A stretch of 64,000 nucleotides of DNA from Verrucomicrobia bacterium 12-59-8 (GTDB taxonomy: Bacteria > Verrucomicrobiota > Verrucomicrobiae > Verrucomicrobiales > Verrucomicrobiaceae): the NCBI GenBank assembly GCA_002279765.1, contig NCCR01000003.1:51264-115263 (forward strand). Direction: 5' to 3'. This document shows positions 1 to 64,000 of the stretch, one piece after another; positions within the stretch are counted from its first letter, which is position 1, and each line of letters starts with the position of its first letter. The position numbers and the translations under genes are program-made. The notes beneath the pieces were generated by a model. That model saw nothing but the letters and a program-made list of their open reading frames with translations, did no database searches and had not been told where the DNA came from.

Positions 1-256
1 CTTCGATGCGACTGCCGATGACGCGCACTTCCGCCTCGATGGCACTGGTGTCCTGGCCGTTCTTTTTCGCAATGCCGATCTCCTTGCTGATGCGGTTGCG
101 GTCGCTCTGCAGTTTCTGCCGTTCCGTCTCTGCGGCACGGCGCTGCGTGTCGATTGACTGCACCTCATCCACCATGGACGCAAAGTCGCCGCTGCGATTG
201 GCGAGGCGCTGTTTGACCTGATCTGGGGTGTCACGAATGAGGCGGATGTCGAGCAT
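1..256 (-). CDS. serS: Seryl-tRNA synthetase, N-terminal part (truncated by window edge)
   Basis: The minus strand from an ATG at 256 reads into the window edge and gives about 85 residues beginning MLDIRLIRDTPDQVKQRLANR. This is the start of class II seryl-tRNA synthetase: the N-terminal tRNA-binding helical arm, here with a charged heptad-rich stretch (RRAAETERQKLQSDRN) that forms the antiparallel coiled coil contacting the long variable arm of tRNA-Ser. The catalytic domain with class II motifs 1-3 lies outside the window, so activity cannot be judged. The gene diverges from the cysteine desulfurase gene across an 87-base gap that must hold both promoters. Confidence 0.9.
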   Translation of the reverse strand, partial: MLDIRLIRDTPDQVKQRLANRSGDFASMVDEVQSIDTQRRAAETERQKLQSDRNRISKEIGIAKKNGQDTSAIEAEVRVIGSRIE

Positions 257-343
257 AAGGGCGGGGAGGTTAGCGGGAGTGTGCGTCTTGTCGAGTGCCG
301 GAAGGGGTATTGACAGCAGGAATCGCAGTCCGAACTTCCGGCT

Positions 344-1513
344 GTGATCTACCTCGACGCCAACGCCACCACGCCGGTCGATCCAGCAGTGCTGGAGGCG
401 ATGCTGCCGTTCCTGCGCGAGCACTACGCTAATCCAGCCGCCAGCTACGCCGCCGGACGCAGGGTGCGCCGCGCCATGGAGCAGGCGCGGGCGCAAGTGG
501 CAGCCCTGGTCGGAGCCCGCACGGGCGAGATCACCTTTACCAGCGGCGGCACCGAATCCATCAATGCCGTGCATGCCTCCGTGCGCGTCCTGTGGCCGGA
601 GAAGCCAGAACTCGTCATCACTGGCACGGAGCACGCGGCCGCACTCGAATCCGCCCGGCGCTGGCAGGCGCAAGGCGGCAGAGTTACCACAGCCCCGGTG
701 CATCCCGATGGACGTGTCGATCTCAATGCCCTGCATTCACTTGTCCGTCCGGGAGTCACCGCGCTCGTCTCCATCATGTGGGCGAACAACGAGACCGGCG
801 TCATTGCCCCCATGCATGAAATCACCGCGCTGGCACACGCCGCCGGTGCGCTGGTGCATACGGATGCCGTACAGGCGGCGGGAAAAATCCATCTCGATGT
901 CCGAACGACGCCGGTCGATTTCCTCAGCCTCAGCGGCCACAAAATGCATGCACCGAAGGGTATTGGCGCGCTCTACATCAGCCAGCGCGTCCGCTTTGCG
1001 CCGCTGCTCGTGGGCGGCGGCCAGGAAAACGAACGACGCGGCGGCACGGAGAATGTGCCCGGCATCATCGCCCTCGGCAAAGCCGCCGAACTCGCAGGAC
1101 TGCATCTCGCAGACGGCAACAAGGCCCGGCTCAAAACCATGCGCGACCGTTTCGAGCATCTCATCCACGCTGGGCTGCCGGACATGCGCATTCATGGCTG
1201 CCCGACACATCGTCTGCACACCACCAGCTCCTTCTGTCTGCCCGAAATGGACGCCGCCGGGATGCTCATCCTGCTTGATCAGGCGGGCGTTGCCTGCTCC
1301 GCCGGTTCTGCCTGCCACACCGGCGCGCTGCATGCCTCGCATGTGCTTGAGGCGATGGGTGTCAGCGATCGTGATGCCGCCTGCACATTGCGTTTTTCCT
1401 TCAACCGCTTCAACACCAAGGCCGATGCCGAAGCTGCCGCGCATGCGGTGATCGAATCCGCCCACAAAATGCGTGAAGCGCAGGGCTGCGAGTTGGCCGT
1501 CATCACCCACTGA
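344..1513 (+). CDS. Cysteine desulfurase (NifS/IscS family)
   Basis: This 389-residue PLP enzyme should remove sulfur from L-cysteine as an enzyme-bound persulfide for Fe-S cluster assembly or tRNA thiolation. It opens with the family signature YLDANATTPVD, has the PLP-binding lysine K200 in SGHKMH and the active-site cysteine C324 in GSACHTG, followed by the usual HASHVLEAMG helix. The start is a GTG at 344: no ATG fits, and the conserved N-terminus begins immediately after it. No iscU, iscR or suf gene is adjacent, so the sulfur acceptor cannot be told; IscS, NifS and tRNA-thiolation roles all remain possible. The following small lipoprotein gene starts 13 bases after the stop. Confidence 0.93.
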   Translation: MIYLDANATTPVDPAVLEAMLPFLREHYANPAASYAAGRRVRRAMEQARAQVAALVGARTGEITFTSGGTESINAVHASVRVLWPEKPELVITGTEHAAALESARRWQAQGGRVTTAPVHPDGRVDLNALHSLVRPGVTALVSIMWANNETGVIAPMHEITALAHAAGALVHTDAVQAAGKIHLDVRTTPVDFLSLSGHKMHAPKGIGALYISQRVRFAPLLVGGGQENERRGGTENVPGIIALGKAAELAGLHLADGNKARLKTMRDRFEHLIHAGLPDMRIHGCPTHRLHTTSSFCLPEMDAAGMLILLDQAGVACSAGSACHTGALHASHVLEAMGVSDRDAACTLRFSFNRFNTKADAEAAAHAVIESAHKMREAQGCELAVITH

Positions 1514-1526
1514 ATCTCCAATCACG

Positions 1527-1985
1527 ATGAAATCCAGCACTCGATTGCTGTTACTCCTGCTCGCCCTGCTGCTGCCCGCATGCGCGGGAGCAGGCGGGCA
1601 CAAGGTCTTTGCCGGACCCACGCTCACGCTGAACTACGATGACTTCGGCCCCGAAAGTGCGGCCTCCCGGTTCCTGGGGCCGCGTGGCTCCCATACCGTG
1701 ATCATCGCTCATTTCGGCTACAACCACATCACACCATCAGCGCCTGAGGATGACCGCTACGTCAATGTCCTCCAGAGCATGAACTTTCTGCGGGATGAGG
1801 TCCGCAGCCTGCCGCACACATCGGCCAACGAACCCCTGCGCCAGCGCCTCCGCGATACCTATGCCCGGCTCTACCCGCTGCAGCGCATGCGCTACAACGC
1901 CCAGCTAAATGCCTCATTTGCGTTCCCCGTTGGCGGCATGGACCGCAGACTCATGCTCCCGGCTCTCCCGCCACCGGCGATTTGA
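1527..1985 (+). CDS. Small secreted lipoprotein, family of unknown function (copy 1)
   Basis: A 152-residue protein with a hydrophobic signal ending in LLPAC, a lipobox-like site with an invariant-position Cys, so it is probably lipidated and exported. The mature part has no domain I recognise. It is clearly related to the protein at 33,810-34,265: both share YDDFG, GPRG, IA-FG, RYV-V, LRQRL-TY-RLY, a GGM(D/N)R motif near the end, and a C-terminal LPPP/MPPS-I tail. The ATG at 1527 is chosen because the signal peptide begins there; upstream in-frame codons overlap the desulfurase gene. Function unknown; the two copies show the family is retained in this genome. Confidence 0.8.
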   Translation: MKSSTRLLLLLLALLLPACAGAGGHKVFAGPTLTLNYDDFGPESAASRFLGPRGSHTVIIAHFGYNHITPSAPEDDRYVNVLQSMNFLRDEVRSLPHTSANEPLRQRLRDTYARLYPLQRMRYNAQLNASFAFPVGGMDRRLMLPALPPPAI

Positions 1986-2040
1986 GGCCCACTGATGAGC
2001 GATTGAGAATTCAGCATTCAGCAGCTAAGCATCCATCCTC

Positions 2041-2499
2041 ATGGCCCACCGCTTCACCTGCATCGAACGCGTCCAATTCTCCGACACCGACATGGCCGGC
2101 ATCGTCCATTTCTCCAATTTTTTCCGCTACATGGAGCGGGTGGAGCACGCCTTCTTCCGCAGCCTAGGTTTCTCCATCGTCGATCAACCGGAGGAAGGCG
2201 AGGAGCGCGTCGGATGGCCCCGCGTGCATGCCTCCTGCGACTACATGTCTCCGCTGCGAGTGGAGGAGGAGTTTGAATGCGAACTCATCGTCGAAGAAGT
2301 CCGCAGCAAGGTCATCCGTCATTTCATCCGCTTTTGGAAACTAGATGGCACCCTCGCCGCTGAAGGCCGCATCACCGCCGCCTGTGTGCGCAAGGATCGC
2401 ACCACGGGGCAGATGAAGGCTGTTGTGATTCCGCAACGCTTCCGGGACAAGATCGAGGCAGCGCCGCCGGAGTTGCTGAAGAGGCCGGATCGCAAGTAA
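2041..2499 (+). CDS. Acyl-CoA thioesterase, YbgC/4-hydroxybenzoyl-CoA thioesterase family (hotdog fold)
   Basis: A 152-residue single-hotdog protein. Near the N-terminus it has FSDTDMAGIVHFSNFFRYME, the classic pattern with the catalytic aspartate D17 and the HFSNFFRYME helix of the 4HBT/YbgC group. It should hydrolyse acyl-CoA or aryl-CoA thioesters in the cytoplasm. YbgC proteins usually sit in tol-pal operons, but no tol or pal gene is seen here, so the substrate is open; a menaquinone-pathway DHNA-CoA thioesterase role is also conceivable for this fold. It starts 55 bases after the lipoprotein gene on the same strand. Confidence 0.88.
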   Translation: MAHRFTCIERVQFSDTDMAGIVHFSNFFRYMERVEHAFFRSLGFSIVDQPEEGEERVGWPRVHASCDYMSPLRVEEEFECELIVEEVRSKVIRHFIRFWKLDGTLAAEGRITAACVRKDRTTGQMKAVVIPQRFRDKIEAAPPELLKRPDRK

Positions 2500-2692
2500 G
2501 CAAAGGCATGCCATGCGCTTCATTTCCATTCGGTGCTTTTCCTCGCTTGATGATCTTCCGGGGTGCTGGAGGCGGCAACGGCGTCTGCGAGCTATATGAT
2601 ATCAAACATGCAAACGCCCACCTTGGTCTTGCCATGATATTATTACGTCAATTTTATCCTTGGCGGAGAGGAATCTGAACCAACGTTGGCGA

Positions 2693-3389
2693 ATGCTTCT
2701 CTTCATCCCCTACGAAATAGAGACTCTGACGCAGGAGCGCCCTTGGGCCAACTGGCTTGTGGTGGCGGCCTGCAGCCTCGTGTCTCTTGCTGCCTTATGG
2801 GAAACATCCCCGAAGAAACGGTCGAATCATTGGTTCTCAACGGCTGGACCTTCCCGGGCCTGGTAGGCCACGTGCTGCTGCATGCGGATTTTTTCCATCT
2901 CCTCGGCAACATGATCTTCCTGTGGGTTTCGGCAACATGATCTTCCTGTGGGTTTTCGGCAACGCGATCTGCACCAACACCAGCAACTGGCTGTACCTCC
3001 CCACCTTTCTCGCCTGCACGCTCATCGCGGCGGCAGTGCATCTCATCGCGGATGGATCGCCTGCCATCGGTGCCAGCGGCGCGATCAACGGCATTGTGGG
3101 CATTGTGCTAGCGATGTATCCGCTCAACCGGGTAAACGTATTCTGGGTGTTTCTAATACGTGGAGGCACCTTTACCTGCCCCGCCTGGGGAATCATCCTG
3201 TTCTGGTTCGCTTTCGATCTTTGGGGCGCTGCGACCGGCGGCGAACTCATCGCTTACTGGGCGCACATCGGCGGTCTCCTCGGCGGCGTCGGCATCGGCC
3301 TGCTGTGTCTGCACTATGGCTGGTTTCGGCTTACGCAGCTCGACCATTGCTCGCTCCTCGACATCTTGCGCCGGGAGCCGTCCGAGTAA
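2693..3389 (+). pseudogene. Rhomboid-family intramembrane serine protease, broken by two frameshifts
   Basis: Three reading frames must be joined to rebuild one rhomboid protein. Frame 1 from the ATG at 2693 gives MLLFIPYEIETLTQERPW and a membrane helix. A shift at about 2,790-2,810 leads into NIPEETVESLVLNGW and HADFFHLLGNMIFLWV. A second shift at about 2,927 leads into the rest, with GASGAING (catalytic Ser) and YWAHIGG (catalytic His), ending at 3389. The second shift lies in a tandem duplication (2905-2930 and 2931-2957), where the first copy has lost one T of a TTTT run. Catalytic residues survive, so inactivation looks recent; two sequencing errors are the alternative. An in-frame TTG at 2660 is a second possible start. 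Confidence 0.75.
2905..2957 (+). repeat. Tandem duplication of 26/27 bases inside the rhomboid remnant
   Basis: The unit ggcaacatgatcttcctgtg plus gggttt(t)c occurs at 2905-2930 (26 bases) and again at 2931-2957 (27 bases), followed by a further ggcaac. If both copies were 27 bases the frame would stay open and only add nine residues, so the missing T in copy 1 is what breaks the frame. Confidence 0.9.
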
Positions 3390-3473
3390 ACGCCTGATGT
3401 CCCTGCGGGTTCGATGAACTTATGAAGCCAAATGCCAGACAAAAAGTGAACAAAGCCGTTGTGACAGGCGTTT
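3388..3473. repeat. Inverted repeat downstream of the rhomboid remnant
   Basis: The arms aaacgcctg (3388-3396) and caggcgttt (3465-3473) are perfect complements separated by 68 bases, and the second arm is followed by tttc. The loop is long for a simple terminator; it could be a weak transcription end or chance. Confidence 0.3.
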
Positions 3474-3537
3474 TCTCACGGCAATTCATTGCTCCCCCCA
3501 TTCCACCCCCGTGAATTCCCAACCCCAAACCAAAACC

Positions 3538-4110
3538 ATGCAGACCTGGCTCATTTACGCTCTCCTCACCGTGCTCTCCTGGGGCGTTTATGGGGTCATT
3601 CTTCACGCGGCGCGCTCCAAGATGCCCATGGGGCCGGAGACCCCCAATGCCAGCCTCAAGGCGTTTCTGTTTGTCTGCATCGCCTACGCCCTCATCGGTA
3701 TCGTGGCCGCGCTCGTGCTGAAGGCCCGGGGTACGAACTGGAGTTTCACGGGTGACACTGGCAGTGGCATTCCGCTCAGCCTCATCGCTGGCATCGCGGG
3801 AGCACTGGGTGCCCTCACATTGGTCCTCGCACTCGGCGCGGCCTCCGCACCTCTCATCAAAGGCGGCGGCGGTTTCGGCCTCGCTGCTGCTGCTGCCGTC
3901 ATGCCCATTGTTTTTGCCGGTGCGCCAGTCATCAACACCATCACCGCCATGCTGGTGCATCCGCCAGAAGGCGGCTTCAAATCGCTGCCTGTTCCATTCC
4001 TTATCGGTTGCCTCATGGCCGCCAGCGGAGCCTTCCTGGTGGCCAAATACGCCCCATCCAACACCGGTGGTGCTGCTCACAAGCCTGCCGCAGCCTCCAA
4101 GCCCCATTGA
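3538..4110 (+). CDS. Small integral membrane protein, EamA/DMT-like
   Basis: About 190 residues with five predicted membrane helices (roughly residues 3-25, 45-66, 80-105, 112-135 and 150-170) and little soluble sequence. The first helix WLIYALLTVLSWGVYGVILH and the Gly/Ala-rich third and fourth helices resemble one half of a drug/metabolite-transporter (EamA) protein, which usually has ten helices. It may act as a dimer of half-transporters; no substrate can be assigned. The ATG at 3538 puts the first helix at the N-terminus; a GTG at 3511 would add nine polar residues. Its stop is followed directly by the HAD gene start, so the two are probably translated together. Confidence 0.65.
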   Translation: MQTWLIYALLTVLSWGVYGVILHAARSKMPMGPETPNASLKAFLFVCIAYALIGIVAALVLKARGTNWSFTGDTGSGIPLSLIAGIAGALGALTLVLALGAASAPLIKGGGGFGLAAAAAVMPIVFAGAPVINTITAMLVHPPEGGFKSLPVPFLIGCLMAASGAFLVAKYAPSNTGGAAHKPAAASKPH

Positions 4111-4111
4111 G

Positions 4112-4804
4112 ATGGCACGCCTGCTCCTCTTCGACATCGACGGCACTCTGATCGACAGCAATGGCGCTGGCGGCGCGGCGATTCTCGATGCGGCTGAAGA
4201 ACACTTCGGCATTCAGCGCGAGTTGCTGCCGCCGCTCCAGCTCGCCGGAGCCACGGATCCCGCGATTGCGATGGATGTGTTCGGCTACATGAACCGCAGC
4301 CACACACCGGAGGAGGTCACTGCGTTTCTTGACCGCTACCTTTCCCATCTCCAGCGCCGCCTGCAGGCGGAGGACTTCACTGGCACCACCCTGCCCGGGG
4401 TGACGCAGCTGCTGCAAGCCCTGCGCGGTGAAAGCGCCGCGCATCTCGGTCTGCTCACCGGCAACGTACGTCGCGGTGCCGTGATCAAGCTGTCGCGCCA
4501 CGGCATCTACGAACATTTCATCGAAGGCGGCTTTGGCAGCGACCATCATGACCGCAACCAGCTGGGCCCCGTGGCGCTGGGACGCATGCAGGACGCCACA
4601 GGTTCAACCTACGACCTCGCCAACGTCATCGTGATCGGCGACACGCCGAAGGACATCCGCTGCGCTGAAGCCTTCGGGGCCAAATGCCTTGCCGTCGCGA
4701 CGGGTGAGTATTCGTATGCTGAATTGAGCGCCTTGAATCCCTGGCGCTGCGTTGAATCGTTTGCCGATGTGCCGGCCATCGTCGAGCTGCTGCTGCGCGA
4801 CTGA
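4112..4804 (+). CDS. HAD-superfamily phosphatase (phosphoglycolate phosphatase-like)
   Basis: A 230-residue HAD hydrolase. Motif I is FDIDGTLIDS with nucleophile D8 and acid/base D10; motif II is the LLTGN stretch; motif IV is VIGDTPKDIRCAEAFG, which holds the metal-binding Asp pair. The helical cap between motifs I and II places it in subfamily I with Gph and PGMB-type enzymes. Likely reaction: Mg-dependent hydrolysis of a small phosphate ester such as 2-phosphoglycolate, though substrate cannot be read from sequence. The ATG lies one base after the stop of the upstream membrane-protein gene, and the CDF transporter gene starts six bases after the stop. Confidence 0.88.
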   Translation: MARLLLFDIDGTLIDSNGAGGAAILDAAEEHFGIQRELLPPLQLAGATDPAIAMDVFGYMNRSHTPEEVTAFLDRYLSHLQRRLQAEDFTGTTLPGVTQLLQALRGESAAHLGLLTGNVRRGAVIKLSRHGIYEHFIEGGFGSDHHDRNQLGPVALGRMQDATGSTYDLANVIVIGDTPKDIRCAEAFGAKCLAVATGEYSYAELSALNPWRCVESFADVPAIVELLLRD

Positions 4805-4810
4805 TTTCTC

Positions 4811-5737
4811 ATGAGCAACACCTCAGACGCCACGCGTGCCATGCGGCTCTCGCTTGCTGTGGGGTTCCTGATGCTCGTGCTCAAGATGGGGGCATACATT
4901 CTGACCGGCTCGGCGGCGATCCTTGGCGATGCAGCGGAATCCGTTGTGCATGTCGCTGCCGTAATGTTCGCGACCTTCAGCCTCGGTCTGCTGCACAAAC
5001 CGGCCGATGCCGACCACCCCTACGGCCACAGCAAGATCGCGTTCTTCTCCGCCGGTATTGAAGGCGGGCTGATCATTCTCGCGGCTTTGTTCATCATTTA
5101 TGAATCAGTGCGCCGCCTGCTGCTGCACCTGCCGCCCGCCAATTTGGACCAGGGCCTGGCGCTCACCGCGCTCACGATTGTCATCAATGCCGTGCTCGGC
5201 ACATATCTCATCCGGACGGGAAAAAAACAAGGCTCCTTGATTCTAGAATCCAACGGCAAGCATGTGCTCACTGACGTGTGGACCAGCCTCGGTGCTATCA
5301 TCGGCCTCAGCCTCGTCGCTTTGACTGGCTGGCATAGCTGGGATTCGATCTGCGGCCTCCTCATGGCCGCCAACATCATCTGGACCGGCTACGGTCTCAT
5401 GCGTCAGAGCGTCGGTGGTCTCATGGACACCGCCGATCCTAAACTGAACGCCGTACTGGATGCCGCGCTCCGCCGCGAAACTGAGAAGCACGGCCTTCAG
5501 TTTCATGCGCTGCGCCATCGTGACGCCGGCGAAATGCACTACGTCGAAGTCCATCTGCTCTTCGCGGACGACATCATGCTGCGCGATGCCCACCGCATCG
5601 CCACCGAGATCGAAACCGCCGTGCAGGACAGCGTGGCGAATCCGGTGCTGATCACCACGCATCTCGAATGCCAGGGTGACCACGATGAACTGCATCAGCA
5701 CGGTGAGGCAAGCGACCCTCATAGCATCCGTGCATGA
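4811..5737 (+). CDS. Cation diffusion facilitator (CDF) divalent-metal transporter
   Basis: A 308-residue transporter with about six membrane helices and a C-terminal cytoplasmic domain. Helix 2 has GDAAESVVHVAA, giving an Asp and His where CDF proteins place metal ligands. Helix 5 has HVLTDVWTSLGA, the H-xxx-D half of the transport site. The linker HPYGHSK carries the family's conserved P-(Y)-G-H after helix 2. The cytoplasmic tail has His-rich patches (HLECQGDHDELHQHGE). Zn or other divalent cation export by proton antiport is expected. The stop overlaps the start of birA in ATGA, so the two are coupled in translation. Confidence 0.9.
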   Translation: MSNTSDATRAMRLSLAVGFLMLVLKMGAYILTGSAAILGDAAESVVHVAAVMFATFSLGLLHKPADADHPYGHSKIAFFSAGIEGGLIILAALFIIYESVRRLLLHLPPANLDQGLALTALTIVINAVLGTYLIRTGKKQGSLILESNGKHVLTDVWTSLGAIIGLSLVALTGWHSWDSICGLLMAANIIWTGYGLMRQSVGGLMDTADPKLNAVLDAALRRETEKHGLQFHALRHRDAGEMHYVEVHLLFADDIMLRDAHRIATEIETAVQDSVANPVLITTHLECQGDHDELHQHGEASDPHSIRA

Positions 5738-6510
5738 TCCCGCTTGATGCCAGGGCATTGAATGACGACACGCTGCCGTGGCGCGTCACGGTGCTGGATG
5801 AAGTGGGGTCCACCAGTGACTGGCTCAAACAAAACGCTGCAGACCTGCCCGTCGGCACTGTGGTGTTCACCGAATCACAGACCGCAGGCCGGGGCCGGCG
5901 TGAGAACCGCTGGATCGCCCCACGCGGCAAAGATTTGATGTTCTCCCTGCTGCTGAAGCCTGCGGCTTCCATGGAGAAATGGCCGCGCATCACCACCCTG
6001 GCGGCGCTGGCCATCTGCAAAGCCATCGAGGCCGAACTGCCGCTCCAACCACGCATCAAGTGGCCCAACGATGTTTATTTGAGTGACCGCAAGGTCAGCG
6101 GCCTGCTGGCTGAGACCGTCTCCACACGTGACGGGATGCTGATCGTTCTGGGCATTGGGCTGAATGTGAACACGCTCGATTTTCCGCCTGATCTGCCTGC
6201 CACCTCGCTGCTGCGAGATCTCGCCAGCCCCGTAATGCGCGAGATCGACCGCAACGCGTTTGCCAACCGCCTGCTGAACGCGCTGCAGACCGAGTTCGCA
6301 CGCATCGACGACGATTTCCCCTCTGTGATTGCTGAAGTCCGTGAGCGCAGCTGGCTGGCTGGCAGGCAGATCCGCTGCCGTGCCGAAGGTCGTGAAGTGC
6401 ATGGGCGTGCCCTGGATTTGAACGAAGAGGGCCACCTCATGCTTGCCCTGCCAGATGGCAGTTCACTCACCCTCACCAGCGCGGAAGAAATCCGCGATGT
6501 GAGAATTTGA
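5734..6510 (+). CDS. birA: Biotin--[acetyl-CoA-carboxylase] ligase
   Basis: A 258-residue biotin protein ligase that should make biotinyl-5'-AMP and attach biotin to the AccB carrier lysine. It has the biotin/ATP-binding loop TAGRGRRENRW, followed by KDLMFSLLLKP, and the substrate strand IKWPNDVYL with the catalytic Lys of KVSGLLAE. The C-terminal SH3-like domain is present. There is no N-terminal helix-turn-helix, so this is the monofunctional class without repressor activity. It starts inside the last codons of the CDF gene (ATGA overlap at 5734-5737). Confidence 0.93.
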   Translation: MIPLDARALNDDTLPWRVTVLDEVGSTSDWLKQNAADLPVGTVVFTESQTAGRGRRENRWIAPRGKDLMFSLLLKPAASMEKWPRITTLAALAICKAIEAELPLQPRIKWPNDVYLSDRKVSGLLAETVSTRDGMLIVLGIGLNVNTLDFPPDLPATSLLRDLASPVMREIDRNAFANRLLNALQTEFARIDDDFPSVIAEVRERSWLAGRQIRCRAEGREVHGRALDLNEEGHLMLALPDGSSLTLTSAEEIRDVRI

Positions 6511-6592
6511 GGGATTTCAGCCAAGTTGGCTCAGGATCTGCCTCCTAAGCCGGCCAACCTGCCGAACACTCTCAGCTTGAGTTTTTTACCGC

Positions 6593-9500
6593 ATGAGCTT
6601 TAGAGTGCATCCGGCTATCCACGACTATTTCTGCATGAGCGACGAAACCTCCCCCCCTATCTCTCCTGAAGAAAATCCAGCGGAAGGCCCCACCTTCCCT
6701 ACGCTGGAGGAAATGGCGACACTGCTGCCGCAGTATGAGTTTCACGATATTCTCGGCGTCGGCGGCATGGGTGCGGTGTATCTCGCCCGACAGGCGGCGC
6801 TGGACCGCTGGGTGGCCATCAAACTCCTGCCCGAATCCGCCGCTCAGAATGAGGAAGATGCTGGCCGCTTCATCACGGAAGCGCGCTCCATGGCCAGACT
6901 CACACATGTACACATAGCAGCGGTTTATGACTTCGGCCAGACCACGCAGGGGCACCTCTATTTGGTCATGGAGTATGTGAGCGGACTGGACCTGCACCGC
7001 CTCATTCACAGCAATGCAGTGACTCCCGAGCGCATCCGCAGCCTTGTCCCGCAGCTATGTGACGCGCTCGCCTACGCCCACAGTCACAACATCATCCATC
7101 GAGACATCAAGCCCGCCAACATCCTCATCAGCGAGGACTGGCAGACGAAGATCGTCGATTTCGGTCTCGCACGTGACAAGGACACCGATACGGCCGGCGA
7201 GGCCGAATATGGTACTCCGGACTACGTCGCCCCCGAGCGCCTGCAGGCTGGTGCCACGGTGGACCATCGCGCTGACATCTACGCGCTGGGGGTGGTCATC
7301 CACGAAATGTTCACCAAGCTCACGCCGCAGGCAGCCGGTGCAGCGGCAGGCCAGGACGTGCCGGCGGCATACGCCAGCGTCGTGAGCCGCTGCATGATGG
7401 CGGACCCCGCACACCGCTTTCAGAAATGCAGCGAAATCAAAGCATTCCTCAATGCCGCCGCCATCGCTGCCACCACTCCGGCTGCGGCCGCGCCGCCTCC
7501 CGTGCATCGCGCACCGCCCCCGCAATTGCAGGCTAGAATACGACCGCAAGGATCCGTCCGCGTGCCAGAGAAACAAGGCTCATCCGGGTGGCTCTGGGCT
7601 GCGGCTTGCATCATTTTACTGGTGGTCGGCGGCTGGTTCATCCAGCAGCAGAGCAAGCGCGACGCAGCCACCCAGTCCAACCCAGATGCCAGTGCCGGAA
7701 CAGCACCCGGGGCAGATTCAAAAAGTGGTGCAGCCACCACCCCTCAAATGGCCAATGGTGCGGCAGCTCCCTCCGACACCAGCAGTGTACCCGACGGACC
7801 GTTCAAGCCCAAGGCTGGTGGCTTAGCCGTTCTCAGCCGACTCAAAGGTCACAAAGAAATCGTCTATTCCTGCTCCCTCCTCGCCGACCAGCGGCGTGCG
7901 GTTTCTGGTGGTCACGATGATACGCTTATACTCTGGGACGCGGCCACCGGCGCTGAACTGAAACGCTTCCCTTCTCCCGTCGGCGATATTCACTGCGTCG
8001 AGGCGGCGGCTGATGGCAAACGCATTCTGCTGTATTCATTTCGCACACATCAGGCCGCCATTTTCGACATTGAGCAGGGACGAACCATCGCCAGCGTCAA
8101 CGGACCCGGTAACCGGCTGACCTATGCAACCTGGGACGCCGACCAAAAAGGCGTCTATTTGCTGACCAATGACACGCATGGCGGCGTCTATCACTGGGAC
8201 CCTTCGAAGGGGGCTCTGCCGCAGCAGTTCTCCGAGTGGCCACGCGCGGCTTATCACCTCTTCCCCCTGCCCACGACCAGGCCTGAAGAAGCGTCCCAGC
8301 TTCTGGTGATTGGCAGCACCATGAAGCCCAATCCGAACCCAGGCCCCGGCTCAAATCAAAGCCTCGTCATGGACAAGCCCTGGGCCGCGCTATTCTCCGC
8401 GCCTGACCACCGCCTCATCCGCGACCTGCCGGACTACACCAACATTCGCAACCGCCTTTCCCTCTCCCCGGACGGCAGTACGCTCGTTGGAGGTCTCGGC
8501 CCCCTCTACCTGCTTGATGTTCCTGCGCTCACCACGCGCTTCCTCATCAATCCGCCTGCTGGCCTCAGTTGCACGGGCATGGCCTGGGCAGGCGCTGGCC
8601 GCCTCCTCGTCTGCGGCTATGCCAATGGCAGCCTGCTCTTCCGCGAGGCCGACACCGGGGCCGAACTTGTCAGCCTCGACATCGGCATGCGCGCCAACAC
8701 GATCCGCATCTCCCAGGATGAAAGCTGGATGCTGGTCTCAGGGTTCCCAATCGACATTAAAAATCCGCAGCCGGATGACTTCGATGTGCTCGTCGTCCGC
8801 CTCCCGGATTTGAACAGACTCGGCACGAACAAAAGCTTCCTCACCCTGGCCTCGCGTCAGATTGCCAGACTGGGAAAATTTGACCCTGAACTCGCTGCGT
8901 TGCGCACTCAGGCCACCCCGCCCGATTCGCTTGCCAACGCTGAGCTGCTCCGCGCACAGATCCTCGATCTCACCAACAAATACGGCGCTGCATTGACTCG
9001 TTTGGCCGCCACCGCGCCTCCCAATGACCAGCTCGCCATGCGCGCTGAGGCGAATGCCATCGCCGCTGGCCAGCCGGTGCCAGATCGTACCACCGACGCT
9101 GCGACTTCGGGTGAGCACAATCGCCTTCGTGGCATCTACCGCCAGCAGACCGCCCAGCTCGAGACTCGCCGCCAGGAAGCAGAGTATGCCGTGCGCAAAA
9201 ACCTCGAAGGCGGAGTCAAAAGTCTCGCCTTCAAACGCCTGCAGACGGGTGATCGCCTTGGCACGGCCCGCTGCGACGCGCTGCTTGCCAGCATGGCTGC
9301 CTACAAGCCTGTCAGCCATGTGGCAGTGGTGGCTCCTCCTCCAGCACGCCCGGCACCAGCCATCCCACGCCCTGCTCCGATGCCCGTCACCCCTGCGGCT
9401 TCAAAAGTTCCTTTCGCAACCAATGTCAAAATTGAAGTCCTGCTGGGCCGTCCCACCAAAACCGAAGGCGGTGATTTTGACGACGAAATGCAGGTGATCA

Positions 9501-9889
9501 ATCCGCGCATCAAACTGACGAATTCTTCGACCACGCAGGCCTACGAAGGCCACGTGGTGAATTTCATTTTGTTCGGCGAAAGCACGATTGACATGAAGGT
9601 CAGCAAGGTGCTGCAGCGTGTGAGTTTCCCGGTTTCCCTACCCATCCGTCAGATGTTCGAAAACAAACTGCCCAGCGTGACCACTAAATTTGACACGACG
9701 GGTGCCAAATTTGGCTACAAATATCAAGGCTGGGCGGTGCAGGTCATCGGCCCTCAAGGTGAGATCGTCCTGACCAAGTCCACTTCATCGACGATGGAGA
9801 AGCTGCCGGAACTGGTCAAACTGATGGAAGAGGATCAGTGCTACGACAAAAAACTCAAAAACGTGCCTGCGCCCGTCCTGGTTTATTAG
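6593..9889 (+). CDS. Transmembrane Ser/Thr protein kinase with WD40-like repeats
   Basis: A 1,098-residue Hanks-type (PknB-like) kinase. The glycine loop is GVGGMGAVYLA (about residue 55), the ATP lysine K77 is in VAIKLLPE, the catalytic loop HRDIKPAN has D171, and DFG follows at 189-191. After a Pro/Ala-rich linker comes one membrane helix (about 332-352, LWAAACIILLVVGGWFI). The outer part has WD40-like repeats from about residue 418 (LKGHKEIVYSCSL, GHDDTLILWDAATG), then a Pro-rich stretch and a C-terminal domain of about 150 residues I do not recognise. The kinase would face the cytoplasm and the repeats the periplasm. An in-frame ATG at 6635 is an equally likely start. Confidence 0.9.
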   Translation: MSFRVHPAIHDYFCMSDETSPPISPEENPAEGPTFPTLEEMATLLPQYEFHDILGVGGMGAVYLARQAALDRWVAIKLLPESAAQNEEDAGRFITEARSMARLTHVHIAAVYDFGQTTQGHLYLVMEYVSGLDLHRLIHSNAVTPERIRSLVPQLCDALAYAHSHNIIHRDIKPANILISEDWQTKIVDFGLARDKDTDTAGEAEYGTPDYVAPERLQAGATVDHRADIYALGVVIHEMFTKLTPQAAGAAAGQDVPAAYASVVSRCMMADPAHRFQKCSEIKAFLNAAAIAATTPAAAAPPPVHRAPPPQLQARIRPQGSVRVPEKQGSSGWLWAAACIILLVVGGWFIQQQSKRDAATQSNPDASAGTAPGADSKSGAATTPQMANGAAAPSDTSSVPDGPFKPKAGGLAVLSRLKGHKEIVYSCSLLADQRRAVSGGHDDTLILWDAATGAELKRFPSPVGDIHCVEAAADGKRILLYSFRTHQAAIFDIEQGRTIASVNGPGNRLTYATWDADQKGVYLLTNDTHGGVYHWDPSKGALPQQFSEWPRAAYHLFPLPTTRPEEASQLLVIGSTMKPNPNPGPGSNQSLVMDKPWAALFSAPDHRLIRDLPDYTNIRNRLSLSPDGSTLVGGLGPLYLLDVPALTTRFLINPPAGLSCTGMAWAGAGRLLVCGYANGSLLFREADTGAELVSLDIGMRANTIRISQDESWMLVSGFPIDIKNPQPDDFDVLVVRLPDLNRLGTNKSFLTLASRQIARLGKFDPELAALRTQATPPDSLANAELLRAQILDLTNKYGAALTRLAATAPPNDQLAMRAEANAIAAGQPVPDRTTDAATSGEHNRLRGIYRQQTAQLETRRQEAEYAVRKNLEGGVKSLAFKRLQTGDRLGTARCDALLASMAAYKPVSHVAVVAPPPARPAPAIPRPAPMPVTPAASKVPFATNVKIEVLLGRPTKTEGGDFDDEMQVINPRIKLTNSSTTQAYEGHVVNFILFGESTIDMKVSKVLQRVSFPVSLPIRQMFENKLPSVTTKFDTTGAKFGYKYQGWAVQVIGPQGEIVLTKSTSSTMEKLPELVKLMEEDQCYDKKLKNVPAPVLVY

Positions 9890-9997
9890 ACCGTTTCTCC
9901 ACGGGCAGGCGGCTGACGCAGCCCATGGAGCCGCTCCGCCGCAGGCCGTGTTCGTGATTGAACTGCCCGCCACCTCATACTATGAGGCAGGCCACCC

Positions 9998-11749
9998 ATG
10001 TTTCGCGCCCTCCTCACGTCCCGTCTCCAAGCCGCCTTCATCGCCGCCGGCATTGATCTGCCCGAAGGTTTCACCCCCGGTGTCGTCATCGCATCTGACA
10101 CGCGCTTTGGTGATTACCAAAGCAATGCGGCGATGGTTTTGGCCAAACAGCTCAAGACGAACCCGCGTGCGCTCGCGGAGCAGATCAAGGCGGCGCTCCA
10201 GGTCGAAGATCTGTGCGAAAAGATCACCGTGGATGGCCCGGGCTTTCTCAACCTCACACTCAGCGCCGCCGCACTGGCCCAAAGGCTCTCCGTCATCGTC
10301 AAAGATGACCATGTGGGAGTGCCCCCCGTCGCACAGGCCAAGACCATCGTGGTCGATTTCTCCGCGCCAAACATCGCCAAGCCGATGCATGTGGGCCACA
10401 TCCGCAGCACCTTCATTGGCGATTCGCTGGCCCGCGTAGCGCGCTTCATCGGCCACAAGGTTATCACGGACAACCATGTCGGCGACTGGGGAACACAGTT
10501 TGGCATGATCATCCTCGGCTGGAAGACGCAGCTTGATCAATCCAAGCTCCAGGCGGACCCGATTCATGAGCTGGTCAGCGTTTACAAGGCCGTGAACGCC
10601 GCAGCGAAAGCGGACGAAGCTGTGCTCGAAATCTGCAAAGGCGAGCTTGTGAAGCTGCAGCAGGGCGATGCCGAAAACCTCGGCATCTGGAAGGAATGCG
10701 TGCGCCTCACACTCGAACAGCTCGAAAAAGTGTACGGTGCGCTCGACATCAAGTTTGACCATTACCTTGGCGAGAGCTTCTACAATGACGCCCTGGCACC
10801 GCTCGTGGCGGAGATGCTCAATCAAGGCATCGCCACGATCAGCGAAGGTGCCACCGTGGTCTTCAGCGACGGCTGCGTGAAGCCTGAGAACGACCCCTTC
10901 CTGATTCGCGACAAGGACGAATGGAAACCCGCGCCCTGCATCATCCGCAAAGGTGACGGAGGCTACCTCTACGCCACTACCGACCTCGCCACCATCGACT
11001 ACCGCGTGAAGGAATGGCAGGCGGACGAAATCTGGTATGTCGTCGGCGCGCCGCAGCAATTGCACTTCCGCCAGGTCTTCGCCGCCGCGCAGCGTCGTGG
11101 CATCACCACGAAGATGATCCACATCGCCTTCGGCAGCATTCTGGGGCCGGACGGCAAGATGTTCAAAACCCGCAGTGGTGAAACTGTGGGGCTCCTCGAA
11201 GTCATCGACGAAGCCATCGAGCGCGCACGTGCTGCCGCCGATGAGAAAGAGCAGGGCCTCAGCGATGCCGAGAAGGACGAGATCGCCCGCATCATTGGCG
11301 GTGGTGCCGTCAAGTATGCCGAACTGAGCCAGAACCGACTCACCGACTACAAATTCAGCTGGGACAAAATGCTCTCGCTGCAAGGCAACACTGCGCCCTA
11401 CCTGCTGAACGCCTACGTCCGCACCCGCAGCATCTTCCGCAAGCTCGACGGTGCCGTCGTGCTCACCGACGATCTCGCCCTCACCGAGCCCGCCGAACGC
11501 GCGCTCGCAATGAAGCTGGCCCAGTTTGCCGAAAACGCCCACGACATCCTCGACGACCACCGCCCAAACCTGCTCGCGAATTACCTCTACGAACTCGCGG
11601 ACACCTACCACAGCTTCTATGAAGCCTGCCACGTCCTCCGCGCCGAAGGCACTGCCCGAAACACGCGGCTGACGCTTTGCGAAGCCACCAGCCGTGTCCT
11701 CAGGACTGGCCTTGGCCTGCTGGGTATTCAGACGACGGAGCGGATGTGA
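9998..11749 (+). CDS. argS: Arginyl-tRNA synthetase
   Basis: A 583-residue class I synthetase charging tRNA-Arg. It has the N-terminal Add-1 domain (GDYQSNAAMVLAK), the HIGH-type signature HVGH at residues 131-134 within SAPNIAKPMHVGHIRST, DNHVGDWGTQFG just after it, the KMSKS-equivalent loop GKMFKTRSGETV at about residue 387, and the C-terminal DALR anticodon-binding domain with LLNAYVRTRSI. Length and domain order match the family. The 108-base gap after the kinase gene has no strong terminator, so shared transcription is possible. Confidence 0.96.
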   Translation: MFRALLTSRLQAAFIAAGIDLPEGFTPGVVIASDTRFGDYQSNAAMVLAKQLKTNPRALAEQIKAALQVEDLCEKITVDGPGFLNLTLSAAALAQRLSVIVKDDHVGVPPVAQAKTIVVDFSAPNIAKPMHVGHIRSTFIGDSLARVARFIGHKVITDNHVGDWGTQFGMIILGWKTQLDQSKLQADPIHELVSVYKAVNAAAKADEAVLEICKGELVKLQQGDAENLGIWKECVRLTLEQLEKVYGALDIKFDHYLGESFYNDALAPLVAEMLNQGIATISEGATVVFSDGCVKPENDPFLIRDKDEWKPAPCIIRKGDGGYLYATTDLATIDYRVKEWQADEIWYVVGAPQQLHFRQVFAAAQRRGITTKMIHIAFGSILGPDGKMFKTRSGETVGLLEVIDEAIERARAAADEKEQGLSDAEKDEIARIIGGGAVKYAELSQNRLTDYKFSWDKMLSLQGNTAPYLLNAYVRTRSIFRKLDGAVVLTDDLALTEPAERALAMKLAQFAENAHDILDDHRPNLLANYLYELADTYHSFYEACHVLRAEGTARNTRLTLCEATSRVLRTGLGLLGIQTTERM

Positions 11750-11872
11750 TCAGGCTGACCGCGCATCATCAACAGTGTGCGTGATAAAAAAATCCAGCCC
11801 CTGGTCCGCTCTCATGCGGAGGTGGGTGACTGGCCCAATCTGACAGAATAAGGAATCGCTGGCACGCCCGCC

Positions 11873-11912
11873 ATTCGTCATTCATCATTCTTCCTTCGTC
11901 ATTATTTCCTCC
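11873..11912. repeat. TTCGTCATTC-type degenerate repeat before the aminotransferase start
   Basis: The bases just before the ATG at 11914 hold ttcgtcattc (11874-11883), a catcattc variant and a second ttcgtcatt (11895-11903). The same word recurs at 14,255 and, inverted, at 14,197, so this is a small dispersed intergenic element and not a ribosome site. Confidence 0.5.
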
Positions 11913-11913
11913 C

Positions 11914-13101
11914 ATGCCCGTCCCACTTCTCGACGTCAACGCTCAGAACCTGCCTCTCGAATCCGAACTCCAGGCCGCCTTCACGCAGGTACTGCATCAC
12001 GGCAGATTCATCATGGGACCGGAGTTGGAGACCTTTGAAAAGGAGATCGCTGAGATGGTGGGTGTCAAGCATGCCCTGTCGGTTTCCTCCGGTACCGATG
12101 CCCTGCTGCTGGCCCTCATGGCACTGGACATCAAGGCTGGTGATGAGGTGCTCTGCCCTGCGTTCACCTTCTTTGCCACGGCGGGAGCCGTGTCGCGGCT
12201 CGGTGCCGTGCCGGTGTTCACCGATGTCTGTCCGATCTGCTTCAACATGGACGTGAATGATGCGCGGAAAAAGATCACCGCCAAGACCCGTGCGATCATC
12301 CCCGTCCATCTCTTCGGCCAGTGTGCGGACATGATTCCCATCCTCGCTCTGGCAAAGGAACACGGACTCAAAGTGATCGAGGATGCAGCGCAGTCCATCG
12401 GTGCCAGGTATCGCGGCACAAGCAGCGGCACGCTGGGCGATTTTGGCACCTACAGCTTCTTCCCGAGCAAGAACCTCGGCGGCTTTGGTGACGGCGGCAT
12501 GCTGGTGACGAAAGACGACGAACTGGCCGAATACGCCCGTGTGCTGCGTGTGCATGGCGGCAAGCCCAAATACTACCACCACTACGTCGGCGGCAATTTC
12601 CGCATGGATACGCTGCAATGCGCCCTGCTGAGTGTGAAAGTGAAACGCTACGCGCAATACACGGCGGACCGTCAGCGCAATGCCGCGCATTACATCGAGG
12701 CCTTGTCCAAACTCCCCGGCGTGGTGCAGGCAGACCCCGCCCACTGCAAGTGTGTGAGCACCCAGGACACCTGGCTGACCGCGCAGAACGCCAAGATCGT
12801 GCTTCCCGTCAGCTACGACCACAACGAGCATATCTGGAACCAGTTCACCATCCGCGTGCTCGGCGGCCAGCGTGACGCCCTGCGCGACCACCTCGTGGCC
12901 AAAAAGATCGGCTGCGACATCTACTATCCTGTCACTCTCGATCAACAGAAGTGCTTTGCGGACCTTCCCGCAGCGTCTCTCTCAGGCTGCGAGGTTTCCC
13001 ATCGTGTCGCAGGAGAAGTACTGAGCATTCCGATCTACGGTGAACTCACCGAAACACAGCGCAACGAAGTGATCGCGGCGATTGCGGAGTGGCTTGCATA
13101 A
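11914..13101 (+). CDS. DegT/DnrJ/EryC1/StrS-family PLP aminotransferase
   Basis: A 395-residue sugar aminotransferase-type protein. It has LSVSSGTDALLLALMAL (PLP phosphate binding), the VIEDAAQSIGA strand with the Asp that contacts the pyridine nitrogen, and the PLP lysine K186 in FFPSKNLGGFGDGG. Family members convert a nucleotide-linked keto-sugar to an amino-sugar for LPS O-antigen, capsule or glycoprotein glycans. No sugar dehydratase, transferase or acetyltransferase gene is adjacent, so the sugar is unknown. It stands alone, with a hairpin after its stop shared with the convergent TPR gene. Confidence 0.88.
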   Translation: MPVPLLDVNAQNLPLESELQAAFTQVLHHGRFIMGPELETFEKEIAEMVGVKHALSVSSGTDALLLALMALDIKAGDEVLCPAFTFFATAGAVSRLGAVPVFTDVCPICFNMDVNDARKKITAKTRAIIPVHLFGQCADMIPILALAKEHGLKVIEDAAQSIGARYRGTSSGTLGDFGTYSFFPSKNLGGFGDGGMLVTKDDELAEYARVLRVHGGKPKYYHHYVGGNFRMDTLQCALLSVKVKRYAQYTADRQRNAAHYIEALSKLPGVVQADPAHCKCVSTQDTWLTAQNAKIVLPVSYDHNEHIWNQFTIRVLGGQRDALRDHLVAKKIGCDIYYPVTLDQQKCFADLPAASLSGCEVSHRVAGEVLSIPIYGELTETQRNEVIAAIAEWLA

Positions 13102-13154
13102 AACGCCGACGGACACTTTGTCCAACGGTCTGGGAGCAGTCTGAAACCGACATT

Positions 13155-13176
13155 GACGGGCAAAAAAACGCCCGTC
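13155..13176. terminator. Hairpin between convergent genes, possible bidirectional terminator
   Basis: A perfect seven-base stem, gacgggc at 13155-13161 and gcccgtc at 13170-13176, closes an A-rich loop of eight bases. It lies between the aminotransferase stop (13101) and the convergent TPR gene stop (13184). There is no T-run after the stem on either strand, so it is not a canonical intrinsic terminator. Confidence 0.45.
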
Positions 13177-13183
13177 GCACTCA

Positions 13184-14155
13184 TCAGGGCTTTGGAGCAG
13201 CTGGCTCTGGAGCCGCCGGAGCAGGAGTTGCCGGTGGTGTCACTGGAGCGGGTGCTGCTGGCGGCGGCGCAGCAGGGGCAGCAGCAGGAGGAGCTGGTGA
13301 CGGCGTAGCAGGGCTTGAAGGAACCAGTGGTGCAGGAGCAGGAGATGGCGAGCCCGCTGCGGGAGCGGGTGTCGTCACCATCGCAGGGGCGGAAGCCGGT
13401 GCTCCCGGAGGAGCGATGGTGGCACCAATGCCGCTGTTGACTGCATTCAATTTGAGGCTGGGCATGCCAGGAACGACTGCGGCAGGTTTTGGCTCCACTT
13501 TCGGTGCAGGTGGCGGGTCCACTTCCTTGGTGGGCAGTGTGGCGGCGATCCAGCCGAGGCGGTTTTGACTGATCGTCTGAAATTCCGGCATGTCGGGGAA
13601 CTTCAGAGCGAGGTCATCGTAGGCCTTCTTGGCCTCATCAGCCTTGCCCTGCGCCCAGAGCAGGTCACCAAGCCGAACCTGAGCCAGAGGAGCGGCCTCG
13701 CTGGTGGCGAATTCGTTGGTGATGCGTTCAAAAACAGCCTGCGCTTCCTTGCTTTCGCCCATGGCATCGAGCTTGGAACCCAGACCGAGCAGCGCAAAAA
13801 CGGCCAGCGGGTTGCCTGCGTCCTTGGTGGTGAATTCCTTGAGCGCATCCACTGCGGAGGATTTCTTGTTCTGATCCCACAGCAGATCCGCCTTCAGCAG
13901 CAGCGCGTTGGCAGCAGCAGTGGTGCCGGGGTAGCGCGAGATGACGAGATCGCAGTCTTCCACCGTCTTGGCACCGGTGAAGGCTTCGGCAGCTTCCTCG
14001 GCTTTGCGGGTGTTCTGGTGATGAACCAAGGCGAAGGCGCAGAGTGCGACCACCGCGATGATGAAAAGCCAGACGAGCTTGCGGGAGTTGTCCTCAATGA
14101 ACTTTTCCATGCCAGTGGCCGGAAGTTCTTGGGAGGTGGATTCAAGTTGAGACAT
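13184..14155 (-). CDS. Membrane-anchored tetratricopeptide protein with Pro/Ala-rich tail (YfgM-like)
   Basis: A 323-residue protein with a short cytoplasmic N-terminus, one membrane helix (about 30-47, VWLFIIAVVALCAFALV), then TPR-like helical pairs between about 50 and 200 (ANALLLKADLLWDQNKKSSAVDAL; QVRLGDLLWAQGKADEAKKAY). This layout resembles YfgM/BamD-type periplasmic scaffold proteins. The last 100 residues are Pro/Ala/Thr-rich low-complexity sequence that may span peptidoglycan or be an unstructured linker. It follows cysK after a 129-base gap on the same strand. Partner unknown. Confidence 0.72.
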   Translation of the reverse strand: MSQLESTSQELPATGMEKFIEDNSRKLVWLFIIAVVALCAFALVHHQNTRKAEEAAEAFTGAKTVEDCDLVISRYPGTTAAANALLLKADLLWDQNKKSSAVDALKEFTTKDAGNPLAVFALLGLGSKLDAMGESKEAQAVFERITNEFATSEAAPLAQVRLGDLLWAQGKADEAKKAYDDLALKFPDMPEFQTISQNRLGWIAATLPTKEVDPPPAPKVEPKPAAVVPGMPSLKLNAVNSGIGATIAPPGAPASAPAMVTTPAPAAGSPSPAPAPLVPSSPATPSPAPPAAAPAAPPPAAPAPVTPPATPAPAAPEPAAPKP

Positions 14156-14196
14156 GGAAGGTTGGTTTTAAAAATCGAGTGCGTGGCTGGCTCAAA

Positions 14197-14264
14197 GAAT
14201 GACGAAGGGAAGCGAAGCTGGTCACGCGTTCAGGCGCTGGGGCTTCGAGATTCATTCGTCATTC
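14197..14264. repeat. Inverted repeat GAATGACGAA/TTCGTCATTC
   Basis: The word gaatgacgaa at 14197-14206 and its exact complement ttcgtcattc at 14255-14264 flank 48 bases between the TPR and cysK genes. The same word precedes the aminotransferase start at 11,874, and variants appear near 2,005 and 62,207. Confidence 0.6.
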
Positions 14265-14284
14265 GGCTTTCATCATTTCGAAGC

Positions 14285-15265
14285 TCACGCCCCCACTTTG
14301 GCACGGGCTTCGTCGGCCAGCGCGGTGGAGAGGTAGCGCTCGCCAGTGGAGCAGGCGACGGTGACGATCAGCTTGCCAGCGTTTTCGGGGCGCTGGGCGA
14401 CTTGGATGGCGGCAACCACGTTGGCACCGGTGCTGATGCCGACGAGAATGCCTTCTTCCTTGGCCAGGCGGCGTGCCATGGCGAAAGCTTCGTCATTGGT
14501 GACCTTGATACACTCCGTGATCTGAGCATTTCCGGCGCTATCTTTGAGATGCAGGTTGGCAGGAACGAATCCGGCTCCGGTGCCCTGGATCTTGTGCGGG
14601 CCGGGCTGCACAGGCTGACCGGCGAGAGTCTGATTGATGACCGGGGAAGCCTCAGGCTCGACGGCGATGGCCTGGAAGCTGGGCTTGCGAGACTTGATGA
14701 CTTCCGTCACGCCGGTGATGGTGCCACCCGTGCCGACGGCGGCAACGAAAATGTCGATCTTGCCATCGGTGTCGGACCACAACTCTTCAGCGGTGGTTTT
14801 CGAGTGGATGGCCGGATTGGCGGGATTTTCAAACTGCTGCGGCATCCAGGCGTTCGGCGTGGTGGCAACGAGTTCGGCGGCCTTGGCGATGGCACCCTTC
14901 ATGCCCTGAGCACCCGGCGTGAGCACGAGTTCCGCACCCAGCAGCGCCAGCAGCGTGCGGCGCTCCAAGGACATCGTTTCAGGCATCGTCAGGATCAAGC
15001 TGTAGCCTTTTGCGGCGGCGACAAAGGCAAGCGCGATGCCGGTGTTGCCGCTGGTGGGTTCGATGATGATGGTATCAGGCTTCAGAACCCCGCGCTTCTC
15101 CGCGTCCTCAATCATGGCCGCGCCGATACGGTCCTTCACGCTGCCGAGCGGATTGAAGAATTCACACTTCAAAGCGATGGTGGCGTTGAGTCCGGCGGTG
15201 ACTTTGTTGAGCTTCACCAGCGGTGTTTTACCGACGGTTTCGACGATGTTGTTGTAGATGCCCAT
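14285..15265 (-). CDS. cysK: Cysteine synthase (O-acetylserine sulfhydrylase)
   Basis: A 326-residue PLP enzyme making L-cysteine from O-acetylserine and sulfide. It starts [19 protein letters not shown], carries the PLP lysine K44 in GSVKDR, the substrate loop [10 protein letters not shown], and the phosphate-binding GTGGTITG. Length and motifs are those of CysK/CysM; CysK is preferred because of the TSGNTG loop and the lack of a C-terminal regulatory domain. It lies 57 bases after the aspartate aminotransferase gene on the same strand. Cysteine made here would feed the cysteine desulfurase at 344-1513. Confidence 0.94.
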
Positions 15266-15322
15266 GATGTTGGAGGTTTGCAGTTGAAGACGAGGCTGGC
15301 CGAGGAGGCCGCGATGGCGGGA

Positions 15323-16489
15323 TTAGTGCTGATTGCAGAACTCTTCGAAGCGGTCCATGCCGGCGTTGATCACGTCCAGGCCGGTGGCGTAGCTGAAACG
15401 CACGGTGTGCTCCGCACCGAACGCGACGCCGGGGACGATGGCGACCTTCTGCTTGCTGAGGAGCTTTTCACAGAAGTTCACGCTCTTGATCTGCGTCGGT
15501 TCGATGTCCACCAGGAAGTAGAAGGCACCCATAGGCTCGACCACACGCACGTTCTTGATGTTGTTCAGGCGGCCCAGCATGTATTGGCGGCGCACGTCGA
15601 ATTCATCACGCATGTCGCCGACGATCTGCTGGTCCATCTGCAGGGCGGCCAGTGCGCCGTACTGGGCAAAGCTGGTTGGATTGCTGGTGGTGTGGCTCTG
15701 AATGGTGTCGATGGCTTCGGCGATCTTCTTCGGAGCGGCGGTGTAGCCCAGACGCCAGCCGGTCATCGCGTAGGCCTTGGAGAAGCCGTTGATGGTGATG
15801 GTGTGGTCGTAAATCTCCTTGCTCAGGGAAGCAATGCTGACGTGCTCATGGCCACCATAGACCAGCTTTTCGTAGATTTCGTCGGACAGAATGACGATGC
15901 CTTCGCCCACGGCGATTTCGGCCAGAGCGGTGAGTTCTTCCTTGGTGTAGATGGAGCCGGTCGGGTTGCCGGGGGTGTTCAGGATGATCATCTTCGTCAT
16001 CGGGGACATGGCGTCCTCGAACTCATCCGGGGTGAGCTTCCAGCCGTTTTCACGCTTCGTTTCGACGATCACCGGGATGCCGCCGACGATGCGCACCATT
16101 TCCGGGTAGCTCGTCCAGTAAGGGGCGGGAATGATGACTTCGTCACCTGGATTCACACAAGCAAGGATGGCATTGTAGCAGGAGTGCTTGGCACCGCAGT
16201 TCACGCTGATCTGGGAGGGCTCATACTGCACATTGTTGTCCACCATCAGCTTTGCGGCGATGGACTCGCGCAGTTCGAGAATGCCGGCGCTTTCCGTGTA
16301 GCGGGTTTTGCCGGAGTTCAGAGCTTCGATAGCAGCGGTGATGATTGGTGCAGGCGTGTCGAAGTCTGGCTCACCAGCTCCGAAGTTCAGCACGTCCACT
16401 CCCTGCTTCTTCAACGCCTTCGCCTGGCTGGTGATGGACAGGGTCATTGAAGGAGCTACTTCGGCGATGTTCTTGGCGATAAAATCCAT
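15323..16489 (-). CDS. Aspartate aminotransferase, class I/II fold type I (AspC/prephenate-type)
   Basis: A 388-residue PLP aminotransferase, transferring the amino group between aspartate and 2-oxoglutarate and possibly acting on prephenate. It has FGAGEPDFDTP, the NTPGNPTG motif at about 171, the YEKLVYGG strand and the PLP lysine K238 in INGFSKAYAMTGWRLGY, followed by the carboxylate-binding Arg near the C-terminus (VRFSYAT). The ATG at 16489 gives the family N-terminus; a longer in-frame extension to 16606 is Pro-rich and unlike the family. It is first in a minus-strand run with cysK and the TPR gene. Confidence 0.92.
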   Translation of the reverse strand: MDFIAKNIAEVAPSMTLSITSQAKALKKQGVDVLNFGAGEPDFDTPAPIITAAIEALNSGKTRYTESAGILELRESIAAKLMVDNNVQYEPSQISVNCGAKHSCYNAILACVNPGDEVIIPAPYWTSYPEMVRIVGGIPVIVETKRENGWKLTPDEFEDAMSPMTKMIILNTPGNPTGSIYTKEELTALAEIAVGEGIVILSDEIYEKLVYGGHEHVSIASLSKEIYDHTITINGFSKAYAMTGWRLGYTAAPKKIAEAIDTIQSHTTSNPTSFAQYGALAALQMDQQIVGDMRDEFDVRRQYMLGRLNNIKNVRVVEPMGAFYFLVDIEPTQIKSVNFCEKLLSKQKVAIVPGVAFGAEHTVRFSYATGLDVINAGMDRFEEFCNQH

Positions 16490-16627
16490 GGTCAGGTGTG
16501 GTTGGGCGGGTGAAAAAGGCGGGGGGCCATCTATAAAGGCGGGGGTGGGTAGTTTGTCAATCATTCCTCCCACTGCGGCCAAAGGGCGGCTTGTGTCCAG
16601 CGCCACACCGCCTTAGTCGTGCGGTCC

Positions 16628-17869
16628 ATGAACCAACCACGCCCGCCATCCCCTTCCCGACCGCCCGCCGTTCCGATCCGAGGCATGGCACTGGATGTTC
16701 TGGGCGAATGGTCCGGGGGGGAGCGCTTCGCGGCCAATCTGATGGACCATATCCAGCGGGACTGCGGCCTCAGTCTGCCCGACGCCGCCTTTTTGCGCGA
16801 CATCGTCCTCACCACACTGCGCAATCTCTCCCTGCTCGACCACTGGATCGCCGTGATCACCGAGGACAAGCACCTCGACCACCGCAGCCGCTGGGGCCTG
16901 CGCATCGGCCTCTGCCAGGTATTGATCCTCAAGGTTTCAGAATACGCCGCCGTAAATGAAACCGTGGCCGCCACCGGCCGTGCCCGGAGCCTGATCAATG
17001 CCGTCCTGCGCCGAGCCTGCCGCGAATCCGCCGAACTGCTGGCCATGGTTGACGGCCTGCCGCTCGAAACCCGCACCTCGCACCCAAAATGGCTCATCGA
17101 GCACTGGCTGGGTCTCTTTGGTGAAGCCAAAACGACTGCGCTTTGCGAGTGGAACCAGGTCCCTGCCCCGATCTGCGCCCGCATCAACCGCCTCTACCCG
17201 CAGATGACCGAGACGACGGACGACTTCATCGTCTGCGACCACCTGCCGCGTGAAGATTTGAGCGTGGGTAAAGTGTACATGCAGGATCCGAGCACCGCCA
17301 TCGCCCCGCGCCTGCTCGATCCGCAGCAGGGCCAGCGCGTGCTGGATGCCTGCGCGGCTCCCGGCGGCAAGACTGCCCTGCTGGCCCAGCTTATGGAAAA
17401 TACCGGCGAGATCATCGCCTGCGATGTCGCCCCGGGACGCCTGCGCCGCCTGGAGGGCAATCTGCACCGCCTCCACGTCACCAACACCCATATCGAGCAG
17501 CACGACTGGGCGGACCCGCAGATTCCCGCCTTTGCGAAAGCCGGCTTTGACCGCATCCTCCTCGACGTACCCTGCTCCAACACCGGCGTCATGCGCCGCC
17601 GGGTCGATGTACGCTGGCGTTTAACGCCCGCCGACATCACCGCCCAGGTGGAAACGCAAACGCAACTGCTCAAAAACTGCCTCCGCGTCCTCAAACCCGG
17701 CGGCATCCTCGTGTACAGCACCTGCAGCATCGAGCCCGCTGAAAACGAACAACTCGTCTCCAGCGTCCTCGAATCGACCCAAGGCTACGAACCCGTCAAA
17801 CTGCGCCACAGCTTCCCGCCGGATGATCAAATGGATGGGGCATTTGCTGCTGCGATCCGGCGGGTGTGA
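16628..17869 (+). CDS. rsmB: 16S rRNA (cytosine-C5)-methyltransferase, RsmB/NOP family
   Basis: A 413-residue SAM-dependent enzyme that should methylate cytosine 967 of 16S rRNA. Residues 1-140 resemble the NusB-like RNA-binding domain. The catalytic part has DACAAPGGKT (SAM loop, about residue 240), DVPCSNTGVMRR with the release cysteine (about 316) and STCSIEPAENE with the catalytic cysteine (about 366). KVYMQDPSTA is the usual entry to the fold. A GTG at 16619 could add three residues. It diverges from the aspartate aminotransferase gene; the next gene starts 53 bases after its stop. Confidence 0.9.
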   Translation: MNQPRPPSPSRPPAVPIRGMALDVLGEWSGGERFAANLMDHIQRDCGLSLPDAAFLRDIVLTTLRNLSLLDHWIAVITEDKHLDHRSRWGLRIGLCQVLILKVSEYAAVNETVAATGRARSLINAVLRRACRESAELLAMVDGLPLETRTSHPKWLIEHWLGLFGEAKTTALCEWNQVPAPICARINRLYPQMTETTDDFIVCDHLPREDLSVGKVYMQDPSTAIAPRLLDPQQGQRVLDACAAPGGKTALLAQLMENTGEIIACDVAPGRLRRLEGNLHRLHVTNTHIEQHDWADPQIPAFAKAGFDRILLDVPCSNTGVMRRRVDVRWRLTPADITAQVETQTQLLKNCLRVLKPGGILVYSTCSIEPAENEQLVSSVLESTQGYEPVKLRHSFPPDDQMDGAFAAAIRRV

Positions 17870-17922
17870 AGTTCGTGCGTGACATTTTCACCGCCCTTCA
17901 TCAAGAATCCTTCACTTCACTC

Positions 17923-18765
17923 ATGAAATTCACTGCCCTTCTCCTCGCTCTCGCATTCTCGGCTCAAATTTTCGCCGCTGATGCACCCAATGCCGCTGGT
18001 CTTCAGCTCTACAGTCTGCGCAGCCAGTTTACCCTGCGTGGCGTACCATGGACGCTCGACCGCGTGAAGGAGTTTGGCATCAAGGAGGTCGAACTAGCTG
18101 GCACCTACAACCTCAATGCCGAACAGTTCAAAGCCGAGCTCGAACAACGCGGCCTGAAGGCCGTCAGCAGCCACTTCCCCTACGCGCGCTACAAGAACGA
18201 TCTCGACAACGTCGTGAAGGAAGCCAAGACCCTCGGCATCAAGTATGCCGGATGCGCGTGGATCGACCACAAGGACAGCTTTGACGAAGCCGAGTGCCGC
18301 GATGCCATTGCTGTCTTCAACAAAGCCGGTGAGGCTTTGGCAAAGGAAGGCATCACGATGTTTTATCACGCGCATGGCTTCGAGTTCGAACCCTATGGCG
18401 ATGGCACACTGCTCGACCTCTTTCTGAAGGAGACCAAAACCGAATTCGTCTCCATGCAGATGGATATCCTGTGGATCGTCTTTCCCGGCCAGGATCCGGT
18501 GAAGCTGCTGGAGAAATACAGCGGTCGCTGGAAGCTCATGCATCTCAAGGACTTGAAGAAAGGCGTCGCCACTGGGTTCCTTACCGGCAAGACCGACGTG
18601 GCCAACGATGTCACCCTCGGAACCGGCCAGATGGACTGGATCGCGATCTTCGCCGCCGCCCGCAAGAACGGCGTGGAGCACTACTTCATTGAGGATGAAT
18701 CCCCCACTTCGCTGGAGCAGATTCCCAACAGCCTGACCTTCCTGCGCGCCAACGGCTTCGAGTGA
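17923..18765 (+). CDS. Secreted sugar phosphate isomerase/epimerase-like TIM-barrel protein
   Basis: A 280-residue protein with a signal peptide (MKFTALLLALAFSAQIFAAD) followed by an AP-endonuclease-2/xylose-isomerase-like TIM barrel: GLQLYSLRSQF, GIKEVELAGTY, FYHAHGFEF, MQMDILWIV, HLKDLKKG and HYFIEDESP. The Glu/His/Asp residues on these strands match the metal site of the family. Such exported barrels are frequent in Verrucomicrobiota and Planctomycetota and are thought to act on sugars, but their reaction is mostly unknown. The ATG at 17923 begins the signal peptide; an upstream in-frame GTG at 17866 overlaps the rsmB stop. Confidence 0.82.
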   Translation: MKFTALLLALAFSAQIFAADAPNAAGLQLYSLRSQFTLRGVPWTLDRVKEFGIKEVELAGTYNLNAEQFKAELEQRGLKAVSSHFPYARYKNDLDNVVKEAKTLGIKYAGCAWIDHKDSFDEAECRDAIAVFNKAGEALAKEGITMFYHAHGFEFEPYGDGTLLDLFLKETKTEFVSMQMDILWIVFPGQDPVKLLEKYSGRWKLMHLKDLKKGVATGFLTGKTDVANDVTLGTGQMDWIAIFAAARKNGVEHYFIEDESPTSLEQIPNSLTFLRANGFE

Positions 18766-18769
18766 TCGC

Positions 18770-20908
18770 ATGTCACGCCGCCTCCATGCCATCGTTCTGC
18801 ATGGCGTTTTCATCCTCTCCGGTGTCTCGGCGCTGATCTACCAGCTCGTGTGGCAGCGTGCGCTGCTGACGATCTATGGCAGCAACGTTGAATCCGTGGC
18901 GATGGTGGTAGCGGCCTTCCTTGCAGGGCTCGGCATCGGCAGCATCGTGGGTGGCTGGATTTCTAAATCCGCACGCGCACCGCTCGTGCTGCTGTTCGGT
19001 CTCGCGGAACTTGGAGTCGGTGCTTACGGCCTCATTTCGCTGAAGCTGTTCGATGCCGTCGGTGCGCTGACTTCCGTGCAATCCCACGGGCTTACCACTG
19101 GGGCCTTAGTTTTCCTGCTCGTGTTTCTGCCCACCGTGCTCATGGGGGCCACGCTGCCGCTGCTGGTGGCGCATCAGGTGCGTGATACCGCGCATGTCGG
19201 CCAAAGCGTGAGCCGCCTCTACTTCGTGAATACACTGGGTGCAGCGCTGGGAGCTTTCATCGCCGCACACTGGCTGCTCGGCAGCTTTGGCATGAGCGGC
19301 ACCACCCGCATCGCCGCCTGTTTGAATGCCGCCGCAGCTCTCATCGTGCTGCTCGCCTTGAGAAAGCCAGCCGCGCGGTCCGCAGACCATGCCGATACTT
19401 CCACAGCCAATGCAGCATGCGAGATTCCTTTCCGCACCGCTCTGCTATGGTCTGCACTTTCCGGCTTTCTGGCGCTGTCGTGGGAGATCATCTGGTCACG
19501 TGTGTTTAACTTTGCCAGCGCCTCCAAAGCCCCTGTCTTCGGCTACATGCTCGGCAGCTACCTGCTGGGACTTGCACTCGGTTCGCTGTTCAGTCCACTC
19601 TTGCTGAAGCATGGCGGCGATCTACGCAGCAAACTCGCACGCTGGGTGATGTTTTCGAGCGTGGCGGCATATCTCGTTGCGCCTCTCACTGCCGCTGCCG
19701 CCACGCAGATGTTTTGGGAATGCGGTTACTACTTTGTCATCATCGCCGGGGCACTTCTCGGCCTTACCTTTCCACTGCTCTGCCATGCAGCCATACCTCC
19801 TGGTAATGACACAGGCAGTCAGCTCTCACGACTCTACCTCGCCAACATCATCGGTTCCGGCGCAGGCAGCCTGCTCACCGGTTTCGTGTTCATGGAGTGG
19901 CTGAGCCTGCGTTATCTCTGCCTGCTGCTGCTCGCTCTTTCATGGCTGTGGATCAGCAGCATTGCCAGATCGCGCCCCACTCGATTCATGCAAATGTTTC
20001 CCTTTATCGCGGTCATGCTTTCCGTGAGTTCGTTTCACCGGCTCTATGAACGACTGCAGTACAAGCACGATTTCCAGGACGGCATGCGCTTCGCGCAGAT
20101 CATCGAATCACGGCACGGCGTGATCACAGTGGACACCAGCGGCGCGGTTTATGGCAACGGTGCTTATGACGGCATGATCGGCACTAAGCTGGAGCCGAAA
20201 TCCTGGCTCGTGCGGCCCTACTTCCTTTCTGCCGTACGGGATCGCATTGAAAACGTCCTCGTCATCGGCGTCGCCAGCGGATCATGGACGCAGATTCTCG
20301 TCAATCATCCGCAGGTGAAACACGTCACCGCCATCGAACTCAGCCACGGCTACCTCGATCTCATCCGCGCACGACCCGAAGTCGCCAGTCTGCTCACGAA
20401 TCCCAAGCTCGATCTCGTCATCGACGATGGTCGCCGCTGGCTGCGACAGCATCCGGAGGCACGCTTCGACGCCATCGTCATGAACACCACGCATCACTGG
20501 CGTGAGTTTGCCTCAGCCTTGCTCTCACGCGAGTTTTTGACCGAGGTCAAAGCCCACCTCACGCCCGACGGCGTCGCCTTCTGGAACTGCACCGAGTCCC
20601 CGCGTGCTGCGCGCACCGGCATGGAGGTTTTCCCGCACACGCTGATGGTCATGAACCACTGCCTCGCCAGCAACACGCCGATGGAGCCGGACCGCGAGCG
20701 CTGGCAAAACGTTCTCGCGGCTTACCACATTGACGGCCAGCCCGTCATCGCTGTGGATCAAATCGAAGGCGTGCTCGACTTCATCAAGGGCGAAGCCCTC
20801 CCTGTTCCCGGCGACATGTGGTTTTGGTGCCGCCGGCCGGTCATGGAGTCCGCCTGGGGTGGTGCCAGAATCATCACGGACGATAATTTAGGTCACGAGT
20901 ATCCTTGA
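18770..20908 (+). CDS. Membrane-bound spermidine-synthase-like protein (MFS-like domain plus methyltransferase fold)
   Basis: A 712-residue protein. The first 430 residues hold many membrane helices with Gly-rich turns (FLAGLGIGSIVGGW, YFVNTLGAALGAF) like the fused major-facilitator/spermidine-synthase family. From about residue 470 it becomes soluble and has a Rossmann-type aminopropyltransferase/methyltransferase core: VLVIGVASGSW, a VTAIEL acidic strand and LVIDDGRRWL. Whether these proteins make polyamines is not established. It starts four bases after the isomerase stop, so the two are probably co-transcribed. No speD or other polyamine gene is in the window. Confidence 0.82.
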   Translation: MSRRLHAIVLHGVFILSGVSALIYQLVWQRALLTIYGSNVESVAMVVAAFLAGLGIGSIVGGWISKSARAPLVLLFGLAELGVGAYGLISLKLFDAVGALTSVQSHGLTTGALVFLLVFLPTVLMGATLPLLVAHQVRDTAHVGQSVSRLYFVNTLGAALGAFIAAHWLLGSFGMSGTTRIAACLNAAAALIVLLALRKPAARSADHADTSTANAACEIPFRTALLWSALSGFLALSWEIIWSRVFNFASASKAPVFGYMLGSYLLGLALGSLFSPLLLKHGGDLRSKLARWVMFSSVAAYLVAPLTAAAATQMFWECGYYFVIIAGALLGLTFPLLCHAAIPPGNDTGSQLSRLYLANIIGSGAGSLLTGFVFMEWLSLRYLCLLLLALSWLWISSIARSRPTRFMQMFPFIAVMLSVSSFHRLYERLQYKHDFQDGMRFAQIIESRHGVITVDTSGAVYGNGAYDGMIGTKLEPKSWLVRPYFLSAVRDRIENVLVIGVASGSWTQILVNHPQVKHVTAIELSHGYLDLIRARPEVASLLTNPKLDLVIDDGRRWLRQHPEARFDAIVMNTTHHWREFASALLSREFLTEVKAHLTPDGVAFWNCTESPRAARTGMEVFPHTLMVMNHCLASNTPMEPDRERWQNVLAAYHIDGQPVIAVDQIEGVLDFIKGEALPVPGDMWFWCRRPVMESAWGGARIITDDNLGHEYP

Positions 20909-21183
20909 GCTGTGATTTGCCGCCCCTTACTTACATAACCAGCAGGCATCTCAAACGGCACCGGACCGGTCCTTCAGCCCACGGAGCTTTGTGCAGGGGC
21001 AGGGGGGAATGGTCGATAAAAGCGCAGCGCTGAAGTGACGCTGCAATGCCCTGGCAGCCACGTGAGGCTGTAATTCGCGACAGGTGACATCGCTGAGACG
21101 GATGAAAATGGGATTGAGTTGAGAAAACTTTGCCTGGAACGACTCTCCGCCTACAAAGTGCCGTTTCCGCTGCCACTGACTTC
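20909..21183. other. Non-coding gap with no recognised element
   Basis: Between the spermidine-synthase-like gene and the short ORF at 21,184 I see no convincing gene, tRNA, hairpin with T-run or repeat. Short open frames here lack family likeness and sensible starts. It may hold the promoter of the downstream protease gene. Confidence 0.5.
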
Positions 21184-21306
21184 ATGAGCCAACCTCCACG
21201 CAAAGCCATTTTCGGAACAGGTCCTGCTGCCGACGCACTCGCTGCGATGCTAGCTCGTCAGGGTATCCAGACATTGGTTGACGCAGCCCTAACCTGCCCT
21301 GCCTGA
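21184..21306 (+). CDS. Possible 40-residue ORF coupled to the CPBP protease gene
   Basis: An ATG at 21184 opens 40 residues (MSQPPRKAIFGTGPAADALA...) whose TGA overlaps the ATG of the next gene by one base (TGATG at 21304-21308), a common translational-coupling arrangement. The GTGPAADALAAMLARQG piece resembles the first glycine loop of a Rossmann fold, so it may be a relic of a longer gene or a leader peptide. No other support. Confidence 0.3.
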   Translation: MSQPPRKAIFGTGPAADALAAMLARQGIQTLVDAALTCPA

Positions 21307-22052
21307 TGTTCGCACGCCTGCGCGCCTCCTCCACAGCAGCCTATGTGCTGCCGCTGCTGCTGTTTACCCTGCTGAACGGCGTCCCCGGTCTGTTCCGCAT
21401 TGAAAACTCTGAACTGCCCTGGCAAGTGCGTGCGCCGGAGCACTGGGCTTATCCGCTGCAAACGGTGATCTGCGCCGTGGTGCTGCTGCTGTTTCGGAAG
21501 CACTACACGTTCAGGCCATGGCGGGGGCTGGGGCTTGCGTTCACCCTTGGAGTCGCCGGCATTGCGGTCTGGGTGGCACCGTCGCTGCTGCGTGAGTACC
21601 TGATTCAGCAGGGCCATGAACCCGCATCCTGGTGGGAGTGGCTCGGGCTGGCTGAACGCAAGGAAGGGTTTGATCCAATGATCGCGCAGGATTCACCGCT
21701 GTGGTTCAGCCTGGTGGTGGGCATGCGCTTTGCCCGCATGGTGCTGGTCGTGCCGTTGGTGGAGGAATTGTTCTGGCGGGGATTTTTGATGCGCTATCTG
21801 CTGACGGAGGATGGGCGATTTGAGCGCGTCGCTTTTGGCACGCATCGCTGGAAAGTGTTTTGGATCGTGACGCTGGCGGTGATGCTAATTCACAACACGG
21901 AAGACTATCTCGGTGCTTTCGTGTGGGGGGCGCTGATGTACTTCGTGACGGTGCGCACGAAGAGTCTCGGGGCCTGCGTGTTTATGCACGCGGTGGGGAA
22001 TCTGGCGCTTGGTCTGTATGTGATGAAGACGCAGCAGTGGGGCTTTTGGTGA
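21306..22052 (+). CDS. CPBP-family intramembrane protease, CAAX-protease-related, of the type linked to exosortase systems
   Basis: A 248-residue polytopic protein. It has the CPBP glutamate motif VEELFWRGF with E153, E154 and R158, a histidine H196 in MLIHNTEDYL, and H228/N232 in MHAVGNLALG. The C-terminal pattern LGLYVMKTQQWGFW is what I recall for the CAAX-prenyl-protease-related subgroup found with PEP-CTERM/exosortase systems. A small PEP-CTERM protein is encoded 2.6 kb away (24,695-24,934), which agrees. No exosortase (EpsH/XrtA) is in the window. Its stop directly abuts the convergent lpxD stop. Confidence 0.82.
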   Translation: MFARLRASSTAAYVLPLLLFTLLNGVPGLFRIENSELPWQVRAPEHWAYPLQTVICAVVLLLFRKHYTFRPWRGLGLAFTLGVAGIAVWVAPSLLREYLIQQGHEPASWWEWLGLAERKEGFDPMIAQDSPLWFSLVVGMRFARMVLVVPLVEELFWRGFLMRYLLTEDGRFERVAFGTHRWKVFWIVTLAVMLIHNTEDYLGAFVWGALMYFVTVRTKSLGACVFMHAVGNLALGLYVMKTQQWGFW

Positions 22053-23090
22053 TCAGACCGCCCCTTTGACTGCCATCTGCATCTCTAGTTCCTTCACTCG
22101 TGCGACCAGCTGCGGCAGGCGGTTGATGCCGGCCAGACGGCGCTTTTCTTCGCCCGCAGGTATTGCCGGAAAGCCCAGATAGGTCTGCCCGGCTGGCAGG
22201 TCACGCGTGACGCCACAGCGTGCGGCCAGCGTGCTCTGAGAGCCCACATGCACATGCCCCGCGATGCCCACCTGGGCGGCAATGACCACGTAGTCTCCAA
22301 TGATCGCACTGCCAGCAATGGCGGTGCAGGCGACAATGATGCAGTGTTTGCCGATGACCACGTTGTGACCGATCTGCACGAGGTTGTCGATCTTGGTTCC
22401 CTCACCGATCCAAGTGCGGCCAAAACGCGCGCGATCAATCGTGCTGCCAGCGCCGATCTCCACGTCATTGTCGATCTGAACGATGCCGGCCTGACGCACT
22501 TTGCGATGGCGGCCCTGGCCAAATTCATAGCCGAAGCCATCGGCACCGATGACGGCACCGGAATGGAGAAACACCCCATCTCCCAAAATGCATTCGGCAT
22601 GCACGGTGGAGTTCGCATGGAGCTTGGAACCTTTGCCGATGACCGCGTTGCGTCCGACAAAACAACCGGGGCCAATCTCGACTTCATCCCCCAGTTCCAC
22701 CCCGGCTTCGACCACTGCATTGGGTCCGATGGCCACACGCTCGGGATCAAATTTGACACCGGCGGCCACTACTGCCGATGGATGCACTCCGGGTGCGAAA
22801 GGTTCGGGCTGAAAGCCATACGTCTCCACAATCTGCTCAAAGGAACGTGACGGGTCCGCCACTGCGATGCAGGAGGCTTGCGGTGGAAACTCCGTCCAAC
22901 CCAGGGGCACGAGGACAGCGCTGGCACGGGTATGCACCAGTCTTTCGTTGTAGCGTGGGTCGTGGAAAAAGCTCAGATCACCGGCAATGGCTTCTTTCAA
23001 GGATGCAAAACCTGTAATCAGCCCGGCGGGATCACCGCACAAAATAGTCCCCCCGACGAGGGTTGCGAGATTGGAGAGCGCGATTTTCAT
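22053..23090 (-). CDS. lpxD: UDP-3-O-acylglucosamine N-acyltransferase
   Basis: A 345-residue left-handed parallel beta-helix enzyme that adds the N-linked acyl chain in lipid A synthesis, third step of the pathway. The N-terminal uridine-binding domain (residues 1-100) is followed by many hexapeptide turns (IGPNAV, IGAGST, IGEGTK). The catalytic histidine H242 lies in NLVQIGHNVVIG. The C-terminal helix that closes the active site is present. The ATG at 23090 fits the family start. It shows that the organism has an LPS outer membrane. Divergent or coupled partners such as fabZ and lpxA are not nearby. Confidence 0.94.
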   Translation of the reverse strand: MKIALSNLATLVGGTILCGDPAGLITGFASLKEAIAGDLSFFHDPRYNERLVHTRASAVLVPLGWTEFPPQASCIAVADPSRSFEQIVETYGFQPEPFAPGVHPSAVVAAGVKFDPERVAIGPNAVVEAGVELGDEVEIGPGCFVGRNAVIGKGSKLHANSTVHAECILGDGVFLHSGAVIGADGFGYEFGQGRHRKVRQAGIVQIDNDVEIGAGSTIDRARFGRTWIGEGTKIDNLVQIGHNVVIGKHCIIVACTAIAGSAIIGDYVVIAAQVGIAGHVHVGSQSTLAARCGVTRDLPAGQTYLGFPAIPAGEEKRRLAGINRLPQLVARVKELEMQMAVKGAV

Positions 23091-23165
23091 GAACCCTATA
23101 ATCTCATTTATGAAGCTGCATTCCACGCCAATTTTTAGCGGCGCAATTTTTGCCCCAGCTGTCCG

Positions 23166-24488
23166 CTAGCCCTGCAGTGTTTCCACGCGCATCCAGCTCG
23201 GTTCACCACGTACACACTGGAGCTGACAGATGGCCTTCAATGCGGCTTTCATGTCGCCAAGGCGTGCATCGTGGATCATCAGAACAAGGGATGTTTCACC
23301 GCTGGTGTCTTCCAGATCTTCCGGCTGGATCATCGAGGAAATGCCAATGCCGCGCTCGCCAAGCGCAGTGGCGACCTGGGCCAGCACCCCTGGGACGTCG
23401 TCAACATTCAGCCGCAAATAGTAATGCGAGACCGTGTCATCCACCGGCTTCGATTTGCCGTACAAACCGTGCGGCACAAAACCGCTGTGGCGGGCTCCAT
23501 GCATCAACACGGCGGCGGCTTCGCACAGATCGCTGATCACGCTGCTGCTGGTCGGGTCCTGACCAGCACCACGACCATAGAACAAGGTCTCGCCCACCAC
23601 ATCACCGTTCACGAGCACCGCATTGAATGCACCGCTGACATTCGCCAGCACATGCGACAGCGGCACCAAAGAGGGTTGCGTGCGCACCTCGACGAGCCCG
23701 TTTTCATCCGCACGGATGACCGAAAGCAGCTTGATCGTGTAGCCCAGCCGCTCGGCAAAGCGGAAATCGGTGATGTTCACGCGGTCCACGCCTTCCACAT
23801 GAACCTTGTCCTGTGGAATCCAGAAGCCGTAGCTCAGGGAGGCCAGAATGATCGCTTTGTGCGCCGCATCCCAGCCGCTGACATCCAGCGTGGGATCAGC
23901 CTCGGCATAGCCCTTGTCCTGCGCCTCCTGCAGGGCATCCGCATAGCTCAGCCCGGCCTGGGACATGCGGGTTAGGATGTAGTTACAGGTGCCGTTGATG
24001 ATGCCGTGAATCGAGCGGATGTGATTGCCAACCAGCCCCTCCTGCAGCACCTGGATGATCGGAATCCCGCCTGCGACAGCGGCCTCAAAGTAAATGGGCA
24101 CACTGCATTCCTCGGCTAGGGCGAACAATTCCTTTCCGCGCTCAGCCAGCAGGGCCTTGTTGCCGGTCACGACAATCTTTTTAGCCCGCAAGGCAGCAGC
24201 CACCAAATCGTAGGCCGTGGTGGTGCCACCGATCAGTTCGACGATCACCGGAATGGCAGGATCGTTGACCAGCTCCTTCCAGTCGGTGGTGAGCATTGCG
24301 GCAGGCACCTCCACATCCCGTGGACGGGAAAGATCACGGACAGCTACCTTGGAGACATGCAGTTCGGCACCGATGCGCTGACTGATCAGGGAGCGATTCT
24401 TTTGCAGATTCTTGAACACTCCAGCCCCCACATTGCCTAAACCGGCCAAGCCTATGTTGATGACACGAGAAGAACTGACGTTGGACAT
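23166..24488 (-). CDS. hom: Homoserine dehydrogenase
   Basis: A 440-residue enzyme reducing aspartate semialdehyde to homoserine for threonine and methionine synthesis. The Rossmann motif is GLAGLGNVGAGVF near the N-terminus. The catalytic region has TGNKALLAERG, NGTCNYILTRM and AEADPTLDVSGWDAAHK with the conserved Asp and Lys. A C-terminal ACT domain (VPGVLAQVATALGERGIGISSM) should give feedback control by threonine. It lies 75 bases upstream of lpxD on the same strand. The window also has ilvA, which uses threonine, and an aspartate aminotransferase, which makes aspartate. Confidence 0.95.
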   Translation of the reverse strand: MSNVSSSRVINIGLAGLGNVGAGVFKNLQKNRSLISQRIGAELHVSKVAVRDLSRPRDVEVPAAMLTTDWKELVNDPAIPVIVELIGGTTTAYDLVAAALRAKKIVVTGNKALLAERGKELFALAEECSVPIYFEAAVAGGIPIIQVLQEGLVGNHIRSIHGIINGTCNYILTRMSQAGLSYADALQEAQDKGYAEADPTLDVSGWDAAHKAIILASLSYGFWIPQDKVHVEGVDRVNITDFRFAERLGYTIKLLSVIRADENGLVEVRTQPSLVPLSHVLANVSGAFNAVLVNGDVVGETLFYGRGAGQDPTSSSVISDLCEAAAVLMHGARHSGFVPHGLYGKSKPVDDTVSHYYLRLNVDDVPGVLAQVATALGERGIGISSMIQPEDLEDTSGETSLVLMIHDARLGDMKAALKAICQLQCVRGEPSWMRVETLQG

Positions 24489-24694
24489 GATGGATAAGAT
24501 GCCGGAATTGGGGGGCCGTAGTCATGGCGGAGACGAGTTGAACTCGCAAGTGAGAAGGCTGTCATTGAGATATTCGACCATCTTACCTATCCCGCACCAG
24601 ACAAAGCACTTAAAAATAGAAATTTTGAGTCAACAATGGTGCAAAAAAATCTTGTTCCTATCGGGGGCAACCTGATAAAGCTTTGGATAATTCC

Positions 24695-24934
24695 ATGTCC
24701 TTACGTTCTCTTAGCTACTGGTTTGTGTGCAGCGTCGCTGCCGTCATTGCTGTTGGGGCCACGGAACCTGGCAAGGTTGCTACGCTGGATCTTAATCTGA
24801 GGGGGGAAGCCATCAGCAGTATGCTCCCGGTGCCAGAACCGAGTCGCGCTTTCCTGCTGTTTGCGGGGATCATGGCCATGGCTTTCACCTACCGCAGCGC
24901 GTGGCTGAGCTGGAAGCGCAGCGCTCAGTCCTAA
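24695..24934 (+). CDS. Very short PEP-CTERM protein
   Basis: A 79-residue protein made almost only of sorting signals: an N-terminal signal peptide (LSYWFVCSVAAVIAVGA), about 20 residues of mature sequence, then V-P-E-P at residues 46-49, a hydrophobic stretch (about 51-67) and a basic tail SWKRS. This is the PEP-CTERM architecture recognised by exosortase. Such small members could be structural or adhesion peptides or carriers for surface glycans. The ATG at 24695 fits the signal peptide; a TTG lies four codons earlier. The CPBP protease at 21,306 may belong to the same system. Confidence 0.72.
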   Translation: MSLRSLSYWFVCSVAAVIAVGATEPGKVATLDLNLRGEAISSMLPVPEPSRAFLLFAGIMAMAFTYRSAWLSWKRSAQS

Positions 24935-25003
24935 AGCCAGACCACCTATTTTGGTGAGCTGTTTTGATTCGACGCACCTGCTGCTGCGACTAGCATCTGT
25001 GGT

Positions 25004-26665
25004 ATGAAAGTCCTGGCCGCCCTCGCTCTGCTCGCCCACCCGGCGCTGTTCGCCACAGATGCCGCCTTCCCAAAACATGCCATCGCGACCGTACATCCGC
25101 TGGCCACGGAGGCTGGCCAGCAGGCATTTGAAAAGGGTGGCAACGCTATCGACGCCGCTATTGCGGCAGGATTGACGCTTGGTGTGGTCGATGGACACAA
25201 CTCAGGCATCGGAGGTGGCTGCTTCTTCGTCATTCATGCCGCTGATGGCACGGTCACCTGCATCGACGGTCGTGAAATGGCTCCCGCCAAGGCTCAGCGC
25301 GACATGTATGTGATCGATGGCAAACTTGATGATGAGGCGAGCAAGACCGGCGCGCTCGCTTCCGGGGTTCCGGGCTATCTGAAAGCCTGCGCCGCAGCAC
25401 AAACGAGGCATGGCAAACTTAGGCTGGCCGACGTGCTCCTCCCGGCCGCTGAGATCGCTGAAAATGGATTCGCGATTGATGCCGTCTATGCGCGCAAACT
25501 CGCGGCCACGGCGACCAAACTCGCGAAGTTCCCGTCCTCAGCCGCCATCTTCCTCAAGGACGGCAAGCCGCTCAAAAATGACCAGGTGCTCGTCCAAACC
25601 GATCTCGCAAAGACTTACCGGTCTGTAGCGGAAAGGGGGATCGAATGGTTCTATGGCGGTGAATTCGCGAAAAGGACCGCCGAATGGATGGCGGCCAACG
25701 GCGGCATCCTGACGGTGCAGGACTTCTCCGACTATCAGGCGCCTGAGCGAGCAGCGATCCGCTCGAAATATCGCGGCTACGATCTCATCACCATGCCGCC
25801 GCCGAGTTCGGGCGGAGTGCATGTCGCGCAGATCCTCAACATCCTTGAGCACTTCCCGATCCGCCACTTTCGCGCCAGCAGCCGCATTCATGTGATCACC
25901 GAAGCGATGAAGCTGGCGTTTGCTGATCGCGCCTACTGGCTCGGCGATCCCGATTTCGCTCCGGTGCCCAGAGGTCTTGTCGATCCTGCCTACGCGGCCG
26001 AACTGGCACAGAAGATCGACCTTGATCACGTCACCGCCGTTCCTTCACACAACATGCCACCGCATTGGGAGGGTGATATTTTCGGCAAGCACACCACCTT
26101 CCTCTGCACCGCCGACGCCGAAGGCAACTGGGTGGCGCTCAATCAAACCATCAACACCGGCTTCGGCAGCAAGGTCGTCATTCCCGGCACAGGCGTGCTG
26201 CTCAACAATGAGATGGACGACTTCGCTGTGCAGCCTGGTATTCCAAACGCCTTTAAACTCGTCGGAGCGGAGGCCAATGCCGTCGCGCCGCGCAAACGCC
26301 CGCTTTCGAGCATGAGCCCCACCATCGTGCTCAAGGACGGCAAACCCGTCATCGTGACTGGAGCGGCCGGCGGCCCCACGATCATCACCCAGGCGCTGCT
26401 GCTGCTGACGCACATCATCGACGACGGCATGCTCCCGGCTGAAGCGCTGGCGGAACCACGTTTCCACCACCAGTGGAACCCCGACGAGCTCAAGATCGAA
26501 AAGGCCTTTGGCCAAGGCACGCTCACCCGTGTCAAAGCGCTCGGCCACAAGCTTGCGAAGTCGGAAGGTTTTGGTGCCTGCCAGGCGATCTATTTTGACC
26601 GCGAGAAGCAGCTCTTTTTTCCTGCCAATGATCCGCGTGTGCCAGGCAAGGCGGATGGAAGGTGA
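25004..26665 (+). CDS. ggt: Gamma-glutamyltransferase (secreted)
   Basis: A 553-residue Ntn-hydrolase precursor with a short signal peptide (MKVLAALALLAHPALFATD). Family motifs: GGNAIDAAIAAG, GGGCFFVIH, and the autoprocessing site KHTTFLCTAD at about residue 362, where the second chain begins with Thr. PLSSMSPTIVLKDG and the GAAGGPTIITQ oxyanion loop follow. It should cleave the gamma-glutamyl bond of glutathione and related peptides in the periplasm, which recovers cysteinylglycine. It ends exactly one base before the convergent response-regulator stop. Confidence 0.93.
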   Translation: MKVLAALALLAHPALFATDAAFPKHAIATVHPLATEAGQQAFEKGGNAIDAAIAAGLTLGVVDGHNSGIGGGCFFVIHAADGTVTCIDGREMAPAKAQRDMYVIDGKLDDEASKTGALASGVPGYLKACAAAQTRHGKLRLADVLLPAAEIAENGFAIDAVYARKLAATATKLAKFPSSAAIFLKDGKPLKNDQVLVQTDLAKTYRSVAERGIEWFYGGEFAKRTAEWMAANGGILTVQDFSDYQAPERAAIRSKYRGYDLITMPPPSSGGVHVAQILNILEHFPIRHFRASSRIHVITEAMKLAFADRAYWLGDPDFAPVPRGLVDPAYAAELAQKIDLDHVTAVPSHNMPPHWEGDIFGKHTTFLCTADAEGNWVALNQTINTGFGSKVVIPGTGVLLNNEMDDFAVQPGIPNAFKLVGAEANAVAPRKRPLSSMSPTIVLKDGKPVIVTGAAGGPTIITQALLLLTHIIDDGMLPAEALAEPRFHHQWNPDELKIEKAFGQGTLTRVKALGHKLAKSEGFGACQAIYFDREKQLFFPANDPRVPGKADGR

Positions 26666-27913
26666 CTACTCCTCCCGCAGTTTCCTGCGAAGCGTGGCGC
26701 GGTTCATTTTCATCGCGGTTGCCAATCGAGTGGGCTTACCGTCGAAGCGCTGGAGCAGAGACTCAAGCATGGAGGCCTCCACTGTTTCGAGCAGAGCATC
26801 ATAGGCAGGCATAGATTCATCAGAACCTGTGGTCTTTTGATCCAGCCAGGCAGTGAGGGCACGTTTCATCGTCTCTTCGAGATGACTGGATTCATCCGGC
26901 TTCACGATGCTCGCGGGCAGATGATGTGGTAAAATCGTGCTGCCGCTGCACACGGCAGCGGCGTGCGCCATGGCCGTTTTCAGTTCACGCACGTTGCCCG
27001 ACCAGGTGTGGGCTTTGAGAGCCGCCAGTGCCTCGGCCGAGAGTACTTGCTCATCCAAAAAGGACACGGCCAGCGCCGGGATGTCTGCCGTGCGCTCACG
27101 CAACGGCGGCAACTCCACCTGCAAGACCGCCAGTGCGTAAAACAAGTCTTCACGCAGATGGGGTGCCGCCTCCTGACTGGCAGCGCTGAACAAACGCGCC
27201 TTCATGGTGCCTGCACTCAAACGATGCATGAGTGCCGCCTGCAACGGCTTTGACCACGCGCTGATTTCATCGAGAAACAGCACACCATCTCCTGCTTTGG
27301 CGATAGCTTCATCGAGTGCTGCTTCCGCGCGATCCTCCTGCCATTCATCGGCACGAAAGACTATCAGCGGTTTTTCAGCTCGGGCACTGTGGCGGTGAAT
27401 GACCTGAGCGGCCAGACTCTTGCCGCTGCCGGGTGGTCCCTGCAGGAGGACGGGTGCGTCGTTGCCGCTGGCCTGGGCAATGACGGCAAACGCACGCTGC
27501 ATGGGCTCGCTGTTGCCGATCATGGTTGTTTCTGCACGCTGCTCGAGCTTCGCTGGCGCGAAGACTTCGCGGATCGCCCGCTGCATGTCGGTGAGATTGA
27601 GAGGCTTGAGGAAATACTCGCGCGCGCCGAGCCTCCGGGCCTCCAGAGCCGTGTCCAGCGTGCCGTGGGCGGTGATGATCATGACCGGCGGCGGTTCAGT
27701 CAATGTCTGAATTTTCTCCAGCACTTTCAGCCCGCTCATGTCCGGCAGGCCGACATCGAGAAGGATGAGCGCGTAGGTTTGCCCCGTGAGCTTTTCGATG
27801 CCGCCCTGACCTGAAGCGGCCACGACGGGTGTGGCATCAAGACGACGCACGACCGTGGAAAGTGCTGCGGCCAAAGCGTATTCGTCTTCGATGATTAGAA
27901 TGGCAGGAGTCAT
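26666..27913 (-). CDS. NtrC-like response regulator lacking the GAFTGA loop
   Basis: A 415-residue protein with a receiver domain (D53 phosphoacceptor, K103 in FLKPL), an AAA+ domain and a C-terminal helix-turn-helix (LATAMKMNRATLRRKL). Walker A is GPPGSGKS (159-166) and Walker B VLFLDE (211-216); the arginine-finger segment LREDLFYALAVLQVELPPLRERTADIP is normal. Only 44 residues separate the Walker motifs, against about 60 in NtrC, and the missing part is the ELFGHEKGAFTGA loop that contacts sigma-54. The protein therefore may not activate sigma-54 promoters. It overlaps the kinase gene by four bases (ATGA), which makes a coupled pair. Confidence 0.88.
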   Translation of the reverse strand: MTPAILIIEDEYALAAALSTVVRRLDATPVVAASGQGGIEKLTGQTYALILLDVGLPDMSGLKVLEKIQTLTEPPPVMIITAHGTLDTALEARRLGAREYFLKPLNLTDMQRAIREVFAPAKLEQRAETTMIGNSEPMQRAFAVIAQASGNDAPVLLQGPPGSGKSLAAQVIHRHSARAEKPLIVFRADEWQEDRAEAALDEAIAKAGDGVLFLDEISAWSKPLQAALMHRLSAGTMKARLFSAASQEAAPHLREDLFYALAVLQVELPPLRERTADIPALAVSFLDEQVLSAEALAALKAHTWSGNVRELKTAMAHAAAVCSGSTILPHHLPASIVKPDESSHLEETMKRALTAWLDQKTTGSDESMPAYDALLETVEASMLESLLQRFDGKPTRLATAMKMNRATLRRKLREE

Positions 27914-29007
27914 GCGGCGAGTGAGGGAAGCAGCACGATGATAACCGCCCCGCCCTTGGGGTCATTTTGCAATTTCATGCTGCCACCATGCGCGCTGATG
28001 ATGGTGGAGACAATGTTCAAGCCCACTCCCATGCCGCCTTCTTTCTCGGTGAAGAAGAGTTCGGTGCCATGGGCCAGCGCGGGTTCGGAAAAGCCGGTGC
28101 CGGTGTCTGAGAAGCGCAGCTCAAACCATGCGTCAGCGGGCTGGCCGCGCACACTTAGCATGCCGCCGCGAGGCATGGCCTGAATGGCATTGATCATGAG
28201 GTTTCGCATGGCCTGAGCGAGGCGCTGTGAATCTCCCATGATCCAGATAGGAGCTGGGAGATCGAGTTTGATCTCAACGCCGGCATGGCGGGACTGGGCC
28301 TCGATGTTTCTAGAGACGCCGCGAATGCATTCGGTGAGATCGAGCTTCACGAGTTTCGGGGGCAGCGGATTCGCGAGGTGTAGCCACTGGTTCACGAGAC
28401 CAGCGATCACTTCGGATTCGTTTTCAATGAGCCGGACCGCCTGCGCATCCTCCGCATTCTGCGGCGTCAGCAACTGCGCGTGCAGTTGAATGGAGGCGAG
28501 CGGGTTCTTGATGTCGTGGGCGAGGCTCGTCGCCACCCGACCCAGCATGGCGAGACGTTCGGACTGCGCGCGCTTGAGGCGCTCGCGCACCAGCAGCCAG
28601 CCCACGAGGCCGGAGATGAGCCAGAAGGTGATGAAGGCATTGAGCGTGGCGGGATCGCGCAGCGAGAGGGATGATACGACGGGCGTGCGGGTGAAGATCA
28701 TGTCCTTCTTGTCATCCAGTCGGATGGTAAGCCGGTCTTCGCTGTCAGCCGGTGCCTTGCCTGCATCGCGAAACTCAATCTGCATGCCGAGCAGTTGTTC
28801 CAAATCGTGCGCCAATTTGCCGCTGCGTGGCAGATTCATGCGCCGCACAAATTCGGCGTCCGCCTGTGCCAGAGCTTGGAAGAGGCGATTGGATTCCTCT
28901 CGTTCCCGCTGGCGCAACCATGCGAGAAGCAGAAGGGAGCCCGCGATGATAAAGGCGAGAAAGCCGAGGCCGAAGGTGAGGCGGAGCTTGTGGGGAGAAG
29001 CGGACAC
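27910..29007 (-). CDS. Membrane sensor histidine kinase
   Basis: A 365-residue kinase with two membrane helices (about 12-30 and 122-140) enclosing a 90-residue periplasmic sensor region. The H-box SLAHDIKNPLASIQLH has the phosphoacceptor H164. The ATPase domain has RNLMINAIQAMP (N box), DTGTGFSEP (G1) and GGMGVGLNIV (G2). It belongs to the group that pairs with NtrC-like regulators, and it overlaps the response-regulator gene by ATGA. The signal is unknown; the periplasmic part shows no known sensor domain. Confidence 0.9.
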   Translation of the reverse strand: MSASPHKLRLTFGLGFLAFIIAGSLLLLAWLRQREREESNRLFQALAQADAEFVRRMNLPRSGKLAHDLEQLLGMQIEFRDAGKAPADSEDRLTIRLDDKKDMIFTRTPVVSSLSLRDPATLNAFITFWLISGLVGWLLVRERLKRAQSERLAMLGRVATSLAHDIKNPLASIQLHAQLLTPQNAEDAQAVRLIENESEVIAGLVNQWLHLANPLPPKLVKLDLTECIRGVSRNIEAQSRHAGVEIKLDLPAPIWIMGDSQRLAQAMRNLMINAIQAMPRGGMLSVRGQPADAWFELRFSDTGTGFSEPALAHGTELFFTEKEGGMGVGLNIVSTIISAHGGSMKLQNDPKGGAVIIVLLPSLAA

Positions 29008-29010
29008 TGC

Positions 29011-30489
29011 CTACGGTTCCGGCAGCGGAGCGCTTTTATCAATCGGCTTGTCTTCCCAGATCGCCTCTCCTGTGGAGGCTTCATAGGTCAGGATACGGCT
29101 CTTGCTGCCGGGGACGGGACCTTTGTCGATCTTTGGCAGCCATTTGGCCAACTCGGCTTTTTTGGCGGTGTAGCTCGAATCACCTGCGAGGTTGGTCCAC
29201 TCATTGGGATCTTTCACCTCGTCGTAGAGTTCTTCGCTGCCGTCGGCGTAGCGGATGTAGCGCCAGTCTTTGGTGCGGATGGTGTGGTTGCCCTGATTGT
29301 GCGTGGTGATGGCGGGCCATTCGCGTGGGGCCTTGGCGTCTTGAAACTGGGGCATGAGGCTGTGGCCTTCGATGTCGGTGCGTGCTGGCAATTTGGCGAG
29401 GGCTAGGAGGGATGGGAAGATGTCGAGGAGTTCCACGGGGCTGTCGCAAACCTGACCAGCTTTGATGCCGGGTCCGGCAAAGATGAGCGGCACACGGGTG
29501 CTGCGTTCCCAGAGGGTGTTTTTGCCCGTCATGAGTTTTTCGCCGAGATGCCAGCCGTGGTCTCCCCAAAGGACGATGATGGTGTTGTCCGCGCGGCCGG
29601 TCGCTTCGAGTTCGCTCATGAGGCGGCCCACCTGGCTGTCCATGAAGCTGACGCAGGCAAGGTAGGCGCGAACGAGGGGTCGCCATTCGTTGAATTTGCG
29701 CAGGGTGCTGAGGCGTGGCTCGGGGAGTTTCCAGTGGAGAAAGTCGGCGAATTTGGGGAGGTCATTGCGATCATCTTCTTTGACCGGGGGCATCTGAAGA
29801 GTGGCGTCGGGATAGAGATCAAACCACTTCTGAGAGGCAAAGCATGGCACGTGCGGCAGACGGAAGCCAGCGGCGATGAAGAAGGGTTTGTCCGCAGGCG
29901 CACGCTTCAGGGCATCCATGGCGGAGTCGGCGATTTTCCAGTCGGCGTTGTCCTGGTCCTTCTCGGGGAAGACGCCCCAGTCCATGGCGGGATGGCGGTC
30001 CGGGCCGGGGAGATTGGCGATGGGGGTTTTGGGTTTCGGCATGGGGCCACGATTGCCCCATTCAGTGAACTCTGTTTTCTGATCGCCGCCACGCATGGAG
30101 CCGTCGTGGTAGATTTTGCCGCTGTTGAAGGTGAAGTAACCGGCCTGCGTGAAGGTCTGCGGGAGCGTCACGTGATGCTTCGTCTGCTCCACTTCGCGGA
30201 TGCCGGGGGCGAGGCCGTAGATGCCGGTGCTGGAGGGACGGAGGCCGGTGAGGAGCGAACTGCGCGAGGGATTGCACAAGGGGGCTTGGCAGTGGGCGCT
30301 GGCGAAGAGGGTGCCGCGCTTGGCCAGGGCATCGATGGACGGCGTTTTTACCTGCGGGTGGCCGCCCATGCAGCCGATCCAGTCGTTTTGATCATCGATG
30401 GCGATGAAGAGGACGTTGGGGCGCGAGTCGGCGGCGTGTACGACGGAAAGGGTGAGCAGGAATGCGGTGCAGAGACGGAACAACTTCAT
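29011..30489 (-). CDS. Secreted sulfatase 1 (iduronate-2-sulfatase-like)
   Basis: A 492-residue arylsulfatase-type enzyme with a signal peptide (MKLFRLCTAFLLTLSVVHAA). Metal site: AIDDQND. The formylglycine signature is CNPSR with C72, followed by SSLLTGLRP. GDHGWHLGEK carries the second Asp-His metal ligands, and the C-terminal subdomain is intact. The overall pattern (GKIYHDGS, HVPCFASQKWFDLYP) is that of the iduronate-2-sulfatase group. It needs formylglycine-generating enzyme, not seen in this window. The ATG at 30489 starts the signal peptide. Three bases separate its stop from the histidine kinase start codon downstream on the same strand. Confidence 0.92.
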   Translation of the reverse strand: MKLFRLCTAFLLTLSVVHAADSRPNVLFIAIDDQNDWIGCMGGHPQVKTPSIDALAKRGTLFASAHCQAPLCNPSRSSLLTGLRPSSTGIYGLAPGIREVEQTKHHVTLPQTFTQAGYFTFNSGKIYHDGSMRGGDQKTEFTEWGNRGPMPKPKTPIANLPGPDRHPAMDWGVFPEKDQDNADWKIADSAMDALKRAPADKPFFIAAGFRLPHVPCFASQKWFDLYPDATLQMPPVKEDDRNDLPKFADFLHWKLPEPRLSTLRKFNEWRPLVRAYLACVSFMDSQVGRLMSELEATGRADNTIIVLWGDHGWHLGEKLMTGKNTLWERSTRVPLIFAGPGIKAGQVCDSPVELLDIFPSLLALAKLPARTDIEGHSLMPQFQDAKAPREWPAITTHNQGNHTIRTKDWRYIRYADGSEELYDEVKDPNEWTNLAGDSSYTAKKAELAKWLPKIDKGPVPGSKSRILTYEASTGEAIWEDKPIDKSAPLPEP

Positions 30490-30530
30490 GGTCGTCTTCA
30501 AACGAAGCTCAACCGATGAAAATAGCAGCA

Positions 30531-32300
30531 TTAAGAAGCCACGTTTGGCACGAGGTGTTCGGCGGCTTTGGCGGCTTCGGCGCGGAGTTCGGGATTGAGA
30601 TTTTGCTGCTCGAATTCGCGGCACCAGCCTTTGATTTCAAGCTCGTTGAAGATCTTGCCGATGACGCGGCGGAGGAGGCCTTTGAGGTTGGGGAGTTCGA
30701 CTTCCTGGAGGGAGCGGATGGCGGCTTCCTTGTAGCTTTCGAGGAGGGTCATGGCCTTCTCATGGGCACCGCTGTCGAGGGCCCAGTCGCGGATGGTGGC
30801 GTTGTCGGGCTTGGTTTTGGCGACGCCGTTCCAGAGGGCTTCCATCTGGTCTTTGACTTCGCCTTTGCCTTTCTCACGCAGGAGGGAGAGGACGATGCTG
30901 GGGCGCATGTTCCATTCGTTGCCTGCGGCAGAGTCTTCGCCAAGATCGTCGAGGTCATCGCGGATCTGGTAGGCGATGCCGAGGTTTTCGCTGTAGGTGT
31001 GCAGCACGTCTGCGCATTCATCGAGCTGGCCGGCGAGGGCGGCGCCGACTTTGAGGGCGACTTCAAAAGCGGGGGCGGTTTTACTGCGGAAAATTTCGAG
31101 CACCTGGGTGCTGCTGAGAGCGACGGGATGACGCGTCCAGAGGAGTTCTGCGCCCTGACCGATGCAGAGCTCACGCTGGCCTTCAGCGGCGACGAGGATG
31201 GCTGCGCTGCGGATGTGCGCGGCGGCATCGTTGTCGGCGAGGAGGCGGTAGCCTTCACCGATGAGAAGGTCACCGATGTTCAGGGCCACGGGGATGCCGT
31301 GCTCGGTGTGCAGGGTGGTTTCACCGTAGCGTTCGGCGTCGCCGTCTTCGATGTCGTCGTGAACGAGCGAGGCTTTGTGGAAGATTTCGACGGCGATGGC
31401 GGCTTTTTTAACGGTGTCGGAGATCGGGCCTTCGGGATCTTCGCGCAGGGCTTGATAGGCGGCGACGGTGAGGAAGGGACGCCAGCGTTTGCCGGCACGC
31501 GCGAGCCATTCGCGTGCGATGTCGTCGCTATGGCCACGCGAGGGGCCCATGAGCGCGTTGAGAGAGTCCAAGGTGAACCAGGTCTTCACCTCGTCGTGAA
31601 GGGCGTTCAGATTGAGGCGGCGGGTTTTGTCGTCGCTGGTGAGGTGGATGTAATCCCAGACCCAGTCGATATCGACCAGGGTGTCGATGCAGTCGTCCTG
31701 CAGCAAGGGCACGGCGACGGCGGGAATGGCGGCGGCTTCGATGTAGGGGAAGGTGCGCTCCAGCACCGCGAGGCAGGAAATGCCCACGATGGCTTCGATC
31801 TTGCCGGTCTGGATGAGCGACATGACGATGGCGCTGCCTTCGGCGACAAGCACGGCATAGCCGAGCTTTTCAGCTTCGTTTTGGAAATCCTGGATCGAGC
31901 AGAGGCCGCACTGCTTGCAGAGAAGGCCGAACTCATCAAAGGGGGCCGGGCATTTGCTTTCGACACGGAGGCACTTTGGCTTCAGCAGGAGACGCTTTTC
32001 AAAGGGCACGGTGGCGAGGGATTCACGCCAGGTTTCATTGGCGAGAAGGACGCCGACGTAGTCACGATGGATCTTGTCGATGGCGTGGATCGTGACGATT
32101 TTATCCGTGTGCTCCTGCAGATCTGCCAACGGCACCGGGGGAACCAGTTTCTGCTCTTCGGCATAGGCACGAACCCAGCCCAGGATCTGATCACGCTCCG
32201 GCTTGGTCTGCGGGATGTTTTTCTTTGGCTGGCGGATACGGCGGTTCAGACCGGGAATGGGAGGCGGAAGGGCGGCAGAACGGACGACGGCAGCGGACAT
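30531..32300 (-). CDS. DUF116 domain fused to a polyprenyl diphosphate synthase
   Basis: A 589-residue two-domain protein. Residues about 100-220 look like DUF116: clustered cysteines C110, C117, C128, C131, C134 and C176 with the pattern LLCKQCGLC, then VLVAEGSAIVM and EAIVGISCLAVLER. Residues about 255-585 are an isoprenyl diphosphate synthase: KRWRPFL, the first Asp-rich motif HDDIED (DDIED 315-319) and the second RDDLDDLGED (448-452). It should condense isopentenyl diphosphate with an allylic primer to make a C15-C20 or longer chain for quinones, carotenoids or lipid carriers. The cysteine cluster may bind Zn or an Fe-S cluster; the role of the fusion is unknown. Confidence 0.82.
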   Translation of the reverse strand: MSAAVVRSAALPPPIPGLNRRIRQPKKNIPQTKPERDQILGWVRAYAEEQKLVPPVPLADLQEHTDKIVTIHAIDKIHRDYVGVLLANETWRESLATVPFEKRLLLKPKCLRVESKCPAPFDEFGLLCKQCGLCSIQDFQNEAEKLGYAVLVAEGSAIVMSLIQTGKIEAIVGISCLAVLERTFPYIEAAAIPAVAVPLLQDDCIDTLVDIDWVWDYIHLTSDDKTRRLNLNALHDEVKTWFTLDSLNALMGPSRGHSDDIAREWLARAGKRWRPFLTVAAYQALREDPEGPISDTVKKAAIAVEIFHKASLVHDDIEDGDAERYGETTLHTEHGIPVALNIGDLLIGEGYRLLADNDAAAHIRSAAILVAAEGQRELCIGQGAELLWTRHPVALSSTQVLEIFRSKTAPAFEVALKVGAALAGQLDECADVLHTYSENLGIAYQIRDDLDDLGEDSAAGNEWNMRPSIVLSLLREKGKGEVKDQMEALWNGVAKTKPDNATIRDWALDSGAHEKAMTLLESYKEAAIRSLQEVELPNLKGLLRRVIGKIFNELEIKGWCREFEQQNLNPELRAEAAKAAEHLVPNVAS

Positions 32301-32464
32301 GAGTGGAAAGGGAAAATGGCAGAGTGCCGGATGAAAAGTATGGGCGGTTTAACCGTGTAAGAAGGACTTAGTCTTGCAGATATTGCGCTAAAGCATGCGA
32401 ATCTTGCGCCGCGACTGGCAACGGATCGGCGGTAAAGGTGCTGGAAAAACGTGAAAAACCGACC

Positions 32465-33595
32465 TCAAACGACCGTGCCACGGCCGCTTTTGGGCGTGTT
32501 TTTCTTGGGTTTTGACTCGGGCAGTCCTTCGTCCTGCAAAATCGTGTCCTGAGGGAGAGGTTCGGCCCCGTCTTCTCCTTTTGGATCAGGCTCGGCAAAA
32601 GGGGTGGCCTTTTGGTAGAGTTTGAGGCGGGTGTCGAACTCGTCCTGGAGCTTTTTACGATCTTCTTCAGGAAGGTCTTTGTCTTCGTTTAGCAGGGTAA
32701 TACAGCGTTTCTGCCAGAGTTCGGCCTCTTTGAACTCGCCATTGCGGGCCAGAGCGGCAGCCATGGTGTCGATCATCTCGTAAGGCTGCTCATCGCTCTG
32801 GACGACTTCCGCGACGAGTTTCAAGGCACGCCGCGCGAGCAAGACGGCGTTTTCGCCATTGTGCAAATTATCCTCCGGGCAGGTGGACAGGAACCAGGCC
32901 AGATTGTTGGAAGCCCAGGGATCTTCGGAACGTGCGGCACGACGATACCAGGCACCGGCACGGCGGTAGTCCACGGGCACGCCCTGGCCGGTGTAGTAGA
33001 GATTGGCGAGACGAGTCATCGCGGGCACAAAGTCCTGCTGCGCCGCCTTGAGGTACCAGAGGGCGGCCTTGGCAGTGCTTTTGGCCACACCATCTCCGCG
33101 TTCGAGCTTGGAAGCATAGGCGGTCTGCGATGGAGGGCTACCCTGGTCGGCGGCTTTCTTGAACCACTCGGTAGCCTTGGCCGTGTCTTTCTTCACGCCT
33201 TTGCCTTCCTCATACATGGCGGCCAGACTGTGCTGCGAGAGGGCAAAACCGAGATCTGCCGAGCTCCGGTACCATTCGGCCGCCTTGGCTAGGTCCATCT
33301 TCACACCGACCCCATCTTCATACAGCGTGCCTAGGACGTGCTGCGCACGCAGGTGCTTCTGCCTAGCCGCCTTTTCGACGGATTTGACGCCTTCTTCGAG
33401 GTTTTTCTTCACTCCTTCACCGGTGATCAGGCGCAGGCCCAGCTCGAACTGTGCGTCGGCATCGCCACGATCAGCCCAGTCCCGCAGCTCTTTTTCATCG
33501 ACTTTTTGCAACTGCTGCGCGGGCAGGAGGGAAGCAGAAAACAGCAACGCAACGAGAAGGCCGGCGAGGAGGGGGTGTAGGGGCGCATGCTTCAT
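32465..33595 (-). CDS. Secreted Sel1-like repeat protein
   Basis: A 376-residue protein with a signal peptide (MKHAPLHPLLAGLLVALLFS) and at least five Sel1-like (SLR) repeats between about residues 40 and 225, for example AQFELGLRLITGEGVKKNLEEG and AKAAEWYRSSADLGFALSQH. SLR solenoids are protein-binding scaffolds; enzymatic function is not expected. The C-terminal third has a TPR-like stretch (MIDTMAAALARNGEFKEAELWQ) and a Lys/Pro-rich tail. It is 164 bases upstream of the DUF116 fusion gene on the same strand. Partner unknown. Confidence 0.85.
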   Translation of the reverse strand: MKHAPLHPLLAGLLVALLFSASLLPAQQLQKVDEKELRDWADRGDADAQFELGLRLITGEGVKKNLEEGVKSVEKAARQKHLRAQHVLGTLYEDGVGVKMDLAKAAEWYRSSADLGFALSQHSLAAMYEEGKGVKKDTAKATEWFKKAADQGSPPSQTAYASKLERGDGVAKSTAKAALWYLKAAQQDFVPAMTRLANLYYTGQGVPVDYRRAGAWYRRAARSEDPWASNNLAWFLSTCPEDNLHNGENAVLLARRALKLVAEVVQSDEQPYEMIDTMAAALARNGEFKEAELWQKRCITLLNEDKDLPEEDRKKLQDEFDTRLKLYQKATPFAEPDPKGEDGAEPLPQDTILQDEGLPESKPKKNTPKSGRGTVV

Positions 33596-33809
33596 GGGGC
33601 GAAATTACGTCTGGCTGGAGCCGTCTCAACCATCAAAATGCAGGTGCCCCACAAAATGGCGGGCGGTTTACCGAAGTCCCGGACAAGCCCGATGACCTAC
33701 GGAGAGGGGGAGGTCGCAAGACGTTGGTGACTCTTGGAGCCGGCATCATGCTCTGCATTGCTTCCGTTCCCTCATTCGCTTTCAGTTCCAAATGTGATAT
33801 GGGATCAGC

Positions 33810-34265
33810 ATGAAAACATTACCGCAAATCGCTCTACTCGCCTGTTGCTGCGTCCTTTTTCTCGTCGGCTGCGGTACCAACACCAACGACATCTCCGGTC
33901 CGCCGTTTACCTATGATGACTTCGGCACCGAACTGATGGCCAGCCACCTGATCGGCCCCAGAGGCAGGGACACACAGGTCATTGCGCGGTTTGGTTCCAC
34001 ACATGCCACCCCGCCACCCGGAGGTCCTGATGTGCGTTATGTCAGTGTGGGACAGGCCATGTTCTACCTGCGCCACAGTGTGCATAAACTGCCTAAAACA
34101 CCGGAAAATGCGGCTCTGCGTCAGCGTCTCTCGGGCACCTACATTCGCTTGTACAACGTCTATTCGACCAAGCGCAACGCCTTTCTCTCTGCCCCCTCGG
34201 CCAGTTATGGAAGGGGTGGCATGAACCGGGCGCTCATGATGCCCCCGATGCCCCCCTCAATCTGA
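33810..34265 (+). CDS. Small secreted lipoprotein, family of unknown function (copy 2)
   Basis: A 151-residue lipoprotein with the signal ALLACCCVLFLVGC, where the Cys of VGC is the likely lipidated residue. The mature part aligns along its whole length with the protein at 1,527-1,985: YDDFGTE, IGPRG, VIARFG, RYVSV, ALRQRLSGTYIRLY and GGMNRALM. No domain is recognised. It sits on the plus strand, alone between minus-strand genes, and is followed by a tRNA gene. The shared conserved positions make a real protein family likely despite the short length. Confidence 0.8.
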   Translation: MKTLPQIALLACCCVLFLVGCGTNTNDISGPPFTYDDFGTELMASHLIGPRGRDTQVIARFGSTHATPPPGGPDVRYVSVGQAMFYLRHSVHKLPKTPENAALRQRLSGTYIRLYNVYSTKRNAFLSAPSASYGRGGMNRALMMPPMPPSI

Positions 34266-34276
34266 CAGCAGCGCAT

Positions 34277-34305
34277 TTGACAAGACTGCCGCTGCCAGCC
34301 AGACT
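34277..34305 (+). promoter_or_regulatory. Possible promoter of the tRNA-Gly gene
   Basis: A perfect ttgaca (34277-34282) is followed after 17 bases by a weak -10-like cagact (34300-34305), placing a start about 16 bases before the tRNA. Supported by position and the -35 only. Confidence 0.35.
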
Positions 34306-34327
34306 GCGCCTCTGCCTCCAGTGAGTC

Positions 34328-34401
34328 GCGGGTGTAGTTCAATGGTAGAACACGTGCTTCCCAAGCATGATACGTCAGTTCGATTCTGATCACCCGCTCC
34401 A
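34328..34401 (+). tRNA. tRNA-Gly, anticodon CCC, with encoded CCA
   Basis: A complete cloverleaf can be drawn. Acceptor arm gcgggtg pairs with cacccgc; D arm gttc/gaac; anticodon stem cgtgc/gcatg with loop ttcccaa giving anticodon CCC at 34360-34362; T arm gtcag/ctgat with loop ttcgatt. The discriminator T at 34398 is followed by an encoded CCA (34399-34401). CCC reads GGG codons only. The ECF sigma gene ends five bases away on the opposite strand. Confidence 0.93.
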
Positions 34402-34405
34402 CGCT

Positions 34406-35047
34406 TCAATTGTGGGCAGCAAGAGTTTGGAAAAGCACCGCTTTCCCCTGCTCTGATCCGGCACCTAGGCCGGCTTCAGTGGCGATCATGTTGCGCAGCC
34501 TGTTGCGCGCGCGATGGACCGCCACGCGCAGGGCGGGCGTGTAGTCCGGCACCACTTCCGCGTACTCGGTGCCAAACAGTGAGGGCTCGATTCGCTGCCA
34601 CTGCAAGTCGCCCACGCTGGAACGCAGCCTGTTCACCCCGCGCTCGATCACAGACCTGATCCAGGCATGGTCGTGCTCGGCTTCCGGGGAGCGGGGTCCG
34701 GGCAGTTCGCGACCTTGTTCGAGCAAGGTGTCGATGGACACCGTGAGGCTGGCATCGCCACGGCGCATGGCGTTTTTGTGACGCCATTTATTGAGGACGA
34801 TCCAGTTCAATGTGCGCAGCAGCCATGCGCGCTGCCACTCCAGAGGCTTGGCGCAGAGAGGCTCCAACATACCGATGCGAAAGATGCGCAGAAACAGTTC
34901 CTGCACAGCATCCCAGGCCTCATGCTCGTCGCAGCCGCGCTGGCAGGCGAACCTCACCAAGCAGAGCTGATGGCTCTGATAGAGAAGTTCACATGCCTGA
35001 TCCAGCTTTCGGCATGAATCGGCTGCTTCAACGTGCGGTAAGGTCAT
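34406..35047 (-). CDS. ECF-type RNA polymerase sigma factor
   Basis: A protein of about 213 residues. The region-2-like part has CDEHEAWDAVQELFLRIFRI and WLLRTLNWIVLNKWR, the usual core-binding and -10 recognition helices. Region 4 near the end has EYAEVVPDYTPALRVAVHRAR, the -35 recognition helix-turn-helix. It is more divergent than typical RpoE proteins and lacks an adjacent anti-sigma gene. Start chosen at 35047; an in-frame ATG at 35074 would add nine residues. It begins 48 bases after the stop of the giant phosphatase gene on the same strand, so it may be co-transcribed with it. Confidence 0.75.
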   Translation of the reverse strand: MTLPHVEAADSCRKLDQACELLYQSHQLCLVRFACQRGCDEHEAWDAVQELFLRIFRIGMLEPLCAKPLEWQRAWLLRTLNWIVLNKWRHKNAMRRGDASLTVSIDTLLEQGRELPGPRSPEAEHDHAWIRSVIERGVNRLRSSVGDLQWQRIEPSLFGTEYAEVVPDYTPALRVAVHRARNRLRNMIATEAGLGAGSEQGKAVLFQTLAAHN

Positions 35048-35095
35048 GAGGGACTGGAGATGCTGGATTCCCACAACCGAGCAGGGGCCGAGGGA

Positions 35096-38000
35096 TCAAG
35101 GCGCGGTGTTCACCTGGATTCGGTAGAACTTCCGGTTGTTCGGGCAGATGGTGATGCGCCAGACAGTGAAGGTGGTGTCGTTGGTTATGCCACGATCACG
35201 GGCGTCGCCATAGCTGACGAGCGCGCCGGTCGCATCGATCATCTTCACGTCGGAGGACTGGAAGTCGTTGTCGTTGCCGATGAAGAGGAAGTAGTCTTCG
35301 GGCGAAGGCGTGGAGAGATCCGGCACCAGCGACATGCCTTCGAGCTTCTCGTTGACGGTGAACTGGTTCGGGCTGGCGGTGTTGGTGTTGAACCCGAACT
35401 TGGCCAGATCGGTGCTGGAGAGCATGTTGATGACCACGGTGCTGGTCGCAGGTGTGATCCCGCCGAGCAGGGCGGCCGCCGGGCTGATCTGATTTCCTTC
35501 GGCGTCATACATGCCGAGGATGTTGGTTGCCGTGGAGAAGTCCACCAGATCGACGGTCTTTGCCACGATAGGATCGGTGGTGCCTTTGCCAAGGCCATTG
35601 CCGTCACGCGGCAGCATGAGGAACTGGCTGTTGCTGAGGGCGACGATTTCCGACTGGGCCGCCGTGGTGTCGAGACCGGAGCCGTTGCCGTTGAGGTCAT
35701 AGCGCGGAAGCTGCACGGCATATTCGCCGATGAGCACCGGGTTTTCCAGATTCGCGCCAACGATGTCAAAGACGAAGAGACGCGTGTTGTAGCGGCCCTG
35801 GGTTCCAGCGCCGGTGTCCTGCACGAGGGCGCTTTGCATGAGGGCGAAGAGGCGGGTGTTGTCCGGGGAGACGGACATGCCTTCGAGGCCCTGGTTGTTG
35901 CGGCGGCCGTTGGTGGGAGCATTGACAGAGTCGAAGTTCAGAGTGCCCACCGGCTTATGAGGCTGCGCCGCAGCGGGAAGCTGCACGATGCGGGTGATCT
36001 GCTTGGAGCTGTTGAAGCGGCAGAGGTAGGCGCCGTATTCTTCTGAGACAAAACCGGAGCCATCCGGGAACACATGGAGGGCCTCGGCATCAAAGCTGAC
36101 GAGATTCTCCGTGGTGCCGGAGGCGAGGTTGAAGGCTGGCACGGTGCCGACGACCTGGCCGAGGATGGTGCTGACGCCGGTCGGATTGAGGCCGGTGGTG
36201 TGCTTGGTGGTGGCACCGTCGAGGTAGGTGAACTTCGTCGTGCTGCTGTAAGTCGGGACGATCTGGTTCTGCGCCACAGAACCCGCGCCGTAGTAGGGCG
36301 TGAAGGTGAAGGGCAGCTCGTGAATGCGGGCGGCGTAGTTGGAGAAGATTGTGCCGCTGTTGTAGCCGCGGTCAGGGAGCACATTGAAGGTGCCGCTGAA
36401 CTGGCCGGTGCCGGAGTTGTAGGACCAGCCGGTGATGGACAGGCCGGAGGAGGCACCCAGGGTTTCGCCAAAGCTGTCCACGGCCTCGCCGGTCAGACGA
36501 CCGGTTCCCACCATGCCATGATTGGTGATGGTCAGACTGTTGATGCTGCCGCGCTCGACGGCGGTGGTGAAGGGGGTGAGGTAGGTGAAGGGTCCGGTAG
36601 CCGTGGGAGTCGGATTGCAGAAGATGCGATAGCGGACGACAGTCTCGCCGTTGCTCTGCGCCTCGTTGATCACTTCATAGTCCAGGCCCGGCACGGCGGC
36701 GACCCAGGTGGTCAGGTCCGTGGAGCTGTTGAGGTAACCGGGGAAGGTGGTGGAGGAAAGGTAGGTGAAACGGAACTCAAGGTCTGCTCCGTTCATCACC
36801 ACCTGCGGCAAGTTGCTGCGGTTGCCCGCACTGTTAGGATTAAGGTTGAAGAAGTACTCCAGGCTGTCGGGGATGCCATCGTTGTCCGTATCTCCGTTGA
36901 TGCCTGCAGAGGTGTAGCCATTGGTCGCTAGCCATGTTGCGAAAGTGGCTGGGCCGTCATTGACCGCGTCGCTGCGGAAAGCGAGCTGCTGGATGCGCGT
37001 GTCGAGTGCCACAGCGGTGTCGGCCACGTTGTAGGCGGTGGCAAGGCTGGGGTGGCGGGCGACGAGGAAATCCTGAAAGGCTTTCTGCTCACCGAGCACG
37101 TCGGCGCTCGTCACTCCAGCGGAAGTAAACCCGGCGGCCGCCGTGAAATCCGTAGCCGGATCGGCAGGCGCTGAGAGTGTACCATTGGTCAGCAGGTAAC
37201 GGAAATTGGAAGCATTGGCCTTGATGGGGTAGCCGTCTCCACCATTGGTGGTGAAGTTAAGGCAGACGCACTTGATTGTGGTCGGCGCGCTAGGAAGGAC
37301 GGCACCGTTTGCCACAACTCGCGCGACGATTTGATCAGCATCATTGATCAGCACCACTGAGCGAACCTTCTGCCCGGCTGGCAGCGAGGAATCATAGGAG
37401 AAGCGGATATTCCCAACCTGCGGGTAACCGCCGTTGCCCGCCGCAAGCCCGGCGGCGTAGTTGAGGATGTTAAGGAGCCCTTGCGGCGTTGTGTCGAACA
37501 CCATCATCTGATTATTGAAGCGCAGGGCGTTCTCGACATCGAGTTGGGAAATCGCCTTGGCCGGCTTCACCCCAGAGGAAGCGAACGGCGGCAGCTTGAC
37601 ACCATTGGCATCTACCGAGCCGACTGAGGCGCGAAGACCACCACCGTTCTTCAGCGAGAAGACAGCCGAGTTGTCGCCCAGACCAAGAGCAGCCCGCGCC
37701 TTCCACGCATTGGCGTCGGCAGTGATATCGCCGAGGTTGACTTCCTGCGCGCGACCGAAGACGCGGTCGCCCTCAAGATACACATTCGTATAGCCGAAGA
37801 TAGTGCCGTCCTTGCTACTGATGATATTGTTGATGGCGGTGGTGATCGCCTTGACCTTCGCACCGATCGTGCTGCCCATCACGATGGAGTCGGCGCTGGC
37901 AGTGGTGTTGTAAGCAGACTGGAGCGTCGTTTCGGTGGAGGCGTAGGCACCATTGGTGGTGCTGTTCAGGTTGCCGAGCAGCAACTCGCCATTGGCGTCG

Positions 38001-41000
38001 AAGTCCGCGACCAATCGTCCGAGATAGCTGTATTCGGTGTCCGTGGTGACGATAAGCACCGGCTTGCCATCGGCACCGGTCGTTTGGATCGGGTAGGTGT
38101 CCGAACTGATGAACGTCGCATCATGGCCGTTGAAGGAGGCTGCGGTGTCATTGGCGTCGCCGAGACGCTCATGGCCGCCGCCTGCGACGATGACATCGAT
38201 TCCTGAGACTTGAAGGGCGAGCGCCTTGTCACGATCAAGCGTGTCGAGCTGGTCAACCATGACGATCTTGTTCACACCGGCAGAGGTAAGGGCATTGACG
38301 GCACCTTGGATATAGGCCGCCACCTCGGCTATCTTGCCAGCCTCGGTCGCCGCACCTGAGGTATTCGGCACGGTACCGTTGGGGGAAGACTTGGTAAGCA
38401 GATCATAGGTAGTGGCACCGACGAAGCCTATCTTCTCACCGTTGATAGTCTTGATCGCGTAAGGGGCGATCTTGGCCTTGATTGCGGTCGTTTCCTGTCC
38501 GCGGAAGCTGTTTGTTCCGGTCCCACCAAGGGTGGAATCGGCCAAGCCCCTCAACGAGGAATCCGCGCTGAAATTCAGGTTTGCGGTGATGAAGGGGAAC
38601 TGGGCTCCCTCCCAAGCAGTCGCTCCCGATCCCGAGGGAGTAATTGCTGCTTGGAGCACAGGGGAACCGAGGTCAAACTCATGGTTGCCCAAGGCGGAGG
38701 CTGTGGTGCCAAAGGCGTTCATGATGGCAATATCCGGGCGACCCAGCGCTGTGGTGCCGATGCCCGCAACCGAGTTAAGGGAGGGATCCGCCCCGCCGAT
38801 GAGCCAGGGACCGGGGATGAAGCTGTCGCCCTCGGCCAGCACGACGGTGTTCGCGTAGTCGCCGTCGAACTTGTCGATCATCGCACCGAGGATCGGGGCA
38901 GTTTGCACGCCGAGAAGGCCGCTCTCACCGTAGTAATGGAGAATTTGGAGGGTGAACGCCGCCGGGACAGGATTGACCGTTGCGGTGAAGGTGGATGTCT
39001 GCACTCCGCCCTGGGAATCCGTATAGCTGTAGGTGATGATGTGCGCACCAACGCGGGCCAGAGTGGGATCAAACGTGCCTCCGCTGACACCCACTCCAGA
39101 GAAGGTCCCGCCCGATGGGTAGGCCCCGGTAGCAGTGGTCAAATCGACGGGCGCGTCGGTGCTGGCATAGGTCAAGCCTGCGGTGGCTGCAGCGTTGAAG
39201 GTTGGCTTTACTGCCATCACGAACTCGCTGACAATGGCAGGAGTGCGGGCCGTGACGCCAGCAGGATCAGCGTCAAGCTGGGCCTTGCTGTAAGGAGCGA
39301 TGCCCCAGGTCTTCACATTCAGCTCCTGCGTGGTGCCGTCGATGGTGAACTCCGTCCAGCCGTAGCTGTTGGTGGCGGTGTAGAGACCATTGAGCAGGTG
39401 GCAGGTTGGCAGCGGGTTATTGGTCAGGCTGACAGGGTTGTAACCGAGAGGGGTAAGGCTTGGGTTGATGATGTTCTGGAATACCAAGCCTTCTTTCTGA
39501 ACCGCAGTGAGAGACTGGTAGTAGAGATCGGTGCCAGGAGCGGCCAAACCTGCGGCCATGGCAAGATCGACAATGGTCGGACCGAAGGGCTTGTCATAAC
39601 CGACAGGGCCGGTGATGATCTCGATCGAGTTCGTCTGGATCTGGGGTTGGCCGGGACCGACCTGATAGGACAGGCGGTTGATCACGGTGCCGTGGAAGTC
39701 CGCAGTGATGAAGACCACGTTGGTGATCTTGTTGTCATCGATGAACTTCAGGAGTTCTGTACGCTCGGCGGCATAACCTTCGTAGCGGTCTTCTGCACCA
39801 AGGACGCCGAAGTTTTGGACTGGCTCAGGGACACAGATGAATTTCCAGAGGATGCCGGCGGACTGGGCGGCGAGCAAGTCGGCCTTGAACTGCGTCTTCT
39901 GGGCGGCACCCAGCAAGGTGCGGCCGGGGGTGAAGGAACTCACGAGGAAGTTGGTGACCTGAGTGGAGTTGGTGATGTCGCTCACGGGTGTCAGCGGAGC
40001 ACTGCGGAAGCTGCGGGTGTCGAGCACGAAAGTCGCCGCTGTCTTGCCCTGCACGCTGTAGCGGTAGAGGTTCAGCTTGTTCGCGGTGATCGGATCGCCG
40101 GTGGCTCCGTAGTTGGTGTCAACGATGGGGTGATACTCGCGGAAAGCCTGTGTTCCGTTGAGGAAGGTCTCAGTTTCGTTGATGTAAGTTCCAGTGTCGC
40201 TACTGAAGCGGGCATCCGTGGTGCGGAGTTCACCGCCGGAGAAGTCGTTCGTGACTTCATGGTCGTCGATCACAGCGAAGATGGCGGTCGAGGCACGAAG
40301 ATCAGCGAGGGTGTTCAACCCGTAGCGGCTGGAATACACTTCGTTGAACTTGGCGCGGTATTCGGCCAGCGTCCGGGCCTGGGCCGCTGGCACGGCAGGA
40401 GAGGAAACGTCGCCATAGATCGTGTCACCAAACTGGAGGAAGAAGTCGAGGTTCTTGCCGGCGGCATTCTTCACCGAAGGATACGGAGCAAGTTCACCGC
40501 GTTCATCACCGGAGATGCCGAAGTGAAGAGCAACCGTTGAGCTGGATGCAGGGGCGGTCTTGAAGCGACCTGTGGCGGTCGCAGTGGCTGCGTCGGTCAC
40601 GCGATAGAAATAGGATGTGCCAGCAGTGAGGCCGCTGACAGAGACCTTCACCGGCTGCATGACGTCGGCTACCGTGCCGGTCGTGGAACTCACACCCGTC
40701 GCGAAGGTTGAATCGGTCGAATATTCAAAGGTCACCGTGCCAGGCGCGTAGCTGTGGGTCCAAAGGGTTGCGCTGGCGCTGGTCACGTCTCCCGCTGCAA
40801 CGGTCGGAGCGATGTTGGTGATTGTCCCTGGGGATCCGATCTCTTGTGAATCGCCGGAGGCTGTGAGGGCGCCGTTAACGCCGACGGCGCTCAAGGTCGA
40901 GATGGCAGGGATCGGAAGTGTTGCGCTGCCGAGTCCGGCCTTGTTGTCAAAGGTGGCGTAGGGGCCCGTCGGAGATGTCGCGAAGCTGACGCCGGTGATG

Positions 41001-44000
41001 CGGTTGCCTGCTGCGTCAAAAATATTGACCGCATCTCCCGAGGAACTCAAACCGATGCCGGAGCCACCGTAGTTGCCGATCTGGAGATTGCCGAGAGGGT
41101 TCGAGCCGAACCAGAGGGTCTTGAAGGCGGTCACATTGCCAGCCGCCGTTTGCGCTCCGCTGGTTTCGATGAAGATCACGGACTCGCCGGGGGCGATGGT
41201 CGTGACGCCATTCAAGGCCAGCGCGCTGGCGAAGGCGTTGGAACTGTCGTCCACCTTCCAACCGGTGAGATCGGCGGGAACGGTGCCGATGTTGGTCAGC
41301 TCAAACCAATCAGCCGTGAGGCCGAGGCCATTGGTGCTCGACCAAGGGGCGACTTCCGTGATGATGAGCCTACTGATGCAGAGACCTGGCGAGCCAATTT
41401 CATTGGCATCGCTGACGGCAGCGAAGGCATTATTGGTGCCGACGGCGCTAAAAGTCGAAATGGTGGGAAAGGGCACCGTCGTGCCGCCCAGGCCAGCCTT
41501 GTTGTCAAAGGTGGCGAATGGGGCCACCGTGGGAGAAGCGCCGAAGGCCACACCGGTCATGATGTTTCCAGATGCATTGAAGATGACCACCTCGTCAGCA
41601 GTGCCGCTGAGACCGATTCCGGAGCCTGAGTAGCTGCCGATCTGCAGGCGGGCGGGCGGGTTGGCACCGTACCAAGTGCTGCGGAAGGTCGCGGCCTTGG
41701 CGGCAAGGTCACCGGCGGTTGCGGTTTCAATGAAGATCACGGACTCTCCCGGCGCAATGCTCGTGATGCCATTGAGCGCGATGGCCGTCGCGAAGGCATG
41801 GGAGTTGTCGTCCACTTTCCAACCGGCGATGTTTACTGGCGTGGAGCCGGTGTTGGTGAGTTCGAACCAGTCCGAGCCAACGGGGCTGTTCGCGGCAGTG
41901 CTCGACCAAGGAGACACTTCCGTGATGACGATGGTGCTCGGGGGGAGTGCGGCGGTGATCGTCAGCGTGAAGTTCGTGGTGGCATCCGGGGTGGCGCCCA
42001 CAGTGGTGTCATCAACGGTGACGGTCACGGCGTAGCTTGATTTGGTGGCGGCATTGAGCGTGGTGCCGGACTTCAGGTAGAGGGAGCTGCCCGTGATCTG
42101 GAAGAAGCTGGCATCCGTCCCCGTGAGCCCCAAAGTGTTCGTTCCCTGACCGTCATCGGTGACGGTGATGTCCGCCACACGGACGTTCGAAGCCGTGCTG
42201 GTGTCATCGGGGAGTGAGATTACGGTGTTACCGAGAGCGACGGCGGTCGGCGGCAGGTTCACATCATTGTCGGTGATCGTGACCGTAGCAGTGCCACTGG
42301 TGCCGACATCATAGCTGCCGGTGTCGCCCAGGGTGATCGTCGCGGTCTCCGGCCCCTCAATGAGGGCGTCATCGACCGGAGTGATGGTGAGGTCAACGAA
42401 GCTTTGACCTGCGGCAATCGTGGCTGGAGAGGTCAGGGCGGGCGTGTAATCGCCGCTGGTCGCCTGGCCACTGCCAGTGGCGATGGTATAAACCACCTGG
42501 AGTTCGCTGGTGGTGCTGCCCGTGCGGGAAATGCGGAAGGTGCCGGGATCGCTGCCCTGCTCCGCCGCGCTGTCATCGGTGGCCGTGATAGAAACAAGGA
42601 CGGTGCTGGAAGCAGTCGCCGTCCCGGGAGAACCGATTTCATTCGTGGTGGCCGCCGCTGTGAATGCGCCATTCGTACCAAGGGCGCTCAACTGAGTGAT
42701 GGTGGCGTTGTTCAAGCCAGCCGTGTTGTCGAAAGTCAAATAGGGCCCGGGGGAAGCACTCGAAGCGCCAAAGACCACATTGGACTGCAGGTTCCCGGCA
42801 GCGTCGTAGATGTTGACCGCATCTCCGCCCGAACTGAGGCCGGGACCAGCCACGGAACCGATCTGGAGATTTGCAGGGGGGCTGGCACCGAACCAGTTGC
42901 TAAGAAAGGTGGGGATCTTGTTCACATCCTCAACGAAGATGACCGACTCTCCTGGGGCGATGCTGGTGATACCGACCAACACAACTGCGGTGCCGGCCGA
43001 GGCCGCGCTGTCATTCATTTTCCAGCCGGTGATGTCCACGGCGGTGACGCCGGTGTTGGTGAGTTCGAACCAGTCGGAAGCCACGGCGCTGTTGCCACTG
43101 CTCCAAGGGGCAACCTCCGTGATGCGGATGGCACCCGAACCGGAGGTAACCGGCGTGATGGTGAGGGCGAAATTGGTGGATGCGTCCGGAGTGGCACCGA
43201 CGGTGGTGTCGTCCACGTTGACAGTGACATTGTAGGTGGACTTGGTCGTGGCATTCAACGTCGTGCCAGCTTTCAGATACAAGCCGCTGCCAATGATCTG
43301 GAAAGCGCCAGCGTCAGCTCCAGAGACGGAGAGAGCATTGACACCCACGCCGTCCGCGTCGGTGACGAGGATGCTCGCCATCTTGACTGGTGCTGCAGTG
43401 GTGGCATTTTCAGGAAGCGACGAGGTCGCGGTGCTCAAGGCAACTGCTGTGGGTGCCGCATTGGTGACATCGGACGGGGCGAAGACCCAGAGCTGGGGAT
43501 GATCCTGGTCTCCGCCGCCATTTTCACTGACCACGTAGATGATGCCGTCTTTGTCCATCGTGATACCCTCCTGGGTCTGATTCTGAATCGTCAGAGGATT
43601 TCCGACGTCGGCAACGAGTGTCAGCGAGCTGAGGATGTTCCCGGAGCGGTCCACCTGGCGGATCATGCCGGACTCCTGGCTAAGAATCAGCAGGTTGCCC
43701 GCCTGGGGCTGGCCGCTCATGGAAGGCAGGTTGGAGAACGCAAACACGTCGGACATGTCCTCCAGGCTGGCGAGGGCCGGGTCGAAGAGATTGGTGGAGT
43801 TAAGCGTGGACGATGAACCGTTCGAGGCCGTCCCAGCGGCGAAGTCGATGGTGGTCTGGAAAATGCCCTCGGGATCCATCTCCTTGACGAAGATGAAGCC
43901 GCTTGTCTGAGGGTCGTAAGTGAGACCTTCCAGGCCGATATTGCCGATGGTGGTGCCCAGTTTCACTGTTTGCGCAGCGGCGCGGGTCAGGGTTCCTCCG

Positions 44001-45490
44001 GGGACATAGGTGAACTTCACGGCCTGGCGGTCACGCTCCTCGGTGAAGACGAACTGTCCGTTGCCCATGTAGGTGATGCCCTCGGTGTCGAAAAATTCCG
44101 TGCCCTGCGCACTGCTGCCGGGAGGCAGTGTCATGGAGCTGACGAGCTGTCCCGTCTTCGTCACCTCGGTCACGGAGGTGCCGCCGTCGCCGACGATGAA
44201 AAGGGTGTCGGTGTCCCAGTTGTAGGCGACACCCGAGGCTTCTTGAGCCAGCAGGCTGTTGGTAGGAGGCGTGGTGCGGGTCGGCTCAGGGAGGTCGTAG
44301 CGCCCCACGCGGACATACTTGGAGAGATCAACGGATGAGGGGGCGGGGGCGAGCACCACACCACGGAACACATAACTGGAACTACCGGCGACCGCCAAAG
44401 TGGCGAAGGCTGTCGGAGCCGATCCGGAGTCTGTTATTGCGACGAGTTTGTTGTTGGAGGTTTCTGTCGTCGTGGCAAACAGGGTGGCCGTATTGGTGCT
44501 GCGGTCCCACTTGCCAGCCAGACCGCGAATGCCAATGATGCCGCTTCCCGCAGTGCTGGAGAGAGTATTGTCATTGGTGTTGAAGAGCAGTGAGTAAGTG
44601 TTGGTCCAGACAGATCCGTTAAAGTCATAGCGACGGAGCCCACCGCCGACAGATGTACGATCGTCCGCAAGATAGGCGCGATCCAGAACACCATTGCCAT
44701 CGGTGTCGAAGAACACGAATCCGTAGGTGCTGGAACCGGTGCCCCCGTCGATCACCAGAGTTGTCGTCTGACCGGCAGTAGTCGGAGTGCCTGCGCCAAC
44801 GGTCGAGACACCAAGAAAGGCACCGCTCGATGATGAAACATAAAGCTGATTGTTAAAGACGGCTATGTTGCGGAAGTTGGTGGCGGTGGTGCTCAACTGT
44901 GTGAAGTTGGTTCCATCAAAGTACCAAGCCCCGCCTGTGTTGGGGCTGCCGGATGAGGTGCCGCTAGCATAAAAGGTGGTGGCGCTGGTGGGGAAAATGC
45001 CACGGAAATTGTTGCCAGAGAACGGAGATGGCGGCGCTCCCGATGGACCACCCGTGGGGAAGGTCACGCGGCCGGCAACGACGCCAGCAGCGCTAAAAAA
45101 GTTAGCCGCCTTGGTGTTCAAGCTGGCCACGCTCGCAGTGCCGACTGCAGCGTTGATCCCAGGGACTGCCAGGAATGCGCCGTTGGAACCAAGGTAGCCA
45201 TTCGACGTGGACGTACCCGAATCGGTGAGAAGATTGGCAACTGTGAAATCGGTGGTGATCGTTTGCCTGGCAGTGCCATCAGGTTTGAACTCCACAATCG
45301 CAATCGGCGCGGCAGCGGAAGACAGTGCCGTGGAACCGTCCCCGATTCTTTCGACAACAACGCTACCTGATGTGAATGGCGCGGCGGTGAGGGTCACAGG
45401 AGCAACTGAGATGACCCCCAGTGCTGCGAGCAAGACAGACGCCAGAGAACGCGCCCGGTTAAAACATACTTTGGCAATGGTCGATTTCAT
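35096..45490 (-). CDS. Giant secreted multidomain protein with PhoD, 5'-nucleotidase-like and phytase-like modules
   Basis: A single open frame of 3,464 residues. Approximate order: signal peptide 1-36; unassigned beta-rich region 40-395; SdiA-regulated-like propeller 400-670 (DTEGITYMGNGQF); cadherin-like 678-790; lamin-tail domain 1 at 795-960 (ITEVAPWSS); Calx-beta 963-1077 (ATVTITDND); cadherin-like 2 1077-1183; lamin-tail 2 1184-1368; lamin-tail 3 1373-1553; PhoD module 1560-2087 with FGDTIYGD, IDDHEVTND and TADFHGTV intact; Ig-like 2087-2177; 5'-nucleotidase module 2183-2860 with GNHEFDLG but an altered first metal motif, and its C-terminal domain (NGGGLRASVG); acidic repeat DTDNDGIPD at about 2870; phytase-like propeller 2970-3464 (FDAEALHVFPDG, NNQGLEGMSVSPD). 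No C-terminal anchor is seen. It probably works outside the cell on phosphoesters. Confidence 0.85.
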   Translation of the reverse strand: MKSTIAKVCFNRARSLASVLLAALGVISVAPVTLTAAPFTSGSVVVERIGDGSTALSSAAAPIAIVEFKPDGTARQTITTDFTVANLLTDSGTSTSNGYLGSNGAFLAVPGINAAVGTASVASLNTKAANFFSAAGVVAGRVTFPTGGPSGAPPSPFSGNNFRGIFPTSATTFYASGTSSGSPNTGGAWYFDGTNFTQLSTTATNFRNIAVFNNQLYVSSSSGAFLGVSTVGAGTPTTAGQTTTLVIDGGTGSSTYGFVFFDTDGNGVLDRAYLADDRTSVGGGLRRYDFNGSVWTNTYSLLFNTNDNTLSSTAGSGIIGIRGLAGKWDRSTNTATLFATTTETSNNKLVAITDSGSAPTAFATLAVAGSSSYVFRGVVLAPAPSSVDLSKYVRVGRYDLPEPTRTTPPTNSLLAQEASGVAYNWDTDTLFIVGDGGTSVTEVTKTGQLVSSMTLPPGSSAQGTEFFDTEGITYMGNGQFVFTEERDRQAVKFTYVPGGTLTRAAAQTVKLGTTIGNIGLEGLTYDPQTSGFIFVKEMDPEGIFQTTIDFAAGTASNGSSSTLNSTNLFDPALASLEDMSDVFAFSNLPSMSGQPQAGNLLILSQESGMIRQVDRSGNILSSLTLVADVGNPLTIQNQTQEGITMDKDGIIYVVSENGGGDQDHPQLWVFAPSDVTNAAPTAVALSTATSSLPENATTAAPVKMASILVTDADGVGVNALSVSGADAGAFQIIGSGLYLKAGTTLNATTKSTYNVTVNVDDTTVGATPDASTNFALTITPVTSGSGAIRITEVAPWSSGNSAVASDWFELTNTGVTAVDITGWKMNDSAASAGTAVVLVGITSIAPGESVIFVEDVNKIPTFLSNWFGASPPANLQIGSVAGPGLSSGGDAVNIYDAAGNLQSNVVFGASSASPGPYLTFDNTAGLNNATITQLSALGTNGAFTAAATTNEIGSPGTATASSTVLVSITATDDSAAEQGSDPGTFRISRTGSTTSELQVVYTIATGSGQATSGDYTPALTSPATIAAGQSFVDLTITPVDDALIEGPETATITLGDTGSYDVGTSGTATVTITDNDVNLPPTAVALGNTVISLPDDTSTASNVRVADITVTDDGQGTNTLGLTGTDASFFQITGSSLYLKSGTTLNAATKSSYAVTVTVDDTTVGATPDATTNFTLTITAALPPSTIVITEVSPWSSTAANSPVGSDWFELTNTGSTPVNIAGWKVDDNSHAFATAIALNGITSIAPGESVIFIETATAGDLAAKAATFRSTWYGANPPARLQIGSYSGSGIGLSGTADEVVIFNASGNIMTGVAFGASPTVAPFATFDNKAGLGGTTVPFPTISTFSAVGTNNAFAAVSDANEIGSPGLCISRLIITEVAPWSSTNGLGLTADWFELTNIGTVPADLTGWKVDDSSNAFASALALNGVTTIAPGESVIFIETSGAQTAAGNVTAFKTLWFGSNPLGNLQIGNYGGSGIGLSSSGDAVNIFDAAGNRITGVSFATSPTGPYATFDNKAGLGSATLPIPAISTLSAVGVNGALTASGDSQEIGSPGTITNIAPTVAAGDVTSASATLWTHSYAPGTVTFEYSTDSTFATGVSSTTGTVADVMQPVKVSVSGLTAGTSYFYRVTDAATATATGRFKTAPASSSTVALHFGISGDERGELAPYPSVKNAAGKNLDFFLQFGDTIYGDVSSPAVPAAQARTLAEYRAKFNEVYSSRYGLNTLADLRASTAIFAVIDDHEVTNDFSGGELRTTDARFSSDTGTYINETETFLNGTQAFREYHPIVDTNYGATGDPITANKLNLYRYSVQGKTAATFVLDTRSFRSAPLTPVSDITNSTQVTNFLVSSFTPGRTLLGAAQKTQFKADLLAAQSAGILWKFICVPEPVQNFGVLGAEDRYEGYAAERTELLKFIDDNKITNVVFITADFHGTVINRLSYQVGPGQPQIQTNSIEIITGPVGYDKPFGPTIVDLAMAAGLAAPGTDLYYQSLTAVQKEGLVFQNIINPSLTPLGYNPVSLTNNPLPTCHLLNGLYTATNSYGWTEFTIDGTTQELNVKTWGIAPYSKAQLDADPAGVTARTPAIVSEFVMAVKPTFNAAATAGLTYASTDAPVDLTTATGAYPSGGTFSGVGVSGGTFDPTLARVGAHIITYSYTDSQGGVQTSTFTATVNPVPAAFTLQILHYYGESGLLGVQTAPILGAMIDKFDGDYANTVVLAEGDSFIPGPWLIGGADPSLNSVAGIGTTALGRPDIAIMNAFGTTASALGNHEFDLGSPVLQAAITPSGSGATAWEGAQFPFITANLNFSADSSLRGLADSTLGGTGTNSFRGQETTAIKAKIAPYAIKTINGEKIGFVGATTYDLLTKSSPNGTVPNTSGAATEAGKIAEVAAYIQGAVNALTSAGVNKIVMVDQLDTLDRDKALALQVSGIDVIVAGGGHERLGDANDTAASFNGHDATFISSDTYPIQTTGADGKPVLIVTTDTEYSYLGRLVADFDANGELLLGNLNSTTNGAYASTETTLQSAYNTTASADSIVMGSTIGAKVKAITTAINNIISSKDGTIFGYTNVYLEGDRVFGRAQEVNLGDITADANAWKARAALGLGDNSAVFSLKNGGGLRASVGSVDANGVKLPPFASSGVKPAKAISQLDVENALRFNNQMMVFDTTPQGLLNILNYAAGLAAGNGGYPQVGNIRFSYDSSLPAGQKVRSVVLINDADQIVARVVANGAVLPSAPTTIKCVCLNFTTNGGDGYPIKANASNFRYLLTNGTLSAPADPATDFTAAAGFTSAGVTSADVLGEQKAFQDFLVARHPSLATAYNVADTAVALDTRIQQLAFRSDAVNDGPATFATWLATNGYTSAGINGDTDNDGIPDSLEYFFNLNPNSAGNRSNLPQVVMNGADLEFRFTYLSSTTFPGYLNSSTDLTTWVAAVPGLDYEVINEAQSNGETVVRYRIFCNPTPTATGPFTYLTPFTTAVERGSINSLTITNHGMVGTGRLTGEAVDSFGETLGASSGLSITGWSYNSGTGQFSGTFNVLPDRGYNSGTIFSNYAARIHELPFTFTPYYGAGSVAQNQIVPTYSSTTKFTYLDGATTKHTTGLNPTGVSTILGQVVGTVPAFNLASGTTENLVSFDAEALHVFPDGSGFVSEEYGAYLCRFNSSKQITRIVQLPAAAQPHKPVGTLNFDSVNAPTNGRRNNQGLEGMSVSPDNTRLFALMQSALVQDTGAGTQGRYNTRLFVFDIVGANLENPVLIGEYAVQLPRYDLNGNGSGLDTTAAQSEIVALSNSQFLMLPRDGNGLGKGTTDPIVAKTVDLVDFSTATNILGMYDAEGNQISPAAALLGGITPATSTVVINMLSSTDLAKFGFNTNTASPNQFTVNEKLEGMSLVPDLSTPSPEDYFLFIGNDNDFQSSDVKMIDATGALVSYGDARDRGITNDTTFTVWRITICPNNRKFYRIQVNTAP

Positions 45491-45777
45491 GAGAGGAGAA
45501 ATAAGGTCCGTAGGCTCTCTCCCTACCCCTGCTCACACCTCCACCCAATCTAAGTATTGAAACTAAATCGACAGTGAAGAAACCGTCACGAATTTGTGTG
45601 TACAACGATTTCCTGACGTGCTCATCAAGAGCAGCGCTTCTGGTATTTGACGCGATGATCCGAGACGAAGCGAGAGTTTCCAGAGCCTGTCATTAACTTT
45701 GGATGATAAGAGCTGTAGTTTACCGAGTTTAATCCGCGACTTCGATTCCCATTGCCCGCTCAACCCTTTGCCCGGCC
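45491..45777. other. Upstream region of the giant gene, no firm element
   Basis: These 287 bases separate two minus-strand genes and are AT-richer than the rest, as a promoter region would be. No convincing -35/-10 pair, Pho box or T-run hairpin could be defined. The bases before the ATG at 45490 read pyrimidine-rich on the coding strand, with no Shine-Dalgarno sequence. Confidence 0.4.
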
Positions 45778-48297
45778 TCAGCGACGCTCTTTAAAGAGCG
45801 TCATCAGCACCTCGCCACGGGTCTTGCCTGAAGGCGGAGAATCTGATTTTTCCGCTGCGGCAACTGCTGCGGCTTTTTTTCGCGGATCGTCAAACTTTTG
45901 CGCCCATACGGCTGCCATCGCTGTTTTTAGAGGCTCGTCGAGCTGGGCGTTGTATTCGGAAAAAAAACCCTGCGTGGCAAAGTACTCGGCGGCGGGGATG
46001 CGTGAATCGCTGCCATCGGCATTGAGATCATTGAAGAAGCTGATCAGCTGCCGGTGCTCCACAAGCGTGCGCACGAGCACGTCGGCATCCAGCTTGCCGG
46101 GAGTGGTGCGATGTTTCTTCGACAACGCTGCGGCCCAGCCTGCGGCTTCGCCGGTTTGCATCCACACCGGCTCCAGACGGATCGCACCCCAAGCGATGTG
46201 GGTGGAGGAAAGACAGACGGGCACGAGCAAGTTGTCCACGCCTTGCGGCAGCAGGGCGCGATAAGGGATCTGCATGGGGCGTGATTCCTCGGTGAGGATG
46301 AGTTTGCCATCGTATCGAAAGCCGGGGCGTGAATCGAGGGTGCAGGCATGGCTGTCCATGTACCAGTCCGTCACCGCAATGCTGTCTGGGTTAACTGGAG
46401 TGCGCGCATACTCGCCGGCCAGCATGCCGTCATTCTCCGTGAGGACATAACGCCCCACGATGCGGCGGGCCTCACGCACATACATTTCATACGGGATGTG
46501 GCCATTGTCGGGGAACTCATCCTTCGCCAGTCCCCATTCACGGAATGACTTCCACTTCGACTTCATCGTTTCGTCGTTCTGCAAAAACCAGATTAGGCCG
46601 AGGCCGAAGTTTTTGTGCCGCTCAATGATCTTCTCGCGCTCCGCCCACGAAGTCTCGGGATAGGCAATGTTCTCCCCAGGAAGGATCGGTGAGTTCATGT
46701 GCGACTTCAAATTTGGCCCCGCATTCGTGGCGATGCTCTTGCGTTCGAAATGAACATACTCCTCGCGATTGTATCCCGGCGGCGGCGCAGTGAGCATGAG
46801 GCGGTTGTCGGGATCCTGCGTGACGCAGAAGCGGTAGTTGTAAGCCTGTGAGTTGCCGTCCGCCGTGAACGGGCTGGTCGGATCGACACTGCCCTGACGA
46901 GAACTGTATGCGCGAATGTTCAAGCCTTCTGCCTCCACGCTTTGCGGAGCGCCGTGGTCGATGTTCACAAACACTTTGCCTGCATGCGGCTCATTGTATT
47001 CATCACGTGCCTCGCGCCCGACGCGATATGGCACCTTGGCCAGGGCGAAGAGATCGCCCTCATAGGTCGCGTCGGCAAACATGGCAGCCTTGACGGTGAT
47101 GTCCTGAGTGGTGCCATACGCCCGCAGTGTGGCGCTTTTCAGGAGGGTGCCCTCGCGCTCGACTGCGACCGGATAATGCTCCAGCAGCAGCGTGAGGTTT
47201 TTCTCGCCCGCGAGGAGCCGGTGACACTCGCGCTCCATTACATGGGACTCCACCCAACCGATGGGATAATGCTCGTGGGTGTAGCGCATGATTTGATGCG
47301 CCTTCGAATCCCGCCCGTACCGTGCGATGGCGTCTTTCTCGATGTTTCCGAGCAGTTCAGTGAACAACGCGGCACGTGGTCCGCCATACAATGCGTCCCA
47401 TTGCATGAGGCCGTTTGCCAGCATGCCGCCGATGTGCCGGTTGTGCTGCACCAAGAGCACCGTGCAGCCTTCACGTGCGGCACGCACTGCGCAGGCCACG
47501 CCGCCCGCGGTGCCGCCGACCACGACGAGATCGTAGCTCCTGCCATTCACGTCATCGGCTTTGGCGTCCTTCTTTAATTGCACTGGCTCGGAAGAAGGCG
47601 GCGCGATGTTGCGGCCTTCCAAGGTCTGCTTGGCCAGAGGTGAAAGCGCTGCGGCTGCGGCCATTTGCGCCCGCTTTTCATTCACTGCATCAGCGACAGG
47701 TGCGGCGGACTCGAATCTTTGTGCGACAAAACCGGAGGCGCGCACGCCGTGACGTTCATCATCAGCAATCGCAACTGGCACGAACTGCACAGCATCCACC
47801 ACCACGTAGCCGTTTGCATCCGCATTCGACAGGGCCAGTGAGGCGTCTTTGCCGGGCTCAAAGCGGAATCTTCCAAGGGCACGTGGCACACCGTTTTCCA
47901 GACATTCCTGGCGCTGGTTTATTGCCACGGCTTTTGTTCCATCCGCGCTGACAATGCTCACCGGCACGTTTGTGGCGCGGTTGTCCGTGGCGGCATAAAT
48001 CAGGCGCACTTCGTATTCGCCAGCCTGTGTGATCTTCGGCACGAAGCGGGCGCTTTTGGCCCCCTGCTGCCCATGGCCGTCATGATGATAGCCCCGACCG
48101 ACATAGCTCGCTTGCTTGGTGCTCTCCACCCATGATCCAGTGTATTGCGCAGCGGAGTCATCGAGTACGATGCCTGCGATTTTGGTTTCGGCGACTGGAG
48201 AGGTCTGCAACTGCTGCTTCTCAACCAACGGTGGCTCAGAGGCGTGAAGAAACGAGACCGCAAGCAGTGCGTGCGAAACAAAGGTTGGAAAGCGCAT
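45778..48297 (-). CDS. Secreted FAD-dependent oxidoreductase with N-terminal golvesin-like domain
   Basis: An 839-residue exported protein. After a signal peptide, residues about 40-175 resemble the golvesin/xanthan-lyase-type beta-sandwich (AGIVLDDSAAQYTGSW, GEYEVRLIYA, VVVDAVQFVPV), likely a carbohydrate-binding part. The FAD-dependent oxidoreductase part starts at about residue 253 with DLVVVGGTAGGVACAVRAA (dinucleotide-binding loop), then NRHIGGMLANGLMQWDALYGG and FADATYEGDLFALA. It belongs to the FAD_oxidored group abundant near sulfatases and glycosidases in Verrucomicrobiota and Planctomycetota. The substrate is unknown, probably a sugar or glycan. A paralogous core is encoded at 50,733-52,433. 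Confidence 0.87.
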   Translation of the reverse strand: MRFPTFVSHALLAVSFLHASEPPLVEKQQLQTSPVAETKIAGIVLDDSAAQYTGSWVESTKQASYVGRGYHHDGHGQQGAKSARFVPKITQAGEYEVRLIYAATDNRATNVPVSIVSADGTKAVAINQRQECLENGVPRALGRFRFEPGKDASLALSNADANGYVVVDAVQFVPVAIADDERHGVRASGFVAQRFESAAPVADAVNEKRAQMAAAAALSPLAKQTLEGRNIAPPSSEPVQLKKDAKADDVNGRSYDLVVVGGTAGGVACAVRAAREGCTVLLVQHNRHIGGMLANGLMQWDALYGGPRAALFTELLGNIEKDAIARYGRDSKAHQIMRYTHEHYPIGWVESHVMERECHRLLAGEKNLTLLLEHYPVAVEREGTLLKSATLRAYGTTQDITVKAAMFADATYEGDLFALAKVPYRVGREARDEYNEPHAGKVFVNIDHGAPQSVEAEGLNIRAYSSRQGSVDPTSPFTADGNSQAYNYRFCVTQDPDNRLMLTAPPPGYNREEYVHFERKSIATNAGPNLKSHMNSPILPGENIAYPETSWAEREKIIERHKNFGLGLIWFLQNDETMKSKWKSFREWGLAKDEFPDNGHIPYEMYVREARRIVGRYVLTENDGMLAGEYARTPVNPDSIAVTDWYMDSHACTLDSRPGFRYDGKLILTEESRPMQIPYRALLPQGVDNLLVPVCLSSTHIAWGAIRLEPVWMQTGEAAGWAAALSKKHRTTPGKLDADVLVRTLVEHRQLISFFNDLNADGSDSRIPAAEYFATQGFFSEYNAQLDEPLKTAMAAVWAQKFDDPRKKAAAVAAAEKSDSPPSGKTRGEVLMTLFKERR

Positions 48298-48363
48298 GCT
48301 TCCAAGACGTTGGGCAACCCTGGTTGTTGCTGGTCAATTCAGCTAACCAATGCGCTAACGCGA

Positions 48364-49092
48364 TTACTTGGAGACTGCGGCAGGCAGATTTTGCAACAGA
48401 GATTCCGTCACCGACTTGGCGAGCATTTGATAGGCCTCGGGCTTCCAGTGAAACTGATCGCCACGTGCCAGATCAAGCTTCGGTGCCAGCAGCGCATACA
48501 GGTCGTCGATGGGCACGTGGGATTCTGCCATAACTTCGGCGGCCAGTCGGTTGTGCTCGATGATGATGGGATTGATGGCAGGGTCGGCCTCTCCGGGCTT
48601 GCCTTTGACGGTGACAGGCGTGCTGCTGGCCCAGATGATCTTCGCGTTCGGAAGCTGCGTACGGATGACCTCAATGAAAGAGAGTGTGAGCGGCTTGAAG
48701 GTGCCTTCTTTGATACGACCCGGCTGCCAGCCGTGCAGTCCCATGTTGAAATGCACGATGTCGTAAGGGCCATTCGCCTTCAGACTTTCAGCGAGGATCT
48801 TGTTCAGATTCTCTGACTGAGCGTAAGGGTGCATCCAGGCATCGACATAGGCCTTGCCCTTCATGGCATTGATCACTCCGTTCATGTAGCCGCCGAGGAT
48901 GGAATCTCCCATCAGCAACACTCGCGGGCGTGTTTTGTCGGTGATGACGGCCTTGTTGAATTTCCAGCTTTTGCCATCAGCGTGGAGACGCTGGTCTTTT
49001 TCGACTACAGGGGTTTCGGCCTGGAGTGGAAGAGTTGCCGTGATGAAGAGCAACGAGAGAAGATGGGATTTGGCAAACATGGGCCTTTTCAT
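48364..49092 (-). CDS. Secreted SGNH/GDSL-family hydrolase
   Basis: A 242-residue protein with a signal peptide and the SGNH blocks: block I LLMGDSILGGY with nucleophile S64, block III region HFNMGLHGW with the Asn, and block V DQFHWKPEAY with the catalytic Asp/His pair. Such enzymes remove acyl groups from sugars or lipids; an acetyl-xylan-type or glycan esterase role fits its neighbours. It ends 66 bases before the FAD-oxidoreductase start codon on the same strand. An internal ATG at 49080 is an alternative start. Confidence 0.86.
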   Translation of the reverse strand: MKRPMFAKSHLLSLLFITATLPLQAETPVVEKDQRLHADGKSWKFNKAVITDKTRPRVLLMGDSILGGYMNGVINAMKGKAYVDAWMHPYAQSENLNKILAESLKANGPYDIVHFNMGLHGWQPGRIKEGTFKPLTLSFIEVIRTQLPNAKIIWASSTPVTVKGKPGEADPAINPIIIEHNRLAAEVMAESHVPIDDLYALLAPKLDLARGDQFHWKPEAYQMLAKSVTESLLQNLPAAVSK

Positions 49093-49131
49093 ACGAAAAT
49101 GAGTCCTGATTCTTCCACAAAGTGAATGGTG

Positions 49132-50691
49132 CTACGCCGTCATGCGCGCCAGTACTGCGTCATCGACCGGCTTGCAGGAGCGATAGCCTTCGCCGTGCTC
49201 GGGCAGCTCTGCGAGGAAGGCGCTGCGGGTCTCGGCGGATTGGAAATCGAGCCCGATCAAGGCACGTCCGATGCGCTCGCCGGACTGGCGATAGTTGAAA
49301 TAGCAGAGGCTGGCGCGATCGCGGATGAGGCGGGAGAGGAAGTCGTGCAGGGCACCGGAACGTTCGTAGAAGTCGAGACGCAGGAAGACGGGATGAGAGA
49401 GCATATCTCCGCGCAACGGAATGGCGCGGAAGGCGACATCCACGGCTCCGGTGAGGTCTTCCCAAAGATAGCCACCAGCCTCCAGACGAGCTGGCAGTGC
49501 TGCGAGTTTTTCGGCATTTTCAGCGGTGACGGTGAAGACCGGCCAGGCCTGATCGGTGCGGTGCAGGCCGTATTGGAAATCGGCGATGTTGAGGCCCTCG
49601 AAGCAGGAATCAAGAAGTGCGAGCATCGCGCCGGGGCGTTCGGGGATCTGTACACGCAGGGCACGTGAGGCGGTGTTGCTGGAGCCTTCGGACTGGGCGA
49701 TGAGGCCGAGCTGAAGGAAGTCGATGTTAGAGCCGGTGATTACGATGAGGACTTTTTTGCCCACGAGTGCTGCGCGGTCTTTGAGTACTGCGGCGAGACC
49801 CATGGCACCAGAAGGCTCGGAGACGCATCGCAGTGTTTCCCACAGCACGCGAATGGCGGCGCTGACCTCGGCATTGGTGATGGTGCTGACGCGATCAAGG
49901 GTCTCCTGGCAGATGCCAAAGGGCAGCGCGCCGGCTTTGCGAACGGCGGTGCCATCGCAGAAGATGTCGAGATCATGCAGCTCGACCGGCTTGCCTGCGG
50001 AGAGGGCCGCTTTCATGGATGCCTGGCCCACGCCTTCAACACCAACGGCTTCCATGTTTGGCCAGTAGGTTTTGAGCCAGCACGAGACTGCGGAGGCCAT
50101 GCCGCCACCGCCGATTTGCAGGTAGGCGGCATCGAAGGGGCCATGCCCGGAGAGCACGACCTCGTCTGCCAGGGTCCCCTGCCCGGCCATGACTTTGAGA
50201 TCATCGTAGGCATGTACGTAGGTCGCGCCGCTAGTGCGCTCGTCTTCACGTGCGGAGGTCACGGCTTCGTCATAGCTGTCGCCCGCCAGCACGATACGGA
50301 CATATTCGCCGCCGTGGTGCAGGACAGCGTTTTGTTTCACCTTGGGCGTCGAGCGTGGCATGTAGATGCGTGCGTGGATGCCGAGTGTTTTGGCCGCGAG
50401 CGCCACGCCCTGGGCGTGATTTCCTGCGGAGGCGGTGACCACGCCTTTGGCGCGCTGCTCGGGTGTGAGCTCGGTCATGGCGTTGCAAGCACCGCGCCAC
50501 TTGTAGCATTTCACGGGGGAGAGATCTTCGCGCTTCACCCAGATCTCAGGGCCGGGCTCGGAACCGGGCAGGATGAGACGCTCCATCGGCGTGGGCTTGC
50601 CAAAGCGGTACACCCGCTCACGGGCAAACAAGATTTCCTGCCGCAAGCGGCGATCCAGAGGCAAATTTTCGCGTTCCATTCGTGGCGGCAT
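49132..50691 (-). CDS. ilvA: Threonine ammonia-lyase (biosynthetic)
   Basis: A 519-residue PLP enzyme deaminating threonine to 2-oxobutanoate, first step of isoleucine synthesis. The PLP lysine K64 is in KCYKWRGA, followed by SAGNHAQGVALAA and IGGGGMASAV (phosphate binding). The C-terminal third holds two ACT-like regulatory domains (RVQIPERPGAMLALLDS; FLRLDFYERSGALHDFL), typical of the isoleucine-inhibited biosynthetic form. The ATG at 50691 is selected because AGGAGG (plus-strand cctcct at 50703-50708) lies 11 bases upstream. It is metabolically unrelated to the secreted enzymes on either side, yet shares their strand. Confidence 0.93.
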   Translation of the reverse strand: MPPRMERENLPLDRRLRQEILFARERVYRFGKPTPMERLILPGSEPGPEIWVKREDLSPVKCYKWRGACNAMTELTPEQRAKGVVTASAGNHAQGVALAAKTLGIHARIYMPRSTPKVKQNAVLHHGGEYVRIVLAGDSYDEAVTSAREDERTSGATYVHAYDDLKVMAGQGTLADEVVLSGHGPFDAAYLQIGGGGMASAVSCWLKTYWPNMEAVGVEGVGQASMKAALSAGKPVELHDLDIFCDGTAVRKAGALPFGICQETLDRVSTITNAEVSAAIRVLWETLRCVSEPSGAMGLAAVLKDRAALVGKKVLIVITGSNIDFLQLGLIAQSEGSSNTASRALRVQIPERPGAMLALLDSCFEGLNIADFQYGLHRTDQAWPVFTVTAENAEKLAALPARLEAGGYLWEDLTGAVDVAFRAIPLRGDMLSHPVFLRLDFYERSGALHDFLSRLIRDRASLCYFNYRQSGERIGRALIGLDFQSAETRSAFLAELPEHGEGYRSCKPVDDAVLARMTA

Positions 50692-50702
50692 ACATTCCCG
50701 CC

Positions 50703-50708
50703 CCTCCT
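50703..50708 (-). promoter_or_regulatory. Shine-Dalgarno sequence of ilvA
   Basis: The coding strand reads AGGAGG 11 bases before the ATG at 50691. It decides between this start and the in-frame ATG at 50718, and it is unusual here because most genes in the window lack such a site. Confidence 0.6.
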
Positions 50709-50732
50709 GCATCAGCAAGAGGTTTTGCTAAT

Positions 50733-52433
50733 TCAATGCGCAGCCTTTTTCTTGGAAGAAGCATGCTTCCATTCCAGCACCTGGCCGTCTTGTTCAAGGC
50801 GTGTTTTGAGCTTGGTGTAATCGACCTGCTGCACGGGAATTTTGTCGTCCATGGCAATGCAGGCCGCTACGGCTGCGCTTTGGCTGGTGCACATGAACAC
50901 GGGCTCCATGCGGATGCTGCTGTAGGCGGTATGGCTGGCGCTGAGGGCGAAGGTGACGAGGAGATTGTCGCACTCGCTCTGCTTGGGCACGATGGCCTCG
51001 TAGCCGATGCCATAGGGTGGTGCGCCATCGCGACCGCCTGCGGTTTTGCCCTCACGAGTGACGACGCCTTCCCTCACGATGCGGCGGATTTCATGGGTGT
51101 CTGTGCCGTAGCTGCCGAGGCTGATGGGCTTCGGGGCGTTTGCATGGCCAAAGGTGTGATGTTCCGTGATGACGAGGTCGCTGACCATGCGGCGGGCCTC
51201 ACGCACGTAGATCTGGTGAGGCCAGCCGCCGTTGTCGGTGAACTCATCCTTGGGCAGGCCGAAGCGCTGCATGTCTTTGCGCACCTGCTCCGGCACGCGT
51301 GCATCTGTGGCGAGGAAGTGCAGCAGACCCCGATGATAGTCCTCATGCTGCTTCGCGATCTTCTCGCGCTGCGCGTAGGATGCATCAGGCCATGCGTGGG
51401 AGGCTCCGGGAAGATTGCCGCCAAAGGTCGCGGTATTGAAATCCCATTTGTCATTCGGTAGTGCATCGTGCTTGGAGAACCAGCGCAGGTCCATGGCATC
51501 GCCGTTGGCCAAGCAGGCCTCGATGAATCGAACGACGATCTCGTAGCGCTTTGGATCGTAGTCCGATGGCGGTGTGATCGGGATCATGTTGGCGGGATTT
51601 GTGGTGAGGCAGAGGCGGAAGCAGTAGGCCTGCACACCTGGGGAGGGCTCGCCGGGCGTTCCGGGATCGCCGGACTGAATCAGGGGCAGCAGTCCGCTTT
51701 TGGGATCGCCTTTCACCACATAGGGATCAAGCGGGAAGTCACGATCCCACACGCCATGACCGTTCTTGAGACGACCGTTTGCACCGGGTTGTGCGTAGCC
51801 TGTGTGAGGCAGGAATTTCTCCACGTAATGGATACCGTTGTAGGTCTCGCCATACTTCGCATTGCCCTCGCGCATGAGCGTGTAGTTCACGCCTGCTTTT
51901 GCCATGAGATCGCCCTCATAGGTGGCGTCGATGAACATTTTGGCACGGAACACGGTGCCGTCTTCGGTGATCAGTTCGGTGATGCGTGCGCCGTCTTTTT
52001 TGACCGATGCCAGCCGTGCTTTCAAATGTACTTTGACACCGGCATCTTGTGCCATTTCGTTGAACACTTGTTCCGCTTTGTGCGGCTCGATGGCATACGC
52101 CCCACCCGTGGCGGGACCGCCGCCTTTGCTTTCAAATGCTTTGTCCCAAGCCAGGGTGACACCCACGGTGGCGGCAAGCTTGGTGAAGTATTCGCGAGCA
52201 ATGCCGCCGACGGAGCGGGGATCGCCAATGTCCACGGCGCTCAGGCCGCCGCTGGTCATGCCGCCCAGATGACGGCCGGGCTCTGCAATGACCACCGTCT
52301 TCCCCATTCGCACCGCCTGCACTACAGCCGCGACGCCACCGCTGGAGCCGCCATAGACGCAGAGATCGGATTCCACCACGGCGGCGGCAGCAAGGGACGA
52401 GGAAAGAGCAAAGACTAGCAGGAACGACTTCAT
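50733..52433 (-). CDS. Secreted FAD-dependent oxidoreductase (FAD_oxidored family)
   Basis: A 566-residue exported protein with a signal peptide (MKSFLLVFALSSSLAAAAVV) followed at once by the FAD loop DLCVYGGSSGGVAAVVQA and GRHLGGMTSGGLSAVD. MFIDATYEGDLMAKAG, DEFTDNGGWPHQIYVREARRM and MEPVFMCTSQSAAVAA match the catalytic core of the oxidoreductase at 45,778-48,297, but without its golvesin-like domain. Substrate unknown; the genomic context suggests oxidation of a sugar or sulfated glycan product in the periplasm. It lies 44 bases after the Tat-exported protein gene. Confidence 0.88.
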   Translation of the reverse strand: MKSFLLVFALSSSLAAAAVVESDLCVYGGSSGGVAAVVQAVRMGKTVVIAEPGRHLGGMTSGGLSAVDIGDPRSVGGIAREYFTKLAATVGVTLAWDKAFESKGGGPATGGAYAIEPHKAEQVFNEMAQDAGVKVHLKARLASVKKDGARITELITEDGTVFRAKMFIDATYEGDLMAKAGVNYTLMREGNAKYGETYNGIHYVEKFLPHTGYAQPGANGRLKNGHGVWDRDFPLDPYVVKGDPKSGLLPLIQSGDPGTPGEPSPGVQAYCFRLCLTTNPANMIPITPPSDYDPKRYEIVVRFIEACLANGDAMDLRWFSKHDALPNDKWDFNTATFGGNLPGASHAWPDASYAQREKIAKQHEDYHRGLLHFLATDARVPEQVRKDMQRFGLPKDEFTDNGGWPHQIYVREARRMVSDLVITEHHTFGHANAPKPISLGSYGTDTHEIRRIVREGVVTREGKTAGGRDGAPPYGIGYEAIVPKQSECDNLLVTFALSASHTAYSSIRMEPVFMCTSQSAAVAACIAMDDKIPVQQVDYTKLKTRLEQDGQVLEWKHASSKKKAAH

Positions 52434-52477
52434 GGGTTGTATGAAAATAGACGACGCAAAATCTCTGGCCTTGCTGG

Positions 52478-54145
52478 TCAAACGGCCTGACCAACGACGA
52501 GATCGACAAAGACGACTGCCAGTGGCTCGCCGGCCCGCAGTGTGACCTCAAGGCTGTTTTTGCCTTCGCGGAGCAGTTTGGCTGGGATGATCCACGCGCG
52601 CAGTTCCTCGGGTTTGCCAAGCAAAGATGGGTAAGGAACGGGGAAAGGCTCCGTGACATCAGGGGTCGCGGCCAGATGTTCGCCGTTGAATGTGGCGGTC
52701 CATTCACCACTCCCGAGCGGCTGGTCGGCTTGAATGCGGACACGTGCATCTTGTTTCCAGCCGCCCGCTGGTGGGGCGAGATCATAGTTGAACTTCGCGG
52801 GCTTGCCAGCTTCGATCTTGCGGGGCACGGGCAGCGGCTTCATGCCGGGTGCGCGCCAGCCTTGGGCGATGAACCAGTGCTGAGGCTCTTGCGCGAGAGC
52901 TTTGGGATCACGCAGGGCTTTAAGAGCTTCGAAGGGTGGTTCGCCAAACACGCCACGGCCTTCGCCTTGGCCGTGCTGGCGATAATAGGCGAAATTGAAG
53001 AGGCTGATGCCGTCCGCGCCGCGTGCGTAAGCTAGGTGTGCGGATGTGTGCAGGTGCTCGGGTGTGGCACGGCGGAAGGGGAAGACGTCGTAGCCCTTGG
53101 TGACTTTGTCGCCTTTCCAGATTGTGTGGCAGAGTTCGAAGTAGAGGGTGGCTCCCTGTGTCTGCCTGCGAATCGCGGCCAAGTAGTGATGCTGGGTGGT
53201 GAAGTAGTGCTCGGAGGCGTTTACCATGTCGAGTCCGGCGGCGACGAGTGATTTCAAATCGAGGCCGAGAACGTCGAGTGCGGGCAGATGGCAGGGCACG
53301 CGAGCGCAGAGCCAGCGACGCTTGCCATTGCGGGAGGTTTGATCAAGCAATTCGCGCACCTCGCGCACGAAGCCGGTCACGATGGTGTGGCGCTGATCCA
53401 GCGGCGTTTCTTCTGGACGGAAGTAGTTGTAAAAGCGCAGGAAATCGAGTTCCAGGCCGTCGAGATCGTAGTTCTCACAGAGTTCGCGGATGAGTGCGAA
53501 TTTTTGAGCACGCACCTCGGGCATGGCCCAATTTTGCACGAGGTCGGCTCCTCGCAGTGAGCCGGGTTTGAGGCGGTACTCGGGATGCTCGACGTAATGT
53601 TTCGTCACGCTCATGCCGATGCTACTGCCGGGTTTGTCGCCGGGCTTGGGATCGCTGAACTCCTTGTGATGGGCATCGTTCATGCGGAAGGAAATAAACG
53701 GCGACTGCTGACGCTGACGACAGCGGTCGATGAAAACCTGCACCACGTCGCCGCCATCCAGCACAAATTGGCCGAAGGGATCGGGCTTCTGGCCGTAGCG
53801 TTGCTTGATCCAAGCGTAGTGTGCTGTGAGTGGCAGCACCTTGCTGGGCCACATGGGGACCATGCCGAGGCCGGGCTGGAGGAAATGGGCATCCACGAGT
53901 CCTGTGACTTCATCCACCGTGGCTTCGAGCATCTCTTTGCGAAAGGGCTCCCGCGCTTTGTGAAACGGGCTGATGCAGGAGGTGATGTTTGTGGTGTCGT
54001 TGCTGTAGAGGACCCGTGGTGGGGTACGTGATGGATCTGCCGCATGTGTGAGCCATGGCAAAGCTGCGGCAGCTTTGATGAACTGGCGTCGTGTTGTCCC
54101 TGCTGGGTGCGTGCTGCACTCATTCATCATCTGTTGTTTCTTCAT
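52478..54145 (-). CDS. Tat-exported TIM-barrel hydrolase-like protein
   Basis: A 555-residue protein with a twin-arginine signal (TTRRQFIKAAAALPWL), so it is exported folded. The middle has barrel-like strands: FISFRMNDAHH, ENYDLDGLELDFLRF with an acidic pair at a strand end, WLCARVP, LDMVNASEHYF and LYFELCHT. This is the layout of family-10-like glycosyl hydrolases and related uncharacterised verrucomicrobial proteins; D/E residues of ELDF may be catalytic. The C-terminal 130 residues look like a beta-sandwich. Start alternatives are ATGs at 54130 and 54127. I cannot assign a substrate. Confidence 0.65.
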   Translation of the reverse strand: MKKQQMMNECSTHPAGTTRRQFIKAAAALPWLTHAADPSRTPPRVLYSNDTTNITSCISPFHKAREPFRKEMLEATVDEVTGLVDAHFLQPGLGMVPMWPSKVLPLTAHYAWIKQRYGQKPDPFGQFVLDGGDVVQVFIDRCRQRQQSPFISFRMNDAHHKEFSDPKPGDKPGSSIGMSVTKHYVEHPEYRLKPGSLRGADLVQNWAMPEVRAQKFALIRELCENYDLDGLELDFLRFYNYFRPEETPLDQRHTIVTGFVREVRELLDQTSRNGKRRWLCARVPCHLPALDVLGLDLKSLVAAGLDMVNASEHYFTTQHHYLAAIRRQTQGATLYFELCHTIWKGDKVTKGYDVFPFRRATPEHLHTSAHLAYARGADGISLFNFAYYRQHGQGEGRGVFGEPPFEALKALRDPKALAQEPQHWFIAQGWRAPGMKPLPVPRKIEAGKPAKFNYDLAPPAGGWKQDARVRIQADQPLGSGEWTATFNGEHLAATPDVTEPFPVPYPSLLGKPEELRAWIIPAKLLREGKNSLEVTLRAGEPLAVVFVDLVVGQAV

Positions 54146-54179
54146 GCCGTTGAATCAGGGAACTTCTGTCTTCTGCTAA

Positions 54180-55622
54180 TTACTTCTTTGACCCTTCGTG
54201 CAACTGCTTTGCCATGGTGGCAACTGTCACTGCGGTGGCGGCGTCTTTGGCGAGATTGTGGTTTTCCTGCGGATCGGTGCGTTCGTCGTAAAGCTCGGTG
54301 CCGACGAGTTCATCTTTCATGTTTGACCATTCGGTGTAGCGCCAGCGGTCGGTGCGTATGGAGCGGCCCATGAACTTTTCTTTGCCGGGGCGCAGATACT
54401 GACTGAAGGCGGCGGCCTTCCACTTCTGATCTGGATTGGCGAGCAACGGGGCGAAGCTGGTGCCTTCGAGATGCAGCGGCAGCTTGAGTCCGCAGATTTC
54501 GGCAAGCGTGGGATAGATGTCCACAAACTCGACAAGGGCACTCGTGCGCTGGCCCGGCTTTTCGCCGGGTGCACTGACGATGAGAGGTGCGCGAGTGCCG
54601 AGTTCAAAATTCGTCATCTTGGTGAAGATGCCGTTTTCGCCGAGATGATAACCATGGTCACCGAGCAGGACGACGATGGTGTTCTCGCGCAGTCCAAGCC
54701 GATCCAGTTCATCGAGCACGCGACCGATTTGGGCATCGACGAAGCTCGTGCAGGCGCGATAACCACGGATGAGATTGAGCGCCATCTCGTCTGGGATGCC
54801 GCCGTGCGCTGGCACGCCACCGTAGCTGCGGAGTTCGTACCAGTTGTGCATGGCTGGAGCGGGAACGTCGGGTGATGGCTTGTAATTGTCGGGAAGTTTG
54901 ATCGTGTCTGCCGGATAGAGATCCCAATACTTCTGCGGGCAGGTAAAGGGCAGATGTGGCTTTTGAAATCCGACGCCGAGAAAGAAAGGCTGCTGGATGC
55001 CTTTGAGCCGTTGCAAGGTCTCAATGGCTTTCGTCGCTGTCATGCCGTCGCTGTAAACCTCATCTGGTTCGTTGGACGCCTCGAACGGAGGACCGCGAAT
55101 CAGCTTGGGCCGTTTGTCTGCCGGCAAACTTTTCAACATCTTCATGGCATCATTTGCCTCCTTGCTAAACCAACTCTGATTGGGAATGCCGTGATACCAT
55201 GCGGGCTCGCTCCATGACTGCGGATCATCGCCCGGCTCACGATCGCTGTGGTGGAAAATTTTGCCGAGCGACATGGAATACCAGCCGTTGTTTTTAAAGA
55301 GCTGCGGCAGCGTCACGATGTCCGGCAGTTGCGAACGCAGGAAGTGCTGGTTGTCCAACACACCCGTCGTATCGGGACGCACACCGCCGAGAAGGCTGGA
55401 ACGCGACGGATTGCAGACGGCGACCTGGCAGTAGGCGCGCTCAAACAAGGTTCCGCGTGCGGCGAGCTTGTCGATGTTCGGTGACTGGATGTGTTTGGCA
55501 CCGTAACAACCGAGCTCGGGCCGCAGATCATCCGCCATGATGAACAGGACGTTGAATTCCGCTGCGCGCAGCGTGGCCAGCGAAATCAGCAGCAGGATGA
55601 AGTGAGCTAAAATTGATTTCAT
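54180..55622 (-). CDS. Secreted sulfatase 2
   Basis: A 480-residue sulfatase with a signal peptide (MKSILAHFILLLISLATLRA). Metal ligands MADDLRPE; formylglycine motif CNPSR with C70; GKIFHHSD; second metal site LGDHGYHLGENG. It is of the same iduronate-2-sulfatase-like group as the enzyme at 29,011-30,489 (shared CNPSRSSLL, HLPFTCPQKYWDLYP). It starts inside the end of the sulfatase 3 gene (ATGA overlap at 55619-55622), which indicates coordinated production of two sulfatases of different type. Confidence 0.93.
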   Translation of the reverse strand: MKSILAHFILLLISLATLRAAEFNVLFIMADDLRPELGCYGAKHIQSPNIDKLAARGTLFERAYCQVAVCNPSRSSLLGGVRPDTTGVLDNQHFLRSQLPDIVTLPQLFKNNGWYSMSLGKIFHHSDREPGDDPQSWSEPAWYHGIPNQSWFSKEANDAMKMLKSLPADKRPKLIRGPPFEASNEPDEVYSDGMTATKAIETLQRLKGIQQPFFLGVGFQKPHLPFTCPQKYWDLYPADTIKLPDNYKPSPDVPAPAMHNWYELRSYGGVPAHGGIPDEMALNLIRGYRACTSFVDAQIGRVLDELDRLGLRENTIVVLLGDHGYHLGENGIFTKMTNFELGTRAPLIVSAPGEKPGQRTSALVEFVDIYPTLAEICGLKLPLHLEGTSFAPLLANPDQKWKAAAFSQYLRPGKEKFMGRSIRTDRWRYTEWSNMKDELVGTELYDERTDPQENHNLAKDAATAVTVATMAKQLHEGSKK

Positions 55623-57136
55623 GGGAGATTCTTGACGGGTGACTTTTTGTTTTTGCCCACGTCTTGTTTTTCTTCGGCTTCACGCAGCCGTTTCACCTTG
55701 GATTTGTAGCCTTCGGAGAGATTCGTCTGTGATGAGCGGAGGTGCAGCAGCATGCTTTCGCGCATCTGACTCAGCGTGGCGAGATGCGCGGGATCAGCGG
55801 CGAGGTTGGTCATTTCATAGGGATCTGTGTCGAGATCGAAAAGGAATTCGCCTTTGTCATCCGCCCACCATTTCCAGCGACCGTCTGTGGCCATCATGTT
55901 CAGAGGTGACTGAGAGCCGATCTCGCTGATGGCGGTCATCCGCACAGCGGCAGCCTTGCCAGTCGCTACTGGAAGCAGAGAGACTGCCTGACGACGTGGC
56001 GACAAGGTGCCGCCAATGGCTTCGACGACGGTGGGATAGACATCAAACATCTGCACTGGTGTCTTCGTGTGCCCGGCCATCACATGGCCGGGCCAGCGGA
56101 TCACCAACGGCACGCGGACGGACTCCTCATAGAATCGGCCTTTCGTCAGCTGTCCCTGTGCGCCCATCATCTCGCCATGATCCGCGGTGAAGCACACGAG
56201 GGTGCGATCCCAGGTGCCGCGTTTTTGGAACGCTGCCACCACCCGACCGATGCAGTCATCCGCCAGCGAGATCTTGCCGAGGTAGTTTGCCAGGATTTCG
56301 CGCGCTTCGGGATTACCGATGGTGCGCATCTCGCGGCGGAAGGTGTCTGGCACGTTCGGTGGCAGAGTTAGCATTTGAGCTTCATACATCGTCGCGTAGT
56401 CCCCGGGGGCGTCGAGCGGGGGATGCGGTGAATGCAGGCTCATCACGATGCAGAGCGGTTGATCTTCTGGTTGTTTTTCGACGAAGCTCGCCGCTTCACG
56501 GCTCACGAATACATCGTGGTAGTGCTCAGGCGGCACCAGGCTTGCCTTGGGCTGAAACTCCCATTTCACATAACGCTCGTGCATGTCCTCAGCCACTTGA
56601 TCGAGGAGTCCCAGCTTGCGCAGATACGCGCCATAAGGGCTGCGATCGTTGGGCGAATCTGGCGGGCCTGAAACATCGAAGACGTAGTCTAGGCCGAGCG
56701 CGTGGTGGTAGTCTTCAATCTTGGGAAACGATTGGCGGACGCTGGCACCGGAGGTCCAGTGTGTCTTACCAATCTGTGCGGTGGTGTAGCCAGCCGCTTT
56801 GATGTCTTGAAACATCGTGGCCTCCGCCGGTGGCACGTGGTAGTTTAAGGCATTGCCCCAGATGCCGTGACCGCTGTTGTGCGGATACAATCCTGTCAGC
56901 AAGGACACGCGGGCGGGCATGCATACCGGGGATGTGGTGTAGCAGCGGTCAAAAATCATGCCCTCCGCTGCAATGCGGTCGAGATGCGGTGTGTGCACCT
57001 GCGAATTTTCCCAGCTCAAGTAACGCGGGCTCCACTGATCCGTTAATATCACGAGCACGTCTGCTTTGCCCGCAGGCGTGTCACTCCATGCCAGAAGGGT
57101 CATGGGAAGCAGCAGAATCAAACAAAGCCGTTTCAT
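55619..57136 (-). CDS. Secreted sulfatase 3 (CxPAR type)
   Basis: A 505-residue sulfatase with a signal peptide. Metal site VILTDQWSP; formylglycine motif CMPAR with C72, so it has Ala where the common motif has Ser, a change still accepted by formylglycine-generating enzyme in known C-x-P-x-R sulfatases; GKTHWTSGA; ADHGEMMGAQGQ as second metal site. It represents a different S1 subfamily from sulfatases 1 and 2. The C-terminal tail is Lys-rich. It is first in the coupled sulfatase pair and follows the redox module after a 251-base gap. Confidence 0.92.
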   Translation of the reverse strand: MKRLCLILLLPMTLLAWSDTPAGKADVLVILTDQWSPRYLSWENSQVHTPHLDRIAAEGMIFDRCYTTSPVCMPARVSLLTGLYPHNSGHGIWGNALNYHVPPAEATMFQDIKAAGYTTAQIGKTHWTSGASVRQSFPKIEDYHHALGLDYVFDVSGPPDSPNDRSPYGAYLRKLGLLDQVAEDMHERYVKWEFQPKASLVPPEHYHDVFVSREAASFVEKQPEDQPLCIVMSLHSPHPPLDAPGDYATMYEAQMLTLPPNVPDTFRREMRTIGNPEAREILANYLGKISLADDCIGRVVAAFQKRGTWDRTLVCFTADHGEMMGAQGQLTKGRFYEESVRVPLVIRWPGHVMAGHTKTPVQMFDVYPTVVEAIGGTLSPRRQAVSLLPVATGKAAAVRMTAISEIGSQSPLNMMATDGRWKWWADDKGEFLFDLDTDPYEMTNLAADPAHLATLSQMRESMLLHLRSSQTNLSEGYKSKVKRLREAEEKQDVGKNKKSPVKNLP

Positions 57137-57305
57137 AAGAGGGGAAATCACGCCCTGTAACGAAGGTCAGCGCATACTCTCACCACAAATTCCGCTTTTG
57201 TGGATTCGAGACTTCAGTTCCAGTCGTTCGTGCGGAACGGAGAAGCTGCCAGCTTTGCCAGTAAAGCTATACTTCACGGCCTTGGGCTCTATGATGATGA
57301 CGTGT

Positions 57306-57356
57306 GGCCTGGACCGATGTCTTTGGAGAAAAACACCTGTCCATTGGGTCCAGGCC
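57306..57356. repeat. Ten-base perfect inverted repeat downstream of the aldo/keto reductase gene
   Basis: ggcctggacc at 57306-57315 and ggtccaggcc at 57347-57356 are perfect complements around a 31-base spacer, with further partial pairing (gatg/catt) inside. It lies just past the aldo/keto reductase stop on the minus strand. No T-run follows, so it may be an RNA stem ending or stabilising the redox operon transcript. Confidence 0.5.
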
Positions 57357-57387
57357 TGGCATCCGCGCCATCAAATAGCGGCCCGCA

Positions 57388-58422
57388 TCACTTTGTCGGA
57401 AACGGATTCCGCTCGTCGAAGCCGGCCTGGTGCCAGTAGGGGTAGATCTTTGGTTTTTCGCTGGCGGCATCGAGTTTCGCCACCTGCTCGGTGGTGAGGT
57501 TCCAGCCGACGGCGCCGAGGTTCTGGCGGAGCTGCTCCTCATTGCGAGCACCAATGATGAGTGTGGAAACGGTGGGGCGCTGCAACAGCCAGTTCAGGGC
57601 GACCTGTGGCACGGTCTTGCCGGTTTCGGCGGCCACTTCGTCCAGGGCATCGACGACTTTGTAGAGATATTCGTCTTCCACCTGCGGGCCCATTTCCTTG
57701 CTCAGCTTGTGATTGAGGCGGCTCGTTTCGGGACGTGGCTGATTGCGGCGGAGCTTGCCGGTGAGGCGGCCCCAGCCAAGGGGACTCCAGACGACTGCGC
57801 CGATTTTTTGATCGACGCCGAGTGGCATGAGCTCCCACTCATACTCACGGCCAATGAGGGAGTAGTAGGTCTGATTGGCGACATATTTGGTGAGGCCAAA
57901 TTTGTCGGCATGCGCGAGGGATTTCATGAGATGCCAGCCGGAGAAATTGGACACGCCGATGTAGCGAATTTTTCCTGCGCGCACGAGTTCGTCGAGGGTG
58001 CCAACGACTTCCTCCACCGGGGTCATGGCATCAAAGCCGTGAAGCTGGTAGAGATCGATGTAGTCGGTACCGAGGCGTTTCAGGCTGTTCTCCACGGAGC
58101 GGATGAGATGCCAGCGGGAGGAGCCGACGTTGTTTGGGCCATCACCCAAGCGGAAGGTGCCTTTGGTGGAGATGAGCACCTGGTCGCGACGACCCTTGAT
58201 GGCCTGACCGAGGATTTCTTCTGCGAGACCGTTCGAGTAGATGTCGGCCGAGTCGAACATGGTCAGCCCGTTTTCCAGGCAGATGTCGATGAGGCGCGAG
58301 GCTTCGGCGACATCTGACGCGCCCCATTCTTTGAAGAATTCTGTGCCGCCGCCAAAGGTGCCGGTGCCGAGAGTGAGAGCGGGAACTTTGAAGCCGGAGC
58401 CGCCGAGTTGTCTGTATTCCAT
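57388..58422 (-). CDS. Aldo/keto reductase
   Basis: A 344-residue NADPH-dependent reductase of aldehydes and ketones. Catalytic tetrad: Asp in FDSADIYSNG, Tyr in the same motif, Lys in ISTKGTF, His in YQLHGFD. The NADP-binding end IIGARNEEQLRQNL is present. The ATG at 58422 gives the family start YRQLGGSGFKVPALTLGTG; an upstream extension to 58584 overlaps the next gene and is unlike the family. It starts 43 bases after the luciferase-like gene's stop and is the last gene of the redox module. Confidence 0.93.
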   Translation of the reverse strand: MEYRQLGGSGFKVPALTLGTGTFGGGTEFFKEWGASDVAEASRLIDICLENGLTMFDSADIYSNGLAEEILGQAIKGRRDQVLISTKGTFRLGDGPNNVGSSRWHLIRSVENSLKRLGTDYIDLYQLHGFDAMTPVEEVVGTLDELVRAGKIRYIGVSNFSGWHLMKSLAHADKFGLTKYVANQTYYSLIGREYEWELMPLGVDQKIGAVVWSPLGWGRLTGKLRRNQPRPETSRLNHKLSKEMGPQVEDEYLYKVVDALDEVAAETGKTVPQVALNWLLQRPTVSTLIIGARNEEQLRQNLGAVGWNLTTEQVAKLDAASEKPKIYPYWHQAGFDERNPFPTK

Positions 58423-58465
58423 AGGAGTGTTGAGTTGAGTTTGACTGAGTGAAAGGTGAAGGGAT

Positions 58466-59481
<1,016 letters not shown>

Positions 59482-59485
<4 letters not shown>

Positions 59486-60531
59486 AACGCAGGGTAATCG
59501 GTGTAGCCCTTGGCTCCGTCTGCATAGAAGGTGGAGGGATCAGGAGCATTCAGAGCAGCACCTGAGGCAAAGCGTTTTGGCAGATCGGGATTGGCGAGGA
59601 AGGGCACGCCAAAGGCCACGGCATCGGCATCACCGGCGGAGAGAATCGCATTGCCGGAGTCCAGTGTGAATTTTTCGTTGGCGATGTACACACCACCGAA
59701 GGCCTTTTTCAAAGCCGGGCCAATGCTGTCCGGCCCTTGACGCTCACGTGCGCAGATGAAGGCGATCTTGCGGGTTCCAAGCTCACGCGCCACATGGCTG
59801 AAGGTCTCCAGCGGATTGGCATCGCCCATGTCATGCGAATCGGCTCTCGGAGCGAGATGCATGCCCACGCGGTCCGCGCCCCAGACGGAGAGCACGGCAT
59901 CGGTGACCTCAAGCATCAGACGGGCGCGATTTTCCAGGGAGCCGCCGTAGGCGTCGGTGCGATGATTGGTCGTGGATTGCAGGAACTGATCAAGCAGATA
60001 GCCATTGGCACCGTGGATCTCCACGCCATCGAATCCGGCGAGCTTGGCGTTTTCAGCGCCTTTGCGATAGGCTTCGATGATGCCGGGGATTTCGGCGAGT
60101 TCCAAGGCGCGCGGAGTCACGAAGGGTTTCTCAGGGCGGACAAGGCTCACGTGCCCGGCGGGAGCGATGGCGCTGGGAGCCACGGGCAGTGCGCCATCGA
60201 GAAACAGCGGGTCCGAAATGCGGCCCACATGCCAGAGTTGCAGGAAGATGCGGCCACCGGCCTCGTGCACAGCCTGGGTGATGAGCTTCCATCCGGTGAC
60301 CTGCTCCTCCGACCAAATGCCGGGGGTGTTGGCATAGCCTACGCCCATGGGTGTGACAGAGGTGGCCTCGGTGAGGATGAGGCCTGCGCCGGAGCGCTGA
60401 CGGTAGTACTCGGCCATGAGGGCATTTGGAATACGCTGCTGGCCTGCGCGGGCGCGGGTGAGCGGAGCGAGGAAGATGCGGTTCGGGAGAGTCAGTGAGC
60501 CGAGTTGAAGGGAGTCGAAGAGAGTGGGCAT
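59482..60531 (-). CDS. Alkene reductase, Old Yellow Enzyme family (NemA-like)
   Basis: A 349-residue FMN enzyme reducing activated C=C bonds such as N-ethylmaleimide, quinones and nitro compounds. It has [37 protein letters not shown] (substrate-binding His and Asn), [13 protein letters not shown] with the catalytic-site Tyr, and the FMN phosphate loop near [15 protein letters not shown]. It is the first gene of a three-gene operon and diverges from an ArsR-type regulator across 130 bases, the usual arrangement for regulator-controlled electrophile or redox-stress genes. Confidence 0.94.
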
Positions 60532-60541
60532 GATTAGTTAG

Positions 60542-60604
60542 TTCTATTGTTCACATATACCGAATAATAGAATGATTGAACTGCAAGTGAAATTAATGTA
60601 GGAT
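60542..60604. promoter_or_regulatory. Divergent promoter/operator region of the redox module
   Basis: AT-rich bases between the Old Yellow Enzyme and regulator genes. An inverted repeat ttctatt (60542-60548) / aatagaa (60566-60572) could be an operator. For the regulator, ttgaac (60576-60581) and taggat (60599-60604) are spaced by 17 bases. On the minus strand, a tattat -10-like element lies 17 bases after tttcac. All by eye. Confidence 0.4.
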
Positions 60605-60661
60605 CTGCTTATCAGACCTCTCCACCATCCTCCAGCCGATAGTTTCACCGTCGCGGGCATT

Positions 60662-60943
60662 ATGCATGCCCTGTCAGATCCGGTGCGTCTCAGCATCGTG
60701 GCCGAACTGCGCAAGGCTGAGGAGGGCCTGAACTGCGTGGAGACCACCAGCCGCCTAAAGCGCACCATGCCGAAGTCCACCTGCTCCCAGCACTACCGCA
60801 TTCTGCGCGAGTCCGGCATTATTCACAGCGAGCGCCGTGGCGTGGAACTGACGAGCAAGGTGCGGCGCAAGGAACTGGACAGCCGCTTTCCCGGCCTGCT
60901 GGATGCCATTTTGAAATCATGGCGTCGTGAGCAGGGAGAGTGA
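60662..60943 (+). CDS. ArsR-family winged-helix transcriptional regulator
   Basis: A 93-residue regulator from the ATG at 60662. ALSDPVRLSIVAELRK is the ArsR N-terminal helix; KSTCSQHYRILRESGII is the recognition helix; the wing is HSERRGVELTSKV. Two cysteines, C25 and C41, could sense electrophiles. In-frame codons before the ATG back to the TAG at 60599 encode HHPPADSFTVAGI, which looks like family sequence, but no usual start codon is present there. It probably represses the divergent reductase operon; target and ligand are inferred only from position. Confidence 0.85.
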   Translation: MHALSDPVRLSIVAELRKAEEGLNCVETTSRLKRTMPKSTCSQHYRILRESGIIHSERRGVELTSKVRRKELDSRFPGLLDAILKSWRREQGE

Positions 60944-61044
60944 AATCAGCCCCGGCTCTGTTATAACACTTCCATTTTTTGGAGATTCTCCGCAAAGGAG
61001 TATGCATCCTTGAAGCAGCAGGCATCGAGTTATGGCCGTGTGAT

Positions 61045-62259
61045 TTACTTGGCTGCGGTCAGCCATTCCAGATTGAAGCGGGCCAGTGTCAGGCGGCCAC
61101 CGGCAAAGTGGGCCAGTGCTGAACCGTCACCGCTGCGACCGTAGAAGCAGAGGATGGTGCCGCTTTTTGTGACGGCGATGTCCGAGTACATGCTGGGGCC
61201 GGGCTCGATGGATTTGCTCACCGGCCAGGTTTTGCCGTCATCGCGGCTGATCTTTACGCTGACGTTTTTGCGATCACGGTTTTTGCCGGGCTCGGCTTTG
61301 CCTTTCTCTTTCTCCAGATTGTGCGGATTGGAGAAGAGGATGAGATTTTGACCCTCGTGATCATAGCGCACAATGCCGCCCATGCAGATGGGTTCGAGCA
61401 GGGCGTCGTCAAATTTAGGCGTGCTCCAGTTCGTGGCGCCATCTTTGCTGACGGTGACGAGACGGCGGTGTGCCTTTGATTCACTGCGCACGTTGAGCAT
61501 GACGCTGCCGTTGTTGAGTTCGATGGCGACGGTTTCGTTCGGGTTGATCCATTCCTCGGTGCATGGCACGGCGATATCACCAGCCTTCCATGTTTTGCCC
61601 TGATCATCGCTGAAGATGGTGGCGGTGACGCTCGGGCGATGTGCATTGCCGCCGGTGCCGGTGGAGAGCCAGACGGGAACGATGAGGCGACCGTTCTTGA
61701 GCTGAATGCTGTGATCTGGGCCTGTGGCCAGCACCTTCCAGTCGTAGTCTTTCTTGAAGGCATCAAAGGCAGAGGTGATCTCGACCGGCTTGTCCCAGGT
61801 GAGACCATCGTCCTCGCTACGCTGATAGAAGCAGCGCTCGTATTCCAGGCAGAAGAGCATGTGGACGGTGCCGTCCTTGCCGGCGATGAGCACGGGATTG
61901 TTGTAAGTCACGTCGTTGGGATCGACGTTCTTCATCTTGAGCGCGAAGGGGTTCTTGGCCTTGGGACCCTCGACGTTGGCGATGCTCTGCGGAGCGTTCC
62001 AAGTTTTGCCTTCATCGGTGCTGCGACGTAGCAGAATATGGATGTCGTCCCAGTCACTGACACCAGCGGCACGCTTGCGCGCCTCGCACCAGGCCAGCAC
62101 GGTGCCCTTGGCGGTCACAACGATGCCGGGGATGTGGTAGAGCTGGTAGGAGGGATCATCACCGACGATGAACAAGTCTTGTTTTTCGATGAAGGGTTCG
62201 GCGGCAAATGACGAATGCAGAATGCAGATTGAGGTAAGGAGGACGGCGAGGTTTTTCAT
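61045..62259 (-). CDS. Secreted sialidase-family (BNR/Asp-box) glycosidase
   Basis: A 404-residue exported six-bladed propeller of the exo-alpha-sialidase type. Asp-boxes: STDEGKTWNAP, SEDDGLTWDKP, SDDQGKTWKAG and SRDDGKTWP. The usual Y/F-R-I-P motif reads YHIPG, with His at position 42 in place of the first catalytic arginine. NVRSE and SMYSDIAV supply a further Arg and the likely Tyr nucleophile. The signal peptide codons overlap a dispersed intergenic repeat (tgcattcgtcatt). Neuraminic-acid hydrolysis is the family role; the missing Arg makes that uncertain here. It follows the beta-helix gene by 26 bases. Confidence 0.85.
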   Translation of the reverse strand: MKNLAVLLTSICILHSSFAAEPFIEKQDLFIVGDDPSYQLYHIPGIVVTAKGTVLAWCEARKRAAGVSDWDDIHILLRRSTDEGKTWNAPQSIANVEGPKAKNPFALKMKNVDPNDVTYNNPVLIAGKDGTVHMLFCLEYERCFYQRSEDDGLTWDKPVEITSAFDAFKKDYDWKVLATGPDHSIQLKNGRLIVPVWLSTGTGGNAHRPSVTATIFSDDQGKTWKAGDIAVPCTEEWINPNETVAIELNNGSVMLNVRSESKAHRRLVTVSKDGATNWSTPKFDDALLEPICMGGIVRYDHEGQNLILFSNPHNLEKEKGKAEPGKNRDRKNVSVKISRDDGKTWPVSKSIEPGPSMYSDIAVTKSGTILCFYGRSGDGSALAHFAGGRLTLARFNLEWLTAAK

Positions 62260-62285
62260 GGTGGTTGTGATGGGTTCAGGGAAAG

Positions 62286-63749
62286 CTAGGGATCAATGGA
62301 AAGAAGTTCATTGCCGGTGAGGCGGGTATTGACGCCTTGATCACGAATGGCTGAGGTCGTCACGCTATTGCGCACGATGTTTCCTTTGGCGGCGCAGTCG
62401 AGTTCGAGGGTGCCTGCCGAATGCGTGTTGTCCGACCAGATCCAGCCGCTTGCTTTGAGAAGCTGATCGCCGACAAAGCGAAACGTGTTGCCGCGAACTG
62501 TGATGCGCGTGGAGGTCATTTCAGCTGCTGGTGCATTCAGGAGCCTGCCTTCGCAGACATTGTCGGCGAAGACGACGTCCTGCATTTTGGTCATTGCGGG
62601 AGTTCTGCGGTCATAAAAATGCATGTCTCCATCCAGCACATTGCCCGTCAGTGTGATGGCTTCGTATGTGCAGCCGAGGGATTCCGGTCGTGTCTCAAAC
62701 CGCACCGTACTCTTGTCCTCCGTGGTCTGATTGCGGAAGACATTCCCTGTCACTGTCACATGGGAAACGACAGTCACGAGTGGCAGAGGTTCGGTGCGGA
62801 ACAAGAGGCAAGCGCCCCAGCGATTTGCGCGCACCCCAGAAACAGGTTCGACGACATTACCACTGACAGTGATGTGGTGCGAGCCCTCGGTGATGTTGAT
62901 GCCGGTGCGCAGGAAGAACACCTGATTGTCGCAGATGCGGACATTGCGTGAGCCAAAGATCACCTGCGGGCCGTCCTCGCAATTGATGATGTAATTGTCC
63001 GCGATGAGGCCGCCGTTGCACTCCGCCAGTTCGACGGCTTTGTTGCCGCAGGTGTCGATCATGTTGTGATGCACCTGCCAGTTCTTGAACTGAGATGCCT
63101 GCCGCTCCGGCAGACCGTAGAAATTTGTAACCGCTCCGGCCTTGCTGGCGGCGGCGGCTTCTTCGGCGGGAATGACGTACTTGGCCAGATACATGTTCGA
63201 TGCCGGTTTGGTGCAGCCTGCGGCCTGCTTGGCGTCATAGATCCAGCAGTTGCGCACCGTGATGTTGTCGCAGGAAAGCAGCAGCGATTCCGGCTCATCC
63301 AAGCGAGCGTTAAAGCCCATGATCGAACCGCCGCCGATGGCTTTGTCGTTGCCGGTGTAGCGCAGGTTTTCGATCACCACATTGTTTGCGGGCACCTTGG
63401 CCGAGCCGATGCGCATAGGGAAGTAGCGCAGGTGATTGGGCGGTGTCTTGGGGTCCAGATAAATGTGCGTGGCATAGCCCTGGCCACGCAGGGTGACATT
63501 GCTTTTGATGATCACGGTTTCATCACCTGCCTTGCGGGATAGCTTGAAGTCCCCTGCCCCGAGAACCACGGTGCCGCCACCGACTGATGACACCTTGTCG
63601 ATCGCTTGCTGCAGCACGTCATCGGCGAAAGCATCTGGCCCTGGCGCAGGCACTTGCAGGCCGAAGGCGGTGTCGGCCAGGGATGGGCCTTGGGCAGTGG
63701 CAAGGCTGGCCACGAAGAAGGCGGAGAGGATGAGCAGGTTCGTTTTCAT
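62286..63749 (-). CDS. Secreted right-handed parallel beta-helix protein
   Basis: A 487-residue exported protein. After a signal peptide (LILSAFFVASLATAQG) it has the pectate-lyase-superfamily opening LQQAIDKVSSVGGGTVVLGAGDF, then many beta-helix coils (NVVIENLRYTGN, NITVRNCWIYDA, HHITVSGNVVEP, HVTVTGNVFRN, RITVRGNTFRF). Such proteins are polysaccharide lyases, hydrolases or epimerases; no catalytic set can be identified with confidence. It is 17 bases after the RraA-like gene and 26 bases before the sialidase gene, all minus strand, so probably one operon. Confidence 0.87.
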   Translation of the reverse strand: MKTNLLILSAFFVASLATAQGPSLADTAFGLQVPAPGPDAFADDVLQQAIDKVSSVGGGTVVLGAGDFKLSRKAGDETVIIKSNVTLRGQGYATHIYLDPKTPPNHLRYFPMRIGSAKVPANNVVIENLRYTGNDKAIGGGSIMGFNARLDEPESLLLSCDNITVRNCWIYDAKQAAGCTKPASNMYLAKYVIPAEEAAAASKAGAVTNFYGLPERQASQFKNWQVHHNMIDTCGNKAVELAECNGGLIADNYIINCEDGPQVIFGSRNVRICDNQVFFLRTGINITEGSHHITVSGNVVEPVSGVRANRWGACLLFRTEPLPLVTVVSHVTVTGNVFRNQTTEDKSTVRFETRPESLGCTYEAITLTGNVLDGDMHFYDRRTPAMTKMQDVVFADNVCEGRLLNAPAAEMTSTRITVRGNTFRFVGDQLLKASGWIWSDNTHSAGTLELDCAAKGNIVRNSVTTSAIRDQGVNTRLTGNELLSIDP

Positions 63750-63766
63750 AATTCGCTCCAGATGAA

Positions 63767-64000
63767 CTACCATTCTCCTTCGCGTTGGAACTTGGCTTTG
63801 GCATTTTTGCCGAACTGCGCACCGGCGGTGGCGAGGTTGGCCAGCACTTCATCAGTGCTGAGACCGGCGCTGCTGCGGGCGGCGGGAATGACCGTCAGGC
63901 ATTCGTTGGAATCCATGAAGCGGGAGGCTTCGAGGATTTGCGGCTGGGCTTCGGGCTCAATGACGAGGAAGCCGTGCTTGTCGGCGTGAATGAGATCGCC
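63767..64000 (-). CDS. RraA-family protein (aldolase-like), C-terminal part only
   Basis: The minus strand from the window edge reads 77 residues to a TAG at 63767-63769. GDLIHADKHGFLVIEPE is the C-terminal signature of the RraA/HMG-aldolase family (GD-x-x-x-x-D-x-x-G-V). Members include RNase E inhibitor RraA and 4-hydroxy-4-methyl-2-oxoglutarate aldolases; in Verrucomicrobiota glycan loci these often look like sugar-acid aldolases. The tail continues ASRFMDSNECLTVIPAA. The upstream two thirds with the catalytic site are outside the window. Confidence 0.8.
   Translation of the reverse strand, partial: GDLIHADKHGFLVIEPEAQPQILEASRFMDSNECLTVIPAARSSAGLSTDEVLANLATAGAQFGKNAKAKFQREGEW

Follow-up and report, generated by a model that had tools for sequence, protein, structure and literature searches.

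A giant, apparently exported Verrucomicrobiota protein that joins PhoD, 5'-nucleotidase-fold and phytase-like propeller modules

The gene, its modules and its neighbours

The window analysed here is the whole 64,000-nucleotide stretch of DNA from Verrucomicrobia bacterium 12-59-8. Translation of its minus strand at 35096..45490 yields one protein of 3,464 residues with no internal stop. The original prediction had the coordinates, the length and the single uninterrupted frame right, and left the strand unstated. The frame is not a product of chance, because a relative of 3,454 residues (P0002) is 91% identical to it and has the same order of modules. The features of the gene are as follows.

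35096..45490, minus strand: whole gene; ATG at 45490, stop at 35096-35098
45380..45490, minus strand: signal-peptide-like N-terminus, residues 1-37; by eye
44276..45418, minus strand: N-terminal region, residues 25-405; unmatched in Pfam, looks like a propeller by eye only
43523..44251, minus strand: SdiA-regulated (YjiK-like) domain, residues 414-656; PF06977, E 1.7e-44; PDB 3qqz (yjiK), E 9.4e-12
42773..43144, minus strand: lamin tail 1, residues 783-906; PF00932
42263..42544, minus strand: Calx-beta-like stretch, residues 983-1076; PF03160, E 5.6e-4, below cut-off
41954..42187, minus strand: cadherin-like stretch, residues 1102-1179; PF00028, E 0.001, below cut-off
41291..41920, minus strand: lamin tail 2 and flanks, approximate residues 1191-1400; LTD stretch, boundaries set by us
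40826..41290, minus strand: lamin tail 3 and flanks, approximate residues 1401-1555; LTD stretch, boundaries set by us
40556..40801, minus strand: PhoD N-terminal domain, residues 1564-1645; PF16655, E 8.1e-14
39596..40483, minus strand: PhoD catalytic domain, residues 1670-1965 (profile match); PF09423, E 7.5e-42
37967..38956, minus strand: 5'-nucleotidase N-terminal (metallophosphoesterase) half, residues 2179-2508; PDB 2z1a alignment, motif tables, model m4b9289305fb0
37226..37756, minus strand: 5'-nucleotidase C-terminal (substrate-binding) half, residues 2579-2755; PF02872, E 3.1e-12; NGGGLR, GGDGYP
36611..37090, minus strand: linker with DTDNDGIPD, residues 2801-2960; by eye
35204..36592, minus strand: Phytase-like beta-propeller, residues 2967-3429; PF13449, E 2.2e-41; model me0cefffd7c79

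Domains were called by a Pfam scan with family cut-offs, with matches listed up to an E-value of 1. From the N-terminus the order is an unnamed region, the SdiA-regulated domain, lamin tail 1, the Calx-beta-like and cadherin-like stretches, lamin tails 2 and 3, PhoD_N, PhoD, the 5'-nucleotidase-fold module, the linker and the Phytase-like propeller. The SdiA-regulated, PhoD_N/PhoD, 5_nucleotid_C and Phytase-like families that had been predicted were all recovered, as were three lamin-tail stretches (E 1.4e-48), but Calx-beta, at 20.3 bits, and Cadherin, at 19.8, fell short of their respective cut-offs of 27 and 28.8. All four motifs quoted earlier are present: FGDTIYGD at residue 1687, IDDHEVTND at 1741, TADFHGTV at 1929 and GNHEFDLG at 2268. 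The SdiA-regulated match across residues 414-656 is to the domain found in YjiK (PF06977, 3qqz), and DTDNDGIPD in the linker resembles what we take to be a calcium-binding repeat. No NCBIfam model covered the whole chain, and the matches to its nucleotidase, SoxB and PhoD models all stayed below cut-off. Residues 1-37 have, by eye, a basic start, a hydrophobic core and a TAA/P end, and the giant protein is apparently exported.

Upstream and on the same strand lie an FAD oxidoreductase with a golvesin-type domain, a GDSL-like gene (below cut-off) and a threonine dehydratase, and further upstream a second FAD oxidoreductase, an ORF without a match and two sulfatases, also on the same strand. Downstream are an ORF without a Pfam match, a tRNA-Gly on the plus strand, a Sel1 gene, a sulfatase and a two-component pair (26666-29007) that bears a sigma-54 activator domain. 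The unmatched ORF directly downstream (34406-35074, minus strand, 222 residues) has by eye the look of a sigma-70-type factor. Near the giant gene there are thus two FAD_oxidored genes, one of the golvesin C-terminal type, and three sulfatases (45778-48297, 50733-52481, 54180-57151 and 29011-30624, minus strand). A serine/threonine kinase fused to WD40-type repeats is encoded at 6593-9889 on the plus strand. No phosphate-regulon (pho/pst) gene was recognisable among the 30 neighbouring ORFs scanned, which are a selection from the window's 64 ORFs of at least 200 residues.

PhoD, the propeller and the spread of the architecture

The PhoD domain scores 144.1 bits against a cut-off of 27, and PhoD_N 52.4 against 30. 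By sequence, the best solved relatives of this module are 9uya (E 1.1e-20) and Bacillus subtilis PhoD (2yeq, E 1.2e-15). It shares with PhoD (PF09423, 2yeq) the combination of PhoD_N and catalytic domain, and every metal position compared holds a ligand-type residue: D1662, just ahead of the PF09423 match, D1689, Y1692, D1742, D1743, N1748, D1749, D1931 and H1933. The exact Tyr and His positions of the Fe/Ca set, matched here to Y1692 and H1933, are our assumption. D1689, Y1692, D1742, H1744 and E1745 are invariant in 44/44 aligned PhoD copies. In these 44 copies the conservation list (95% identity, 70% filled) admits no ligand positions beyond D1689, Y1692 and D1742; the copies include divergent members, such as the extra ones of P0023, which differ elsewhere. 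According to the 2014 structure paper (PMC4223295), changes at C180, D265, N271, N272 or D436 of PhoD abolish activity and changes at D207 or D266 reduce it drastically; the paper also recognises a second subfamily in which Asp replaces Cys180, as well as members with Asp for N272. Unlike B. subtilis PhoD, the window module has Asp at the Cys180 position and is embedded in a 3,464-residue chain. Its residues make membership of the Asp subfamily credible.

The propeller scores 143.1 bits with PF13449, against a cut-off of 27.6. Its acidic loops contain D3134, E3136, E3203, E3384 and the run NDNDF at 3406-3410. Among the copies aligned, D3134, E3136, E3151, N3199 and E3203 occur in 69/69 and the NDND run in 67/67. 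The window keeps most of the family's conserved acidic residues, with Glu at position 3150 (codon 36041-36043, minus strand), where 66 of the 69 copies have Asp, as does P0002.

The model of this module (pLDDT 91.7) is a beta-propeller. Its structure matches are mixed, namely phage P68 (14.6), NHL domains (about 14), human apyrase (13.6), PON1 (13.2) and B. subtilis phytase (11.8), with a best Foldseek E-value of 6.1e-6. PhoX does not appear among the 50 matches listed in either comparison, which is no evidence against kinship with PhoX. These comparisons do not tell a phytase-specific fold from other propellers; with a generic fold and mixed matches, the fold gives no warrant for the name phytase. 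The prediction of a phytate-directed module was therefore an over-reading of a Pfam name and a generic propeller, in a protein with Glu3150 where the family nearly always has Asp.

The Pfam description of the propeller, 'esterase-like activity of phytase', is also the label of PhoAaty (Nodularia nsp7010), and the two are likened by label only. PMC9846622 places this 'atypical alkaline phosphatase (esterase-like activity of phytase family protein)' in the P stimulon of Nodularia, and the Nodularia genome paper (PMC3610870) cites a Synechococcus PCC 7942 enzyme for the atypical alkaline phosphatase. Psip1, according to PMC11098088, is a propeller phosphatase that needs Fe and Ca and has PhoX residues in common. 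The likeness of the window's propeller to these phosphatases comes from descriptions rather than residues. By analogy, a Ca-dependent phosphatase role for the propeller is plausible.

A full-length search returned 273 relatives at E-values up to 0.001, and the counts that follow refer to the best 120 of these 273, the window's own entry (P0001) included. Profiles built from the window's modules found the SdiA domain in 107/120, the linker in 104/120, each 5'-nucleotidase half in 84/120, the Phytase-like propeller in 67/120, PhoD in 42/120 and the N-terminal region (residues 25-405) in 7/120. PhoD, 5'-nucleotidase and Phytase-like modules occur together in 21 of the 120, and with the SdiA domain as well in 11. 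Ten of the 21 have these three in the window's order, and in the other 11 the Phytase-like propeller stands ahead of PhoD. Precomputed Pfam assignments give PhoD, 5_nucleotid_C and PF13449 in 34/120, with SdiA and LTD added in 25/120; we prefer the stricter figure of 21 because PF13449 has probably been assigned to the SdiA domain too. The exact module string of the window recurs, within these 120, only in P0002. Named relatives come from Prosthecobacter, Luteolibacter, Haloferula, Brevifollis, Reyranella, Methylomagnum, Cyanobium and Synechocystis.

The 21 proteins with all three modules, the window's own among them, rule out a unique architecture. The earlier remark that no described system with this combination was known is weakened, as the combination recurs under generic database names; judged by the module profiles, it is a recurring modular kind already found in other bacteria. 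In the limited open-access literature, where absence is not proof, we found neither this architecture nor the GES/DQ/GGGH site discussed below described in any paper. The available portions of PMC12260270, PMC11495043, PMC4548154 and PMC10454023 leave the role of the three-module architecture unsettled.

Such proteins might mainly be surface or matrix proteins, adhesive or structural, in which polymers or cells are bound by the propeller, the lamin tails and the cadherin-like and Calx-beta-like stretches, with the hydrolases secondary. About half of the chain or more does lie outside the three hydrolase-type modules, and the modules are freely reshuffled, 36 of the same 120 relatives being without the 5'-nucleotidase module and 78 without PhoD. 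We consider this reading improbable nonetheless, since PhoD lacks none of its ligand-type residues and modules of hydrolase type are found repeatedly, in many different arrangements.

Extracellular DNA had also been proposed as a target. Lamin tails are found on some bacterial DNases, where PMC4486849 suggests that they bind DNA, and they could hold DNA here for digestion to phosphate. PF03372 occurs with a 5'-nucleotidase C-terminal domain in 9/120 of the best 120 of 273 relatives, and the two are fused in PCC 7002 and Skermanella, whose proteins have a nuclease-type domain and, unlike the window protein, no PhoD match. A DNA degrader is a very improbable reading of the window protein. Neither PF03372 nor any other nuclease family matched the chain in the Pfam scan at E up to 1, which leaves degradation of DNA unsupported. 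Although PhoD cleaves phosphodiesters, nothing observed here points to a DNase activity of it.

An altered 5'-nucleotidase site

By structure comparison, the two-domain 5'-nucleotidase fold is complete in model m4b9289305fb0. The module shares this fold with UshA/CD73 (2z1a, 4h2f), together with GD, the GNHEFD dyad and the C-terminal motifs NGGG-R and GGDGY, which are presumably the substrate-pocket motifs of 5'-nucleotidases. Unlike UshA/CD73, it has no NDxH, SH or GHxH. In a motif alignment with P. ferrooxidans and Paenibacillus as canonical controls, and with metal-ligand roles that we assume from UshA/CD73, NDxH is replaced by gap-GE, SH by DQ and GHxH by GGGH, while GD and GNH are kept and GNHEFD is intact. 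Of the seven canonical ligand positions, four differ: one is deleted, and three have lost their His, to Gln, Gly and Glu respectively. The N-terminal half has no match to Metallophos (PF00149) in the Pfam scan at E up to 1, likely as a result of these altered motifs. The predicted 5'-nucleotidase module is therefore real in its fold, its GNHEFD motif and its C-terminal domain, but lacks the canonical metal motifs, and 5'-nucleotidase activity is not to be assumed, GNHEFD notwithstanding.

We aligned 208 copies of the module from 240 fetched proteins. Of these, 108 carry in full a pattern we call type B (GES/GD/GNHE/DQ/GG[GS]H): 100 exactly, seven with GGSH and one with IDQI. In the window its site residues are E2189, E2220, D2222, N2269, H2270, D2273, D2413, Q2414 and H2440. 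The DxE type (D-x-E/GD/GNH[ED]/[SAT]H/GS[NHD]) accounts for 85/208, and the remaining copies are one degenerate DxE-like sequence (P0236) and 14 with gaps in at least one motif. The two patterns are never combined in any of the 194 copies that are readable throughout. Conservation was read from 109 type B copies picked by DQL and GGGHE, letters that are invariant by construction. At independent positions, Y2187 and E2189 are found in 100/100 copies covering them, E2220 and D2222 in 102/102, N2269, H2270 and D2273 in 104/104, and D2445, D2448, H2456, D2484 and E2486 in 109/109.

A tree of 144 non-redundant rows and 330 columns, made by a quick method with SH-aLRT support only, unites all 67 type B rows with P0125, the IDQI variant, in a single clade that lies within the DxE rows (support 100, branch 0.37). 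Its sister is a group of ten DxE rows, several named Methylobacterium, joined by a branch with support 97. All ten read DGEGS, SH and GSHT, so the last His may predate type B. Relatives from cyanobacteria, Deinococcus and Skermanella have no GHSH and carry DxE or DxD at the first motif; with such motifs across the relatives, the branch as a whole is non-canonical, and of the forms observed type B departs furthest. The type B site changed as a set, apparently once, and was then fixed. Such a history favours a new functional site over decay, but does not prove activity.

Alternatively, the type B branch could be a pseudoenzyme that now binds nucleotides or serves as a scaffold, leaving the chemistry to PhoD and perhaps the propeller. 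Deletion of the NDxH Asp, His to Gln in SH, His to Gly at the first position of GHxH and the missing Metallophos match are all in keeping with lost catalysis, and the retained nucleotide-pocket motifs with continued binding. Yet no type B copy that covers the GNHEFD dyad and the new acidic residues beside it departs from them. A set-wise change confined to one clade, with 0/194 readable copies mixed or reverted, is also unlike decay, of which P0236 is the single example. We regard a pseudoenzyme as unlikely, while giving the idea serious weight.

Among the sampled genomes, type B motifs occur at loci of G001, G016, G089 and G151, and a D-x-E first motif at loci of G036, G085, G090 and G118; the sequences of G069 and of a second G151 locus fall short of the first motif. 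The non-canonical module is shared by proteins of cyanobacteria, alphaproteobacteria and Deinococcus (e.g. WP_012305544.1, WP_203099293.1) that carry the names 'bifunctional metallophosphatase/5'-nucleotidase', 'ExeM/NucH family extracellular endonuclease' or 'choice-of-anchor I family protein'; in some it is fused to other exported-type modules. The modules of these proteins are 32-37% identical to that of the window and, unlike it, retain D-x-E or D-x-D and SH/AH where aligned.

Further variants were observed. P0125 has IDQID in place of VDQLD. At four loci (L007-L010) Gln replaces the His of SH; three of them (L007-L009) combine D-x-E with TQLQ and GSGT, and L010 covers the last two motifs only. 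AHLQ in these four was rejected as a site motif, as it belongs to an unrelated upstream stretch and the aligned position reads TQLQ. Together the P0125 and L007-L010 sequences suggest more than two site types in the 5'-nucleotidase branch.

Proposed function and secretion of relatives

Our best explanation, held with slightly better than even confidence, is that the protein is an exported giant scavenger of organophosphate, one of a widespread modular type, whose 5'-nucleotidase site is derived. It is possibly calcium-dependent, and might be under phosphate control. The SdiA-type domain, the three lamin tails and Ig/cadherin-like linkers would carry three hydrolase-type modules in one chain. 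The PhoD-type Fe/Ca module would cleave phosphodiesters and monoesters extracellularly. The conserved C-terminal pocket of the 5'-nucleotidase-fold module would bind nucleotides, from which phosphate would be removed. The propeller ('esterase-like activity of phytase' family) would handle further monoesters and may work like the Fe/Ca enzymes PhoX and Psip1. In the 5'-nucleotidase module the canonical His/Asp di-metal set would have given way to a carboxylate-rich one (E2189, E2220, D2222, N2269, D2413 and H2440) that retains the catalytic His-Asp pair; such a site would probably hold a different metal, perhaps calcium or magnesium.

The original prediction of a one-polypeptide scavenging machine is consistent with a single chain bearing three phosphoester-hydrolase-related modules, an N-terminus of export type (by eye) and the PhoD ligand residues. 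It is reasonable for PhoD as a family assignment and for general scavenging, and goes too far on the novelty of the architecture, on phytase and on DNA. Several observations count against an organophosphate scavenger: four of seven 5'-nucleotidase ligands are changed, the propeller has D3150E, the 30 scanned ORFs include no pho neighbour, and the propeller fold is common to many unrelated proteins. The 5'-nucleotidase module is also patchy, matching at E up to 1e-30 in 9 of 197 genomes sampled from the order of G001, and only three of the PhoD ligand positions pass the 95% conservation list in the 44 copies aligned. We found no activity data for relatives with the three-module architecture.

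A bolder proposal, which we think doubtful and advance as speculation, is that type B is an active enzyme of the 5'-nucleotidase superfamily in which a carboxylate-rich, zinc-independent and probably calcium centre has replaced the His-rich Zn/Mn di-metal one. It would work in series with the Fe/Ca PhoD module and a Ca propeller in one exported, zinc-free, phosphate-releasing polypeptide.

The type B 5'-nucleotidase site, rather than the architecture, is the part of most worth. If it is active, one branch of a textbook superfamily, the metallophosphoesterases, works with a different metal centre; this could allow bacteria to release phosphate from nucleotides under zinc scarcity, and the annotations '5'-nucleotidase' and 'bifunctional metallophosphatase' need a separate entry. 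If it is inactive, a misleading enzyme label is attached to many giant exoproteins.

In Crocosphaera, PMC12260270 reports, a gene annotated phoA encodes a 5'-nucleotidase, P limitation induces the 5'-nucleotidase gene, and such sequences are without periplasmic targeting sequences. On plasmid pAQ7 of Picosynechococcus PCC 7002, a fusion of nuclease-type and non-canonical 5'-nucleotidase modules (L015, 3502-13764) lies near genes for a peptidase-domain ABC transporter and HlyD. At another locus, in a genome of the sampled order (L014, 1547-10805), a 1,791-residue type B 5'-nucleotidase/choice-of-anchor-I protein is followed by an adjoining ShlB/FhaC-like transporter and a DUF2341/ExbB protein, neighbours hinting at two-partner-type secretion of some family members. 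The exporters beside the relatives thus differ, being ShlB/FhaC-like at L014 and an ABC transporter with HlyD in PCC 7002.
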